Shown: positions 1 to 64,000 of the stretch, in pieces
Layout: the number at the start of each line of letters is the position of its first letter
Position numbering within the stretch: the first letter of the stretch is position 1
From: Hericium rajendrae
Taxonomy: Eukaryota > Basidiomycota > Agaricomycetes > Russulales > Hericiaceae
DNA: 64,000 nucleotides
Direction of reading: 5' to 3'
Assembly (NCBI GenBank): GCA_033439255.1
Contig: CM065880.1
Coordinates: 1,364,001-1,428,000, forward strand
Notes under the pieces: generated by a model
Databases searched by the model: none
Seen by the model: the letters and a program-made list of their open reading frames with translations, nothing else
Told to the model about the DNA's origin: nothing
Made by a program: the position numbers and the translations under genes

Positions 1-385
1 CTCGCATGGTGGGGATGTCCTCGTCGTCCTCGGGCTCGGTGTCACTGCCCTTGTCTTGCCGCATAACGGTGATGCCCCTGCGCACGGTGTCGACGGGGAT
101 GTCCTCATCGTCCTCGGGCTCGGTGTCGCTGCTCTTGTCTTGCCGCGAAACGACGCCCCCTTGCACGGTGTCGACAGGGACTTCTTCATCGTCCTCGGGC
201 TCGGTGTCGCTGCCCTTGTCTTGCCGCGTAACGGTGATGCCCACTCGCACGGTGTCGACGGGGATGTCCTCGTCATCCTCAGGCTCGGTGTCGCTCCCTT
301 CGACTTGCTGCGTAACGTGGTCTCTCTGTGCGGTGCCGACGGGGACTTCCTCGTTGTCCTCGGGTTCAGTGTCACTACCTTCAGC
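1..385 (-). repeat. 81-84 bp coding tandem repeat, about 5 units
   Basis: Units start near 9, 93, 174, 258 and 339. The period is a multiple of three and the minus-strand frame stays open with a conserved acidic peptide, so this is an in-frame protein repeat that can change length without breaking the gene. Confidence 0.8.
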
Positions 386-2773
386 TTGCGGCGGATCGGA
401 ATCTGGGCGAGCATTGTGCACACGAGCCTCCTGCTCAGTCTCCACCTCTATCATGCTAGGAGCAGGGCGGTGGGGCTGAATCACGTAGATCGAGTGAATA
501 GAACAGTTAGTGATGTAGTATTGTACGAAAAGACTTGAAACCCACCTTAGGTGTCGTACTCTGTTTCTTGCTGGAGCTTGATCCTTTCGTGATAGTGGGA
601 AGAGGTGGCTGCACCTGCAAGGATACATATTTACAATAGATGTTAGCGCGCACACATAGGAAATAACAAAATTACATACTTGAAGCTTCCCTGCCCCTCG
701 AGTAGGATTACCGTGAGTTAGCTTCGTCGTCGAACGAGGGAGCGTCGAGGACTTGGAGTTGGAGGCCGACGCCTTCGACGTGCTGGACGTGCTGGCGGTT
801 GGCACCTTCGACGTGCTGGCACCCGATACCTTGGTGATAATTTCGACGGGTGGAGGTGGAAGGACACGCTAAATCACACAAATCGTTAGCACATGGACAG
901 GAGATACCACAAACAACGACGTACCTTCGATTTCGCAGCCCCTCGCACAGAGGCTGCTTCGAGCTCGTCATCCTCGTCGTCCTCGAAAGCCCCCGCCTCT
1001 GCATCCTTGCGTCCACGGCCAGCGCGTTTCGTCGAGGAAGGCTGCGTTGACTTGCCGGGGGTCGAGATCTTCGACTTGGAGCTGCCTGGCAGCGTGTCGC
1101 GCCATTCCGGCCATATTCCGTGGGGTCTGTTGAATAGAAAATTAGTAACCGAACCCAACATGATAGAAGAGGAATCAAGATATCGAGTGAACGCGAGAGG
1201 CGAAAGATGAGGAGCACGAACGAAACGTGCAGAGCAGAAACGAATGAGGTGAGTGTTAAGGTGAGCGCCACCAACGATCAACGAGCGCCCATCCGTCGAA
1301 AACTTAGAGGTAAACATCGCACAACTTACTCTTCGCTGAAGCTTACTCGTTTGATCAGCTTCCCCTTCCCCTTCGCATTCGTCTTTGCTCTGGCCTCTTC
1401 GCTGCCCACTTCGAACCTCGTGTTATCCTCCGACCCGTCTCCTGACTCAATTCCGACATCCGCAACGTTCGTTTTTTCGAATCGGGGCCCACTTTCGCGA
1501 AGTTTGGAAGTCGACTTGCGCGAACGATCGGTGCGATCGGTGCGATCGGTGCGATCGTCTTCGAGAGGAGCTGCAGGGCATCATCAGAAGGTATGTTTAT
1601 GATTCTTTCGAACTTGATGATGATTACTGACCTTGATCGGCATCCATCGCATCCTCGACTCTCGCTCCTCGTCGGCCTCACTTGACACCACTCCCTATAT
1701 CTCCCGCCTGCCTCTCGGCACCCTCATCGTCTCCCATCCCCTCGCCAACATCCAATGCGGACTTGCGCCGTTTACGACCATCCTGCAGAGTTGCGGGGCC
1801 ATCCTCCCCATCTGTTTCCCCCTCCGTTCGCGCGCGCTTCGGGGCCATCTTGCCCTTGGACTTGGAGGACACCGGTATCACAACTTCGGCCCGGCCTTGC
1901 GAGCTGTTGCGAGCCCGGCCTCTCTGCTGAGAGGATCTAGCTGGTGCTGTTTGATAACGGCATTAGGTGAGTGCAACATTATGATGATATATAATTATTG
2001 AACTGACCATTGGCTGCTCGTATATCACCAACGTCGTTGGTGGTGTCAGCATCGGCCTCCTTCACTGTGTTATCGCGCCCTTTCACCCCGCTACCTCGTC
2101 TGTTCGACTTAGCAGGCTGCGAGGTTGCTGCCGAGCCTGTCGAGCCCATTCCCTTGCTTCCGACTCCCCTCTCCTCGTCTGTCTCGCCCTCGGTGCGGAG
2201 ACGTTTCGGGGCTTTCCTCGAGCTTGTGGGGACCGAGATTACCACCTCGGCACGACGTCGAGACGTTATTGAGGGTTCTGTAGCAGCGTAGGGCAATCAA
2301 CAAGTGAGTAAATCTTCGAAGCAAGAATGAATGTATGCTGTACTCACCTTCTGTGTCCTCAGGTATCTCGACCTCCTCCTGACGACGTCTAGGTGTCTTT
2401 TGACCCTTGGACTTCGTCGTCGAAGTGTCTGGTTCGCGTACATAATCGAATAGTTGAGTAAGCTAATACACAAAGACTAGTGCATGTGCTCACCTTCTGT
2501 GTCCATAGGTATCTCGGCATCGGTGGGACCGTTGTCAACGTCACCACGTCAACATTTCGATCCGGCAGACTGCGACTGGGAGGTCTCGCGCGCACTCTGT
2601 GACTTACGAGTAAGTACAGCCGCGTCGTGGGCTGCTTTCTCCGTAGCTTCATCGGCCATCTGCTCTTCAGCAGTACGCCGTCTCTTCTTTCCGTACTCTG
2701 CAAAAGTCAGACAGTCTCGGTGAGTGTTCTTATCATCTCCTTGAGCCGTTGACTTACGAATCTTGGGTGGCAT
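1..2773 (-). CDS. Acidic repeat-bearing disordered protein, partial (runs off left edge)
   Basis: I do not recognise the family. The start is taken as the ATG at 2773 (MPPKI...), followed by an intron with GTAAGT and TTTGCAG ends. Further exons can be traced leftwards to the window edge, each closed by GTGAGT or GTAAGT and opened by CAG or TAG, with introns of roughly 45-70 nt and one near 160 nt. The product is rich in Ser, Lys, Asp and Glu with no globular stretch or membrane segment. Two exons (about 2010-2280 and 1690-1925) share a related block (RAEVVI..., then APKR.RTEGETD), so part of the gene arose by exon duplication. Near the left edge it carries about five 27-28 residue acidic repeats (GSDTEPEDDEDIPVDT type). 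A nuclear or chromatin scaffold role is possible but is pure inference. Confidence 0.6.
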
Positions 2774-3577
2774 TGATGCAGTAGACAAGAGCAAGGAGGT
2801 AAAGCGAGGGAATAGAAACGGTATCAGGACACCAGCGAGGACAAGCAAGACAAGTGGAACGAGACTTGTCGTCTCACCACAACACAGCTCTCACGTGAGT
2901 CCTCGGCTCTCACCTCCGGTGCCGCCTCTCCGTCTTCGCGAGCCGCACAAGCGTTGCCTTCAATATATTCTACCTCTGCCGTCTCGCATCTCATCAATAT
3001 CATCTTCGCGTTATCCTCTGGACCTTGTATTCTTGATATCAATCCCCTACACTCTTGTGCCTGCCCTCTTGCTGTGTTTCTATTCTTTCGTGTGTTCGCT
3101 GCCTTGTTATTTGTCCACTTTCTCATTCCGAGTCTCCTCAAGCTACAGCCTTCAACCGATATCACTTGCTAGCACTTGTGTGTCTCTACGTGTTGCTCAT
3201 ACACTCTAGTCTGTTCTGTTTCGGGTTGACATTATCTTCCTGCCCGCTTCACAATCCTTGGTGTAGGACAAACTCTCACTTTGAACCTTGCATTACACTT
3301 GTGTACTACGTGATCTTTGGTGACCCTGTGTCTTGATATCTCTTGAGTCTGCACACTGCTCATTAGCTCTCCAAGTCTTTTGGCTCTGTGTTAGACCTTT
3401 GCACATATCATATACTTTCTGCAAAAATTGTGCAGCTTCAAGCTTAATTGATTTTTGATTTTTACTGCTTTGTGACTTGAAACACTGTGGCATTATTCTG
3501 TGCATTTGGGCTACATCTAAAGAAACATCTTTCAGTGATAACTATATTTAAAGACAGTGATCTCATTGGTTGCACAG
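2774..3577. other. Intergenic stretch between minus-strand gene and Plavaka
   Basis: Pyrimidine-rich up to about 3300, then AT-richer. No convincing gene or terminal inverted repeat was found. It presumably holds the promoter of the minus-strand gene and the left, unrecognised end of the Plavaka element. Confidence 0.4.
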
Positions 3578-6500
3578 ATGGCACCTCCGAGACAAAAACT
3601 CTATAAACCTCACACATATTTCTGTCCAAAACCTATGGGTTCTAGGTGTCGAAATGGATTTATAAGTGCTGGTGGCTTGGCTCGGCATATAGATGCAGTA
3701 CATCCAGACTTGCACAGAGATGAAATTTTGGCAGAGCCTTATCTTCCAGCTTTAGCTCCACCTCGAGCTCCAACTCATGCGCTATCTCCAGAACAGCCAG
3801 ATATATTTTATGCTGATCCACATTATGGTGAAAGCAATAATGGAGAAAATTTAGAGGCACAACATGGTACTAAAAATATAGTGCATCCAGATCTGAATGG
3901 GAGACCATGTGATGATGCTGGCAATTATCTTGATGATGATGCAGCTCCACAGCTAGAGAATATTTCTGATTCAAATGACTGGTCTCCATTTCGAAATCGA
4001 GTTGAGTTTGAGACTGCAGATTTATTGTTTCGAGAGATGCCAGTCTCTGAGAAAAAATTCAATCGTCTCATGGGACTCTGGGCAAAGACAACTAATGCAA
4101 ATCCATATGCAAATAAAGATGACCTTCATGCAGTGCTTGACTCAATTAAACATGGAGATGCTGAATGGCTATGTTTCTCAGTAAAATATAAGGGCAAGCG
4201 ACCTAGAGATTCACCTCCATGGATGTCAAAAGAATTTGAAGTCTGGTATAGAAATCCACGCACAGTTTTGCATAACCAGCTAAAAAATCCTGACTTTGCT
4301 GGAGAATTTGATTATGCTCCAAGACGAGACTTTAAAGAAAATGATGAACGACAATGGACAGACTTTATGACTGGAGATTGGTCATGGAATCAGGCTGATA
4401 CAATTGTGGCTGAAGATCCAGCAAATAAAGGAGCTATGTTAGTGCCAGTAATCTTAGGCAGTGACAAGACTGTTGCTTCTGTTGCTACAGGACATACTGA
4501 ATTTTGGCCACTATATATATCACCTGGAAATGTGCATAATAATGTTCGTCGAGCTCATCGAAATGCTGTAAGCATCTTAGGATTCTTGTCTTTAGGACAA
4601 ACAGATAGACAATATCAAAATAGTGCACCTTTTCGTAAATTTCGTAGGCATTTGATACAACAATCTTTACACACAATTCTTGAGCATTTGCATCCTAGCA
4701 TGACTACTCCAGAGATTGTTCGCTGTCCTGATGGACATCTTCGTCGTGCAATTTATAGTCTTGGACCTTATATTGGAGATTATCCAGAACAAGTATTGAT
4801 ATCATGTATTGTTTCAAAATGGTGTCCAAAATGCTTGGCTCAACCAAAAGATCTAGATAGTGGTGGAGAGACTCGAAGTCACACACATACAGAATCTTTG
4901 ATAAATAAAGGTACTAAGAAAGGAATACTATGGGATGACTATGGTATAGTTCCTGATATTATGGTGAGTTTTATAAACTATAACAAAAATTTCATCAGAA
5001 AAATCTGCAAGTGCTACATAGCTCTATGAAGTCTACATAGATTTCATAGTTCCATAGCACTGCCCTTTTCTTTATAGCCAGCATAGCTAAAGGGGGATGC
5101 TATATAGTGCTATGAAGCTCAAGGGTGATGCTATGGAGTGCTATCATAGCTATAAGAGCTGACTATGCAGCTACCATAGCATGCCTAGCTATGAAAGCTA
5201 TAAGTGTTTATCAAAGCTATGAGATTTATGCCACTTACATATTCTATATTCAATATGTAGACCTGACATATCTATTCAAGCAATAAAGCCTATTGAAACT
5301 ATAAATTTTAATCAAATTCATATAGCAAAGTCCAAATAAAATGATCACACAAATATAAGCTTTGGTTAATGTATCAAAATTATATTCATATTATTATACT
5401 ACTACAAACAAACATACTACTACTAATCACAAAAAGATAAAGACACTACACTTACTACTAAAAGATAAACACAAGATAAGTATACTAGACTTACAAAGAT
5501 TACAAAAAGCGAAAATAATCTACAAAATAAAAGGTTGATTAGTAACAAACCCAGTGACAAAAGAATAAAGACATACTAGAAGTGTTAAAAAGCGAAAATG
5601 TTAAAAAGCGAAAATGAACAACCCTAAGATATGAATGACATAAGCATAGGACAGCAAACCTAAAGAAGAAAGACTTACCGAAGGTAGAGAGGAAAGACCC
5701 GAGGAAAGTCGGAGCGAAGGGAGAATGTAGTGGTTGAAGAGAGAGAGAGAACGCGCGTCGTGCGAGGGTTATATAGGTGAGCGCGGGTTTGCCCGGCGGA
5801 GCCCTAAATGTGGCTGCCGGTGCTCGGCCCGGGCACCACGTCAGAGGCTAAGTGCCAGATTTCAGTAAGTGTGCTTCGCTGCCCAGTAGCTTGCAGTACT
5901 TTAGTTAGAGATGTACCTCATTCAATCGAATTATATTATCAAACGCTATCTACTCTCATTTTCCCGGAATTGTTGCGATTTTACCTGCTTTAGTACATCA
6001 GGAAGGTTGACAACTTTCTGATTGACCTGACAATTTCTAACCCTACTGACAGCTCCTGATTGACCTGATCCACCTGAAAGCAATCTTAACAGGCAAATAT
6101 CTGATCAAACTTTTACATTTAAGTAAAGACATTTATTGTCAGATATATAAGTTTGTAATCTCTAACTAATAGATATAACAAAATCTCTGATATCTGAAAT
6201 TTTCTAAATCTGAGAGTGTCTGATCTGAGATTTTTTTCAAATCTGGAGGTCAAATATCTGAAAATTATCTGCAACTGTCTGAGAGCATCTGATGGTGTCT
6301 GACACTGTCTGATCCATCTGACTGATATTTGACCTCCAGATTTAAAACCAGACACTCTCAGATTTTCAAAAATTTTAGATATCAAAGATTTTGATATATC
6401 TATTAGTTAGAGATTAAAAACTTATATATCTGACAATAAATGTCTTTCCTTGAATGTAAAAGTTTGATCAGATATTTGCTTCTCAAGATTGCTTTCAGGT

Positions 6501-9500
6501 GGATCAGGTCAATCAGAAGCTGTCAGTAGGGTTAGAAATTATCAGGTCAATCAGAAAGTTGTCAACCTTCCTGATGTAAGTTCGAAGACATTCGAACTCG
6601 TGCACGTTTGGTGGCTGAACCACCGAACGGCGCGTCGTTTGACTCGGACTTCGTCTCGAACTCCAAGTCATCATTCCCCTTCCTCTCAGCTTGTCTCTGT
6701 CGTTATTCCTCATCACCCGCGTCAACATGAAGGCCGGATAGATTGGGCATAGGTCGAGGGACTTAGGTGAGTAAAAAAACACTTGTATTCTTTTTATATC
6801 GTACTAATCTTGAGAGTCTCGCTCGATAACGAGCGAGACTCTTGTTCTTACATGCTCTTCGACACTCCCCGCCCCCCTGCACGCCCTTCGACAGCCCACT
6901 CCGCCTGTCGCGCACCGCCCGCGCCTGTCTCCCTCCCCGCGCCCGCGCCTTCGACAGCGCATGCCACGTACTCGACAGCCCACTCCCGCGCCGCTGACAC
7001 GTCACTCCACGACGTCCCCATGACCCCCTGCCCGTTTGCCGCAGCCCGTGGGTGCTTGCATCCCGGCACGTCACCCACGCACGGTATCAATGGGCCCCAT
7101 TCCGCGCACACGTCTGCGACAACGGGTGGGGAGCTTCCCACTGGCTCGCGCTCGGCCAACATCACGCCCGGTCACTCTCAACACCTATGCGTGGGCGCTC
7201 CCAGCACACACACGCGACACACGCGTGGCCTCAAGAGCCTGCCGACGCCTTGTGGATGGCCAGCAAGATTAACATCGAGTCTCGTTGCCGTGGCAACGAG
7301 ACTCGACGACGCGCACGCCAGTGCCAGCGCACGAACTCACGCGCACGGCCCCATCAACACTGGCTGCTTGCGCACGCAAGCCAACACACGCCTCCCCGCA
7401 CCGCAGTGCCAGCGTACGGCCATGGGATGCATGTACATCCCCAGACACGCGCGCATACAGCGTGTAGAGTCCCAGTCCGCCCCGCATGGACCCAACGGCC
7501 GACGTACGGCCGCAGCGCATGTATCCACGGCCGCAGCACACGTGTCCACGCCTCCGACACCCCGTGCACGCCCTGCACGCCTCGCACAAGATTCTTCACC
7601 TTGTGCACGGCTCTGGCCTTCCGCACACGCCTGCCCGTGGTCCGGCCGTCTCGCGCACCGCCTGCGCGCATTGTTTGTGACCCACAGGCTTTGCGCACGG
7701 CCTTGCGGTCGCGCACGGCTGCGCCGTCTCGCACAGGCCCATGGGCCTCGTGTGCGACCTGCGCACGGCCTCCGCGCAATGGTGTCCGCCTGCCGCCTTG
7801 ACATCCCAGGCCCAGCCTCGACATCCCACACTCCGCCCTGACGTCCCGCGCCCCGCTCTGACAACGCGCGTGCATCCCTAGCAACACCCGCGCCGCTGTA
7901 CCATCCCGCACACCTCGGCCGCACCTATGTCAATGGCGCCTCCCGTGCCTTTCGCGCCTGCAGTGCCTTCCTCGCGCATTGCCTTGCCGGCATTATTGGT
8001 GGCCGGGACTTAGGTTATATCTACCATAGCTAGTGACTGCTGTAGCTACATTGACACTATCAATAAAGTAACCTTGAACAACTTGGCCTGTGCTCTTGTC
8101 TGTTATATAATAAATTTAAGCTTGATGTCTTGGGTGTCTATCTGTCCAGTCATAGGGCACATAGCTTCCATAGCATGCTTAGGAGGTTATATAGCAACCA
8201 TAGCTACCCCTCATGACTACATAGTGCTATATATCTTGTGCCTACTGCTATGGAAAGTATGATGTCTATCATAGCTCTATATATCTGAGGAGGGGACTAT
8301 ATAGACCACATAGTCATATGATAGACCACATAATTTGACACCAGGCTATGTAGATTTCACATTTTTCTGATGTTGACTTGTTCTAATTCTGATCTTCTTA
8401 GCCATTCACATATTATTTTCCTCGGGCTGATATTCATGAGCTTATTATATTTGACCTTTTGCACCAAGTGATCAAAGGTGTTTTCAAAGATCACATAGTG
8501 GCTTGGGTTGAAGATTATCTGATCAAAGAACATGGACCAAGTCGTGCTACTACAATTATGGCAGATATTGATAGGAGAATTGCTGCTGCTCCTTCATTTC
8601 CAGAGTTGCGTCGATTTCCTGATGGACGTAATTTTCAGCAGTGGACTGGTGATGACTCTAAAGCTTTAATGAAAGTGTGGCTGCCTGCCATTCAAGGACA
8701 TGTTCCAGATCAGATGATTCGAGCTCTTGCTGCATTTTTGGAGTTTTGCTATCTTGCACGAAGATCTGTTATTGATGAGACCACACTAAGTGCTATGGAA
8801 GCTGCACTTGAAGAATTTCATAAAGAACGAGTCATTTTTAAGGATGTTGAAGTTCGTGAAGGATTTTCTTTGTCTAAACAGCATGCTCTGATGCATTATG
8901 TTGAACTTATTCGACTGTTTGGTGTACCAAATGGACTTTGCACATCTATAACTGAGGCCAAACATATTAAAGCAGTAAAAGAGCCATGGCGACGTTCTAG
9001 CCGATTTGATGCACTTAGTCAAATGCTGCTCACAAATCAGAGACTTGATAAATTGGCTGCAGCCAAAAATGACTTTATTGCTCGTGGCATGCTTGATTTA
9101 CCTTTGGATGCTGTTGATATCAAATATGACTCTGACTCAAATGACTCTAAATCTGAATCCTCATCAGACTCTGAAGATGAGATTGAATTTGATGATGAAG
9201 ATGAAGATAAGGAGAACACTGCAAGGGCCACTAAACATCATATAGATGGAGCACCAGCTCATAATGTGCCAGAGTATATGGCAAGTGTTTCTTTAGCCAA
9301 AACACGAGCATCCAACTATCCTTGACAACTTCATCTGCTTGAGACTTATCTTGATTATCCTGAGTTATCTGAGATGATTCAGCGATTTTTATATGATCAA
9401 CTTCATCCTGATCATTCATCTGCAGTTGTAGATGAGTCTAAACTGCCTCGTGCTCCATACAAAGTTGATATATTTCACTCTGCCATTGCTGTATATCGTT

Positions 9501-9964
9501 CTCCCAGTGATTTATCAGGACTCACAAATATGCACCGTCATCGTATTCGCTCTACACCTGAATGGAGACATGGACCTGCACGTCGAGATTGTGTCTTTGT
9601 TGAAAATGATTCAGAGTTGCCAGGAATGCAAGGACTTTATGTGGGACGAGTTCTGATGTTTTTTTCATTTGTGCACAATACAGTTACATATCCTTGTGCA
9701 TATATAGAGTGGTTTATTACTGTTGGAGATGCACCAGATCCTAATACTAAAATGTGGGTTGTAGAGCGAGAAGTTGATGAAGATGGAAAGAATGTTCGCT
9801 CAGTGATTCATACTGACACAATTTTACGAGGAGCTCACTTGATGCCTATTTTTGGAGAAGAGTTTCTTCCTTCTGACTTTGAATATACTTATTCCTTAGA
9901 TGCCTTTTATACATACTATGTAAACAAGTTCTCTGATCATCATGCCAATGAAATAGCCTTCTAA
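3578..9964 (+). CDS. Plavaka-type DNA transposase (two exons, one in-frame TGA)
   Basis: The transposase of a basidiomycete cut-and-paste DNA transposon. Exon 1 is 3578-4963 and exon 2 is 8402-9964, about 980 residues in all, the usual size for Plavaka. The N terminus has a C2H2-like finger (CPKP...C...GGLARHIDAVH, residues 12-40). The catalytic core follows with GSDKTVASVATG, then YISPGNVHNNVRRAHRNAV and VVRCPDGHLRRAIYSLGPYI. Exon 2 opens with FPRADIHELIIFDLLHQVIKG and includes an acidic stretch and an IEWF motif near the C terminus. Splicing ATG|GTGAGT to TTCTTAG|CCA joins the exons in phase 0. One TGA at 9323-9325 interrupts an otherwise continuous frame where related proteins commonly have Arg; a CGA to TGA change would explain it. 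The copy is therefore probably inactive, though recently so. Confidence 0.85.
5010..5240. repeat. Left subterminal CATAGC/TAGCTA word array
   Basis: A dense run of words such as CTACATAGC, CCATAGCA and AGCTATGA, matched in inverted sense by 8010-8345. Such arrays often serve as transposase binding sites in DNA transposons. Confidence 0.6.
5650..5790 (-). promoter_or_regulatory. Promoter-like segment inside the large nested element
   Basis: Read on the minus strand: a TATATAA box (about 5768-5775), then a CT-rich tract (about 5735-5755), then a 5' splice-like GTAAGT (about 5680). This order is typical of a fungal core promoter with a 5' UTR intron. No long ORF follows between 5680 and 5240, so any transcript is probably non-coding. 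Confidence 0.4.
5996..6576. mobile_element. Foldback element family A, copy A1 (581 bp, TSD TA)
   Basis: Begins CATCAGGAAGGTTGACAAC and ends with its inverse. Both halves fold on each other along most of the length around an asymmetric centre. It sits inside the larger CATCAG element. Confidence 0.85.
6767..6842 (+). repeat. GGTGAGTA motif plus perfect 13-bp hairpin
   Basis: AGGTGAGTA at 6765-6773 is followed 39 nt later by AGAGTCTCGCTCG, loop ATAA and its exact inverse (6813-6842). The same arrangement recurs at 32323-32387, 32730-32812 and 41662-41740. Confidence 0.6.
6850..7960. repeat. C-rich low-complexity tract
   Basis: About 1.1 kb of degenerate CGCACGGCC/TGCACGCC words. Long ORFs occur on both strands here but reflect composition, not coding. 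It resembles the C-rich arm at 32820-34040. Confidence 0.6.
7275..7306. repeat. Perfect 15-bp stem hairpin
   Basis: TCGAGTCTCGTTGCC, loop GT, then the exact inverse. The outer GAGTCTCG is shared with the hairpin at 6813-6842. Confidence 0.7.
8010..8345. repeat. Right subterminal CATAGC/TAGCTA word array
   Basis: Counterpart of 5010-5240, near the right end of the large nested element. Confidence 0.55.
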
Positions 9965-11320
9965 TTTATTTAAATTTCTTTTAAATTGTATGACAATAGG
10001 TAAATGATAAAGTTGTACTAATTACTACTATTTTATATTAATAGTGGCTTGAAGTCAAATGATTCTATAAGTTCAAAAAAATTATTTTTACCTTGTTCAA
10101 TTATATAATAGTTATACTCAATTGATGAAGCTAGCTGTTTAAAGATCTCTGTATCTCAAGTTATCTAAGATTATGTTTAATATGTCTGACTTTTGTCTGA
10201 CAATCATGATTTATCTAATTATGTCTGAAATGTTACAGTTTTCTGATACATGATTTGATGTCTGATAGTAATACAAAGGTCTGACTAATATTGAAAGGTC
10301 TGACTAAACTGATTTGAGTCTGAATAATGACTAATTGTATCTGAACAATAGATATTAGTCTGACTTGATCTAACAAAATCAATGTTTCTGACTTTTTATA
10401 TAATGTCTAATATAATTTAAAAGTTCTGATCTATATATAATCTCTGAAGTGTCTGATGATATCTGATGATAAATACTTATAGGATTTTTGTCTGACTTTT
10501 GTAATATATCTGACTTTTTATATGTAGGCTGATGATATCTCTTATATCTGACAAAGCTCAAAAGTCTGAGAGGTCTGACTGTGTCTGGATGATAGACACT
10601 CGTAGGATCTTTGTCTAACTTTTGTAATAAATCTGACTTTTTATATGCAGACTGATAATATCTCTTATATCTGACAGAGCTCAAAAGTCTGAGAGATCTG
10701 AATGATAGACACTCGTAGGATCTTTATCTAACTTTTGTAATAAATCTAACTTTTTATATGTAGGCTGATAATATCTCTTATATCTGACAGAGCTCAAAAG
10801 TCTGAGAGGTCTGACTGTGTCTGGACGATAGACACTCGTAGAATCTTTGTCTGACTTTTGTAATATATCTAACTTTTTATATGTAGGCTGATGACATCTC
10901 TTATATCTGATAGAGCTCAAATGTCTGAAATATCTGACTGTGTCTGGATGATAGATACTCGTAGGATCTTTGTCTAACTTTTGTAATAAATCTGACTTTT
11001 TATATGTAGACTGATAATATCTCTTATATCTGACAGAGCTCAAAAGTCTGAGAGGTCTGACTGTGTCTGGATGATAGACACTCATAGGATCTTGTCTGAA
11101 AAGTAACATTTTTTTGAAAGATTTGTCTGAAAAATGTCAAATTTTCTGAAAATATATCCAATCTCTGATAAAATTATCAATGTCTGAATATATTTCAAGA
11201 TCTGATAGCTCTGACAGCATCTGAAGCACATCTGAAAGTGAAAAGTATCTACTCATCATTTTATGCATATTTTGGTCCAGACAATTGAAAAAATTCAGAT
11301 AAATCAGATTGTCAGACAAG
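9965..11320. repeat. AT-rich Plavaka 3' flank with tandem repeat of 113-124 bp
   Basis: From about 10440 to 11110 five units recur at 10529, 10652, 10765, 10889 and 11011, all rich in TCTGAC words. Minus-strand ORFs in the array encode the same peptide again and again and are by-products. It may be the subterminal region of the Plavaka element, but I could not find matching terminal repeats. Confidence 0.55.
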
Positions 11321-12167
11321 TTAGTAAATATGGCTTTTGCTGATGTCGGGAGTGATAAAACACGTAGGCAAAGACGAGGAGGACAAGACGAAGGGAAGGA
11401 AGCGTGCTGCGAAGACGGCTGTAGAGGGGCCCCGCAAGAGGTAAGATTTGCCTCCGTGCTGAGTTGGCCAATTTGCTTCCGCTGATGGCATACTCATGAC
11501 CATGTAGGACGCGCGTTTAAGCGCACTGCACTTGCCCCACAGCGCAACTCTGAATCAGTTCCAATACTTACTCTTATGTTGTGTGTGTTCAAATACTTAC
11601 CTGATAGCCACGTCTCAACTGTGTACTTCGATCTGTCCAGTACTAATGTATACAACGTGCTTCACGGAACACGAAGAGTACTTAGATGTTCAACAAGCCC
11701 ATAGATCTCAAGGCACAATCCATCGGCCATTTGAAATTCCGAGTCCCCAGATCATATCGGTAGATTCCATCAGTATCAGACGCAACACGTGTTGGCGCTG
11801 CTCAGACAAAGACAAGTTGTACCCGTTACTAGGCACAGTAGTATTCAGCTCATAGGTACAAGGTAACTACGAAAAGCTCGAAAAATGTGTAATGAATATG
11901 AACGCTGAAGGCACAAAGTGGTAGAGAACGGTATATCTTGAGCTTGTCGACTGGATGAAGATGGCGAAGGTAAGTAGATACCGATATAAATGAAGCGAAC
12001 ATTCCCTACAGAAATACCCGGCAATACTATGACTTGATATGATACGCATGAGCAAGGGGAAAGAGGGATCCCAGCACTAATCAACGCGACGTCCCGGCTC
12101 TGACCCAACCTCCCAAATTCACCGTATGATATAGTGTGCAGCACTAATCAAAGAGCGGTGCTAGCGT
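11321..12167. other. Stretch without recognisable gene
   Basis: Mixed composition with short ORFs on both strands and no splice pattern or family I can support. Confidence 0.3.
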
Positions 12168-12339
12168 TGGAGTGGGGAGACTAGGTCTCCCACCCTCCAG
12201 AGGTTGGGTCAGCAGCGGTGGTTAGCCGAGGGCTTAGTCAGCATAGCCCATGTCTGTAGCATGTCACAGTAGCTAGGTTGTCATCAGCATTCATCTGCAT
12301 TCCTTCGGGGCATAGCTAGAGTCCCCTGGGCCCACTCCA
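12168..12339. repeat. 172-bp dispersed repeat G, copy 1
   Basis: Starts TGGAGTGGG and ends CCCACTCCA, a 9-bp terminal inverted repeat. Nearly identical to 16788-16959, with a single visible difference near the right end. No clear target duplication. It may be a small MITE or another short interspersed repeat. Confidence 0.65.
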
Positions 12340-12359
12340 CCTGGTGATGAGAGTGTGAG

Positions 12360-12627
12360 TTCGACATACGCTGCTCTGCACTCATTGCTCTGTCCTTTTT
12401 CGTCTTGTTTCGAGCTCTCGTCATCTTTTGTCGCTCTTGCACGCTCGTGTCGTGTCATCCACTCATCGTTCTCAGCTCTCAGGTCCTTTGTGCTCTCCCA
12501 GTGATTTTGTTGCTCCCAGGTGATCTCAAGTGCTCTTTGGTGTCCTCCCGTGCTCTCATTCCGTGCCCATCAATGAGCACTTCAACTCGTTCGAACTTTC
12601 GATTCAAATCAACTCGGATTACCCGAT
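12360..12627 (+). promoter_or_regulatory. Pyrimidine-rich leader of the Gly/Glu-repeat gene
   Basis: A long CT-rich tract upstream of the ATG at 12628, typical of a mushroom core promoter and 5' UTR. No clear TATA box. Confidence 0.35.
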
Positions 12628-12753
12628 ATGGGCAAGAAGCATACTGCTGCCCAACGAGCAGCAGCAACTGCGAGTACAGCGACCACCGCATCCCCACCGT
12701 CCGTCCCAGCAGCACCCGACAACGATGCTGTCGCATTCGAGCACCCAGAGCTA

Positions 12754-13334
12754 CATCAGGAAGGTTGACAACTTTCTGATTGACCTGACAATTTCTAACC
12801 CTACTGATAGCTTCTGATTGACCTGATCCACCTGAAAGCAATCTTGAGAAGCAAATATCTGATCAGACTTTTACATTCAAGAAAAGACATTTATTGTCAG
12901 ATATAAGAGTTTTTAATCTCTAACTAATAGATATATCAAAATCTTTGATATCTAAAATTTTTGAAAATCTGAGAGTGTCTGATTTCAAATCTGGAGGTCA
13001 AATATCAGTCAGATGGATCAGACAGTGTCAGGCACCATCAGATGCTCTCAGACAGTTGCAGATAATTTTCAGATATTTGACCTCCAGATTTGAAAAAAAT
13101 CTCAGATCAGACACTCTCAGATTTAGAAAATTTCAGATATCAGAGATTTTGTTATATCTATTAGTTAGAGATTACAAACTTATATATCTGACAATAAATG
13201 TCTTTACTTAAATGTAAAAGTTTGATCAGATATTTGCCTGTTAAGATTGCTTTCAGGTAGATCAGGTCAATCAGGAGCTGTCAGTAGGGTTAGAAATTGT
13301 CAGGTCAATCAGAAAGTTGTCAACCTTCCTGATG
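12754..13334. mobile_element. Foldback element A2 (581 bp, TSD TA)
   Basis: CATCAGGAAGG termini, flanked by TA on both sides, inserted in an exon of the Gly/Glu-repeat gene. Confidence 0.88.
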
Positions 13335-13823
13335 TACACACAGCACCAGCGCAGCACCAGCCCAACGCAAACGCCGCAAACACGTGCCCTGCGCCCCTCG
13401 TTTCGTCTCTCGGACGCCCGACCTCAGCTCCCTTGCCGCCTGAGACCACCGCGACCACCGCGACCACCAACGTTGTAGCCGTATCGCGCAGCAGCCCAGC
13501 GGTAACAGCCATAACCGACCGCGAGCCGGACACGCACCTCGCACTAGCCATAGCCGACCCGCGCGACCCGCCCAATCCAAACCCATTCCGCGCAGCACGC
13601 AGAGCGTTTCCCGCCTCGCACATGCGCATGGCAAGACCGAACGACATACCAGCATCGACACGGGCATCAGCAGACGGAAACGAGATGGAGCACGAGGTTG
13701 GGGCCCGCCGAGAGGGATGGGACGTCGCGCATGGTGAGTACACGCCCCACGCACTCCACGGCACCAGCTCCGTGCAGTATACACACCCCGTCCCCCCTAC
13801 CGCCTCTCCTGTGCCGCATATTC

Positions 13824-14224
13824 CATCAGGAACCTTCAAAACTTTCTGTTTGACCTGCGAGGCATCTGACAGTGTCTGTATGACCTGCAGCAGTTGTATC
13901 AGACACATCAGATACTCTCAGACAACATCAGCTACTCTCAGCTAGCTGCAGAATATTTGACCTCAAGATTCAAAAAAGTATCAATGCAGAATGCTCACAG
14001 ACTGATCAGAACTGCTCAGATTTATGTAAATTTTAGATATTGAAAACTTTGTTGCATCTAATGATTAGAGTTGGATGACTACTATATCTGCCAATAGTTA
14101 TTGACTTCAAAATATAAAATCTCTGATTAGAAATTGTCCTCTAATTAGAGCCTGCAGCTGAATCAGGTCTTGCAGTTGATCAGACTCTGCAGGATCCATC
14201 AGAAAGTTTTGAAGGTTCCTGATG
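13824..14224. mobile_element. Foldback element family B, copy B1 (401 bp, TSD TC)
   Basis: Begins CATCAGGAACCTTCAAAAC and ends with its inverse. TC on both sides. Shares CATCAGGAA with family A but has a different body. Confidence 0.88.
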
Positions 14225-16375
14225 TCCAACGTCAATCCCGCACGACGTGCCTGCAAGTCCCAGCAGCACCATGCATCTCCGCGCCACCGAGAATGAGTCA
14301 GGAGGACTCGTCGAAGCCCACGAGGACGACTCGCACGCCCTGCATCCACGCCCCATGCCCCATGTCCCGCATCTCGCACAACCGCCGATGCCCGGAATCG
14401 AACCGGGAGAGCCCCACATGGCCACCGCGTACGCATCAACCGAGGATTCTGCACCCCCGCATGCCGACTTCATCGCCCGCGCGCTTCACGACGACATCAT
14501 GGCGATTGCAATCCAGAAGGGCTTTGATGCGGGATTGAAGATGGGGCGGAACGATGGGTTTCGCGAAGGGTTGGAAGCCGCGAAACGCAGAAAGGGGGAC
14601 ACGGGTCGTGAGGAGGGCAGGAACGAGGAGATTGCGAGGGATAGCATCGAGATGAGCAGCCCGGACAGCATCCGTGATGGTATCCACGCGGTCCAAACGC
14701 CCCCATGCTCCACGATCTCCATCAACTCAACGAGCACCGCATCGCATGACCCACAACCCGCGTGCACCCCCGCACGACTCGCTAAGTCGATCGAGGAGAT
14801 TGACACCGACCTCGTTGCGCGCATCCGCAAGACGGCGGAGGACGAGGGTTGGGAGGAAGGATGCGCCGCCGGGACTTTACTTGGACGAGCGAGAGGGTAT
14901 CAAGACGGGTACGACGCCACGAGATGCGAAGTGAGCACCACACGCAGCGTCCCCGACGGCGTTGACATGTCCCCGAACCCCACGTCACGCTCGACCTCCC
15001 GCACCGACCCCGCTCTTACCGTTCCACATCCCGCACTGCTCGAACAAATGCCCGCCCCCGGATTCGAACCGAGGCAGCCCCTGGCAGCCCCTGCGGACAA
15101 ACCGCGCGAAGCACATGGCGCAAGCGCGATTACCACCCCAGCGCCGATCAGAGCCCCACCATTTATGGCAATGTCGCTCTTCGAGATCCACCCGGACCTC
15201 TTGCAGGAAATCGCAGAGCAAAACACGCGCAGGGGTCGAAAGGAGGGGAAGAAAGAAGGTTGAGAAGAAGGATATAGCGAGGGATTAGAGGCGGGGAGGA
15301 AGATGGGGGTAATGGAAGGCCGAGACCATGGATTCGCCGAAGGGAAGGCCGCAGGGATACAGGCAGGACGCGTGCTCGAACGCGTCGAGGTACGTCGCGT
15401 CGCGCACCCCTCCGTTTACGTCCAGACAGACGACCGGCCTGTCCGCACGTACGTCGACACCGCCGTCCGGACCTCTGAGTCCCTACCGACCCCACGCGCT
15501 GACGTCGCCATGCAGACATTACCACTCTACGCGGCTGCCATGCCGTTCATCAAGGATTCCGATCCCGCCCTGCTCGACCCCACACACCTGAAGGAGATTG
15601 TGGTGACAGCACTGTCTGATGGCCATGCTGCGGGTTTGAAGGAAGGCTGGCATGTGGGTCTGCAAGAAGGAACTGCCACAGGGAGGAAGATGGGCATGAT
15701 CGAAGGCCGCGAGCGTGGATTCGACGAGGGAAAGTTCGCAGGGGTGAAGATCGGGCGCGAACTCGAACGCGCAGAGGTACGTCGCATCGTGCGCTGCTCC
15801 ACCCACGTCCAGACCGACACGCTACCTGCCTACATCTGCACTTTTGCCAACTCTGCGGCTCGAACGGGTGAACGGCGCCATCCTATCTGTACCAACTCAG
15901 CCATGCAAACCATGCCATCTGGCCGCATCGAGTCCGCTGCACCGATGGTGCCCAAGATGGACCTCATCCCTGCCGCACTTTCACCCGCACCGTTCTCCTG
16001 GGCTGATGATGCCAATTCACTCCCGATCTTGCCTCCCCCGCCTCTGTGTTCAGCATCACCACGTGATTTTTCTGCTTTGCGGTCTGACTTAGTGACCCAG
16101 CCCTTTGGATCCATACAGCGACGAGCACAACGTTCCCAACGACACAGCATTCGAACATTTCCATTCCGTCGACACCCGTCTTCATCGCTGTCCTGGCGCT
16201 CATCAATACCACCTTCGCGTCCTGTCCATTCAGTGAAGCATGATGCTGACCTTGAGTGGGCAACAGATCCTCATCTTTCGGAGCTGTCTCGTATCTTGCA
16301 GGGCCTTGGGTGGGTTCACTCCTCGTTTTCATCAGGTCAGGTTTCAGAGGCAACGCGGACGTTGCCATGTTGGAG

Positions 16376-16776
16376 CATCAGGAACCTTCAAAACTTTCTG
16401 ATGGACCCTGCAGAGTCTGATCAACTGCAAGACCTGATCCAGCTGCAGGCTCTAATTAGAGATCAATTTCTGATCAGAGCTTTTATATTTTGAAATCAAT
16501 AACTATTGACAGATATAGTAGTCATCCAACTCTAATCATTAGATGCAACAAAGTTTTCAATATCTAAAATTTATATAAATCTGATCAGTTCTGATCAGTC
16601 TGTGAGCATTCTGCATTGATACTTTTTTGAATCTTCAGGTCAAATATTCTGCAGCTAGCTGAGAGTAGCTGATGTTGTCTGAGAGTATCTGATGTGTCTG
16701 ATGCAACTGCTGCAGGTCATGCAGACACTGTCAGATGTCTCGCAGGTCAAACAGAAAGTTTTGAAGGTTCCTGATG
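16376..16776. mobile_element. Foldback element B2 (401 bp, TSD AG)
   Basis: Same family as B1, inverted relative to it at the centre. AG on both sides. Confidence 0.88.
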
Positions 16777-16787
16777 AGGGGGGCACA

Positions 16788-16959
16788 TGGAGTGGGGAGA
16801 CTAGGTCTCCCACCCTCCAGAGGTTGGGTCAGCAGCGGTGGTTAGCCGAGGGCTTAGTCAGCATAGCCCATGTCTGTAGCATGTCACAGTAGCTAGGTTG
16901 TCATCAGCATTCATCTGCATTCCTTCGGGGCATAGCTAGAGTCCCCTGGGCTCACTCCA
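16788..16959. repeat. 172-bp dispersed repeat G, copy 2
   Basis: Near-identical to 12168-12339. Lies 11 bp after B2, so the two copies of G bracket the Gly/Glu-repeat gene in direct orientation. Confidence 0.65.
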
Positions 16960-17410
16960 GCGTGAGGGCGACGGAGTCGTGCAAGTGAGGTGGGCTGGCA
17001 CGGAGGGAAGGCGGGGCAAAGCTGACACGCCGGGTGGACGCATACGAACGGTAGGGCAGGCGAAAAGGGCACCTGGGTCGTGCGGGTGGATCGAAGCGGG
17101 CATGGCGGGCGTGGCGGGTGCACGAGCGCACGAGCGCACGAGCGCACGAGCGCAAGAGCACACGAGCGCAGACGGCGGGACCAGGGAAAGAGGGGCGCCC
17201 AGCCGGGGTGAACAGGCGGGCTCGCGAAATGGCCAGCAAACTGCGGCACCGGGAGGAACGAATGGTAGACGACGAGGTGGAACCAAGCTGGCATGGCGGG
17301 CACACGAGCGCAGACGGCAGGACCGGGGACAGAGGGGCCCAGATAGGGTGAACGGGGGCTCGCGAAACGGCCAGCGAACGGCAGCGTAGGGGAAAACGAA
17401 TGGTATGCAA
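16960..17410. repeat. GC-rich tandem repeat region
   Basis: Contains a run of CGAGCGCA words (about 17118-17170) and a diverged duplication with about 142-bp spacing (GCGCAGACGGC near 17166 and 17308). Overlapping ORFs on both strands are compositional. Confidence 0.5.
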
Positions 17411-17662
17411 CGCCTGGAGGTGGTCGTGTCGGTGCTGTGGTCGAAACGGGGCTCGTAGGGTGGACAGGAGGGCGGGAAGGGGGGAGCAGCGAGGAGGGAG
17501 CAGGGAGCAGGGAGAAGAGGGTATAAGTGCCCATGAGCAGCCACGACCAGCAGCCACAATGGGCCTAGGGACGGCCGAAGCCCGAAGCCGAGGTTCGGGA
17601 AGTACCAAAAACAGCGTTCGGAACCCGAGCCCGGAAGCCACGGGCCGCTCCCGGTGAGCAGT

Positions 17663-17938
17663 GGTATTTTACTATAGTAAACAGCGACTTTTACTATAGT
17701 GAAATGCTGGAAATCACCAGCAGAGTGGTGCTCCTACCAGAATACTACTGACCCCAGTAATAGAAGGCCCAAAATACTACTACAGGCCTGCAGCACAGCA
17801 GGTATTTCACTATAGTAAATAGCAATGTTTACTATAGTGAAATGTCAGAAATCACCAGCAGGGTGGTGCTCCCACCAGAATACTACTGAACCCTGTAATA
17901 GAAGGCCCAAAATACTACTACAGGCCTGCAGCACAGCA
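17663..17938. repeat. 138-bp direct repeat, two units
   Basis: Units 17663-17800 and 17801-17938. Each contains TTTACTATAGTAAA-like palindromes, which recur as a partial third unit to about 17990. Probably a fragment of another mobile element. Confidence 0.65.
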
Positions 17939-18001
17939 ACACTATAGTAGACTGCAATTGCAGCAATAGTAGTACTAAACACTATCTAACTGCCGAATCC
18001 A

Positions 18002-21000
18002 CTATGGTTTGCTGCAATTGTAGGGGTATAGTATACTTAGGGAACCAGTACAGTTGCGAGCATGCAGCCGAGCTAGGATGGTGCGAACGGCGCGTTCCCA
18101 AGCTGCGAAGAGAGGCGCGGACGTCGCGGGGCCTGTGTAGTGGAACCAATCACTGAGAGAGTGCCCGGCTTGCAGGTATTCTGGCATTTGGTGTGCAGGC
18201 AAGTCAGGTTCGGCTGAGGCGACGGCCCGGCGCCATATGAAGCCTACGCCGCACTGAACGAGCCATGGGATGAACTCGGCGTAGGATGCCTGCAGATTCC
18301 GCTGGTGCCACGTGGCGGCACAAACGATGCTGTGCGAGTCCAAGTACAAGTACCTGTCTGCATGTGTCAGGTCGACACTGGGCAGTTGAAGGGGGGCAGG
18401 CAGGGAGGAGGAGGTCAGGCGAGGAGGCTCCGGAGGTAAGAGGGGAGCGATGAGCTCGGCCGCAGAGGCAAAGGGCAGGGCGGAGGCCATGGTGGGTGGA
18501 GGGAACACGGCAACAGGGGCTGAAGGTGCGACAACCAGAGCGGGGGTAGGAGGCACTGAAGGGTTAGGGGCTGGTGATGATAGCTCTGCGGATACCGTAG
18601 GAGCATCCGAGTCATCTGTGATACGAAGCAGCAGGGATGGAGGCGAGGCGTCAACCATGGGGAGGCACTGCAATAGAGATAGCTGGGCTGATGCCAGGGT
18701 GGGTGGACCGGACGAGTCAGACGAAGGCTGCGACCACTGCAAGGACTCCTCGGAGATTCGAGAAAGCAGCGAATCAGAGATCCGGTCGGAGAGAGATAGC
18801 ACTGCTGTGCTGGGAAGGAGCACAGCTGGGGATGAAGGCAGCAGCCAGGGCCCATGGGGGCTAGGGCCACGACGACGACATTGAGGAGCCTGACGGCTAT
18901 GATGAGGGGATGGAGAGCAGCCACGGGGATGAGGCTGGCGACGAGAGGAGGGAGATGGCAACCAACGTGGGCATTTGCACCAGTGGGTGAGTTCCGCGCT
19001 GGAGTATGTCAGGCGGTACGAGTTCGACGGTGGAGGCAGCAGCCGGGAGGAGCTGGTCGAGGGTCTGCCTTGCAATGTGGCAGTTTTCAGGTCTCGACGG
19101 CAGTGAGTGTCTTCCCGAGAGGCGGCTGCTGCTGCTGCGAGGGCCTGTGCTTTGTCTTCATCAGTGATGATTGGGTCCATGCAATGGAGAGAGGGACTCG
19201 ATCCCAGGGATACTGGAGGGTCATCATCTGGGGTCGTGGTCCTGGCCTTGCCTTTGCCCTTGTTACTGGCTGGCACAGGAGATGGTGGTGCCGGGGTTGG
19301 GGACGAGATATGCATGGGACTTTGAGCAGGCGGCGGCATGATTGATCCCTGTGGAAGAGGAGTCATTGGCAGGGGTCCCATATAAGCGTCATGTTCGTCG
19401 AGCTGAAGGAGTTGAGCTGCAGATGGTTCTGGTGCAGGTTCGGGCGTAAGGGCCCTGGTCTCTGGCGGAGATGGCAGTGCAGGACCTAAGACATTCAGGG
19501 CATGGATGGAATAGTCGGCCAGGCCAGAGAAGGGCTCCAGTGCCTCTGCAGATACCGCGGGGGTGACAGGAGGGCCAGGGATGATATCATAGCTGTGAGG
19601 GCCACTGGTTAGATCGTCGTTGTCGTCATCTTCAGGTGCTCGTAAACCTGCAATGCCCATTTCTTCTGGAAGCTCACCCGTTGCGATGATACAGTGTCCT
19701 TTGGCTGGGTAATCCCAATAGAATACATTGTTGCTGATGAACTCATTCATCTGTACTGATTTCCAATTGTAATGTGTTTCTTCCGAGGTGTCGTTGCGCA
19801 TATACCAGGTGATGAATGACCAACAAAATTGGCGCGGTGGCTGCCCTGAGTTGATGCAGCTGGGTTTGTGTTGACGAGGGCTGGAGGATGAGGCTGCCAA
19901 AGGGGACGGGCCTGTCGATGTAGTAATGGGAGGGGCTGACACAGGTTGAGAGGACGCAGATGCCACAGTCCGTTCAGGTCACAAAGGGGCTGACTGAGCA
20001 TTACGTTGACATTGTCATTCCTGTTGTCGAGCACATTTGAAAGCGCTCATCTCAGCACGGTGGGCGTGGAGCTGGGTACTGTCCCAGTCTTGCCCGTTGT
20101 GTCGAGTGGGATCTAGGCAAGCAACGGACAAGTTCCCGTGAGCTGCCTCATCCCAGAGATATGCCATGCATCAGGAAGGTTGACAACTTTCTGATTGACC
20201 TGACAATTTCTAACCCTACTGACAGCTTCTGATTGACCTGATCCACCTGAAAGCAATCTTGGGAAGCAAATATCTGATCAGACTTTTACATTCAAGAAAA
20301 GACATTTATTGTCAGATATATAAGTTTTTAATCTCTAACTAATAGATATATCAAAATCTTTGATATCTGAAATTTTTGAAAATCTGAGAGTGTCTGATTT
20401 CAAATCTGGAGGTCAAATATCAGTCAGATGGATCAGACAGTGTCAGACACCATCAGATGCTCTTAGACAGTTGCAGATAAATTTCAGATATTTGACCTCC
20501 AGATTTGAAAAAATTCTCAGATCAAACACTCTCAGATTTAGAAAATTTCAGATATCAGAGATTTTGTTATATCTATTAGTTAGAGATTACAAACTTATAT
20601 ATCTGACAATAAATGTCTTTACTTAAATGTAAAAGTTTGATCAGATATTTGCCTGTTAAGATTGCTTTCAGGTGGATCAGGTCAATCAGGAGCTGTCAGT
20701 AGGGTTAGAAATTGTCAGGTCAATCAGAAAGTTGTCAACCTTCCTGATGTGGGGACGTGATGGTGAAGCATGAGGTCGACATCTGGGAGGTGTGCAGGAC
20801 CTACCGCAGGATTGAGGTAGGTGCCTACGTGGGCAAGGCTCATCCATGGGGTGTCGCGGACGATGCTTCGTCAGTGTTCCGGTGCGGGCAGGAGCTCGAA
20901 GTAATTAGGCAGGCTATGAGCCAGTATCCAACGTAGAAAACCCCACCATTCTAAGTATGATCCTCGAGCATGGAATAAGAAAAGGTGTAGCTCTGCAGCT

Positions 21001-21098
21001 GAGTGGGTGTGGGGTGAAGGGGCATCCATGTCCATGGGAAAGTGACGGATGCTGAGCCTGTGAGCGATAGAAAGAGTGACACTTTGAAGCTGCGAATA
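18002..21098 (-). pseudogene. Unidentified Pro/Ser-rich gene, interrupted
   Basis: I cannot name the family. A minus-strand frame ends at 18002, with more than 600 residues in its last open part. It consists of a tryptophan-bearing N-terminal block (RQFCWSFITWYMRNDT), a long Pro/Ser/Ala linker, and a folded C-terminal block rich in Trp and aromatic residues (YLYLDSHSIVCAATWHQRN ... WLVQCGVGFIWRRAV). Coding-like sequence continues upstream to foldback element A3 at 20169-20749 and beyond it (EWWGFLRWILAHSLPNYF) up to the left LTR of the retroelement at 21099. The reading frame is interrupted in the upstream part. It may be a host gene or a mobile-element accessory protein; the sequence does not decide. 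Confidence 0.4.
20169..20749. mobile_element. Foldback element A3 (581 bp, TSD TG)
   Basis: CATCAGGAAGG termini, TG on both sides, inserted in the Pro/Ser-rich gene region. Confidence 0.88.
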
Positions 21099-21521
21099 TG
21101 TCACAGATCACTCCATTTCTCTCCGCCTTCTTCTCTGCCATCAAGGCATCGCGTCAGTCATGTGCTCCAGCAGCCCCATCACATGTTCACTTCCTTACAT
21201 GACCTGGGGCTATCCTTCACCCATGCCCTTGTTCCCCTTTGGGACATCCTATTGTTCTCCCTCCCATTGTTCTCCTTTTGGTCACCATTGTTCTCACTCT
21301 ATTGTTCGACCCGTTATGGTGTCCATTGTTCTTTTCCCATTGTCGTCCCAGTACTTATAGGCTCCCTGTTGCTTGCCTATTTCCCTAGATTGTCCATTTT
21401 GTCTGTACCGTACTGTACCTCCAATACAGGTCACTGCACTGCTAGTCACTCTCTGCTCTCTCGCTCTCATCATCGCTGGTGACTTGGGTGGTTCTCTGCA
21501 GTCTATGACCGAGTCTTGACA
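21099..21521 (+). repeat. 5' LTR of the Ty3 element (423 bp)
   Basis: Starts TGTCACAGATCACTCC and ends GAGTCTTGACA; pairs with 29117-29539. Confidence 0.85.
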
Positions 21522-22559
21522 CCTGGACAATCTCTCATACACCCGCCTCACCTTCCTACTATCGCCCATCATACCTCTCTTCTTTGAACCCTTCACCACC
21601 GACATCTTCACCATATCTCGACATCCATTCCATCAACCTCATCTCCCCTTCCCTATTGCCAACATCATCGAGGGCAGTGCACTCATTCCCCTCCTCCGCT
21701 ATTGTGCTGTGAAGCGTTGGGAAGCCGAAGGAGTTTGGTTTCGATTGAGATCATGGAAACCACACGCAGGTGCTATCTCCATTGCCTTATATGTTCGAAT
21801 TCGAGTTGCTTTTGACGTCGACTTGCAAGAATTCACGTTTGGTGCCTCGGACATTGCCTACCACTGTTGCCAACCCAACTGAGGATCCCCTGTGAGCATC
21901 CTGCCATCGACCTCATTCCCCTTTTGCACACTAGGTTTCTTCACCCCAGAACCCTCGCCTGAGCCTGTGTGGGCCAGAGAACACCTCGGCCACTGATTCC
22001 TCAGAACCCCGCACTCCACCACCTTGTACCCTCATGCCCTTGGATGTCGTCCAGTTGCGGCAGACTTCCTGTAGGTTGTCACCATTGATTCCACCGACCC
22101 CCGCTTCCAGACCACTGCACCCTTCCCACTTGGGATCTTCGAGTCCCTTGGGGACTACCACGTTTACACCCTTGCTGGCATCGCCCAGATCCACTTTTCT
22201 CACCAAGACGCTGCCACCTGCTAGTGGTACTTCGCTGAGTGCGAAGACTTCCCCTACCTCGAACTCGTTGACTTTGACGTTGCCAGAGAGGAACACCACC
22301 GCCTACACCCAGCCACTCCACTGCTCCCCACCGTTGCTCCTCCTAGTATTGACTCCCCTCCCACATGCACTGAACCCCTCTTTGTACCAACAGGTATCAT
22401 CTTCAACACCGTTACCAGGAAGTACTACGCATACCGTTCCAACTCTCGATGCCTAGTCGTTGGCTGGAGATCAAACCTAGTAGAAGGAAGAGATCAGTGG
22501 TTTTGGCAGGCCAGTAGCATTTTCATCACTGAACCTGAACTCGCTCTCTCTCACCAAGT

Positions 22560-23734
22560 CCTAGAAGCATGCGAGCAAGAGCGAGTTGCCCGGCTCGCAG
22601 TCCTCCGTTCACTGCTACCCCCTCACATCCCAACCCTGATACCAGTCCCCTCACCCGCTCCACCTGTCACCACTGTTACATCCACATCCACTGTCAACGT
22701 CAAACCAATCATCGCCCCAGCTCTCCCTGTTCAGCTGCCCAACGACATCCAACCTCGAGATCGGCGTCAAACCTGCTCCCTTTGAGGGAGATCGTTCCAA
22801 GTCCAAGGAGTTCCAGTTGCGTATTCGCTTATTCCTTTGCACCAACTCTGTCCGGTATAAAGATGATACTGCCCAGATCTCCCTCTTCCTCGACCTCTGC
22901 CAGGGCCCTATTGCCAGCCAGTGGGCCACCCAGCGTGTCGAGGAGATCCTTGAGGATGATGATCTCGTGGCTGCAAACACATCTCCAGCTCATGTCCCTC
23001 GCTATGCCGACCTCGCTGCCCTTTGAACTCGCTTCAATTTGGACTTCTCCCCCCTTGATGACTCCAAGGACACCTCCCATGCCATCCAGACCCTCCAGAT
23101 GGGTATGCGCCCGGTAGTCGACTACATCACTGAGTTCGAGTCCTTCGCTCCTTGCACTGGCTACAATGATGTGGCCCTGATCGACTGGTTCCTGCATGGC
23201 CTCAACAGCGCCCTGCGGGATGATTGCCAGTGCAGCTACCTCACGCCCACCACCCTGGCTGAGTGGAAGGCGAGGGCCCATGACAGGAATGCTGCCTACC
23301 TCATGCGCACCCGGTTCCAGAGTCCCTGCCCTACAACTGGGTGCACCCTGGTGAGCACTCGCTCCCCTCAGTCCACATCTACTGGCCGATCCCACACAGT
23401 TGCTGCTACAGGTGCCCAACTGCCCAAACTCTCGGGGTCTGACCGTGAGCGCCTCAGGCATGAGGGCGGTTGCTTCCGCTGTCACCAGAAGGGCCATGGC
23501 TTCCGCGACTGCCCCCTCAATGCCGACTCCAACCCCCGTGCCCCAATCCCTTGTGTCCGAGTGCTAGAAACCGGCTCCACCCCAGGAGTAGCTCCAGAAG
23601 ATGCAGCCGCTGCCCTCGCTGTCCCCGCCATCAACAGGTCCATCGCCGACTTATCATCACAGTTGAAGGACTTGAGCGAGGAGGAGAGGGAAGAGGCAAA
23701 AGCTGCATTGAAAGACATGGTTGAGGGTTTTTAA
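22560..23734 (+). pseudogene. gag region of the Ty3 element
   Basis: Capsid-like helical block followed by a CCHC knuckle (CFRCHQKGHGFRDC near 23473-23514) and an acidic tail. Part of the broken retroelement. The stretch between the 5' LTR and here (21522-22560) looks like leader and upstream gag-like sequence. Confidence 0.7.
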
Positions 23735-23760
23735 AGTGCCCCCCAGTCACGTCATCCATG

Positions 23761-24161
23761 CATCAGGAACCTTCAAAACTTTCTGTTTGACCTGCGAGAC
23801 ATCTGACAGTGTCTGCATGACCTGCAGCAGTTGCATCAGACACATCAGATACTCTCAGACAACATCAGCTACTCTCAGCTAGCTGCAGAATATTTGACCT
23901 GAAGATTCAAAAAAGTATCAATGCAGAATGCTCACAGACTGATCAGAACTGATCAGATTTATATAAATTTTAGATATTGAAAACTTTGTTGCATCTAATG
24001 ATTAGAGTTGGATGACTACTATATCTGTCAATAGTTATTGATTTCAAAATATAAAAGCTCTGATCAGAAATTGATCTCTAATTAGAGCCTGCAGCTGGAT
24101 CAGGTCTTGCAGTTGATCAGACTCTGCAGGGTCCATCAGAAAGTTTTGAAGGTTCCTGATG
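23761..24161. mobile_element. Foldback element B3 (401 bp, TSD TG)
   Basis: TG on both sides. Together with the 44-bp spacer and A4 it forms a 1,026-bp composite repeated inverted at 37001-38026. Confidence 0.88.
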
Positions 24162-24205
24162 TGGGTGGCAAGAAACATTTCTTTGATCCATCGAATCGCT
24201 TCTCT

Positions 24206-24786
24206 CATCAGGAAGGTTGACAACTTTCTGATTGACCTGACAATTTCTAACCCTACTGACAGCTCCTGATTGACCTGATCCACCTAAAAGCAATCTTAAC
24301 AGGCAAATATCTGATCAAACTTTTACATTTAAGTAAAGACATTTATTGTCAGATATATAAGTTTGTAATTTCTAACTAATAGATATAACAAAATCTTTGA
24401 TATCTGAAATTTTCTAAATCTGAGAGTGTCTGATCTGAGAATTTTTTCAAATCTGGAGGTCAAATATCTGAAAATTATCTGCAACTGTCTGAGAGCATCT
24501 GATGGTGTCTGACACTGTCTGATTCATCTGACTGATATTTGACCTCCAGATTTGAAATCAGACACTCTCAGATTTTCAAAAATTTCAGATATCAAAGATT
24601 TTGATATATCTATTAGTTAGAGATTAAAAACTTATATATCTGACAATAAATGTCTTTTCTTGAATGTAAAAGTCTGATCAGATATTTGCTTCCCAAGATT
24701 GCTTTCAGGTGGATCAGGTCAATCAGAAGCTGTCAGTAGGGTTAGAAATTGTCAGGTCAATCAGAAAGTTGTCAACCTTCCTGATG
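24206..24786. mobile_element. Foldback element A4 (581 bp, TSD CT)
   Basis: CT on both sides. Right half of the composite in the retroelement. Confidence 0.88.
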
Positions 24787-25467
24787 CTGTACTATCCGAC
24801 CCTTGTGAGCAATTGTATCCATCGTCTTTGCACATGTCCGCTATCACACCCAACCATCAGACACCGTCCATTACGCTCCAGGCCAAGATTATCACTGCCC
24901 CGATCAAAAAACAAATCGACGCTGAGGCACTTCTCAATAGTGGTGCAAAAGGCATCATTATGCACCCCAAGTTTGCCAAGAAACACCAGTTCCCCCTCAA
25001 GAAACTCCCTAAACCCTTTCCCGTTCGCAACGTAGACAACTCCGAAAACATCATGGGCTGGGTCTGCTATTCAGTCAACCAGAACATCCGCATTTATGCC
25101 AAGAACTCGACGTCCTTCCATGAGGAGACAGCTGAGTTCTATCTCATTGACATTGGCGACTATGACATTATCCTTGGGACCGATTGGTTACAGGAACACA
25201 ACCCTGAAATTGATTGGGTCTCTCGTCATGTCGACATGACTCACTGCCCTCCCTCTTGCACCCTGAATAAGCCCCCGGTCAAGAACCTGTCCACTCGCAT
25301 GGAACACCGCCAATCAGCCCCTCATCCACCAGTCCTCAGTACTGCTGCTGTACTGCTCCCCCCACCTTGCCCCCCTCCATTGCTCCCACTGCCCCCGCCA
25401 TTTGTTGCTGCCCCACTTCCCAAATACGTGATCCCTGCTCGCCGAGTCCAAGGCATCTGCCTTCGCT
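24787..25467 (+). pseudogene. Protease region of the Ty3 element
   Basis: Retropepsin-like segment with an active-site-like NSGAKG motif and IILGTDWLQEHNPEIDW, the usual join towards reverse transcriptase. Pro-rich tail before element C. Confidence 0.7.
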
Positions 25468-25677
25468 CATCAGGAAGGTTGACAACTTTCTGCTAGACCT
25501 GCGAGCAATCTGAGAGCATCTGAGAGCATCTGATTGACCTGCAGATTTTCTGATCTTGTCTGACAAATAAATCAGACACTCTCAGATAAGATCAGAAAAT
25601 CTGCAGGTCAATCAGATGCTCTCAGATGCTCTCAGATTGCTCGCAGGTCTAGCAGAAAGTTGTCAACCTTCCTGATG
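25468..25677. mobile_element. Foldback element C (210 bp, TSD CT)
   Basis: CATCAGGAAGGTTGACAAC termini like family A, but the body is a different, almost perfect palindrome. CT on both sides. Confidence 0.85.
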
Positions 25678-27262
25678 CTGCATCCACCTGTCCAAAGTTC
25701 CTGCACATCTCTTCACCGAGGATGATGACCCGCGACCTAACGTCGATGACGACTGGGTTGAAGAGGGTCTTTGCCTAGCTGGTGTTCTCCCAGACTACCA
25801 ACACACCATCCGTATCTGTCGCTCTTTCACCAATGCTCAGAAACTGGCTGAGCGTGTAGCCACCCGTGTTGCAGAGAAGTCCTTTGCTGAGATGGTTCCC
25901 CCTCAGTACCAGGATTTTCAACCCGTCTTCGATGAGGAATCCTCCCATCGCCTTCCCGAATGTCGCCCTTGGGATCATGCCATCGACCTGAAAGATGGTT
26001 TTGAACCCCATTCATGCAAGGTCTATCCCATGGCTCCCACTGAGCAGGAGGATCTCAATTCGTTCCTTGATGACCAGGTCAAGAAAGGCTATATCCATCC
26101 TTCCAAATCCCTTATGGTGAGTCCCTTCTTCTTTATCAAGAAAAAAGATGGAAAACTACACCCTGTCCAGGACTATCGCACCCTCAACAAAGGCACCATC
26201 AAGAATGAATACCCCCTGCCCCTCATCTCTGAACTCATCGACAAGCTCAAGGGTGCCAAGGTCTTCTCCAAGATGGATGTTCACTGGGGTTACAACAATG
26301 TTTGCATCAAAGAGGGCGATGAATGGAAAGCCGCCTTCAAGACCAACCGTGGTCTCTTTGAACCCCTGATGATGTTTTTTGGCCTTACAAACTCCCCTGC
26401 CACGTTCCAAGGAATGATGAATGAACTTTTCAAGGATCTCATCGACACGGGCAAAGTCGTCATTTACATGGACGATATCCTCATTTTCACTGAAACCCTC
26501 GAAGAACATCACGACCTTGTGTGCAAGGTCCTCCAATGCCTCCAGGACAACGACCTTTTCCTCAAACCGGAGAAGTGCTCATTTGAGCAGCCCTCAGTTG
26601 AGTTCCTCAGTCTCATTGTCTCCCATAACACGCTCGCCATGGACCCCGTCAAGGTTGCAGGCATCGCTGAGTGGCCTGCCCCCCATAACGTCAAGGACAT
26701 CCAGTCCTTTGTCGGCTTTGGAAATTTCTATCAGCATTTCATCCAGGACTTCTCCAAAGTTGCCTGCCCCATGTTCGACCTTACCAAGAAAGACCATCCT
26801 TGGGCCTGGTCTGCTGAATGTCAACATGCCTTTGAGGCTCTTAAAGCTGCGTTTACCTCATCCCTAGTCCTTATCATGCCTGACCTGTCCAAACCCTACC
26901 TGGTTGAGGTCGATGCCTCAGACTATGCCACAGGAGGTATCCTATCCCAGCGTGGGGAGGACGAGCAATGGCACCCTGTTGCTTACATCTCCAAGGCCTT
27001 CACCGCCCCCGAATGCAACTACGACATCTATGACAAGGAACTCCTGGCCATCATCCGTGCCCTCGAAGCCTGGCGCCACTACCTTGAAGGTTCTCCCCAT
27101 ACTGTGGAGATCTGGACCAACCATAAGAACCTGGAATACTTCAAGTCCGCCCAAAAGCTGAGTCATCGTCAGGCTCGCTGGGCTCTCTTCCTCACTCGTT
27201 TTGACTTCACCTTGATCCACAAACCCGGTATTCACCACCGGCCAGATGCCATGTCGAGATGA
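25678..27262 (+). pseudogene. Reverse transcriptase and RNase H region of the Ty3 element
   Basis: RT motifs FFIKKKDGKL, QDYRTLNKGTIKNEYPLPLI, the YMDD box at about 26464-26478, then VDASDYATGG and KELLAIIRALEAWRHYLEG of RNase H, ending HHRPDAMSR. Confidence 0.85.
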
Positions 27263-27280
27263 CCTGACCATAGAGAGGGG

Positions 27281-29100
27281 GTGGATGACAACAACTCCGA
27301 TCGTGTCCTCCTCGACCCCAAGTACTTCCAGATCCATGCTACACATCCAGCTGCTGTCAAGTCCATTGGCAATGCTGATCTTCGCCAATGCATTCACAAT
27401 GCCAAGACCAAGGACATTGAGGTTGTTCAAGCCCTTGATGTGATCCTGAACAACGGTCCTCGCTCCCTCGTCAAGAACCTCCAAGAATGGAACTACGAGG
27501 ATGGCCTCATCCTCTTTCGTGGCAAAGTCTACATCCCTGCTGACAAGGACCTTCGTCGAGACATCGTCAAGCTGCATTATGACACCCCCATGGCTGGTCA
27601 CCCAGGACGCTACAAGACCTACGAGCTCCTCAGTCACAACTACTGGTGGCCTGGTATGTCTGTCTTCGTTCGTGATTATGTTGATGGCTGTGCTACCTGC
27701 CAGGCCACTAAGGTTTAAAATCACTGCCCTCATGTTGAAACAATTCCCAATGCCATCCCTACCCGTCCCTTCTAAGACATTACCTCGGACTTCATCGTCA
27801 AACTCCCAGAATGCCAAGGCTATGACTCCATCAATGTGGTCGTCGACTGTTTTACAAAGCACGTCTCCTTCACTCCTTGTAAAGAGACCATTACCAGTGA
27901 TGGCACAGTCGACATCCTTCATCAGGAACCCTTTCAGTCTTCTTAGTAACCTTGTTGGTCTGGTTTGGATCTGGTGGATCTGGTTTCTGTCTGGTTTGTC
28001 TAGTTTTTGTCAAATTTCAGATAAAAATCAGATAAACCAGATAGAAACCAGATCCACCAGATCCAAACCAGACCAACAAGATCACTAAGAAGACTGAAAG
28101 GATTCCTGATGTTTTTGACAGGATTTATCGGAACTACAGCCTCTGGGAACGCCTCATCTCTGATCATGGCCCACAGTACGCAGGCAAAGTCATGCGTGGT
28201 GTCTTTGACAAACTTGGTATCAAGTCCTCCCTCAGCACTGCCTATCATCCACAGACTGATGGCGAGTCAGAACGCATCAATCAAGAACTCGAGCAGTTCC
28301 TTCGCACCTTCTGCAACTACTGTCAGGATGATTGGGTCCAATGGCTCCCTTACACTGAGTTCTTGCACAACCACCATATCCACAGCGCCACTAACTGAGC
28401 TCCATTTGAAATGCTCCTTGGCTATATTCCCACTGCCATCCCCACTGTCAACCTCACATCGTCTACACCCGCCGTCGAGGATCGTTTCCGTCATCTCGAA
28501 CAACTTCACACTGAGGTCCAGGCCAGCCTTCAAACAGCTGCTGACCTCATGAAGCGCAACAGCCAGGACCATATGCACGACACCATCCACTTCCAGGTTG
28601 GTGACAAGGTCTGGCTCGATGGCAAGAACATCAAAACCACACGACCCAAAGCTAAGCTTGCTGATCGATGCCTGGGACCTTTCAAAATCACTGACGTCCT
28701 GGGTCCAGTCTCTTATCGACTGAAGCTACCGCCCACCTGGCGTATCCACCCGGTGTTCCACACGTCCCTGTTGTCCCCTTACAAGGAAACCGATGCTCAT
28801 GGTCCCAACTTCCCTGCACCACCACCTGACCTTGTGGAGGGCGAGGAAGAGTATGACGTTGAGTCTGTCCTCGATGCTCGTCTCATCCGGAACAAATGTG
28901 GCATTGAATATCTCGTCAAATGGGCAGGCTACCCTGACTCAGAAAATCAGTGGCTTTCACGTACCTCCCTTTCCAATGCCCATAGTGCAATCACCGACTT
29001 CTACACCCACCATCCACATGCACTCAAGGCTCCCAATCTTCATGGACTCATCTACCTTGACCCCATCCATGCTCATCATGCACTCCAAGCAAAAGTGCGT
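27281..29100 (+). pseudogene. Integrase and chromodomain region of the Ty3 element
   Basis: HHCC zinc-binding head (GHPGRYKTYELL ... CATCQATK), integrase core, and at about 28850-29030 a chromodomain (YDVESVLDARLIRN ... YLVKWAGYPDSENQW) typical of fungal chromoviruses. Element D is nested in the core. Confidence 0.8.
27920..28111. mobile_element. Foldback element D (192 bp, TSD TT)
   Basis: CATCAGGAA...TTCCTGATG ends and a nearly perfect palindrome throughout (GGTCTGGTTTGGATCTGGTG arm). TT on both sides. Confidence 0.82.
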
Positions 29101-29116
29101 CTTAGAGAGGGGGTGA

Positions 29117-29539
29117 TGTCATGGATCACTCCATTTCTCTGTGCCTTCTTCTCTGCCATCAAGGCATCACATCGGTCATGTGCTCCAGCAGCCCCATCAC
29201 ATGTTCACTTCCTCACATGACCTGGGGCTATCCTTCACCCATGCCCTTGTTCCCCTTTGGGACATCCTATTGTTCTCCCTCCCATTGTTCTCCTTTTGGC
29301 CACCATTGTTCTCACTCTATTGTTCGACCCGTTATGGTGTCCATTGTTCTTTTCCCATTGTCGCCCCAGTACTTATAGGCTCCCTGTCGCTTGCCTATTT
29401 CCCTAGATTGTCCATTTTGTCTGTACCGTACTGTACCTCCAATACAGGTCACTGCACTGCTAGTCGCTCTCTGCTCTCTCGCTCTCATCATTGCTGGTGA
29501 CTTGGGTGGTTCTCTGCTGTCTACAATCGAGTCTTGACA
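29117..29539 (+). repeat. 3' LTR of the Ty3 element (423 bp)
   Basis: Pairs with 21099-21521, same length. Confidence 0.85.
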
Positions 29540-29587
29540 ATTGTGAACAAGGTGCCCAATGAGCACAGCATTGTGATGTTCTGCATA

Positions 29588-29998
29588 CATCAGGAAGGTT
29601 GACAATTTTCTGATTGATCTGACAATTTTTAACTCTACTGATCACTTCTGATTGGTACTGCAGAGTCTGATCTGTCTGCAATCACTTTTAAAATGATCAT
29701 ATCTGGTTGAGCTTACATATTTGAGAGTGAACACCTATTGTCAGATATAGTAGTTATCTATCTCTAGTTATATATTATAATAGAATATCTAAGATTTGAA
29801 ATTTTTATATATCTGATAGCATCTAATCTGAAGCTTTAGGTCAAATTCTGACAAATAGCTGAGAAGAATCTGATACTATTTAATTTCTTCTTATATCTAT
29901 CTTATGCTCTCTGATTTGTCTGATTGAACTCACACCAGGTCTATCAGATATTATCAGATACTATTAGGTCAAACAGAAAGTTGTCAAAGTTCTTGATG
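29588..29998. mobile_element. Foldback element E (411 bp, TSD TA)
   Basis: Left end CATCAGGAAGGTTGACAAT, right end ATTGTCAAAG-like and diverged, TA on both sides. More decayed than A and B copies, so probably older. Confidence 0.7.
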
Positions 29999-30000
29999 TA

Positions 30001-30710
30001 GCACCATGGGCAGCAATAGATGGAAACAAGGACCACATCATGAGGTGCCACATGAGGAGGTAGAAGTGGAAATGGAAACTAGTAAGTGAAGTTCGGCTTG
30101 ATTGATGAGATAAAAACTTATCTGAGAACCTAATAGAAAAGTCAAGAGCCCCTCTAGATGATAGTGAGACTGGGACCGATGATGATACCAAGCTCATGCT
30201 AGTTGTCTGTCAAGCTATATGAGAAGAAGAAGAAGAATCATCACAGATCAGCAAAGATGACAATGTACTGATGGGCTATCGGAGTGAAGACGATGTGGAA
30301 ATAGTAGCAATAGATAAAGAAATAGCAAGGTTAGATAAAGAAATAGCAAGGTTAGATAAAGAAATAGCAAGGTTAGATCTTGGGTGCGAGATTGGTGATA
30401 GGTTCCTGGAAATGGATGGGGAACAAAGTAAGTAGTATGATGAGGACACAGATGATGGTCAGTATTCTATATATCTATTCGACTCGAACGTACCTACTCA
30501 CCTTTGATCTGCACACAGATAACCTCTTTGATGATGATTGTGATTGCTCCCATGGACCCTCTGAGCCTGACGAAAACAAGCCCAGCTAAGACAAAGACTG
30601 GAATGAAGATGATGATGATGATGCAAATATGGGAGATATCAAGAAAGATGAGGATTATGAGCCTCCAATGAAGAATAAGAGAAAGAAAGTCAGCTTCAAG
30701 TAGCCTCGAG
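30001..30710 (+). pseudogene. Relic of an acidic/basic-tailed gene
   Basis: Short exon-like pieces, the clearest at about 30596-30706 (NEDDDDDANMGDIKKDED then KNKRKKVSFK, stop). A 21-bp unit (GTTAGATAAAGAAATAGCAAG) is repeated three times at about 30310-30376. No intact frame links the pieces and I do not recognise a family. Confidence 0.3.
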
Positions 30711-30801
30711 GTCAAGGCATGCTTAAGTTGAATCAGAAATTTTCTGATCAGTAAGTAGATGCTTGATTCCTTAACACAAATTTCCCAACTCAGACAACTC
30801 A

Positions 30802-30998
30802 CTTGGTGGAAAAGGGCCAATGCTTCGCACAGCAATATGATTCCTTTTTTATTGTTAGCTAGTATATTTTATGAAGGTGCATAAATAAGTAAACTTGCTT
30901 CTTGTTCTTTTGCATAATGCAAATTGCTAAAATCTGATAGCATAGTACCTTCAAACTCACATAAGTTGTCTACCAGTGGTTGCTCCATTATAGGGTTT
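30802..30998 (-). mobile_element. Helitron 3'-end relic
   Basis: Aligns with 53956-54142, the 3' UTR and last codons of the Helitron below, with scattered changes and small gaps. Both begin (plus strand) at CTTGG and carry GCTTCGC 20 nt inside, which marks the shared Helitron terminus. Confidence 0.65.
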
Positions 30999-31559
30999 GA
31001 CATGATTCAGAGTCACCTGTGCATCAACATGGATAAACCTGTAAAATTTACTCATAGGTTTCTGACCTGCAGATCCAGATCATCTGGTGGCTAAAACCTA
31101 TCCAGATCGAGTATGTTCAGTCACTTAGTGCATTGAGGGAATGCCAGGCAAGCTTGACAAAGTGCCATTGTTGATTGGCCATCCTGTGCCGGCCCATCCG
31201 TCACAATGTAGCAGTCATCCAATGACAGGCCTGCCCTTCCTACTATGTACCAACATCTGGAAAAATGGTTCCTTGGGTGATAGCCGAGGTAGTACTACTG
31301 AAGTCACACCTTGGATACTGTAGTAAAGCCTCAGCTACCGATAGATAATCAGTTTGATATCTGTTGATCTAGAGATGTTACAAACCCAGAATCATGGCTA
31401 CAGTAGTTCCCATAGCACATGTAGATCATGGAATAAAAATGCTGATTTTTGACCATCCTGCATCCTCATAAGCACACTGCAATGCAACAGTCATTGTTTT
31501 TACTATTAACATTCACAATATATATTCATTGCACTTAAACAGCATGTTTACAAACTAAA
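30999..31559. other. AT-rich spacer with TGGCC/GGTCA words
   Basis: No gene seen. 31170-31250 resembles the TGGGTCATTGGCTGGCC minisatellite at 34490-35460, so the material between may have inserted into that repeat. Confidence 0.35.
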
Positions 31560-32320
31560 TAAGTCAGCAGGGGAATGTGTGTGAGTCCACATGGAGGCAC
31601 GGGAAGTGGCGGGGGGGCAGGCAGCAGCACAGGCATGCTGAAGGCAGCATGGACATGCTGAAGGCAGCATGGGCATGCTGCGTAGGCATGCTGGACGTGG
31701 TGCAGGGGTGTGTGGGTCCGTGCAGAGATGCGGGAGGCAACAGGGATGTGTGGGCAGCAGCATGGGCACATGGGAGGTGGCACGGGTGCATGCAAGGTGG
31801 TGCAGGCATGCATGCATCGGCGTGGGTGCATGCGAGTCAGCATGGGGTTGCGGAAGGTGCGGGCATGCGGGAGGTGCTGGAGGTATGCTGGCAGCAGTGC
31901 AGATGCACAGGCATCTACGCAGGGGTGCAGGAGTCGGCAGGGAAGCACATGTGACTCTGCATGGGGTGCTGAGGCCGCAAGGGGGGGCACGGATGCAGTG
32001 CTGCCAGCATGATCGAGTCGGCAGCAGTGCAGGAGAGGCAGCACAGATGTGCAGGAGGCAGCACGGATGTGCAGGAGGTGGTGCAGGGCTCAGGCATTGG
32101 TACAGGCACATGCGAGTCTGCACAGGAGGCGGTGCCAGCATGATTGAGTTGGCGGGGGGTGCACGAGAGGTGGTACAGGCACGCGAGAGGTGGTGGGTGC
32201 ATGCAGGAGATGGCGTAGACGTGCATGAGTCAGTGGGGGTGTATGCGAGCTGGCAGTGACATGTACAAGCCAATGGTGGCACACACAATTTGGCACTGGC
32301 AGGGGCATGTACAGGGTCAA
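31560..32320. repeat. G-rich low-complexity arm (left)
   Basis: Degenerate units of about 20 nt (GGCATGCTG, GGTGCAGGCATG). The complement resembles the C-rich arm at 32820-34040, so the two arms diverge from a centre near 32560. Confidence 0.55.
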
Positions 32321-32322
32321 AA

Positions 32323-32387
32323 CGAGAGTATCAGGTGATACTCTCGATGTCAGTGCAAAAAAAAGTCAACCAAGTTGTTCTACTCAC
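32323..32387 (-). repeat. GGTGAGTA plus 11-bp hairpin, inverted orientation
   Basis: CGAGAGTATCA, loop GG and its inverse at 32323-32346; TACTCAC at 32381-32387, 34 nt away. Confidence 0.6.
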
Positions 32388-32520
32388 CTTATAGCCCTCT
32401 ACATTGTAGCCATATGTACCTTGCAGGTTTGAAAAACAAGGCATGGGACGTGTTTGGCTGCAGCCAAATGTTTCTCACGTGTCCCTCGTATTTTTTTTTT
32501 CAAGTCAAAATGTGCACAAG

Positions 32521-32586
32521 CATGGCCCGCTGTGCACCGATTCATTTGAATGACTATATATGGTCATTCAAATGAATCGGGCCATG
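32521..32586. repeat. Central palindrome with 18-bp stem
   Basis: CCGATTCATTTGAATGAC (32537-32554), 8-nt loop and exact inverse (32563-32580), embedded in outer CATGGCCC/GGGCCATG. A second palindrome around TTTGGCTGCAGCCAAA lies near 32455. Confidence 0.75.
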
Positions 32587-32729
32587 CAGCTTTATGTGCA
32601 ACAACTTTGCACTTGACTTGACTTCGTTTGCCACGTTGTCTTTCACCCTCTTCCATGCATTCCTCCTATGGAAATTTTATTGTAAGTTTCTCCCATTCTT
32701 TTCTGATTCTTGTTGGGCTGGGAAGAAAG

Positions 32730-32812
32730 GTGAGTAGCTACAATTTTTCTGTAGCTTCATTCTACTTATCAAGAGAGTATCGCTCGCCAATGCATTGTGG
32801 AGTGATACTCTT
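32730..32812 (+). repeat. GGTGAGTA plus imperfect hairpin
   Basis: GTGAGTA at 32730-32736, 34 nt, then AAGAGAGTATCGCTC pairing with GAGTGATACTCTT across a short loop. Mirror arrangement of 32323-32387. Confidence 0.55.
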
Positions 32813-32819
32813 ATCTTTG

Positions 32820-34083
32820 TACCCTTCGCATGTCCACCAAATCCTGCATGCCCAGGCTGCCTCATGCGTGCCCCCACCGACTCCCACACATCCCCATCAC
32901 CTCGCTTGCACCTCCACCGACTCCCGCACACCTGCACCACATCCCGCATGCCTGCGCCACATCCCGCAAGCCTGCGCCAACTCGCTCACGCCCGTGCCGC
33001 CTTGTTCACACCCCCACCCAGTCATTCATGCCCCCACCCAGTCGCTCACGCTCCCGCCGACTCGCTTGCACCTGCCCCGACTCGCTTGCACCTGCCCTGA
33101 CTCGCTCGCACCCACCCTGACTTGCTCGCATGCATGCCAACTTGCTCGATGCGCACCGACTCCCGTGTGGCCCGGCCAACTCCCCCATCCTGCGCCGAGT
33201 GGCTCGCGCCCATGCTAGCTCGCTTGCGCCCCACCGACTCGTGCACTCCCATGCGGCCTCCTGCACGCCTGTGATTTCTGTGCGGTCCAGCCGACTCCCC
33301 CGTGTCCGTGCCAACTCTTCCATGCCTGCACAGCCCCTCCCGCACCCGCCTCAATGCCCACGCATCTGCACTGACTTTTGCGTGCTCCCACCGCCTCAAG
33401 TCTGCCCACGCTGACTCTCGCATGTCCGCAGGGGTGAGCGAGTCGGTGTGTGCATGTTGAAGTCAGCACGTGCACACGCGGGAGTCAGCCCCAGCATGTG
33501 GGAGGTGGCTTCAGCACTCACACGCACCACATCGCAGAGCAGCAGAGCGTGCTCTTGCATGCTGCAGAGCATGCTCTCGCAGCACTCTCTGAAGTGTGCG
33601 AAGCACCACGAGGAGCGAGCTGCGCATCGCCGCATCTGCTTCGCTCAGCTAGTGAGCAGCACAACATGCCAGGGCTGACTCCTGTGCACCTCTGCCAACT
33701 CGCTTGCGCTGGTACTGACTCCTGCATACCGTATTGCCTCTCACACACTGGCACCGCCTCCCGTAGGAACACTGTCCCTGCCACTTCCCATGCACATGCA
33801 CCGATGCCTGCGTGCAGGTGCTGATGCGTGCGTGCCCGTGCCAGCTCTAGCGTGCCTGTGCCAATTTCCTACCTGCCAGCGCTGCCTCCCGTGTGCTCTC
33901 GCCATCTCTCACCTGCCCGCACCGATTTCTGAACACTGGCGCTGACTTGTGTGCATGTGCACCGATGCCCGTGCCCCCGTGGCAACTCTAGTGTGCCCGT
34001 GCTGACTCCTGTGTGCCCGTGCTGACTCCTGTGTGCCCCCATGGTGTGTGGGAATTGTTTTGCTGCAGCAAAACATTTCCCAC
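32820..34083. repeat. C-rich low-complexity arm (right) ending in a palindrome
   Basis: About 20-nt units such as ACTCGCTTGCACCTGCCC. Ends in a near-perfect palindrome around TTTTGCTGCAGCAAAA (34048-34083). ORFs here are compositional. Confidence 0.55.
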
Positions 34084-34199
34084 GAGGCATTGGGTGCTGT
34101 AGGGGCAGAAGGATCTGGCCTGGGATATGTACTGCTCCTGTAATGTACAAGATGTAATTGGCTGAAAATATAATAGTTTCTATGATATATTGTTGGAGA

Positions 34200-34480
34200 T
34201 ATGGTATATTAGTAATAATTATACCTAACTCTGGGTGAAATAATAGCCAACAGTAACCTGAAATAGCTATAGTGGCATTGAGTAGCTACAGTAGCATTGA
34301 GTAGCTATAGTAAATTCTAACATATATGGGCCACTACAGACTGCTATAGATCAGCTACAGGTAGCAAATATAGGGACCCACTTGTCACTAAGAGCTACGC
34401 AATCTATGGAACCTTTTTTTAGCTATTGTAGAGTATTATTGCTACTGTAAATCCCTGTAGAATCTACACCTTTTCCAGAT
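34200..34480. repeat. TAGCTA/CTATAG word array
   Basis: Words like GAGTAGCTATAG recur as in the subterminal arrays of the 4993-8372 element, suggesting a second large element of the same kind around 31-34.5 kb. Exact ends not found. Confidence 0.4.
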
Positions 34481-34489
34481 GAATGGGTC

Positions 34490-35460
34490 ATTGTCTGGCC
34501 TCTAGTCATTTAATCTGTAGTGTTCATTTATCATTGACTGGCCTGCTTCACTATGTACCAATGGGTCATTGTCTGGCCCACTGGATGTCATGGGATGTCA
34601 TTGGCTGGCTCATACTCATGAAGTGTCTACTATCCATTTCCCATTGATGGGCCTGCAGTATATACCAATGGGTCATTGATGGGCCTGTCCTCTTACAACA
34701 TCAGGAACCTTCAAAACTTTCTGATTTACCCTGCAGACATCTGATCAGTCTGCAAGCATTCTGCATTGACACTTTTTTGATTCTGCAACTAGCTGAGAGT
34801 AGCTAATGTTGTCTGAGAGTATCTGATGTGTCTGATGCAATTGCTGCAGATCATGCAGATACAGTCAGACACTATCAGATGTCTGCAGGGTAAATCAGAA
34901 AGTTTTGAAGGTTCCTGATGAATATTACTGTACATTCATCATTGACCGGCCTGTCCTCTGATGTCCATTGGATCATTGGCTGGCCCACTTGATCCCGCGG
35001 GATGTCAGTTGCTCAGCCCGTCCTCTACCGTCCATTGGGTCATCGATAGGTCTATCTCCTTATAATGTCTACTGGTCATTCATCATTGACAGGCTCGTCC
35101 TCTGATGTCCTATGGGTCATTGGCTGGCCTGCTCGATCCTGCAGGTTGTCAATTGCTCGGCTGGTCCTCTACTATCCATTGAGTCATTGACAGGCCTGTC
35201 CTCTTACAATTTCTACTAGTCATTGGGTCATTGGCTGGCCCATCCTCTTACAATACCACTGCACATTCATCATTGACTGGCCCGTCCTCTGACATCCAAT
35301 GGGTCATTGGCCGGCCTGTCCTTTAACAATGTCTACTGTACATTCATCATTGACCGGCCCATTCTCCACTGTCTAATGGGTCACTGGCTGGCTCAGTTGA
35401 TCCTGCAGGTTGTCAATCACTTGGCCCATCCTTTACTGTTCAATGGGATGTTATTGGATC
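34490..35460. repeat. Diverged minisatellite with TGGGTCATTGGCTGGCC units
   Basis: Many imperfect copies of CATCATTGACCGGCC and GTCCATTGGGTCATTGGC. Interrupted by B4. No coding potential seen. Confidence 0.6.
34699..34920. mobile_element. Short foldback element B4 (222 bp, TSD AA)
   Basis: Family B ends (CATCAGGAACCTTCAAAAC), shortened body, AA on both sides. Confidence 0.82.
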
Positions 35461-36065
35461 TCATGAAATCCTGCCAGACTCTGTCTTAGATGTTTTCAGA
35501 TCCCATGTGATCCCGCAGGATTCTGTTTTAGACATTTTTGGATCCCATGGAATCCTGCAGGATTCTGTTTTAGACATTTTTGAGAATCCTGCAGGATTCT
35601 ATCTTAGACATTTTCTGACTGCATGAAATCCTGTGGGATTCTGTTTTAGACATTTTCAGGGATCCTACAGGATTCTGTCTTAGTAGACATTTTCTAACCA
35701 TATGAAATCCTGCAGGATTCTGTTTGACATTTTCAGGGATCCCGTGAGATTCTGTCTTAGACATTTTCTGACTACATGAAATCCCATGGAATTCTGTCTT
35801 AGACATTTTCAGACCCCATGGGATCCTGCAAGATTCTGTCTTAGATATTTTTAGACCATATGAGATTCTGCAGGATTCTGTCTTAGACATTTTCAGACTA
35901 CATGAAATCCTACAGGATTCTGTTTTAGATGTTTTCAGATTCGATAAGATCTTGTAGGACTCTATGTTAGATATTTTTTGTATTTTATAAGATCTTGTCT
36001 TAGATTTTTTTGGATTTCATGAGATCAAGTCTTGTAGGATTTTGTCTTAGATACTTTTGAAATTT
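35460..36065. repeat. Minisatellite of about 40-50 bp units
   Basis: At least a dozen copies of GGATTCTGTCTTAGACATTTT joined to ATCCCATG/CATGAAATCC words. Confidence 0.7.
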
Positions 36066-37000
36066 ATAAGGTTCCACCTGAGTTATCATGATATTTTGCA
36101 AAATGCTGATTTAGTGTCATCCCATGAGATCCAATGGTAATTTATCAATTTGGCAATTATCCAAGAATCTCAAGCTATACTCAGATCTGACATCCAAATT
36201 GTTCTATAAGCAATTATGCCAAGTTTAGTTTAGTACTTAACTATACAGTATATCTAGTATATACATTTGCTTCATTTTGTGAGCTGAATCAAATGTAACA
36301 CTTGTATACTTATATTAATTGCCAAATATGAAAATGTGTGCTTAAACAACTATATGTGCTCTTTGATAGATGATTTTTTAAAGTCAATTTGAATATAACA
36401 TGCATTAAGTTATATAAGGACCATCAGTACTCTTACAAACTTTCTGCTGGATCTTATTCTGTCTGATCTTGTCTGATCACCTTATATACCTGACAGATTG
36501 GTCATTTCTGGCTAAAAACAAAATCAGGCAAGTCAGGCAGAGTCAGATTTTATCAGATATGCATTTACACCCAGACTTAGTCAGATTTGAAATATCTTCT
36601 GCTGCCAGACAGATCAGACAGGGTATAGTCTCGCAGACACAGTCAGATTTTGAATGTTGTTCAGATTTCAGATATTCTTCAGATTTTAGATGTTGATCAG
36701 ATTTTTTTTTCTTGTCAAGTTAGCCAGGCAGGGTGTAGTCTCCCAGACACAATCAGATTTTAGGTGTCTTTCAGATTTTTTGCTGTCAGACAGATCAGGC
36801 AGGGTGTAGTCTCTCAGACACAGTCAGATTTTTGATGTTCTCCAGATTTTAAATGTTTATCAGATTTGTTTTCTTGTCAGTTTAGCCAGGCAGGTGTAAT
36901 CTCTTAGACATAGTCAGATATCAACTTATATTTAGATTTAAGCTCAATATCAAATCAAGCAGAATAATTAAAAATTAACAAGTGTAGATGGATAGACATG
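36066..37000. repeat. AT-rich stretch with CAGGGTGTAGTCTC/CAGACACAGTCAGATT repeats
   Basis: Irregular units near 36617, 36730, 36798 and 36890. No gene seen. Confidence 0.5.
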
Positions 37001-37581
37001 CATCAGGAAGGTTGACAACTTTCTGATTGACCTGACAATTTCTAACCCTACTGACAGCTTCTGATTGACCTGATCCACCTGAAAGCAATCTTGGGAAGCA
37101 AATATCTGATCAGACTTTTACATTCAAGAAAAGACATTTATTGTCAGATATATAAGTTTTTAATCTCTAACTAATAGATATATCAAAATCTTTGATATCT
37201 GAAATTTTTGAAAATCTGAGAGTGTCTGATTTCAAATCTGGAGGTCAAATATCAGTCAGATAGATCAGACAGTGTCAGACACCATCAGATGCTCTCAGAC
37301 AGTTGCAGATAATTTTCAGATATTTGACCTCCAGATTTGAAAAAAATCTCAGATCAGACACTCTCAGATTTAGAAAATTTCAGATATCAGAGATTTTGTT
37401 ATATCTATTAGTTAGAGATTACAAACTTATATATCTGACAATAAATGTCTTTACTTAAATGTAAAAGTTTGATCAGATATTTGCTTGTTAAGATTGCTTT
37501 CAGGTGGATCAGGTCAATCAGGAGCTGTCAGTAGGGTTAGAAATTGTCAGGTCAATCAGAAAGTTGTCAACCTTCCTGATG
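37001..37581. mobile_element. Foldback element A5 (581 bp), left half of composite
   Basis: Full family A structure. Flanks TG and AG do not match, unlike the other complete A copies, because A5 arrived as part of a composite (see 37001-38026). Confidence 0.85.
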
Positions 37582-37625
37582 AGAGAAGCGATTCGATGGA
37601 TCAAAGAAATGTTTCTTGCCACCCA

Positions 37626-38026
37626 CATCAGGAACCTTCAAAACTTTCTGATGGACCCTGCAGAGTCTGATCAACTGCAAGACCTGATCCAGCTGCAGGC
37701 TCTAATTAGAGATCAATTTCTGATCAGAGCTTTTATATTTTGAAATCAATAACTATTGACAGATATAGTAGTCATCCAACTCTAATCATTAGATGCAACA
37801 AAGTTTTCAATATCTAAAATTTATATAAATCTGATCAGTTCTGATCAGTCTGTGAGCATTCTGCATTGATACTTTTTTGAATCTTCAGGTCAAATATTCT
37901 GCAGCTAGCTGAGAGTAGCTGATGTTGTCTGAGAGTATCTGATGTGTCTGATGCAATTGCTGCAGGTCATGCAGACACTGTCAGATGTCTCGCAGGTCAA
38001 ACAGAAAGTTTTGAAGGTTCCTGATG
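37626..38026. mobile_element. Foldback element B5 (401 bp)
   Basis: CA on both sides, which equals the complement of the TG around B3 and was probably carried over with the composite. Confidence 0.85.
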
Positions 38027-38227
38027 CAGGTGCACCACGTGCAATAGCAAACAAAGCAATCCAGATCATTCTCTCAAATTTGACCAGATGTGGAGGCCGC
38101 TGCACATTTCCCAGAAGAATCATGACCTAGAATATATATATGTTTGATATCAACAGAGAAAATAATATTACTAAATAGAACATACCTATAGATATGCAGA
38201 TCGACTGAAGGCCTCTATATGCAATGA

Positions 38228-39592
38228 TCATCCCAGAAATAGCACAATAGGAGAGAAAGATAGGCAAAGTAGAATGGGTGATAGCCATTTAGAATGTTTA
38301 GGCTTGTCCATGTTTTTAATTTTATCATCTGATAGGTCAGCATCTCTATAACAAGACTGATATTAAAAACAAATGGTTCATTAAGTCTAGATAATATGAC
38401 TTACATAAATATGTTTTGCCAGAATATATCATCTTCAATGATGAAGATATATGCCTACAGTTACATTATTAAATTTGTAGTAAGGTATAAGAAATTGAGC
38501 TCTATTACCTTCATAAAAGCCTGCAGGCCAGCAGCTGCTATCTCAAAATGCTGAATGATACGAAAGGATAAGTTGGCCTGTTTCTTCTTCATCACACCCT
38601 CCAAGAGAGCACTTGTGATCTGAGCTGCAACCTCATCATTCCATATTCCTGATGACCAATGATTTTCAAGGACTTTCATAGTTGCAGATGTGATACTGTC
38701 ACTTGATGTGGTGGCCACTGTTCCATCAGAGAGTGCTAGCTTGTTGGGAGTATGAAATGCATCATATGCCTTGTCAATGACAGTTGGCCAAGACTTTAGA
38801 TCATCCATCACCTTAGACACATCAGATTATTAAGCAAAAAAAAAAGAATAATAGCTCATACTGATTTCAAAAGACTAGTCTTTTGCACAAGCTGCTTGTA
38901 TGCAGCAATCTGAGGCATATGCAAGTGCTTCTGGCCTCGAGCAGGAGTCATATCGTGAATCTTGCAGATGACATCGACAATCTGGTATCGTGCGATCACA
39001 TTTGTGATCAGAGTCAGATGACCAGAATAGAGGTTCAGAACCGCATTGAAGATCTCTTTGCGTTCCTGCTCATTGTTTAGATTTTTACCGCCTTCAACCA
39101 TAAGCCTCCAGAGATTGGCTTTTTCTGGAGGTGGCAAGTCATAGAACCCTTCTTTGCCCCAAGAATCCATGTGTGTGAGAAAGGTCTGCATGACATTTAA
39201 TCACAGCATCACAAATAGAATGAAGAGTATGGCATTACCTCATAGACAGTAGACAACCGGTCTTCAGCATCCTGATCTGCTAGTACCAACATTTTCATGG
39301 CCTCTCTGTCTGGTGCATGTGCACGCCTTCCCTGCAACAAGGTTCGGATTGTGGAGACAGTCATGATATCCCCATTGAACCAGGGTAGGGTGTGGAGCAG
39401 CTTTGCCTCTACTCTGAAGTCTGCTTTCTTCTCTTGTGCCTTATCTACAGTCACTACGGCTGGATGGATGGTGGCTTTACTGAACTCCTTAGAAGGTATG
39501 AAACTGGCAAGGGATGACTTGAATGAGATATCAGATCAGAAATGGACTCAGGGGTCATACCTGATATCAGGCTGTGCTGGCTTAGGAGGCAT
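38228..39592 (-). CDS. Gene a: unidentified helical protein, six exons
   Basis: ATG at 39592 (MPPKPAQPDI). Exons: 39561-39592, 39239-39503, 38862-39185, about 38509-38813, about 38406-38453 and a last exon ending with TGA at 38228-38230. Introns are about 48-58 nt with GTATGA, GTAATG, GTATGA, GTAATA and GTAAGT donors, and the phases agree throughout. The product of some 380 residues is mainly helical with no motif I can name. Notable stretches are LPWFNGDIMTVSTIRTLLQG, YSGHLTLITNVIARYQIVD and a C-terminal hydrophobic segment (WLSPILLCLSFSPIVLFLG) that could be a membrane anchor. The frame shows no break, so the gene is probably functional or recently so. Confidence 0.6.
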
Positions 39593-39759
39593 GATTAGAT
39601 GAAGATTGGAGAGTCTACAGAAGGTCAGATGCACCATCAACATAGAGCAAAAGAGAGTGAGAGCCTACCTTGTCTGTAGCAAAGATGACAGCAAAGAGCA
39701 AGAGAGATGTGGCAGCAATGAGGCCGGGTGGCTGAAAGTGAACATGATCACATGACATC

Positions 39760-39848
39760 TTTGATCATGTGCGACAGCGAGCCCGACCGTCCTCGCTGTC
39801 GCACGTGATCCCTCACCGTCCTCGCTGTCGCACGTGATCCCTCAGGAT
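39760..39848. repeat. Short direct repeats TCCTCGCTGTCGCACGTGAT
   Basis: Two exact units and a diverged, partly inverted third next to gene a's 5' side. Confidence 0.6.
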
Positions 39849-39994
39849 TGCGAGACAAAAAAAAAAAGAAACAAATTTTATTCGAAGTCCCTAATATACA
39901 ATACAGTGGTATGCTACCTAGCGTGATAAGACAGAAACGTGCAGACTCGAAATCGAGACCAAACTGTCACGATTTCAAGCTGCAGGACATGTGG

Positions 39995-41135
39995 GGCATA
40001 CCCACACCATGCAGCAGAAGTCTGACCCAAAATCACGACCAAACGGTCGCGATTTTGGGCCAGCACGACGTGTGGGTGTACCCACACATCCCGGATGTGA
40101 ACCCTCTCGTACAGGGCTAGAAATGTCATCGAACGGTGATGTTTCCAGTCCTGCACCATGCAGAACAGGTCCGGGTCGTATAGACCCAAAATTGCGACCA
40201 AACGGCCGCAATTTTGGGTCCGTACGATGCATCAGGAACCTTCAAAACTTTCTGATGGACCCTGCAGAGTCTGATCAACTGCAAGACCTGATCCAGCTGC
40301 AGGCTCTAATTAGAGATCAATTTCTGATCAGAGCTTTTATATTTTGAAATCAATAACTATTGACAGATATAGTAGTCATCCAACTCTAATCATTAGATGC
40401 AACAAAGTTTTCAATATCTAAAATTTATATAAATCTGATCAGTTCTGATCAGTCTGTGAGCATTCTGCATTGATACTTTTTTGAATCTTCAGGTCAAATA
40501 TTCTGCAGCTAGCTGAGAGTAGCTGATGTTGTCTGAGAGTATCTGATGTGTCTGATGCAACTGCTGCAGGTCATGCAGACACTGTCAGATGTCTCGCAGG
40601 TCAAACAGAAAGTTTTGAAGGTTCCTGATGTGTGTGGGTGCTACCCACACGTTCCGGACACGAAGAGTCTCGTACAGGGCTAGAAACATCACCGTTCGGT
40701 GACGTTTCGAGCCCTGCACCATGGAGGACAAGTCCGGGTCGTATAGACCCAAAATTGCGACCAAATGGTCGCAATTTTGAGTCCATACGACGTGTGGGTG
40801 CTACCCACACGTCCCGGACATGAAGCGTCTCGTACAGGGCTAGAAACGTCACCGAACGGTGACGTTTTGAGCCCTGCACATGGAGGACAAGTCCGGGTCG
40901 TATAGACCCAAAATTGCGACCAAACGGCTGCAATTTTGGGTCCGTACGACGTGTGGGTGCTACCCACACGTCCCAGACACGAAACACATCGTGTAGAGCC
41001 AGAAACGTCACCGAACGGTGACGATTCTGGCCCTGCACGGCATGCGGGAGTTACCTGCACGCTGCACAAGAAGAACGGGTCGTACAGACCCAAAATCGTG
41101 ACCAAACGGTCACGATTCTGGGCCTGTACAATGCA
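39995..41135. repeat. Array of about five multi-hairpin units (159-182 bp)
   Basis: Each unit holds up to three hairpins: GTGTGGGTGCTACCCACAC; a long one centred on GTCACCGAACGGTGAC with AGGGCT/AGCCCT bases; and one centred on TTGCGACCAAACGGTCGCAA extended by GACCCAAAA/TTTTGGGTC. The third hairpin recurs with its CCC at 40026, 40185, 40748, 40907 and 41089. After subtracting B6 plus TSD (403 bp), spacing is 159, 160, 159 and 182. Stem changes are partly compensated. Confidence 0.8.
40230..40630. mobile_element. Foldback element B6 (401 bp, TSD TG)
   Basis: Inserted in the hairpin array, TG on both sides. Confidence 0.88.
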
Positions 41136-41375
41136 GAAAGATTACATACCTTATTCAGCTAGCGAAACGCTGGCTGCAACTGCCCGGGGCAGTGCTGGAA
41201 GCCCTGGCGCCGGAAGTAAGGCCGTTGGGCCGGAAGTGAGCACGGTTGTGCCATTCCGAGGTCGTTGGACCTGAATGAGGCCATTGGGCCCTGCGCGTGA
41301 GCCTCGGGGGGCAATGGAGGAGGTCGGAGGAGTGGGGAGAGGGATGTGGTGATGTTGCAGGGGATGGGCTTCAAA

Positions 41376-41658
41376 CATCAGGAAACCTGGAATGTTCTGA
41401 TTATTGTCTGATTTAGTCTGATTTAGTCTGATTTAGTCTGATTTTGCCTGATTCCAGATGATCAGACAGAAGTTAGGTAGGTCCCTATCATCCAGGTGCT
41501 TGTCAGACAAGTCTGATATCAGACCGAAGTCTGAATCTATCTGAATTTTATATAAAAATAACCTATATAAAATTTTATCCATATGTGGATCAGAGGTCTA
41601 GACATATCAGACAAGAGTCAGACAGTCAAAAAGTCAGACATTTCCCCTTTTCCTGATG
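41376..41658. mobile_element. Foldback element F (283 bp, TSD AA)
   Basis: CATCAGGAAA...TTTTCCTGATG ends, AA on both sides, TCTGATTTAG microrepeats inside. Body unlike A-E. Confidence 0.7.
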
Positions 41659-41661
41659 AAC

Positions 41662-41740
41662 GAGCACCAACTCGCTCGAAACGAGCGAGTTAGTGCTCAT
41701 CATTAGTTAAAAGATTGAGATAAGAAAGTTTATTACTCAC
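41662..41740 (-). repeat. GGTGAGTA plus 17-bp hairpin, inverted orientation
   Basis: GAGCACCAACTCGCTCG, loop AAA and its inverse with one mismatch (41662-41697); TACTCAC at 41734-41740, 36 nt away. It shares CTCGCTCG/CGAGCGAG with 6813-6842. Confidence 0.6.
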
Positions 41741-41881
41741 CTGCGTGGTCTGCAAAGCCTCCCAACATTCCACCCTGCCCCAACTACGTGAGAAGAATGC
41801 GAGAAGAGCGAAGTACTTACCTGGAGAAAGAGCAAGAGGTAGCACTTGCACCGGAAATCACGATCGGGCCTTACGTAATCT

Positions 41882-41959
41882 GCAGCACGAGCGAAATGAC
41901 GTACTGCTGTCCCCCTGGTGATGTCATGGGACGGGAGTACGTCATTTCGCCTGTGCTGC
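41882..41959. repeat. Hairpin with 24-bp arms
   Basis: GCAGCACGAGCGAAATGACG... pairs with ...CGTCATTTCGCCTGTGCTGC, one small mismatch pair, 30-nt loop. Confidence 0.65.
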
Positions 41960-42584
41960 GGGCGCTTAGCGGGCGCTTGCTGCCAGGCTCCTTACTTCTT
42001 CCCGTCATCTCGACAACCGTGCTCAAATCTTGTCTTCTTTGTGGTTTTCTTTAGCAGTGAGTCTAATTATTCTTATAATCTGTGTGTAGATGTATAAAAT
42101 GGCTAAAATAAATCATAATACCTACTATTTTTAGCAATCCGAGTGTGGATTGTCAATTCACAGGCATTTTGAGTACTTTCGGTATACTGTCGGAGCTGGG
42201 CGCTTCCTTTTAGCAGGTTGTCTTGATAGTAAGCTATATTTTTCTTATATCATATGCGTATGTATATGCTTACAGAGGTCTCAATAGCAAAGAGTCGGCC
42301 TCTAAAATCAGTGACATCTTTGGAGCTTTTTGTAGGGTTTGAGCAGTTTGGTCCGTTCGGTGCGGGATAGGTACTTCTTTTCAAGTGATTCTTTTTGGAG
42401 TGAATCTAATTGGTCTATCCATATGGGCCTAAAGCTAAAGATAGAGCAATAAATAGCTACTTTTCAACAACAACAATAAAAATATTTCAATTTGACATTT
42501 TTAGTGCTTTTTTCTATAGTAAGTCAACTTCTCTCATATTGTTTGCAAGTACTAAGACTGATATAAATTATAATAAATATAGTT
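41960..42584. other. AT-rich 5' region of gene b
   Basis: No ORF of note. Several exon-like CT-rich and TTTAG stretches suggest it may hold a 5' UTR. Confidence 0.3.
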
Positions 42585-45500
42585 ATGGCTTCTCAAACTC
42601 TACCAAATGATCTAAAATCATTACAATTACATGGTCGGGATTCTGAACTTCCTCCTATTGGCATACGGCCAGATCATCCTCTGCATGCAAAGAACTTTTT
42701 GAATAGCAATGATTCTTTGTACAATACATTCAAGGATGGTACAACATATGTGTGCATAGTGGATACAAGTTCAGCAGGCAAGCAGAAAAATGCAGAGTAT
42801 GCAGCTCGAGTTGGAGTACCTCGGGGTACCTTGAGAGAGATGAAAGACAAATTTGGTGAGTGTTTTGCTAACATTTTTGGACAGCTACTAATAAAAATAA
42901 TATTTGTCAGGCTTGATTCAGTTGAATTCTGGTGATATGGTGTTTGTACGATCACAACAAGATGGAGATGTGACAGGCAAGAAGGATCTTTTTCAGGGAA
43001 CCATGATAGCAGGGTATGTTGTTTAAACTTTTTAGCTTGGTATCACTATACTAATTCAAGAACTTTATGTGATAGAAAATTTTTCTCTTCAGAAAAAATG
43101 GAGCATTTGCAACAGGCATTGGAAAATGCTCTTGGAGAAGAGGAGGAGAGTACAGCATCAATGCCTGTTTGGGATTTGGATTCTAAAACATTATTGGGTG
43201 GTACTGCTTTTGAGCGTACTGGTATTCTGCCAGATAAATCAGGTAGAACATATCAGATTGGACCAACACATCAAATGCCACCACATCTTTTTGCGCCTTC
43301 AAAAAATGGCAAGTTAGAGAAAGGTGGAGAGTTGACAGATGCACAGAAGATGTCTAAAGAACTATTGGATGTAGGTTTATAAGATCTTTCCAATATCAAT
43401 TTGGCTAAAGCTGTATAGGCAACTACTGGCTTGTTTTCAGAGGGCTATAAATGCTTGCCAGGCATACAAAATTATGTTCAGTCTTTTGCAGACTTGCATC
43501 CTTTTCTCAAAATTGGATCGTCAGACAATTTTATGACCCAGGCCATGCAAGTAAATATCTCAAATGCCACTACTTCTGAAGCAGGTTAGTAAAATTGAAA
43601 TGAATATAACAAAGATTCAAAATTAATATCTACATAGATGTGGATCTTGCATCTATCCTTGGTCATTATGGTGGCAAACATAAAGATGGATATGATGCCC
43701 TTGGAGCTTTTACTGCTATGGTTTCTCATTCCAAGCATCCTAAAAATGGATACGATCCTGGTCGCTTTCACTTGCTAGAGCTTGGTGTTTTCATCGTGCT
43801 AGAGGATACTTTGGCTTGTTATTTTTCAGGCTTGCTTATGCATGGTGGTACTTCTCCAAAGGCTCCTTTAGGAACATCACCATTGGCCTTGAAGACTACA
43901 GTTCGCCTCAATGCTATTGGTTATCCAAATGATATCTTGTATGATATGAAAGGCATCTTACCTTTGTGCGCTTGGTCCTCAAAATCATCAAAGGAAGGCT
44001 TTTTACCTTTAGGTCCTGAAGTTAGATATTAGTGAGTTCTACTTGTAATATTAAAGCTATATATATTGATTTATCTTTGTAAATTTAGTCCAGAGGATAG
44101 AAGTGACACTACAGATAATCTCATCAATGCTGGCAAGGGTAGCTGGGCTAGAGATGGACACATCATCATGCAGCCTGACTCCTTACTTGATTTTATTGTA
44201 CGACATCTTCTGTTGTTGTGTATTTTCATATGTGCACAGATCTGGCCCAAGCTTCAAGTTTGTTGTTCTTACTTGATTATTTTGTTGATTATTGATATTT
44301 CACTCTATAGGTTCAAATTGATGTTGACAAGTTTGTCTCTGCTTTTAGCATCAAATCAGCAGATTCAAATTCATCTCATCGATATGTTGCAAAAACTTGG
44401 GCTCTAGCACCTGGTCAAGTTGCAGTGCATATCGATAACATTGATACTATTCCTATCACTGTGGTTCCATTCGCTACAAATGGCCAAGAAGTGGTAGAAG
44501 ATCCAAGACATCCTGTCCTGAAAAGATGGAAAGAATGGTTAATTCAAAACTACAATCTTATGCCCAGCAATCACAAGTCTTTCCCAAAGCTATTCATTGA
44601 TCCAGATAATCCATTAGAGTCTCAAGTGTTAGGTGGTAGTTATTTGGGAGGTGTGTTTACATTTTTTTGATATAAAAGAGATTCAACTAAATTATCTTTT
44701 ATATAGGAAAGACAAAGGCCTATACAAGATCCAAGCCAGGTAGTAATTAACTTATGGTGCATTAGCTAAGACTAATTGCTCAACATTTTTGCTTTGTAAT
44801 AGCAAAACTATGCAAACCTAAGCACTTTTCTGTTGGCAGTTTGAAAACACGTTCCAACATAAACAAGAAAATACAATCTGTAGCAGATGCACTTATTTCT
44901 CCATACAAGGAAAAAACATCAGACAAAGGAAAGAAAAGGACCAGAGAAGATGACAATGAAGAAGGAATACGAAGAAGCAAGAGGTTGTGCCACAGGGTGA
45001 ATTATGCATGTTAGTTTTCAACAATTACATATAACATATTTATTATATACTGAGCATAGTATGAGATTAGATGAAGATGAAGATGAAGATGAAGAAATGA
45101 GAGATGCTTCAGATGAAGATCAGTGGCAAGATGAAGATGAACAACATGATGATGAAGAACAGGAAAATGAAGATGAACAAGAAGAGGAGAACAGTGCTGA
45201 TCAAGTACAAAAAAGCCTTGCAAATGTGGAGAAGACCCTATCTTGGAGCCAAGAGTGCTTTAAAGATATGCTTTCCTCAAAAGAATCTAATGATAGAGAT
45301 GGTATTCCGCTTTCTTCTATTTTACGATGGAAAGGTATGGAGATTTTTTTTTAGTTAACAATATGAGTCTAACATCAAGAGCAGAATACTTTTCAGTAGA
45401 ATCACTCAAAAATGACTTGGAAGCACTTTCTACTCATAGAAACTCCATTTCTGCATCCTCCTCTAGTTATGTTGTGGGGCCGTCTACACATATCAGCCTC

Positions 45501-47937
45501 AGCAACATGGCAACAGCTATTAAAAAATGCACTCCTGGATGTCTGGATCCTTTGCCTTCAGTTCAGAAAGGCCTACAAAACATTTCTGATCTTCTTCATA
45601 ACATTGCACTTCAATCTCTAGACACTCGTTGCAATCAATTTATAGTTATGATGTCTCATATGACAGCATGGCTATGGATTGATCATATTGCAAGCTACTA
45701 TGCAGATCAAGTCTTGAATGTCCATGCTGAGGATGAAGAAAACTGGATTGTGAAGCTTGGGCAAATATTGTTGGCTGCTGCTAATGCAACTAATTCATGC
45801 AATATCACTCTGACACCATCCCATTTTACTTCAAATCTTTCTACTGTGTCCAGTGTTATCTGTCTCCTACCTTGTCGCAATGATCTCAGCTCTGTTGACT
45901 TTAGCCCTCGAAAACACTTTCTTCAGCAATCTTTACGAATGACTTTAGGACAATGGTTAAATCCTGATCAAACTGTCTCTTCTCATGCTGTTGCTCAAGC
46001 ACATCAGGAAGGTTGACAACTTTCTGATTGACCTGACAATTTCTAACCCTACTGACAGCTTCTGATTGACCTGATCCACCTGAAAGCAATCTTGAGAAGC
46101 AAATATCTGATCAGACTTTTACATTCAAGAAAAGACATTTATTGTCAGATATATAAGTTTTTAATCTCTCACTAATAGATATATCAAAATCTTTGATATC
46201 TAAAATTTTTGAAAATCTGAGAGTGTCTGATTTTAAATCTGGAGGTCAAATATCAGTCAGATGGATCAGACAGTGTCAGACACCATCAGATGCTCTCAGA
46301 CAGTTGCAGATAATTTTCAGATATTTGACCTTCAGATTTGAAAAAAAATCTCAGATCAGACACTCTCAGATTTAGAAAATTTCAGATATCAGAGATTTTG
46401 TTATATCTATTAGTTAGAGATTACAAACTTATCTATCTGACAATGAATGTCTTTACTTAAATGTAAAAGTTTGATCAGATATTTGCCTGTTAAGATTGCT
46501 TTCAGGTGGATCAGATCAATCAGGAGCTGTCAGTAGGGTTAGAAATTGTCAGGTCAATCAGAAAGTTGTCAACCTTCCTGATGCAGTATTTGTACAGAAT
46601 CTAGTCTCTATTGCAGGTATGTTTATATATCAATAGTAATATTTTATAATATCTCATCATGATAAACAGGGATAGAGATTCTTTACTTGGAAAAGACTTT
46701 TGTTCTCTTCTGTGGATTTAGTCCAATGGTGGCAAAGAAAAAGCTACGGCGCTCCGTATCTCAAGATGATTTACAACATTTTTCAACTTGGCTATCTCAT
46801 CATGCTATTGTCATACCAGACACGGAGGAGCATAAACTCATGATGTCCATCAATGATGTTTGTGATCAATATTCTGGTTTCAACAAAGATGCTCGTAAAC
46901 ATATTGAGACCTTGCCAATTCCCTCTACTGCTAGTCAGTCTGAAGAGAGACATTCCCCTTCACCACATCCTCCTCTATTTTCTCATCCTCCACTTGGCCA
47001 CATAAAATGTCTAAAGTTTCTACATGCAGCTATATTCTTCCTGGATAGATCTTCTTTGAAGAATGAGCTGTCATTTACAGGTGATCTAGAATCTGCACCT
47101 CCAGAACATCAGGCCCTCCTTACAAAAATGGCTACACGACTTGACCATTATCTTCCCTTTCGTCAGCGTGCACCAAGTCTTGTGAGGATGAGAGAAGATG
47201 ATACTCCTTTTTCGCCAACAAATGTTCACTCTCAAGCTGGATTTTTCAGTGCTCTGATCTTCCGTGGCATCACTTATGGTTGCCAGTTTGTCTTGGATCA
47301 GAAGGCCATGTTTTCAGACCTAAAAGACTGGTCAGCCTGTTATGACAGCCTTAAATCCAATAAATCCTCAAATTATTTCTGTAACACCACAGCTTATGGT
47401 TGTCCAACCCAGCGTAGTGTTGAACATGCAGACAAATATTGGAGGGCAGCAAACTAGAATGGAAGAATTTGGTGGAAAGAACAGCACATTGCTCCTTTAC
47501 AGCATTCTACAAGTGCATCAAAAACAAAAAGTCAAAAACAAATGAAGTCATGTTCTATGGCTTTGGACCGCTTGTGGCTTATCTTCTCACTGCAGACTAT
47601 GCTTATACAGATGTCATTGATATGCCATCAGAGTATGATATGGGTGAACTTATATCAGAGATCCAAGCAGGAGCACTGAAAGGCCTAGCAAAATTACAAT
47701 TGATCCATCCTAAGGAGAAAAACAAGATGGTCATCAAAGATGCATTTGTTTTGCTATTTCATTTTCTAGATGCACGGCTGACTATAGAAGAGAAAGAGAA
47801 GATGGTGTTTGATCCTATTATGCTGGAACATACTTTATGTAAAGTATCTCGACTGTGGAACTTTGGGTTAGAGCAGTTGGTAAGATGTCTTATATATTTA
47901 TAAGTGATCAACTCTGATTTAATCTGTCTTATAGTAA
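42585..47937 (+). CDS. Gene b: putative 2OG-Fe(II) dioxygenase-like protein, many exons, hit by A6
   Basis: ATG at 42585. More than a dozen exons can be followed with consistent phase, from exon 1 (42585-42855, donor GTGAGT) to a final TAA at 47935-47937 made by splicing TTG|GTAAGA to TTATAG|TAA. Residues encoded at 43640-44030 contain GKHKDGYD, then YDPGRFHLLELGVFI, LLMHGGTSPKAP and TTVRLNAIGYP. This fits the HxD...H...R iron and 2-oxoglutarate ligands of a double-stranded beta-helix dioxygenase, and agaricomycetes carry expanded TET/JBP-like families of this type next to DNA transposons. A basic segment (KGKKRTRE...RRSKRLCHR) and an Asp/Glu-rich segment follow, then a long helical C-terminal part of unknown nature. 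Foldback A6 (46002-46583, TSD CA) lies in an exon, and the frame is continuous around it without the element. Substrate unknown. Confidence 0.55.
46002..46583. mobile_element. Foldback element A6 (582 bp, TSD CA)
   Basis: CATCAGGAAGG termini, CA on both sides, in an exon of gene b. Confidence 0.88.
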
Positions 47938-48026
47938 CTTGTAACAGATGGACGGAATGAAATATTGAATAGGTATCACGCGTACAGACAATCCAAAAAA
48001 AATACTTCGCAACAAACAATATTGAT

Positions 48027-49640
48027 CTACGCAGAACTAGAATCTTGCATAAAGGTGTCCTCTAAGCCTTCTACGACCGTGCTCTTTGTCTTCTTCACCT
48101 CTCTTGACATAGCGTCAACTGAGACCACATACATCAGGAACCTTCAAAACTTTCTGATGGATCCTGCAGAGTCTGATCAACTGCAAGACCTGATCTAGCT
48201 GCAGGCTCTAATTAGAGATCAATTTCTGATCAGAGCTTTTATATTTTGAAATCAATAACTATTGACAGATATAGTAGTCATCCAACTCTAATCATTAGAT
48301 GCAACAAACTTTTCAATATCTAAAATTTATATAAATCTGATCAGTTCTGATCAGTCTGTGAGCATTCTGCATTGATACTTTTTTGAATCTTGAGGTCAAA
48401 TATTCTGCAGCTAGCTGAGATTAGCTGATGTTGTCTGAGAGTATCTGATGTGTCTGATGCAACTGCTGCAGGTCATGCAGACACTGTCAGATGTCTCGCA
48501 GGTCAAACAGAAAGTTTTGAAGGTTCCTGATGTATCCAATGCACCTTTTCAATACCTTTGGAGGAGATGCCTTCTTCTGAAACTCAATAGAGTATGCTTG
48601 CATATCATAGGCCTAGTAACAATCTATCCGTAAGTCTCATCTATACAAAGATACAAACAAATTTACCTCTTGCAATTGACGATCAAGAATAGCTACAGAT
48701 CGCAACTTGCATGCCATCTGATACAACCCTTTTTTTCCAGACAGAGGTACCGTAACAAAAGACACTTGCACCTGAACAATCTGACCAGGTCGAATGATGG
48801 CTGGATCAATAGTGATATAGTGATAATCAGAAGATCTAGAGGTTTTAACATTAGTAAAATACAACACAAGAGTCGGCATAGAGTTGACGTATGTGCTGTT
48901 CCACTTTCTTTCATAGTACTCAACCTTATTATCATCAAGATGAGCACCTGCAGTGGATGTGGCCAGTAGCAAGACGCCTTGTGGATCCATGACATCCCCA
49001 AAGGGTACAGGACTTGAGCCGTTGACAAGTGAGAGAGGAGTGACGTAACGGTTGGCAAAGCTAAGGCTTGCATGACTCTCAACTTGATCAGGAACCCATG
49101 GTCTGAGACCTTTCACCGAATAGATGCTATCTATGAGACGATGGATAGCTGCAACACCGGCAACTGATTGATCAAAGAGAGGAGATCCTATTCCTAGTAG
49201 GCGAACGCTCTGTTTCGCCCAAATGATCTTCGTAGGTAGACTGTCATATGTTTTTAAGCAAAGAGAAAGACGACAAAAGCAGATAATAACACACCTGTTG
49301 CGATCCAAAATTGGTGGCAAGTCATAGTCTAACAAGACACCTTGTCCTTCCCAGACGGCTTCCTCCATCTCCGCATCAGGATCCGAGTTTCGCAACACAA
49401 CCTTTGCAGATCCATCTACGGCTTTATGTGCGACATAGTTCTCTCTCAAGAACTTCATCTAACAAAGCTAGTTAGCTGAATTCTAACAATAGTAAGGTAT
49501 GAATACGCACATCAGACATATTGCTGAGTTGAAGATGATGTGGTAACTGCTTTACAGCATCATCACTGATCTTTATAAGATGTGCTCCTACATATTCATG
49601 AGACAAACTATACAGAGACAAAACACCAATCACTTACGGC
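48027..49640 (-). CDS. Gene c: unidentified conserved-looking protein, hit by B7
   Basis: Minus-strand gene. The 5' end is uncertain (exon pieces visible to about 49640; YVGAHLIKISDDAVKQLPHH at 49510-49585). Further exons encode MKFLRENYVAHKAVDG (49458), then a long exon with IIWAKQSVRLLGIGSPLFDQ, FGDVMDPQGVLLLATSTAGA and a beta-rich IIRPGQIVQVQVSFVTVPLS part. The last exon runs through B7 (48132-48532): the sequence on its two sides is one open frame when the element and one TA are left out, ending in TAG at 48027-48029. Family and function unknown. It is divergent from gene d, with a CCAAT-bearing repeat between them. Confidence 0.5.
48132..48532. mobile_element. Foldback element B7 (401 bp, TSD TA)
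   Basis: TA on both sides, in the last exon of gene c. Confidence 0.88.
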
Positions 49641-50019
49641 AATCTGGCTTGTCTTAAAACTCAATCAAAGGTATAGACATCTTAAATGATGCGTAGAATG
49701 TATGGATAATGAAAACAATCCTAAGAGGGGGGAAAAGAAGAAAGATAGGACAGGATGGCAGAACTGCAAAGAATGGACGGAGCATTCAAAATTACGATGT
49801 GGTCTGATTCTGACTCTGTTTTTTCTATTGGTCCGCATTAACAACAAGATCATCTAGATTCATAGCAGCACAATCCGGTCTATGTTCTTTGTGAACGTAG
49901 TAAGGTGCGGGCTTATTTTCAAATGTATCAAGATTACAATTCAACAATTTCAATTTCAATAATCCTTTGTGATCGAGATTTCTTGGTGTCATCTCCGCTT
50001 AAGTCCGGTCAAGGCTTGG

Positions 50020-50560
50020 CTACTCGAAAGATCTCGCTTAGAACATATTGCTTCCGAATCAATGGTCAATGGCTTCATGTTATGCCTAGCGCTTTGCTCA
50101 CTGCTTCTTTCAATTGCTCTCTTGAAATTTCATTGCTGGTTGTCCCTCTTCCGGTCCAATGGGCATCCTGTGTTTTATGTTTGTTCCGAAGCTTCAGGTC
50201 CAATGGTACGTGTCATCTTGTCTTAAGCTCGCTTAATGTTCAGCTACTTTGCAGATCTCGCTTAGAACATATTGCTTCTGAATCAACCGTGAACAGTTTC
50301 ATGCTATGCCTAGCGCTTTGCTCACTGCTTCTTTCAATTGCTCTCTTGAAATTTCATTGCTGGTTGTCCCTCTTCCGGTCCAATGGGCATCCTGTGTTTT
50401 ATGTTTGTTCCGAAGCTTCAGGTCCAATGGTACGTGTCATCTTGTCTTAAGCTCGCTTAATGTTCAGCTACTTTGCAGATCTTGCCTAGAACATATTGCT
50501 TCCGAATCAACCATCAAGGGTTTCATGTTATGCCTAACACTTTGTTGTCCGGTTGAAATT
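50020..50560. repeat. 224-bp direct repeat (about 2.3 units) with CCAAT boxes
   Basis: Two nearly identical full units and a partial, more diverged third (GCTTTGCTCA at 50091 and 50315, diverged at 50539). Each full unit has two CCAAT boxes (50156, 50200, 50380, 50424), between the divergent genes c and d. Confidence 0.8.
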
Positions 50561-50910
50561 CTATATTTTACATTTCCAATGTTGGCTACAAACATCCTAA
50601 GAACATACGTATTTTTACCGTACTTCGGGCCAACGCTGAAGCATTTTGTAGATCTCAGGTTCCGATTCTCTTGTTCATCTTGCTCTGCATCTTGCTAATT
50701 CTTATTTGTTTTGGATATTCAGTTACTACTTGACATGTCACCATACCCCAAAGATCTGTCAGACCGATTTGATAGGTGACTACACAAATTCAGATGTAAG
50801 CATGATCTCTATCATAATATTTCCAATTGCATCGTTTATCCGTGCATTCACAAAGTATGACTTGAGGTCTAAGTCAGATTTACACCTGCCCTAAACTCCT
50901 ATCCTCATTT

Positions 50911-50918
50911 TATATAAG
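50911..50918 (+). promoter_or_regulatory. TATA box of gene d
   Basis: TATATAAG 129 bp before the ATG, with a CT-rich tract after it. Mirrored at 63872-63879. Confidence 0.5.
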
Positions 50919-51039
50919 AAGAGAGCAGTTCAATCGCTTTGCCTCAGCATTTGCTGCCCCACTGTTCTTCTGCATCTTTGCTGGCACTTCATTTGTCTTA
51001 TTGCACGTCTATTATCCTCTTTTTATACCTTTTTTCATC

Positions 51040-53220
51040 ATGAATACTCGGTCTCGCAGCAACAAGGACAAGGTCCTTGCTCTTCCTTCCACCCCTGTTC
51101 GTAAGCCCAAGATGACCGTTCAACCTTCGGCTCCCAAGGGACTCAGCCGAACATCATCTCTGGCTAGCTCACTAGGTTCTATGAACTCGTATGTCTTTAT
51201 TTTGTGCAATTATATGATTGGGCTAATGCTGTTGACAGTAGGAAGAGAGCTTTGGAAGAGCCAGTGTTCGAGTCCGATGAAGAGTACACTTATCTTTTTG
51301 GGATTTTGTTTCATACTTTTCTGACCATTTTGTGCGTAGGCCAGAGTTGCAGACTCCATTGACTACACGTTTTAAACGGATGGCTAAAGCAGATCGGTGA
51401 GTTTTTTTATCTTTTACTGTTTAGATATGCATTAACATAAGAATAAGAGAGCCTCTCAGCTTACGCAAAACATCAGAAACGACTAACAATAATGGAACTG
51501 CTTCTGCCCCAAAGAAACAGAAGATGAACGAGAAGTACGTATATGTTTTTTTTCATATATTTGCTTTCTTGATATTGTTGTCTTTGCAGAAAAGAGCGTA
51601 CTTTGGTATCAGATGATGAGTACGTGATTTTATTGCATTCTTCACATGCATAGTCCAAGCTTGCTTAGCTTTATAATTGTACTTGGCAGTCCATTTTCGA
51701 TTAAGGAGGTTAATCCTCAGAAGACGTATGTCGTACAGTTTTATCTGTAGAATGATTGCTGATTTGCCTACACATTATAGATCAAAGGATGTCTTTTTAG
51801 ATGACGAAGCTGCTGACACTACAGATGCAATGGTTTCTGATGACGTGCAGAAGAGCACGGATGAAAACAAAGAGAATCAAGACAACATTGACTTGGACGT
51901 GATGGACAACAATCTGTATGTTATTGTCACATCTATCGGAATACTAAATCATTCTTCTTTCAGAATTCCAGAGGGCTGCAATGTCACCATTGCTACGTTG
52001 ATTGATCCCCTTATGACAATGTTTTACAAACAACTTCCACCTCTAAAGTACGCTTGATTTTTGTTGTAAGCTTTTCCAAATGACTTACAACTCTTTTTTC
52101 TTATAGCACGTCTACTAGTCTGATTGGTGGCAGTGTAGATGTCACGACCTATGCAGTTAGTCGTCTGACAGATGATGCCTACGGTAACATTACACTCGAG
52201 TAAGTTTATTGTTCAACTCATTTCATCATACAATATATTAATAGGGTATGTGCACAGCTATCTCCTTCAGATTATCACATTTCAGGAGAACCGATCTTTG
52301 AATTTGATGAATCCCTCTCGTGCAGATCCAAGTGACTTTGTTGCTATGCCTTTAGGCACCGGCCATGCTATTGCATTCAAGGACGGAAATAAAAGCACAG
52401 CCTTGTGTCTCACCGTTGGATTTGTTGTAGATTCTCATCTAGCCAATGCACGGGTGCTGGAAAGCAGTATGTTCTTTATTGTTATCATCTCTTGTATGCA
52501 ATTTGACTATCTTATTTTAGATGGACGTCAGATCAAAGAGCTCTATGTCTCTCCCTTGAGCATGGAATGGGAAAGGGCTTTGGCATTCTACGGCCTGGTC
52601 TTTCAGAAGTCCAAGCTAAGCATATACTGCATGGACAATGCACTTCCTTTTTCAACTGCGATGAGTCCGGTTGCACCTTCTTCCTCCAAAAAGAAATCTC
52701 AGTCATCCGGCAAGTTTTGCCCATTATCTTTATCAACCTGAAATACTAAGTGGAACTATACATTAGGCTCCAAGGAGTTGGCCACTCCGTCTTCCAAGTC
52801 ACGAGACAAGTGGTCCAATGTTAGCCCAGCTTCTCAGGCTACAGGGACCGATGCCACATTCAAGATGGGGATCAAAGGAATGAGTAAGAGAGCCATTCCG
52901 GTGTCCTATGATGGTAAGTGCGTCTATCTTGTTGTTTTCATCAACTAACTCCGTCTTTTTGTTATACAGTTCCAGTGTGGGACTGCACCGCACTTTACAA
53001 GCGTATTGGTGATGGAGGATCTGTTGACCGAGGAGATCCATCTCTTTTGTTCGGTAGAGCTCATACGCATTCTGAGGTCAAGGTGATTCAGGATGATTTG
53101 CATGCTGGAGATGTAGTTGCAATTATTCATACCACATCCCATTGGATGAAAGGCGATTTCTCCAACCTTAGTCTTAACATCCAGGGTGTCTACTTGCTTG
53201 CTCGCGAAAAGGAGGATTAA
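51040..53220 (+). CDS. Gene d, left copy: unidentified protein with many tiny exons
   Basis: ATG at 51040 (MNTRSRSNKDKVLALP). About a dozen exons, several of only 30-60 nt (for example KERTLVSDD and PFSIKEVNPQKT), joined by 45-60 nt introns. It ends with VYLLAREKED and TAA at 53218-53220. The first third is Lys/Ser-rich and disordered with an acidic stretch (DDEAADTTDAMVSDDV). The rest is beta-rich (TALCLTVGFVVDSHLANARV, LYVSPLSMEWERALAFYGLV) and ends in a compact domain (VPVWDCTALYKRIGDGG ... DLHAGDVVAIIHTTSHWMKG) that could bind nucleic acid or protein; this is a guess. The frame is intact. An identical copy lies inverted at 61570-63750. It is probably Helitron cargo. Confidence 0.6.
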
Positions 53221-53338
53221 TATATTACTTAGTAGAAGCGTTGAAATTCTAAAATCTTTGTTTTGACTTTTATATTAGGACTCAAATATATCTTTTTAAT
53301 TATGCATCATTGCGTGTGATTGAAAAAAAAATTCAATT

Positions 53339-53368
53339 GGATTCTATCACTATTGAGCGATAGAATCC
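53339..53368. repeat. Perfect 10-bp stem hairpin between gene d and Helitron ORF
   Basis: GGATTCTATC, loop ACTATTGAGC, GATAGAATCC. Mirrored at 61422-61451. It could be a terminator-like or transposon structure. Confidence 0.65.
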
Positions 53369-53408
53369 CATAAACGAGGTAGAGATCCTTGCTTAGACCA
53401 TCGCCTTA

Positions 53409-53751
53409 GTGCTATTATTTGCTATATTTGTGGTGAGTTCTTTGATGATATATTTAGATAAGGACCACTCCAATTGCTACGTGCAGCTAACATTGGCCAA
53501 AGTGCCTGTATCAAAGTGTACAAATAATTGGACCAAGGTGCTCGCACTACAAAAATTACATGTTATGACATGCTTAATTTTAATATTGCTATTATGCATA
53601 ACCGAAGCCAAATTGAGCAGACAAAAGTCCTTCTTTATTGAATGGATATCATCTTATAAAGATAGTATATCATACAACACACAAGATAGTATGAAAAGTA
53701 ATATCTTGTTGTCAATAAATATCAAAAAGCCACAAATGTTAGGTGGTTCTA
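53409..53751 (+). pseudogene. Helitron ORF 5' fragment of the left arm
   Basis: Encodes the same first ~115 residues as the 808-residue ORF at 61381 and then stops at element A7. Remnant of an older Helitron copy in opposite orientation. Confidence 0.8.
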
Positions 53752-53955
53752 CATCAGGAAGGTTGACAACTTTCTGATTGACCTGACAATTTCTAACCCT
53801 ACTGACAGCTTCTGATTGACCTGATCCACCTGAAAGCAATCTTGAGAAGCAAATATCTGATCAGACTTTTACATTCAAGAAAAGACATTTATTGTCAGAT
53901 ATATAAGTTTTTAATCTCTAACTAATAGATATATCAAAATCTTTAATATCTGAAA
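53752..53955. mobile_element. Foldback element A7, left part only
   Basis: CATCAGGAAGG end intact with TA before it. The mirror arm shows the empty site (single TA at 61039-61040). The element is cut at about 53955, where the Helitron 3' end begins. Confidence 0.88.
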
Positions 53956-54021
53956 CTTGGGGGGAGAGGGCCGATGCTTCGCATGGCAAGACGATTCCTT
54001 TTTTATTTATTTATTTAGTCA

Positions 54022-57000
54022 TTAAGGTGCATAAATAAGTAAACTTGCTTCTCGCTCTTTTGCATAATGCAAATTATCAAAACCTGACAGCATACCTTCA
54101 AACTCACATTGCCTACCAGTAGTTACTCCATCATAGTACCAGATTCTTTTTCCTTTGTCAATAATTCTTGCAGTAAAATGAACATCTCCAAAATACACTA
54201 TAGCCACCAGTTTGAATGATGTCTTTTCATTATTTGTATGATGCTTCATGGTAAATGAGTGATTTATTTTAATGTTGTGATAGTCAAGTTCTACTGCTAT
54301 CAATGGTGGACTGTTGTTGGTAAAAACAGTAGTAGTATGAAGTGCACTATTGCACTGAGGGCATTTTTTCATACTAATTCCATTCATAATTTTTCCTAAT
54401 TCACTAGCAGTATTTGAGTCTGCAGACAAGCTAGAAATATGCCATACAAGATTATGAACATTTTCAGTCACAGAATACTCACAAGATGTACAATTGTCTT
54501 CTACATATCCTACATCTGTTTGACATGCAAGTATAACAGAGGTTAACTCTCTGATATCAGTTCCCACTCCTTGTGTATTAGGAAATTTGATAGGGTCAAA
54601 TTGTGTGAGCAAAGCTCTAACATTTTTTCTTACTAACTCAAAGTCAGAATGTTCCAAGTGAGTCCATTCATTATTCAATGTACTACAGTAATTGTTCAAA
54701 TTTGCTAAGTGATCTTCCCAAAGATCTCTTTTTGTCCTAAAAATATGATAAAGGATGGTAAACAATGTATCATATGCACAGCTCCAAGTTTGACCACACC
54801 ATTTCAATCCAATAGGAGAAGAAACTTTTACCTTTGAAGTACCACTTGTTTTTTGTTTTTTTATCTTTCTTTTATCAGCAGCTTCTTTACTAACCTGATC
54901 TAATGCTTTTGTTCCATTTGCCGTATCAAAGCTATCTGGCTTCTCTTCAAATGTTACAAGCTTTCTTTTCTTAAGATTATCAGGCTCCTCTATACTATTT
55001 TTATTAATTGTATTAGTCTTTTGTTTGACTAAAATTGTCCATTCTGCATTCTTTGTGTTATGAAGAAGTTCAAAAGGATCTGATTTTGTCCATTTGAGTG
55101 GAGCAGGCACATTTGGTGGGACATAGTCAACTCCTTTCCACATTTGATACTGCTGGATGCGAGCTGCTCTAGTAGGAGCATCAATGATTGCAGGAAGTTT
55201 TTTGTAATATTGAAGACAAGTTATTTCATCTAATAGCTCAAGCTCTCTAAATTCTGATCTTAGATATCCAGGGAGTCTTCCTTTAATTTTGTCAGTATTA
55301 AACTGCTGAAGAATGGCTGTTCCAGCAATACTTGAGCTTCGTGAGAGAGCAGTATAGACTCCTCTTTGGTCCTTACAATTTTGAATATCAACAACATTGA
55401 ATGGTCGTGTTCTTCCTTGAGAAGCATAGTCTGTCATTGAAAAGTTAGGTAGGATAGGAATCTGAGATCTACTAATCCATATTTCTTTATCATTGGGCAT
55501 AAAGCATTTGATTTTCTCTTCAACTCTGGAGATAAAAACAACATTAAGAGGCAGCCCTGTGAGTTGCACTGGCTTAGGTGCACAAGTCAATCTCACAAAG
55601 ACTACATCTAACACAAGCTTATCATCAATACCAGTATGACACTTCCATCCTACGACCACACCTTCAGCTCCATTGGTAACACACATCTCAGTTGCTTCAT
55701 TGTGTTTGAGCATGACAGGCATTCCTATACACAAAGATAATTTTCCTGCATAGTGTTTGGTCATAGATGGAATTAACTCCCATAGTTTTCTTTGCAAGGT
55801 AATGTGAATTTGATTGTTTGCTCTTATAGGATCACTATACATATTTTTTTTCTTTTTACTTGACAAAGATTCATCAGCCTTATGCCATCTATCTATAGAA
55901 TAAAAGTGTACAAGCTTTTGGCTGGACTCTATTCCACATCGAATTGTTCCTGCTTCATTAATTTCATCTCTCTGAATATTGAATGATGTAATGATAGATA
56001 CATTTCGAAATTGAGGATCTGCAATGTTGGGTCTATTGGCCCCAGGTCCTGTAATTCTAGATCTAAGAAGGTTGATATCATCTTCTGTACAATATTTGTA
56101 TCTCATATTTTCTAAAGCTCTTCTGAATCTAGCATCATCAGGTGTCTGTGTTTTTTGGCGCATATTCTGTCTTAAAATTACCACAGTCACAAACTGATGC
56201 CATAATGCTTTTCCTAAACAAGCCTTTTGTTTTAGATGAGAATGAGTAGTGTGAATTACAGTATCTACATCTTGGCTGTACAAGGCACTATTAGCAGGAG
56301 GAGGCAGTTGAGCAAAGTCACTAGCAAGAATGATGTTTACACCTCCAAAAGGCTGATTTTCTACTTTAAGTGCACTGCTCATTTGGGCACTGATATTGTA
56401 TAAACTATTGCAATCTACCATAGACACCTCATCTAAAAAGATGTACTGAACATGTTGAAGCCTAGTACGAATATCAGCCAGAGTAGATACACCTTTGCCT
56501 CCTTCTGGTTGAAATTTATTGATAGCTAACATAGAATGGTATGTCGATCCTCCTATCAAAGCTGCTGCAGCTCCTGTAGGTGCCATGATTAAAAATTTGT
56601 AAGACTCTTGTCTCTGCTCAAAAAACTTGATCATAGCTTTGATGACTTGTGACTTGCCTGTGCCAGCCATACCCCCTAAATACATCTTGAGCTGCTCAGA
56701 CTGTGGAGTCACAGCATGATTTGCAATAGTTTTGAATGCTCTTGATTGCTCAACATTTAGTGTGAATGTCTTAGCTATTTTATCAATGTTTAATCTATCC
56801 TCTGGATTTTTTGGATGATAATTGTAATCTAAATATGCTTTACTCACCAACTTGACTTCATTTACATTATAAGGATCTCCATAGGAAGTATCATTATTCT
56901 TTTCTGCATTGCTAGCTTCAAGATCTCTTTTGGCCAAAATGATATCTTTTTCTCGTGCTAGAGTTGCTTTCCATTCCTTTTGAGACTTGGATAACATGAC

Positions 57001-59025
57001 ATTCTCATCAACAGCATTTTCTGTCTGCTCTACTTTACTTGGATTTAACCATCCAGTACCTTGAATAACTTTATGCATCTCATACATATCTGTCAGTCTT
57101 TTTTGTTGTTTTTTGCCTATATCATCCCATTCTTCTTGAAGCTTTTCTGTAAGACTATCAACACCCCAGTTGGCAGTTGCTTCATCTTCATCATGTTGAC
57201 CATCAAGCTCATGCTGAAATGTGGCAAAGATTTTATCACCAAAGCTATCATTCAGTGCTTGTTGTTTTCGTTGTGCAGAAAAATCATCTCTAGCATCATT
57301 GCATTCATATTTGATTTGAAAAAAATCTATCACCTGCTTTTGTCGAGAAGTAAACTTGTAATTCTCAAATGCATCATCCCATGACTGTTCTTTCTTTTTG
57401 AGATCCAGACCAGATCTCCAAGGCTTGAATAATATAAGCATAGTCTGACAATACTCCTCTCTATTTCCTTTATCCCTTCTGGGCAAAGGACCTCCAGTGA
57501 AGTTTGGCACTTTACTTTTGCTCTCATCAAATTTATGAATATAATGACTTTTTAATTGAGGATGAGGCTCAATAAATAACATTTTTGGTACTATTTTTTT
57601 CTTTGTATCTTGATTATGATTTTTTGGATCATAATCCTTATCATTTGGATCATACTCTTCTTCATCCTCTTCTTCTTCATCAGTATATACATAGTCATCG
57701 TTCTCCTCCTCTTCATATTCTATCTCTTTTCTCTTTTCCTCTTCTTCTTTCACATCAATGTCCATTTTTTCAGTATCATCCACATTCACATCTAAGATGT
57801 ATTCATCCTTAGACTGTGATTTTTTACTTGAGGAATATGATTTTGATTTTTTTAGTCCACTCAATGGCCTTTTTTCATATAGACGTATCCAATCATATAA
57901 AGTCACATCACTTAGTTCTTTTGGTCTATACATATAATCAAGAATTGGAGACAAGCCTACTAACTTTCCTCGAATTTGATTTAGTATCACTTTATCAGGA
58001 ACATTTTCATGAAAATCATCAATTTGATTCCAATCTTGGCTCACTTGTTTTACATATGTACTCCAAAAGAAAACTTTGAACAAGTGACTTGTGTAGTGAT
58101 CTGGATGAGACAAAAGATACATACATGCCATGGGAGATCCCATTTCTAATTTTACAGTCAAAGAATTTACTATCTGAACTATTAACTTTCTTGCTTTTTC
58201 TTGTCTAGAGCTGTCACCACCAATATAAGTAGTATTTTTATCAAATACACTGCGAATAGCTTGAAACATGACATGAGTATTTAAAGGTGACTTGGTAATG
58301 TAGTCAGTAATATATGCAACAATAGACTTAATGGCAGTTCCTGAAAGCATACTAGTTACATCTGTATTACATCCCAAAAGATATGTTAAAGGTGTGGAAA
58401 ATGTATTGAGCATGGCCTCTCCTTTTTTCATGATAATGCTACCACTGTCCTTGTCTATTAAAGAAGCTAGATATGTGTCTCTTGGAAAACGAGCTTTGCA
58501 ACTGTCATATTTTTTATTCTTGCAACCTCCTTTATCGCAACTGTGAACATTAGACAAATATAAAAGTTCATTGACTCTCTTTTTAAAATGTGTCCACCAT
58601 GAACATGTTTCTTGACAATTGCTGCAATCCATTACATATTCATTTGTATTATGCTCCACTTCAAAGCTTGATACTAAAGGTACATCATCTTTTTTTACAT
58701 GTATTTTGCATGGTTTGGGTGGAGCTTCTGGTAAAACTTGAGTTGGTTCAACATAGTGTACATCCTTTTCTACTTGTTGTATCATGTCATTTTCTACTTT
58801 TGCCATAGTGCTATCTATAAATTCTCCTTGATGACAACTTTCTAAGTATCTAATCATCTCCTTTTGAAACTCTGAAGTAGGGTCTAAAATTCTATCTCTA
58901 ATTTCCTGAGGTGACAAACAATCTTGAATCCAGATCATAGTATGCAAATGAAGGCTAACGACCTTGTTGTTCCACAGTTCCATAGTATCCAGCAGTCTTA
59001 CCATACAATCCTCTTCTTTTGTCAT
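54022..59025 (-). CDS. Helitron Rep C-terminal part, PIF1 helicase and USP-like peptidase fusion
   Basis: 1,667 codons. Residues 25-40 hold the HUH motif (SLHLHTMIWIQD), and a YLESCHQGEF tyrosine follows. A Cys-rich block (CSNCQETCSW ... CDKGGCKN) and a long acidic linker lead to the PIF1 helicase: Walker A GGMAGTGKSQ near residue 787, Walker B FLDEVSMVD near 865, and later helicase motifs including TDYASQGRT. After a Lys-rich linker the last ~260 residues (WCGQTWSCAYDTLF near 1410; FTARIIDKGKRIWYYDG near the end; a CxxC finger between) look like a ubiquitin-specific-protease fold with plausible Cys and His. The first ~20 residues are out of frame: Rep enters from the upstream ORF by a single frameshift at about 58960, just before the HUH motif. 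Confidence 0.8.
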   Translation of the reverse strand: MTKEEDCMVRLLDTMELWNNKVVSLHLHTMIWIQDCLSPQEIRDRILDPTSEFQKEMIRYLESCHQGEFIDSTMAKVENDMIQQVEKDVHYVEPTQVLPEAPPKPCKIHVKKDDVPLVSSFEVEHNTNEYVMDCSNCQETCSWWTHFKKRVNELLYLSNVHSCDKGGCKNKKYDSCKARFPRDTYLASLIDKDSGSIIMKKGEAMLNTFSTPLTYLLGCNTDVTSMLSGTAIKSIVAYITDYITKSPLNTHVMFQAIRSVFDKNTTYIGGDSSRQEKARKLIVQIVNSLTVKLEMGSPMACMYLLSHPDHYTSHLFKVFFWSTYVKQVSQDWNQIDDFHENVPDKVILNQIRGKLVGLSPILDYMYRPKELSDVTLYDWIRLYEKRPLSGLKKSKSYSSSKKSQSKDEYILDVNVDDTEKMDIDVKEEEEKRKEIEYEEEENDDYVYTDEEEEDEEEYDPNDKDYDPKNHNQDTKKKIVPKMLFIEPHPQLKSHYIHKFDESKSKVPNFTGGPLPRRDKGNREEYCQTMLILFKPWRSGLDLKKKEQSWDDAFENYKFTSRQKQVIDFFQIKYECNDARDDFSAQRKQQALNDSFGDKIFATFQHELDGQHDEDEATANWGVDSLTEKLQEEWDDIGKKQQKRLTDMYEMHKVIQGTGWLNPSKVEQTENAVDENVMLSKSQKEWKATLAREKDIILAKRDLEASNAEKNNDTSYGDPYNVNEVKLVSKAYLDYNYHPKNPEDRLNIDKIAKTFTLNVEQSRAFKTIANHAVTPQSEQLKMYLGGMAGTGKSQVIKAMIKFFEQRQESYKFLIMAPTGAAAALIGGSTYHSMLAINKFQPEGGKGVSTLADIRTRLQHVQYIFLDEVSMVDCNSLYNISAQMSSALKVENQPFGGVNIILASDFAQLPPPANSALYSQDVDTVIHTTHSHLKQKACLGKALWHQFVTVVILRQNMRQKTQTPDDARFRRALENMRYKYCTEDDINLLRSRITGPGANRPNIADPQFRNVSIITSFNIQRDEINEAGTIRCGIESSQKLVHFYSIDRWHKADESLSSKKKKNMYSDPIRANNQIHITLQRKLWELIPSMTKHYAGKLSLCIGMPVMLKHNEATEMCVTNGAEGVVVGWKCHTGIDDKLVLDVVFVRLTCAPKPVQLTGLPLNVVFISRVEEKIKCFMPNDKEIWISRSQIPILPNFSMTDYASQGRTRPFNVVDIQNCKDQRGVYTALSRSSSIAGTAILQQFNTDKIKGRLPGYLRSEFRELELLDEITCLQYYKKLPAIIDAPTRAARIQQYQMWKGVDYVPPNVPAPLKWTKSDPFELLHNTKNAEWTILVKQKTNTINKNSIEEPDNLKKRKLVTFEEKPDSFDTANGTKALDQVSKEAADKRKIKKQKTSGTSKVKVSSPIGLKWCGQTWSCAYDTLFTILYHIFRTKRDLWEDHLANLNNYCSTLNNEWTHLEHSDFELVRKNVRALLTQFDPIKFPNTQGVGTDIRELTSVILACQTDVGYVEDNCTSCEYSVTENVHNLVWHISSLSADSNTASELGKIMNGISMKKCPQCNSALHTTTVFTNNSPPLIAVELDYHNIKINHSFTMKHHTNNEKTSFKLVAIVYFGDVHFTARIIDKGKRIWYYDGVTTGRQCEFEGMLSGFDNLHYAKEREASLLIYAP

Positions 59026-61381
59026 TGAATCTCAATACATGTTTGATAAACAAGTCCACCATGAGTTTGAAAAACCTGGCACCTGCTACAGGATTGCTAG
59101 CAATAAGACGAAACTGCTCATCCTTTCCATAAAGCTTTGGATAGAATCTTATGTCTTTGTCAGCAAAATACAAACAGATAGGATGTTTAAGATCTGCTGG
59201 TGCAAATGTAATAAACCAAGACGGAGCACCCAAATATGATATAAGAGACCAGATCTCATTTCTCATATATTTGCGACCTGTCTTTGAACCTTGTACATGA
59301 TGAGCAACATGGTCCAAATCATTGATAATTTGATAACAGAGTTTTTCCTCATCTGTCTCTGGTTGTACTCTTTCTCCCTCAGCCAATCTATCTATAAGTT
59401 GACTCAGAACTTCTGGATTCACTGACATGAGTCTATCTGCTATATTGGAAAAATTGGCTTTTTTGGCCAAAAGGTAACCACCTGTTGTACTCTCTTTGAT
59501 TTGATCGTGATTGATACAGACCAAGGGAAACATAGCCTCATATTGAAATCTTTTGTCATGGTACATCAATAGATCATTTTTTCTTGCATGATCAGAGATT
59601 TTTACACTGCCATTGCTATTGCCAACACCCCCTAGGCCATATGGAAATAGCCATGGAAATATTTGAGGATAAAGCTGAGGATTGTTATATATTGACTCTG
59701 GATTTGCAGCTTGTCCAACTCCTAAAGCTCTGTTGTTCTTGCCTCTCATATGCTGTAAAGCAATTGCTCTAAGCTGTTGAGTAGTCTTTTTCTCCAAATC
59801 TCCACCTATCAAACCATGTACAATAAAGGGACATTTTCCAGACTCTACACCTTGAAGAGGTTCATCAGACACCGACATCATTCCAGACTCAATAGCATCA
59901 TCTGAAATTTTGCACTCTACAACTACAGGAGGAATGTCTTCTGGATATGTGTTCAGATTCTCATAAGATATATCCAAGTCAGCATAATCAATATGATTAA
60001 GCTTAAGCCATTCTAAAGCATGAGCAACTTTGTTTCTTCGAACCAAAAGAGGCGTTTGCTTAAATTCTTTTTCTGTAGGCTGAGTTTGACCTATATAAAC
60101 AAATGCCATAACTTCATCTAATTCATCAAGGCTAGGTGGAAGCTTTGCATATATCTTAGGCATAGGAGTAGAGAAAAAAACTGCATTTGCTGACATTTTG
60201 TGTAAGCCAGACTTGTGCACGCGTACAATGCATCGGTTGTGACACACCCTTGAGATAAGCATCTTTTCTGTCCAGCTGAGATTCTGTAGCTGCTCTGGAA
60301 TCTCACCTATCCAATTGCCATTGATTAGAGCATGTTTTGGTATCTTTCTCTTTTTTAACTCTTGAAGACAAATATTACAGATGCTTTGTGAGTGTTTATC
60401 AAGTAAGGGTCCTTTATAAGATTGTATTATATCTGATGACATGTGTCTTTCCTGCCTTGCAATGAAAATATTGTCAGTTTCAAGGATAGACAAGTCTAAA
60501 TCATGTTCAGACATATCTGTCAGATGTTGAAGTGAAGTCAAAAGACCACAGACACTACATAAGCTCTCCAATATCATATTTGATTGTATATCATTACAGT
60601 ATTCAGAAACAATATCTTCAATAAGTGTTTTTGAAGGAGGACTTGGAGGAAAACATGATTCATCTTGCTGGACCTTCTTTGTATTTTTTCTATATTTTTT
60701 ACATTTTATGCTATTTTTATTTTTAGCAAGTTTAAACAATGTGAAATATTGTTGACAATTTTCTGTCTTACAGCTATGATTGTTCAATTTATTTTGCAAG
60801 TCTTGCAACATATTTTGATTGTTTGCTTGTATCTTATGTTGACAGCATATATTAATAATAGCACTTTTTGTGAGCCTAGTCAGCTTGGAAATTGGAATAG
60901 AAGTTATAATCATATCATTAGCTGCTGGTATTAAATCTTCACTATGAGAAACGAAGTTCCAAGATGTGTTATTATGAAATATAGCATCTCCTTGTATAAA
61001 GTCTGAGATTTCATCATATGACCAAGTTGCCTTTGTAGTAGAACCACCTAACATTTGTGGCTTTTTGATATTTATTGACAACAAGATATTACTTTTCATA
61101 CTATCTTGTGTGTTGTATGATATACTATCTTTATAAGATGATATCCATTCAATAAAGAAGGACTTTTGTCTGCTCAATTTGGCTTCGGTTATGCATAATA
61201 GCAATATTAAAATTAAGCATGTCATAACATGTAATTTTTGTAGTGCGAGCACCTTGGTCCAATTATTTGTACACTTTGATACAGGCACTTTGGCCAATGT
61301 TAGCTGCACGTAGCAATTGGAGTGGTCCTTATCTAAATATATCATCAAAGAACTCACCACAAATATAGCAAATAATAGCAC
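58955..61381 (-). CDS. Helitron Rep N-terminal part with DUF6570 domain
   Basis: 808 codons ending GYYGTVEQQGR. The first ~115 residues are hydrophobic and may include an unspliced leader; they lie in the inverted repeat. The middle has a C/H-rich region (HSCKTENCQQYF) and the DUF6570 pattern (CHNRCIVRVHKSGLHKM ... KIYAKLPPSLDELDEVMAF ... LLVRRNKVAHALEWL). The C-terminal third is Helitron-like N domain (LFPYGLGGVGN, GAPSWFITFAPADLKHPI). The frame breaks by one nucleotide into the next ORF, so this copy probably makes no full Rep protein unless a frameshift occurs. Confidence 0.75.
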   Translation of the reverse strand: MLLFAIFVVSSLMIYLDKDHSNCYVQLTLAKVPVSKCTNNWTKVLALQKLHVMTCLILILLLCITEAKLSRQKSFFIEWISSYKDSISYNTQDSMKSNILLSINIKKPQMLGGSTTKATWSYDEISDFIQGDAIFHNNTSWNFVSHSEDLIPAANDMIITSIPISKLTRLTKSAIINICCQHKIQANNQNMLQDLQNKLNNHSCKTENCQQYFTLFKLAKNKNSIKCKKYRKNTKKVQQDESCFPPSPPSKTLIEDIVSEYCNDIQSNMILESLCSVCGLLTSLQHLTDMSEHDLDLSILETDNIFIARQERHMSSDIIQSYKGPLLDKHSQSICNICLQELKKRKIPKHALINGNWIGEIPEQLQNLSWTEKMLISRVCHNRCIVRVHKSGLHKMSANAVFFSTPMPKIYAKLPPSLDELDEVMAFVYIGQTQPTEKEFKQTPLLVRRNKVAHALEWLKLNHIDYADLDISYENLNTYPEDIPPVVVECKISDDAIESGMMSVSDEPLQGVESGKCPFIVHGLIGGDLEKKTTQQLRAIALQHMRGKNNRALGVGQAANPESIYNNPQLYPQIFPWLFPYGLGGVGNSNGSVKISDHARKNDLLMYHDKRFQYEAMFPLVCINHDQIKESTTGGYLLAKKANFSNIADRLMSVNPEVLSQLIDRLAEGERVQPETDEEKLCYQIINDLDHVAHHVQGSKTGRKYMRNEIWSLISYLGAPSWFITFAPADLKHPICLYFADKDIRFYPKLYGKDEQFRLIASNPVAGARFFKLMVDLFIKHVLRFNDKRRGLYGKTAGYYGTVEQQGR

Positions 61382-61421
61382 TAAGGCGATGGTCTAAGCA
61401 AGGATCTCTACCTCGTTTATG

Positions 61422-61451
61422 GGATTCTATCGCTCAATAGTGATAGAATCC
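61422..61451. repeat. Mirror of the 10-bp stem hairpin
   Basis: Inverted copy of 53339-53368, between gene d' stop and the Helitron ORF start. Confidence 0.65.
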
Positions 61452-61569
61452 AATTGAATTTTTTTTTCAATCACACGCAATGATGCATAATTAAAAAGAT
61501 ATATTTGAGTCCTAATATAAAAGTCAAAACAAAGATTTTAGAATTTCAACGCTTCTACTAAGTAATATA

Positions 61570-63750
61570 TTAATCCTCCTTTTCGCGAGCAAGCAAGTAG
61601 ACACCCTGGATGTTAAGACTAAGGTTGGAGAAATCGCCTTTCATCCAATGGGATGTGGTATGAATAATTGCAACTACATCTCCAGCATGCAAATCATCCT
61701 GAATCACCTTGACCTCAGAATGCGTATGAGCTCTACCGAACAAAAGAGATGGATCTCCTCGGTCAACAGATCCTCCATCACCAATACGCTTGTAAAGTGC
61801 GGTGCAGTCCCACACTGGAACTGTATAACAAAAAGACGGAGTTAGTTGATGAAAACAACAAGATAGACGCACTTACCATCATAGGACACCGGAATGGCTC
61901 TCTTACTCATTCCTTTGATCCCCATCTTGAATGTGGCATCGGTCCCTGTAGCCTGAGAAGCTGGGCTAACATTGGACCACTTGTCTCGTGACTTGGAAGA
62001 CGGAGTGGCCAACTCCTTGGAGCCTAATGTATAGTTCCACTTAGTATTTCAGGTTGATAAAGATAATGGGCAAAACTTGCCGGATGACTGAGATTTCTTT
62101 TTGGAGGAAGAAGGTGCAACCGGACTCATCGCAGTTGAAAAAGGAAGTGCATTGTCCATGCAGTATATGCTTAGCTTGGACTTCTGAAAGACCAGGCCGT
62201 AGAATGCCAAAGCCCTTTCCCATTCCATGCTCAAGGGAGAGACATAGAGCTCTTTGATCTGACGTCCATCTAAAATAAGATAGTCAAATTGCATACAAGA
62301 GATGATAACAATAAAGAACATACTGCTTTCCAGCACCCGTGCATTGGCTAGATGAGAATCTACAACAAATCCAACGGTGAGACACAAGGCTGTGCTTTTA
62401 TTTCCGTCCTTGAATGCAATAGCATGGCCGGTGCCTAAAGGCATAGCAACAAAGTCACTTGGATCTGCACGAGAGGGATTCATCAAATTCAAAGATCGGT
62501 TCTCCTGAAATGTGATAATCTGAAGGAGATAGCTGTGCACATACCCTATTAATATATTGTATGATGAAATGAGTTGAACAATAAACTTACTCGAGTGTAA
62601 TGTTACCGTAGGCATCATCTGTCAGACGACTAACTGCATAGGTCGTGACATCTACACTGCCACCAATCAGACTAGTAGACGTGCTATAAGAAAAAAGAGT
62701 TGTAAGTCATTTGGAAAAGCTTACAACAAAAATCAAGCGTACTTTAGAGGTGGAAGTTGTTTGTAAAACATTGTCATAAGGGGATCAATCAACGTAGCAA
62801 TGGTGACATTGCAGCCCTCTGGAATTCTGAAAGAAGAATGATTTAGTATTCCGATAGATGTGACAATAACATACAGATTGTTGTCCATCACGTCCAAGTC
62901 AATGTTGTCTTGATTCTCTTTGTTTTCATCCGTGCTCTTCTGCACGTCATCAGAAACCATTGCATCTGTAGTGTCAGCAGCTTCGTCATCTAAAAAGACA
63001 TCCTTTGATCTATAATGTGTAGGCAAATCAGCAATCATTCTACAGATAAAACTGTACGACATACGTCTTCTGAGGATTAACCTCCTTAATCGAAAATGGA
63101 CTGCCAAGTACAATTATAAAGCTAAGCAAGCTTGGACTATGCATGTGAAGAATGCAATAAAATCACGTACTCATCATCTGATACCAAAGTACGCTCTTTT
63201 CTGCAAAGACAACAATATCAAGAAAGCAAATATATGAAAAAAAACATATACGTACTTCTCGTTCATCTTCTGTTTCTTTGGGGCAGAAGCAGTTCCATTA
63301 TTGTTAGTCGTTTCTGATGTTTTGCGTAAGCTGAGAGGCTCTCTTATTCTTATGTTAATGCATATCTAAACAGTAAAAGATAAAAAAACTCACCGATCTG
63401 CTTTAGCCATCCGTTTAAAACGTGTAGTCAATGGAGTCTGCAACTCTGGCCTACGCACAAAATGGTCAGAAAAGTATGAAACAAAATCCCAAAAAGATAA
63501 GTGTACTCTTCATCGGACTCGAACACTGGCTCTTCCAAAGCTCTCTTCCTACTGTCAACAGCATTAGCCCAATCATATAATTGCACAAAATAAAGACATA
63601 CGAGTTCATAGAACCTAGTGAGCTAGCCAGAGATGATGTTCGGCTGAGTCCCTTGGGAGCCGAAGGTTGAACGGTCATCTTGGGCTTACGAACAGGGGTG
63701 GAAGGAAGAGCAAGGACCTTGTCCTTGTTGCTGCGAGACCGAGTATTCAT
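61570..63750 (-). CDS. Gene d, right copy
   Basis: Inverted copy of 51040-53220 with the same exon structure and every encoded segment I compared identical. ATG at 63750, stop at 61570-61572. It lies 188 bp upstream of the Helitron ORF on the same strand, which fits it being carried inside the Helitron. Confidence 0.6.
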
Positions 63751-63871
63751 GATGAAAAAAGGTATAAAAAGAGGATAATAGACGTGCAATAAGACAAATG
63801 AAGTGCCAGCAAAGATGCAGAAGAACAGTGGGGCAGCAAATGCTGAGGCAAAGCGATTGAACTGCTCTCTT

Positions 63872-63879
63872 CTTATATA
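63872..63879 (-). promoter_or_regulatory. TATA box of gene d, right copy
   Basis: Mirror of 50911-50918. Confidence 0.5.
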
Positions 63880-64000
63880 AAATGAGGATAGGAGTTTAGG
63901 GCAGGTGTAAATCTGACTTAGACCTCAAGTCATACTTTGTGAATGCACGGATAAACGATGCAATTGGAAATATTATGATAGAGATCATGCTTACATCTGA

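Follow-up and report, generated by a model that had tools for sequence, protein, structure and literature searches.

A 26,034-bp multi-gene Helitron2-like element, termed YH, inserted in inverted orientation into an A7 foldback element within OH, a sister copy of the same Helitron; its accessory genes are likely to have been mobilized together with it and kept by selection. We give this reading a probability of roughly 93%. The locus is located in Hericium rajendrae (GCA_033439255.1, contig CM065880.1, hereafter C3), and the window is the analyzed stretch of 64,000 nt at positions 1,364,001–1,428,000. Coordinates are C3 positions minus 1,364,000, and those marked X that exceed 64000 lie to the right of the window. 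We propose that A7 (581 bp) first inserted with the TSD TA into the RepHel gene of OH and that YH then inserted, inverted, between A and T of that A7, which would have produced the giant inverted repeat. YH would have transposed by RepHel-mediated rolling-circle replication that started at the 5'-ATIR and hairpin and stopped at the 3'-hairpin, so that RepHel and five accessory gene regions would move together. Gene conversion between the arms may have followed.

Boundaries of YH and its target site

YH occupies X 53956–79989 on the minus strand, with 53956–64000 inside the window and its 5' end (X 79989) outside. Its 3' end (53956–54000, minus strand) consists of the terminal CCCCCCAAG, a hairpin GCCATGCGAAGCATCGGC at 53970–53987 and the 3'-ATIR AAGGAATCGT at 53991–54000. 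YH is flanked by two plus-strand pieces of a single A7. The first 204 bp (53752–53955) stop exactly where the YH 3' end begins, and the remaining 377 bp (X 79990–80366) end with CCTTCCTGATG. The two pieces add up to 581 bp, another A7 copy carries the same site without interruption, and both junctions (53955/53956 and 79989/79990) were read from the assembly. A7 extends from CATCAGGAAGG to CCTTCCTGATG, is 85–87% self-complementary and, with its inverted ends and TA TSD, is a non-autonomous TIR/foldback element. OH reads GGTTCTA up to 53751 and, after A7, resumes at X 80367 with TACTACAAAGG; the TA on both sides of A7 is the TSD, and the empty site in the right arm retains the intact YH frame (GGSTTKA). 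The TA TSD was checked in some of the A7 copies, and the copy at 37001–37581 has no TA on its sides. The first-pass annotation had described the cut of the left arm at the Helitron 3' end, the first 343 bp of the Helitron ORF to the left of A7 (53409–53751, plus strand of OH) and the TA TSD with its empty site, all of which are borne out. It had also predicted, to the right of the window, the Helitron 5' end, the rest of A7 and the plus-strand ORF, and these were found at X 79989, 79990–80366 and from 80367 onward, respectively.

OH (38027–88037, plus strand) is truncated at its 5' end. Its left part (38027–53751) shows 97.65–99.37% identity to YH in inverted orientation, and its right part (X 80367–88037) comprises the remaining ORF (80367–86200), a further A7 (X 86201–86781) and the segment up to the 3' end (86782–88037). 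Homology to YH begins at 38027, which corresponds to YH position ~3924, and self-BLAST and the sequence place an A7 and a related 401-bp MITE (37001–37581 and 37626–38026) at this left boundary. Nothing of the lost 5' part was found within the window, and among the matches listed for C3 there is neither another JmjC match nor another long one to the 5' 588 bp of YH. The earlier description of an insertion into "its own older copy" is correct in that OH is an older copy of the same Helitron, but OH is a sister and not the source of YH as it stood, because A7 was already present in OH and is absent from the YH ORF.

YH has 10-bp ATIRs, set back by 2 bp at the 5' end and by 35 bp at the 3' end, and hairpins at both ends yield MFE folds of −6.8 and −7.9 kcal/mol (RNA parameters, without shuffle control). 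The element has TT...CAAG termini and inserted at N|T without a TSD. Among the fetched loci, T follows all 23 distinct 3' ends, 22 of which end with CAAG (partly by construction of the search pattern); 13 distinct 5' ends start with TTACGATTCC, and the base before the target T is A in 7/13. Related Helitron 5' ends are also present on C3, for example at C3:1495559. Clean empty sites were obtained in four cases, that is, for YH and the C11 copy in A7 and for an 8.3-kb element (C4h) and a 22.7-kb inner element on C5 in sister Helitrons. YH is a Helitron, with a RepHel that combines Rep and PIF1 and with a clean empty site lacking a TSD. Its ATIRs, which are in place and within the 8–15 bp range, and the hairpins at both ends are features of Helitron2; the ends of YH differ from those of canonical Helitron1 elements, which have 5'-TC...CTRR-3' termini and no 5' hairpin. 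Searched with Pfam at E values as high as 1, neither part of RepHel matched the AP-type endonuclease domain of Helentrons.

A second complete copy, CP2 (C3:1507438–1534018), aligns colinearly with YH in segments of 99.4–100% identity and has its A7 inserts elsewhere; no empty site for its flanks was found in the sequences searched. The C11 copy has paired ends 25.9 kb apart and inserted into another A7 at A|T. The YH 5' end is common to other copies, so the element encloses gene d along with the rest of the cargo, as had been proposed for gene d from the window alone. Helitron-in-Helitron insertions were inverted in all four cases examined. C4h was initially considered a plain cargo-free autonomous Helitron, an assignment that was dropped since it consists of YH 1–1566 and YH 24185–end around a foreign middle.

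Divergence of the arms and the identical tract

Inside the window, the arms (50790–53752 and 61038–64000) are 100% complementary over 2,963 bp, and the exact match extends 501 bases past the window edge. The repeat looked short because the window edge cut it. Self-BLAST aligns 38026–53752 with 61038–76064 in inverted orientation, and the real arm length is ~15 kb, compared with the 2.9 kb first noticed. Over 21,505 aligned bases, YH and OH differ at 155, a mean of 0.72%. The initial impression that the arms do not differ therefore applies to one identical tract and fails overall. The conclusion drawn from it, that the event is young, does not stand, since the tract is a local anomaly and no proof of youth.

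The identical tract covers 3,549 bp in total, from OH 50289–53751 (plus strand; the last ~86 bp continue from X 80367) and YH X 60953–64501. It contains 0 differences where 23.2 are expected (Poisson 8e-11), which calls for a local process, and would best be explained by gene conversion between the arms. Such conversion can make an insertion look younger than it is. The tract could instead reflect close kinship of YH and OH. A 401-bp MITE occupies a site common to OH (48132–48532) and YH (X 66258–66642, ~YH 13340–13730) that is empty in the CP2, C5, C11, C12 and C14 copies (n = 7 copies compared), and within the tract YH and OH have 11 common variants against both CP2 and C5. However, over the whole length YH diverges less from CP2 (0.44%) than from OH, and kinship does not supply the local process that the tract requires. 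We thus consider kinship a doubtful explanation and favor gene conversion. CP2 has 25 differences in the tract, five of which lie at YH 15489–15502; some of the 25 lie close together in repetitive sequence and could have arisen from the alignment.

RepHel and the accessory genes

The RepHel gene of YH (54022–61393, minus strand) has two main exons (59007–61393 and 54022–58954) separated by a 52-nt intron in the model; exon models were obtained with a custom splice script and reading by eye. The ~2,400-aa protein contains DUF6570 (E 1.4e-42), Helitron_like_N (1.7e-21) and PIF1 (1.3e-25), all above the curated Pfam cut-offs. Nothing convincing was found in Pfam or the PDB for its C-terminal region, which may resemble a cysteine protease. 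A single-sequence AlphaFold2 model of the C-terminal 270 aa (mean pLDDT 37.1) was discarded, as was that of the gene 313 ORF (32.1). Scans of viral contigs with RepHel and gene 313 found no relative. Between YH and the C11 copy, RepHel shows 33 nonsynonymous and 12 synonymous differences, that is, little constraint between very close copies, and several other copies contain stops; single copies thus decay.

Five cargo gene regions precede RepHel: JmjC-like, B, C, 313 and d. In OH, multi-exon gene B lies at 42585–44658 (plus strand; protein matches at C3:1406585–1408658), followed by the gene C region at 44988–48062 (plus strand; protein matches at C3:1409939–1412062; start approximate), gene 313 at 48637–49591 (minus strand; main ORF 48637–49458) and multi-exon gene d at 51040–53220 (plus strand), whose YH counterpart is at 61570–63750 (minus strand). 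Two splice models fit gene C in YH. No named relative of genes B, C, 313 or d was found in searches including Pfam, in which gene d was spliced by eye and the sequence used for protein 1 departs from the model over the first few positions of its N-terminus.

The gene 313 genome search scored all 61 candidates and yielded 12 close loci at 93–99% amino acid identity and 8 diverged loci at 63–69% (best stretch). Left out of this count were short fragments beside counted matches, one fragment of 37 aa (C9:1889058) and one match at 25% (C5:333818). Several other genome searches scored 40 of 494, 40 of 308, 57 of 131 and 28 of 204 candidates, and their counts are lower bounds. At least 17 of the 20 gene 313 loci, counted by eye, are accompanied within ~35 kb by a RepHel match whose strand and side are those expected. 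The cargo order is the same across the close family, and three of the five cargo genes (JmjC-like, 313 and d) recur at the 8 loci of the diverged family, where amino acid identity is 79–91% for RepHel, ~42–58% for gene d and mostly 38–42% for JmjC. There, 22–52 kb separate the JmjC-like match from gene 313, and a search for element ends in 14 kb at C6 found none, so that we infer, rather than observe, one element per diverged locus.

The substitution pattern shows that the cargo exons evolve under purifying selection, which would have kept the accessory genes. The pooled pN/pS is 0.32 (Fisher p 1.1e-17), compared with 0.98 and 1.48 in shifted frames, controls that omit codons reading as stops; the saturated dS of the diverged family was excluded. 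In all five genes, one exon or more reaches uncorrected p < 0.05, and 3 of the 8 exons miss 0.05 when taken singly. Gene capture is widespread in Helitrons, as far as the available text of PMC4289320 and PMC6431247 goes, and stops occur in some copies, as would be expected if the accessory genes were functionless fragments of host genes that had been picked up passively. This selection, with its frame-shift control, and the recurrence of three cargo genes with RepHel nearby in the diverged family make passive capture improbable. The cargo genes seem to have been retained for a long time as functional components and not to be carried along by chance.

In the JmjC-like protein, H44, D46 and H117 (HxD...H) are invariant in three subfamilies and line up with the corresponding HxD and H residues in 3n9l, a KDM7 homologue; we take them to be the JmjC iron triad. 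A three-member profile retrieved five PDB matches (E 0.095–0.86), all of them KDM7 or PHF2 JmjC proteins, and Pfam JmjC matched one of three members (E 0.009). A single-sequence model gave 10 PDB matches (E 0.11–8.1), none of which was JmjC, and a single sequence gave no JmjC match in Pfam. Judged by E-value, the JmjC assignment is weakly supported. The protein may act as a chromatin counter-silencing factor. As a tentative extension, YH may be a multi-gene mobile island, a replicative rolling-circle Helitron that brings along a chromatin eraser of its own (JmjC, KDM7/PHF2-like), together with accessory proteins inherited with it, for expression in heterochromatin and whose inverted insertion into sister copies forms palindromes kept alike by gene conversion. 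If the JmjC-like gene encodes an active demethylase, the question of transposon-borne chromatin erasers becomes directly testable.

Origin of the inverted repeat and comparison with known Helitrons

The nested pair of YH and OH shows how very large inverted repeats originate from such Helitrons. An assembly artifact, either a fold-back or a head-to-head join of two haplotypes, would account for the identical 3.5-kb arm stretch. However, the arms differ at the 155 positions given above, and each has a private A7 insert, at 46002–46583 in OH (interrupting the gene C region; YH is empty there) and at X 69222–69803 in YH, which speaks against fold-back misassembly. Moreover, the junctions coincide with transposon ends, the flanks rejoin to an intact A7, and comparable nested insertions occur at other loci. 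Misassembly is thus very unlikely on the evidence of the assembled sequence. A segmental inverted duplication or template switch that merely included the Helitron would account for long, collinear arms but is scarcely credible, because the YH segment runs from a Helitron 3' end to a Helitron 5' end found also in unlinked copies and has no TSD and a clean target.

The insertion of a whole Helitron into its sister can be compared with known systems as far as the available text of each report goes. Full-length capture of host genes is described as exceptionally rare in a 2019 review, which gives fungal Helitrons up to 14 kb (PMC6431247); 26-kb copies of one Helitron with five accessory gene regions exceed this size. 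Pleurotus HELPO1 (PMC4289320) is similar in that fungal Helitrons carry one to four gene-like cap genes beside RepHel, but the longest is 13.3 kb, whereas YH has 26 kb and five gene regions, three of which recur in a diverged family. Fusarium FoHeli (PMC5148889) has Helitron2-type ends, and self-insertion in opposite orientation is discussed there; FoHeli elements are ~5–11 kb with one nested non-autonomous copy, whereas YH is a whole 26-kb RepHel-bearing element with an observed empty site. Fungal TET/JBP Helitrons (PMC12730594) likewise carry a dioxygenase thought to counter silencing, but the YH cargo is JmjC-like (KDM7/PHF2-like), and "jmjc" occurs 0 times in the available text of that report. 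In the Helitron2 group (PMC3627910), ATIRs of 8–15 bp lie within 0–2 bp of the 5' end and, upstream of the 3' hairpin, ~20–30 bp from the 3' end. YH shares the ATIR, hairpins at both ends, the 5' T, RepHel and the mostly absent TSD with this group but differs in its 26-kb multi-gene structure, in its 3'-ATIR at 35 bp and in its target, N|T (preceded by A in about half of the cases) rather than TTTT|T/C.

Nested insertion and structure of the Helitron ends

The first-pass annotation had described an inverted repeat in which it noticed no difference over 2.9 kb, attributed it to the insertion of a Helitron into a foldback element inside its own older copy, and named beforehand the sequence right of the window as the outcome that would decide this reading. 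A perfect 2,963-bp repeat is indeed present, but the window edge had clipped it, and the exact match continues 501 bases further. In the 46.8-Mb, 19-contig assembly that holds the window, the right flank is as predicted (positions are those of contig CM065880.1 minus 1,364,000; values above 64000 lie in the right flank): the Helitron ends at 79989, followed by 377 bp of the foldback element A7 and then by the remaining plus-strand Helitron ORF. The A7 half that had been missing is thereby recovered; both pieces sum to 581 bp, and uninterrupted A7 contains the joined site CAAAAATTTCAG. The inserted 26,034-bp Helitron (YH; minus strand, 53956-79989) thus resides in an A7 within the RepHel gene of an older, 5'-truncated sister copy (OH; 38027-88037). 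The homologous arms (38026-53752 and 61038-76064) match in pieces at 97.65-99.37% and are interrupted by A7 inserts that are present in one arm only. A7 in OH is flanked by a TA duplication, and YH provides the empty site for that A7.

The ends of the YH family were defined from the fetched loci. The 13 distinct 5' ends begin with TTACGATTCC. At the 3' side, the first base outside the element is T in all 23 distinct cases; CAAG terminates 22 of these 23, a count partly due to the search pattern. The insertion target is N|T, with A (7/13), T (3/13), G (2/13) or C (1/13) as the preceding base, and target duplication is absent at four empty sites. The termini share an asymmetric terminal inverted repeat (ATIR) of 10 bp and have two hairpins, one at the 5' terminus and one on the 3' side. 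PMC3627910 gives ATIRs and terminal hairpins at both ends as features of Helitron2; the YH-family ends are alike, but their 3'-ATIR is slightly more internal and their target is different. Another Helitron 3' end (..CCACCAAG|T), this one more diverged (~81% like that of YH over ~190 bp), lies at window position 30802 on the minus strand, and a motif scan within the window found no 5' end partner for it. At another locus (C4:1805001-1815000, local positions 1923-1928), two Helitron 3' ends stand tail to tail with 4 bases (TATA) between them.

Other copies are named here by contig. CP2 is colinear with YH across 26 kb, and in C11 the two ends pair over a distance of 25.9 kb (~8 kb of this element was read); A7 is the target of two 26-kb Helitrons, YH and C11. 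The outer copy on C5 spans 53 kb because an inverted 22.7-kb relative (C5:1348219-1370877) is inserted at YH position 24765 (counted 5' to 3' from ACGATT, leading TT left out). A second inverted relative in the same copy has its 5' end at YH 13264 (C5:1337090), and the 8.3-kb C4h lies inverted at YH 17246, within the gene d of a different copy. All four Helitron-in-Helitron insertions examined, including YH in OH, are inverted; as this would occur by chance once in 16, a preference for inverted nesting is suggestive only. Nested inverted Helitrons appear in PMC5148889, and fungal Helitron sizes of 14 kb and 13.3 kb are given in PMC6431247 and PMC4289320, respectively.

Divergence and probable gene conversion between the copies

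YH differs from OH at 155 of 21,505 positions (0.72%) and from CP2 at 111 of 25,052 (0.44%). OH carries 120 private substitutions at three-way sites versus 32 in YH. Of the 120, 41 fall inside a hot 1-kb window and 82 are C>T or G>A, a pattern that fits an older OH. This window (YH 7001-8000; about 41,800-42,800 in OH) contains 44 YH-OH differences, compared with 0-18 in most others, and perhaps reflects conversion from a more diverged copy.

YH 15487-19035 (3,549 bp) contains no YH-OH difference, whereas CP2 differs at 25 sites and C5 at 17; at 11 of these sites, CP2 and C5 share one state and YH and OH the other. The YH-OH rate outside the tract and the hot window (111/16,977) predicts 23.2 differences where none was seen (P = 8e-11), and we therefore read the identical tract as probable gene conversion involving the two inverted arms. 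A 401-bp-type MITE at YH 13340-13730 is common to YH and OH only, among the seven copies looked at, and may represent a second conversion or a closer YH-OH kinship; YH-OH differences are present between this MITE and the identical tract.

Cargo genes and selection on the lineage

A simple splice model provides the YH gene coordinates: a JmjC-like region (about 607-5089, minus; three models), gene B (about 7352-9979, plus), a gene C region (about 10800-13292, plus; two models), gene 313 (13835-14983, minus), gene d (about 16000-18418, plus) and RepHel (18595-25966, plus). Gene 313 was located at 12 near loci and at 8 diverged ones. By eye, at least 17 of these 20 lie no more than about 35 kb from a RepHel match that has the expected strand and side; at C14, C5:1.08 Mb and C9:1.896 Mb, no such match is found near gene 313 among the matches listed. 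In the diverged family, amino-acid identities among the matches listed are mostly 38-42% for JmjC-like, 63-69% for 313, 42-58% for d and 79-91% for RepHel, and neither B nor C was detected at the sensitivity of the protein search used. Because its JmjC-like match lies 22-52 kb away from gene 313 and its element ends were sought in 14 kb at C6 and not found, we only infer that each diverged locus is a single element. In the C14 copy, genes 313 and C are 94-97% alike and the neighbouring JmjC-like gene 67-80%; the DNA similarity of this copy to YH drops from 96-97% to 73-78% toward the 5' end; thus, the 5' cargo seems to have been exchanged between copies. Outside the Helitron clusters, C5:333818-334372 matches gene 313 at 25% (E = 3.4e-4), a possible host relative.

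What protein does the JmjC-like gene encode? The whole model has no Pfam JmjC match and no JmjC match in a single-sequence PDB search. A three-subfamily profile matches five PDB sequences, each of them a KDM7 or PHF2 JmjC demethylase, at E = 0.095-0.86. The top match aligns at HxD and at the distal H, and one subfamily member reaches E = 0.009 against Pfam JmjC. A JmjC fold is likely.

Of the eight cargo exons compared, the two from gene d were set against C2 and the other six against C14. Their pooled pN/pS is 0.32 in the real frame (p = 1.1e-17) versus 0.98 and 1.48 in shifted-frame controls. The JmjC exon dominates this pool; the other seven give a ratio of 0.27, from about 38 nonsynonymous and 41 synonymous changes in total, and three of the eight are singly above p = 0.05. 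RepHel gives 0.17-0.31 against more distant copies, compared with 33 nonsynonymous and 12 synonymous changes against the very close C11 copy, and several RepHel copies contain stops. These patterns indicate that the lineage is under selection while single copies are decaying.

Foldback elements, MITEs and other window elements

A7 elements are about 97-99% alike and dense here, with nine complete copies in 90 kb: six in the window (5996-6577, 12754-13335, 20169-20750, 24206-24786, 37001-37581 and 46002-46583) and three in the right flank (69222-69803, 86201-86781 and 88072-88652). Copies of the related 401-bp MITE are located at 13824-14225, 16376-16776, 23761-24161, 37626-38026, 40230-40630 and 48132-48532, and the ends of the copy at 37626 resemble A7 ends (CATCAGGAA...). 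An A7-plus-MITE unit of about 1,040 bp occurs twice in inverted orientation (23759-24797 and 36990-38028). Of the remaining window ORFs, two suggest a basidiomycete host: we take 25892-29220 to be a gypsy-like polyprotein, and 3557-5029 is presumably Plavaka-like.
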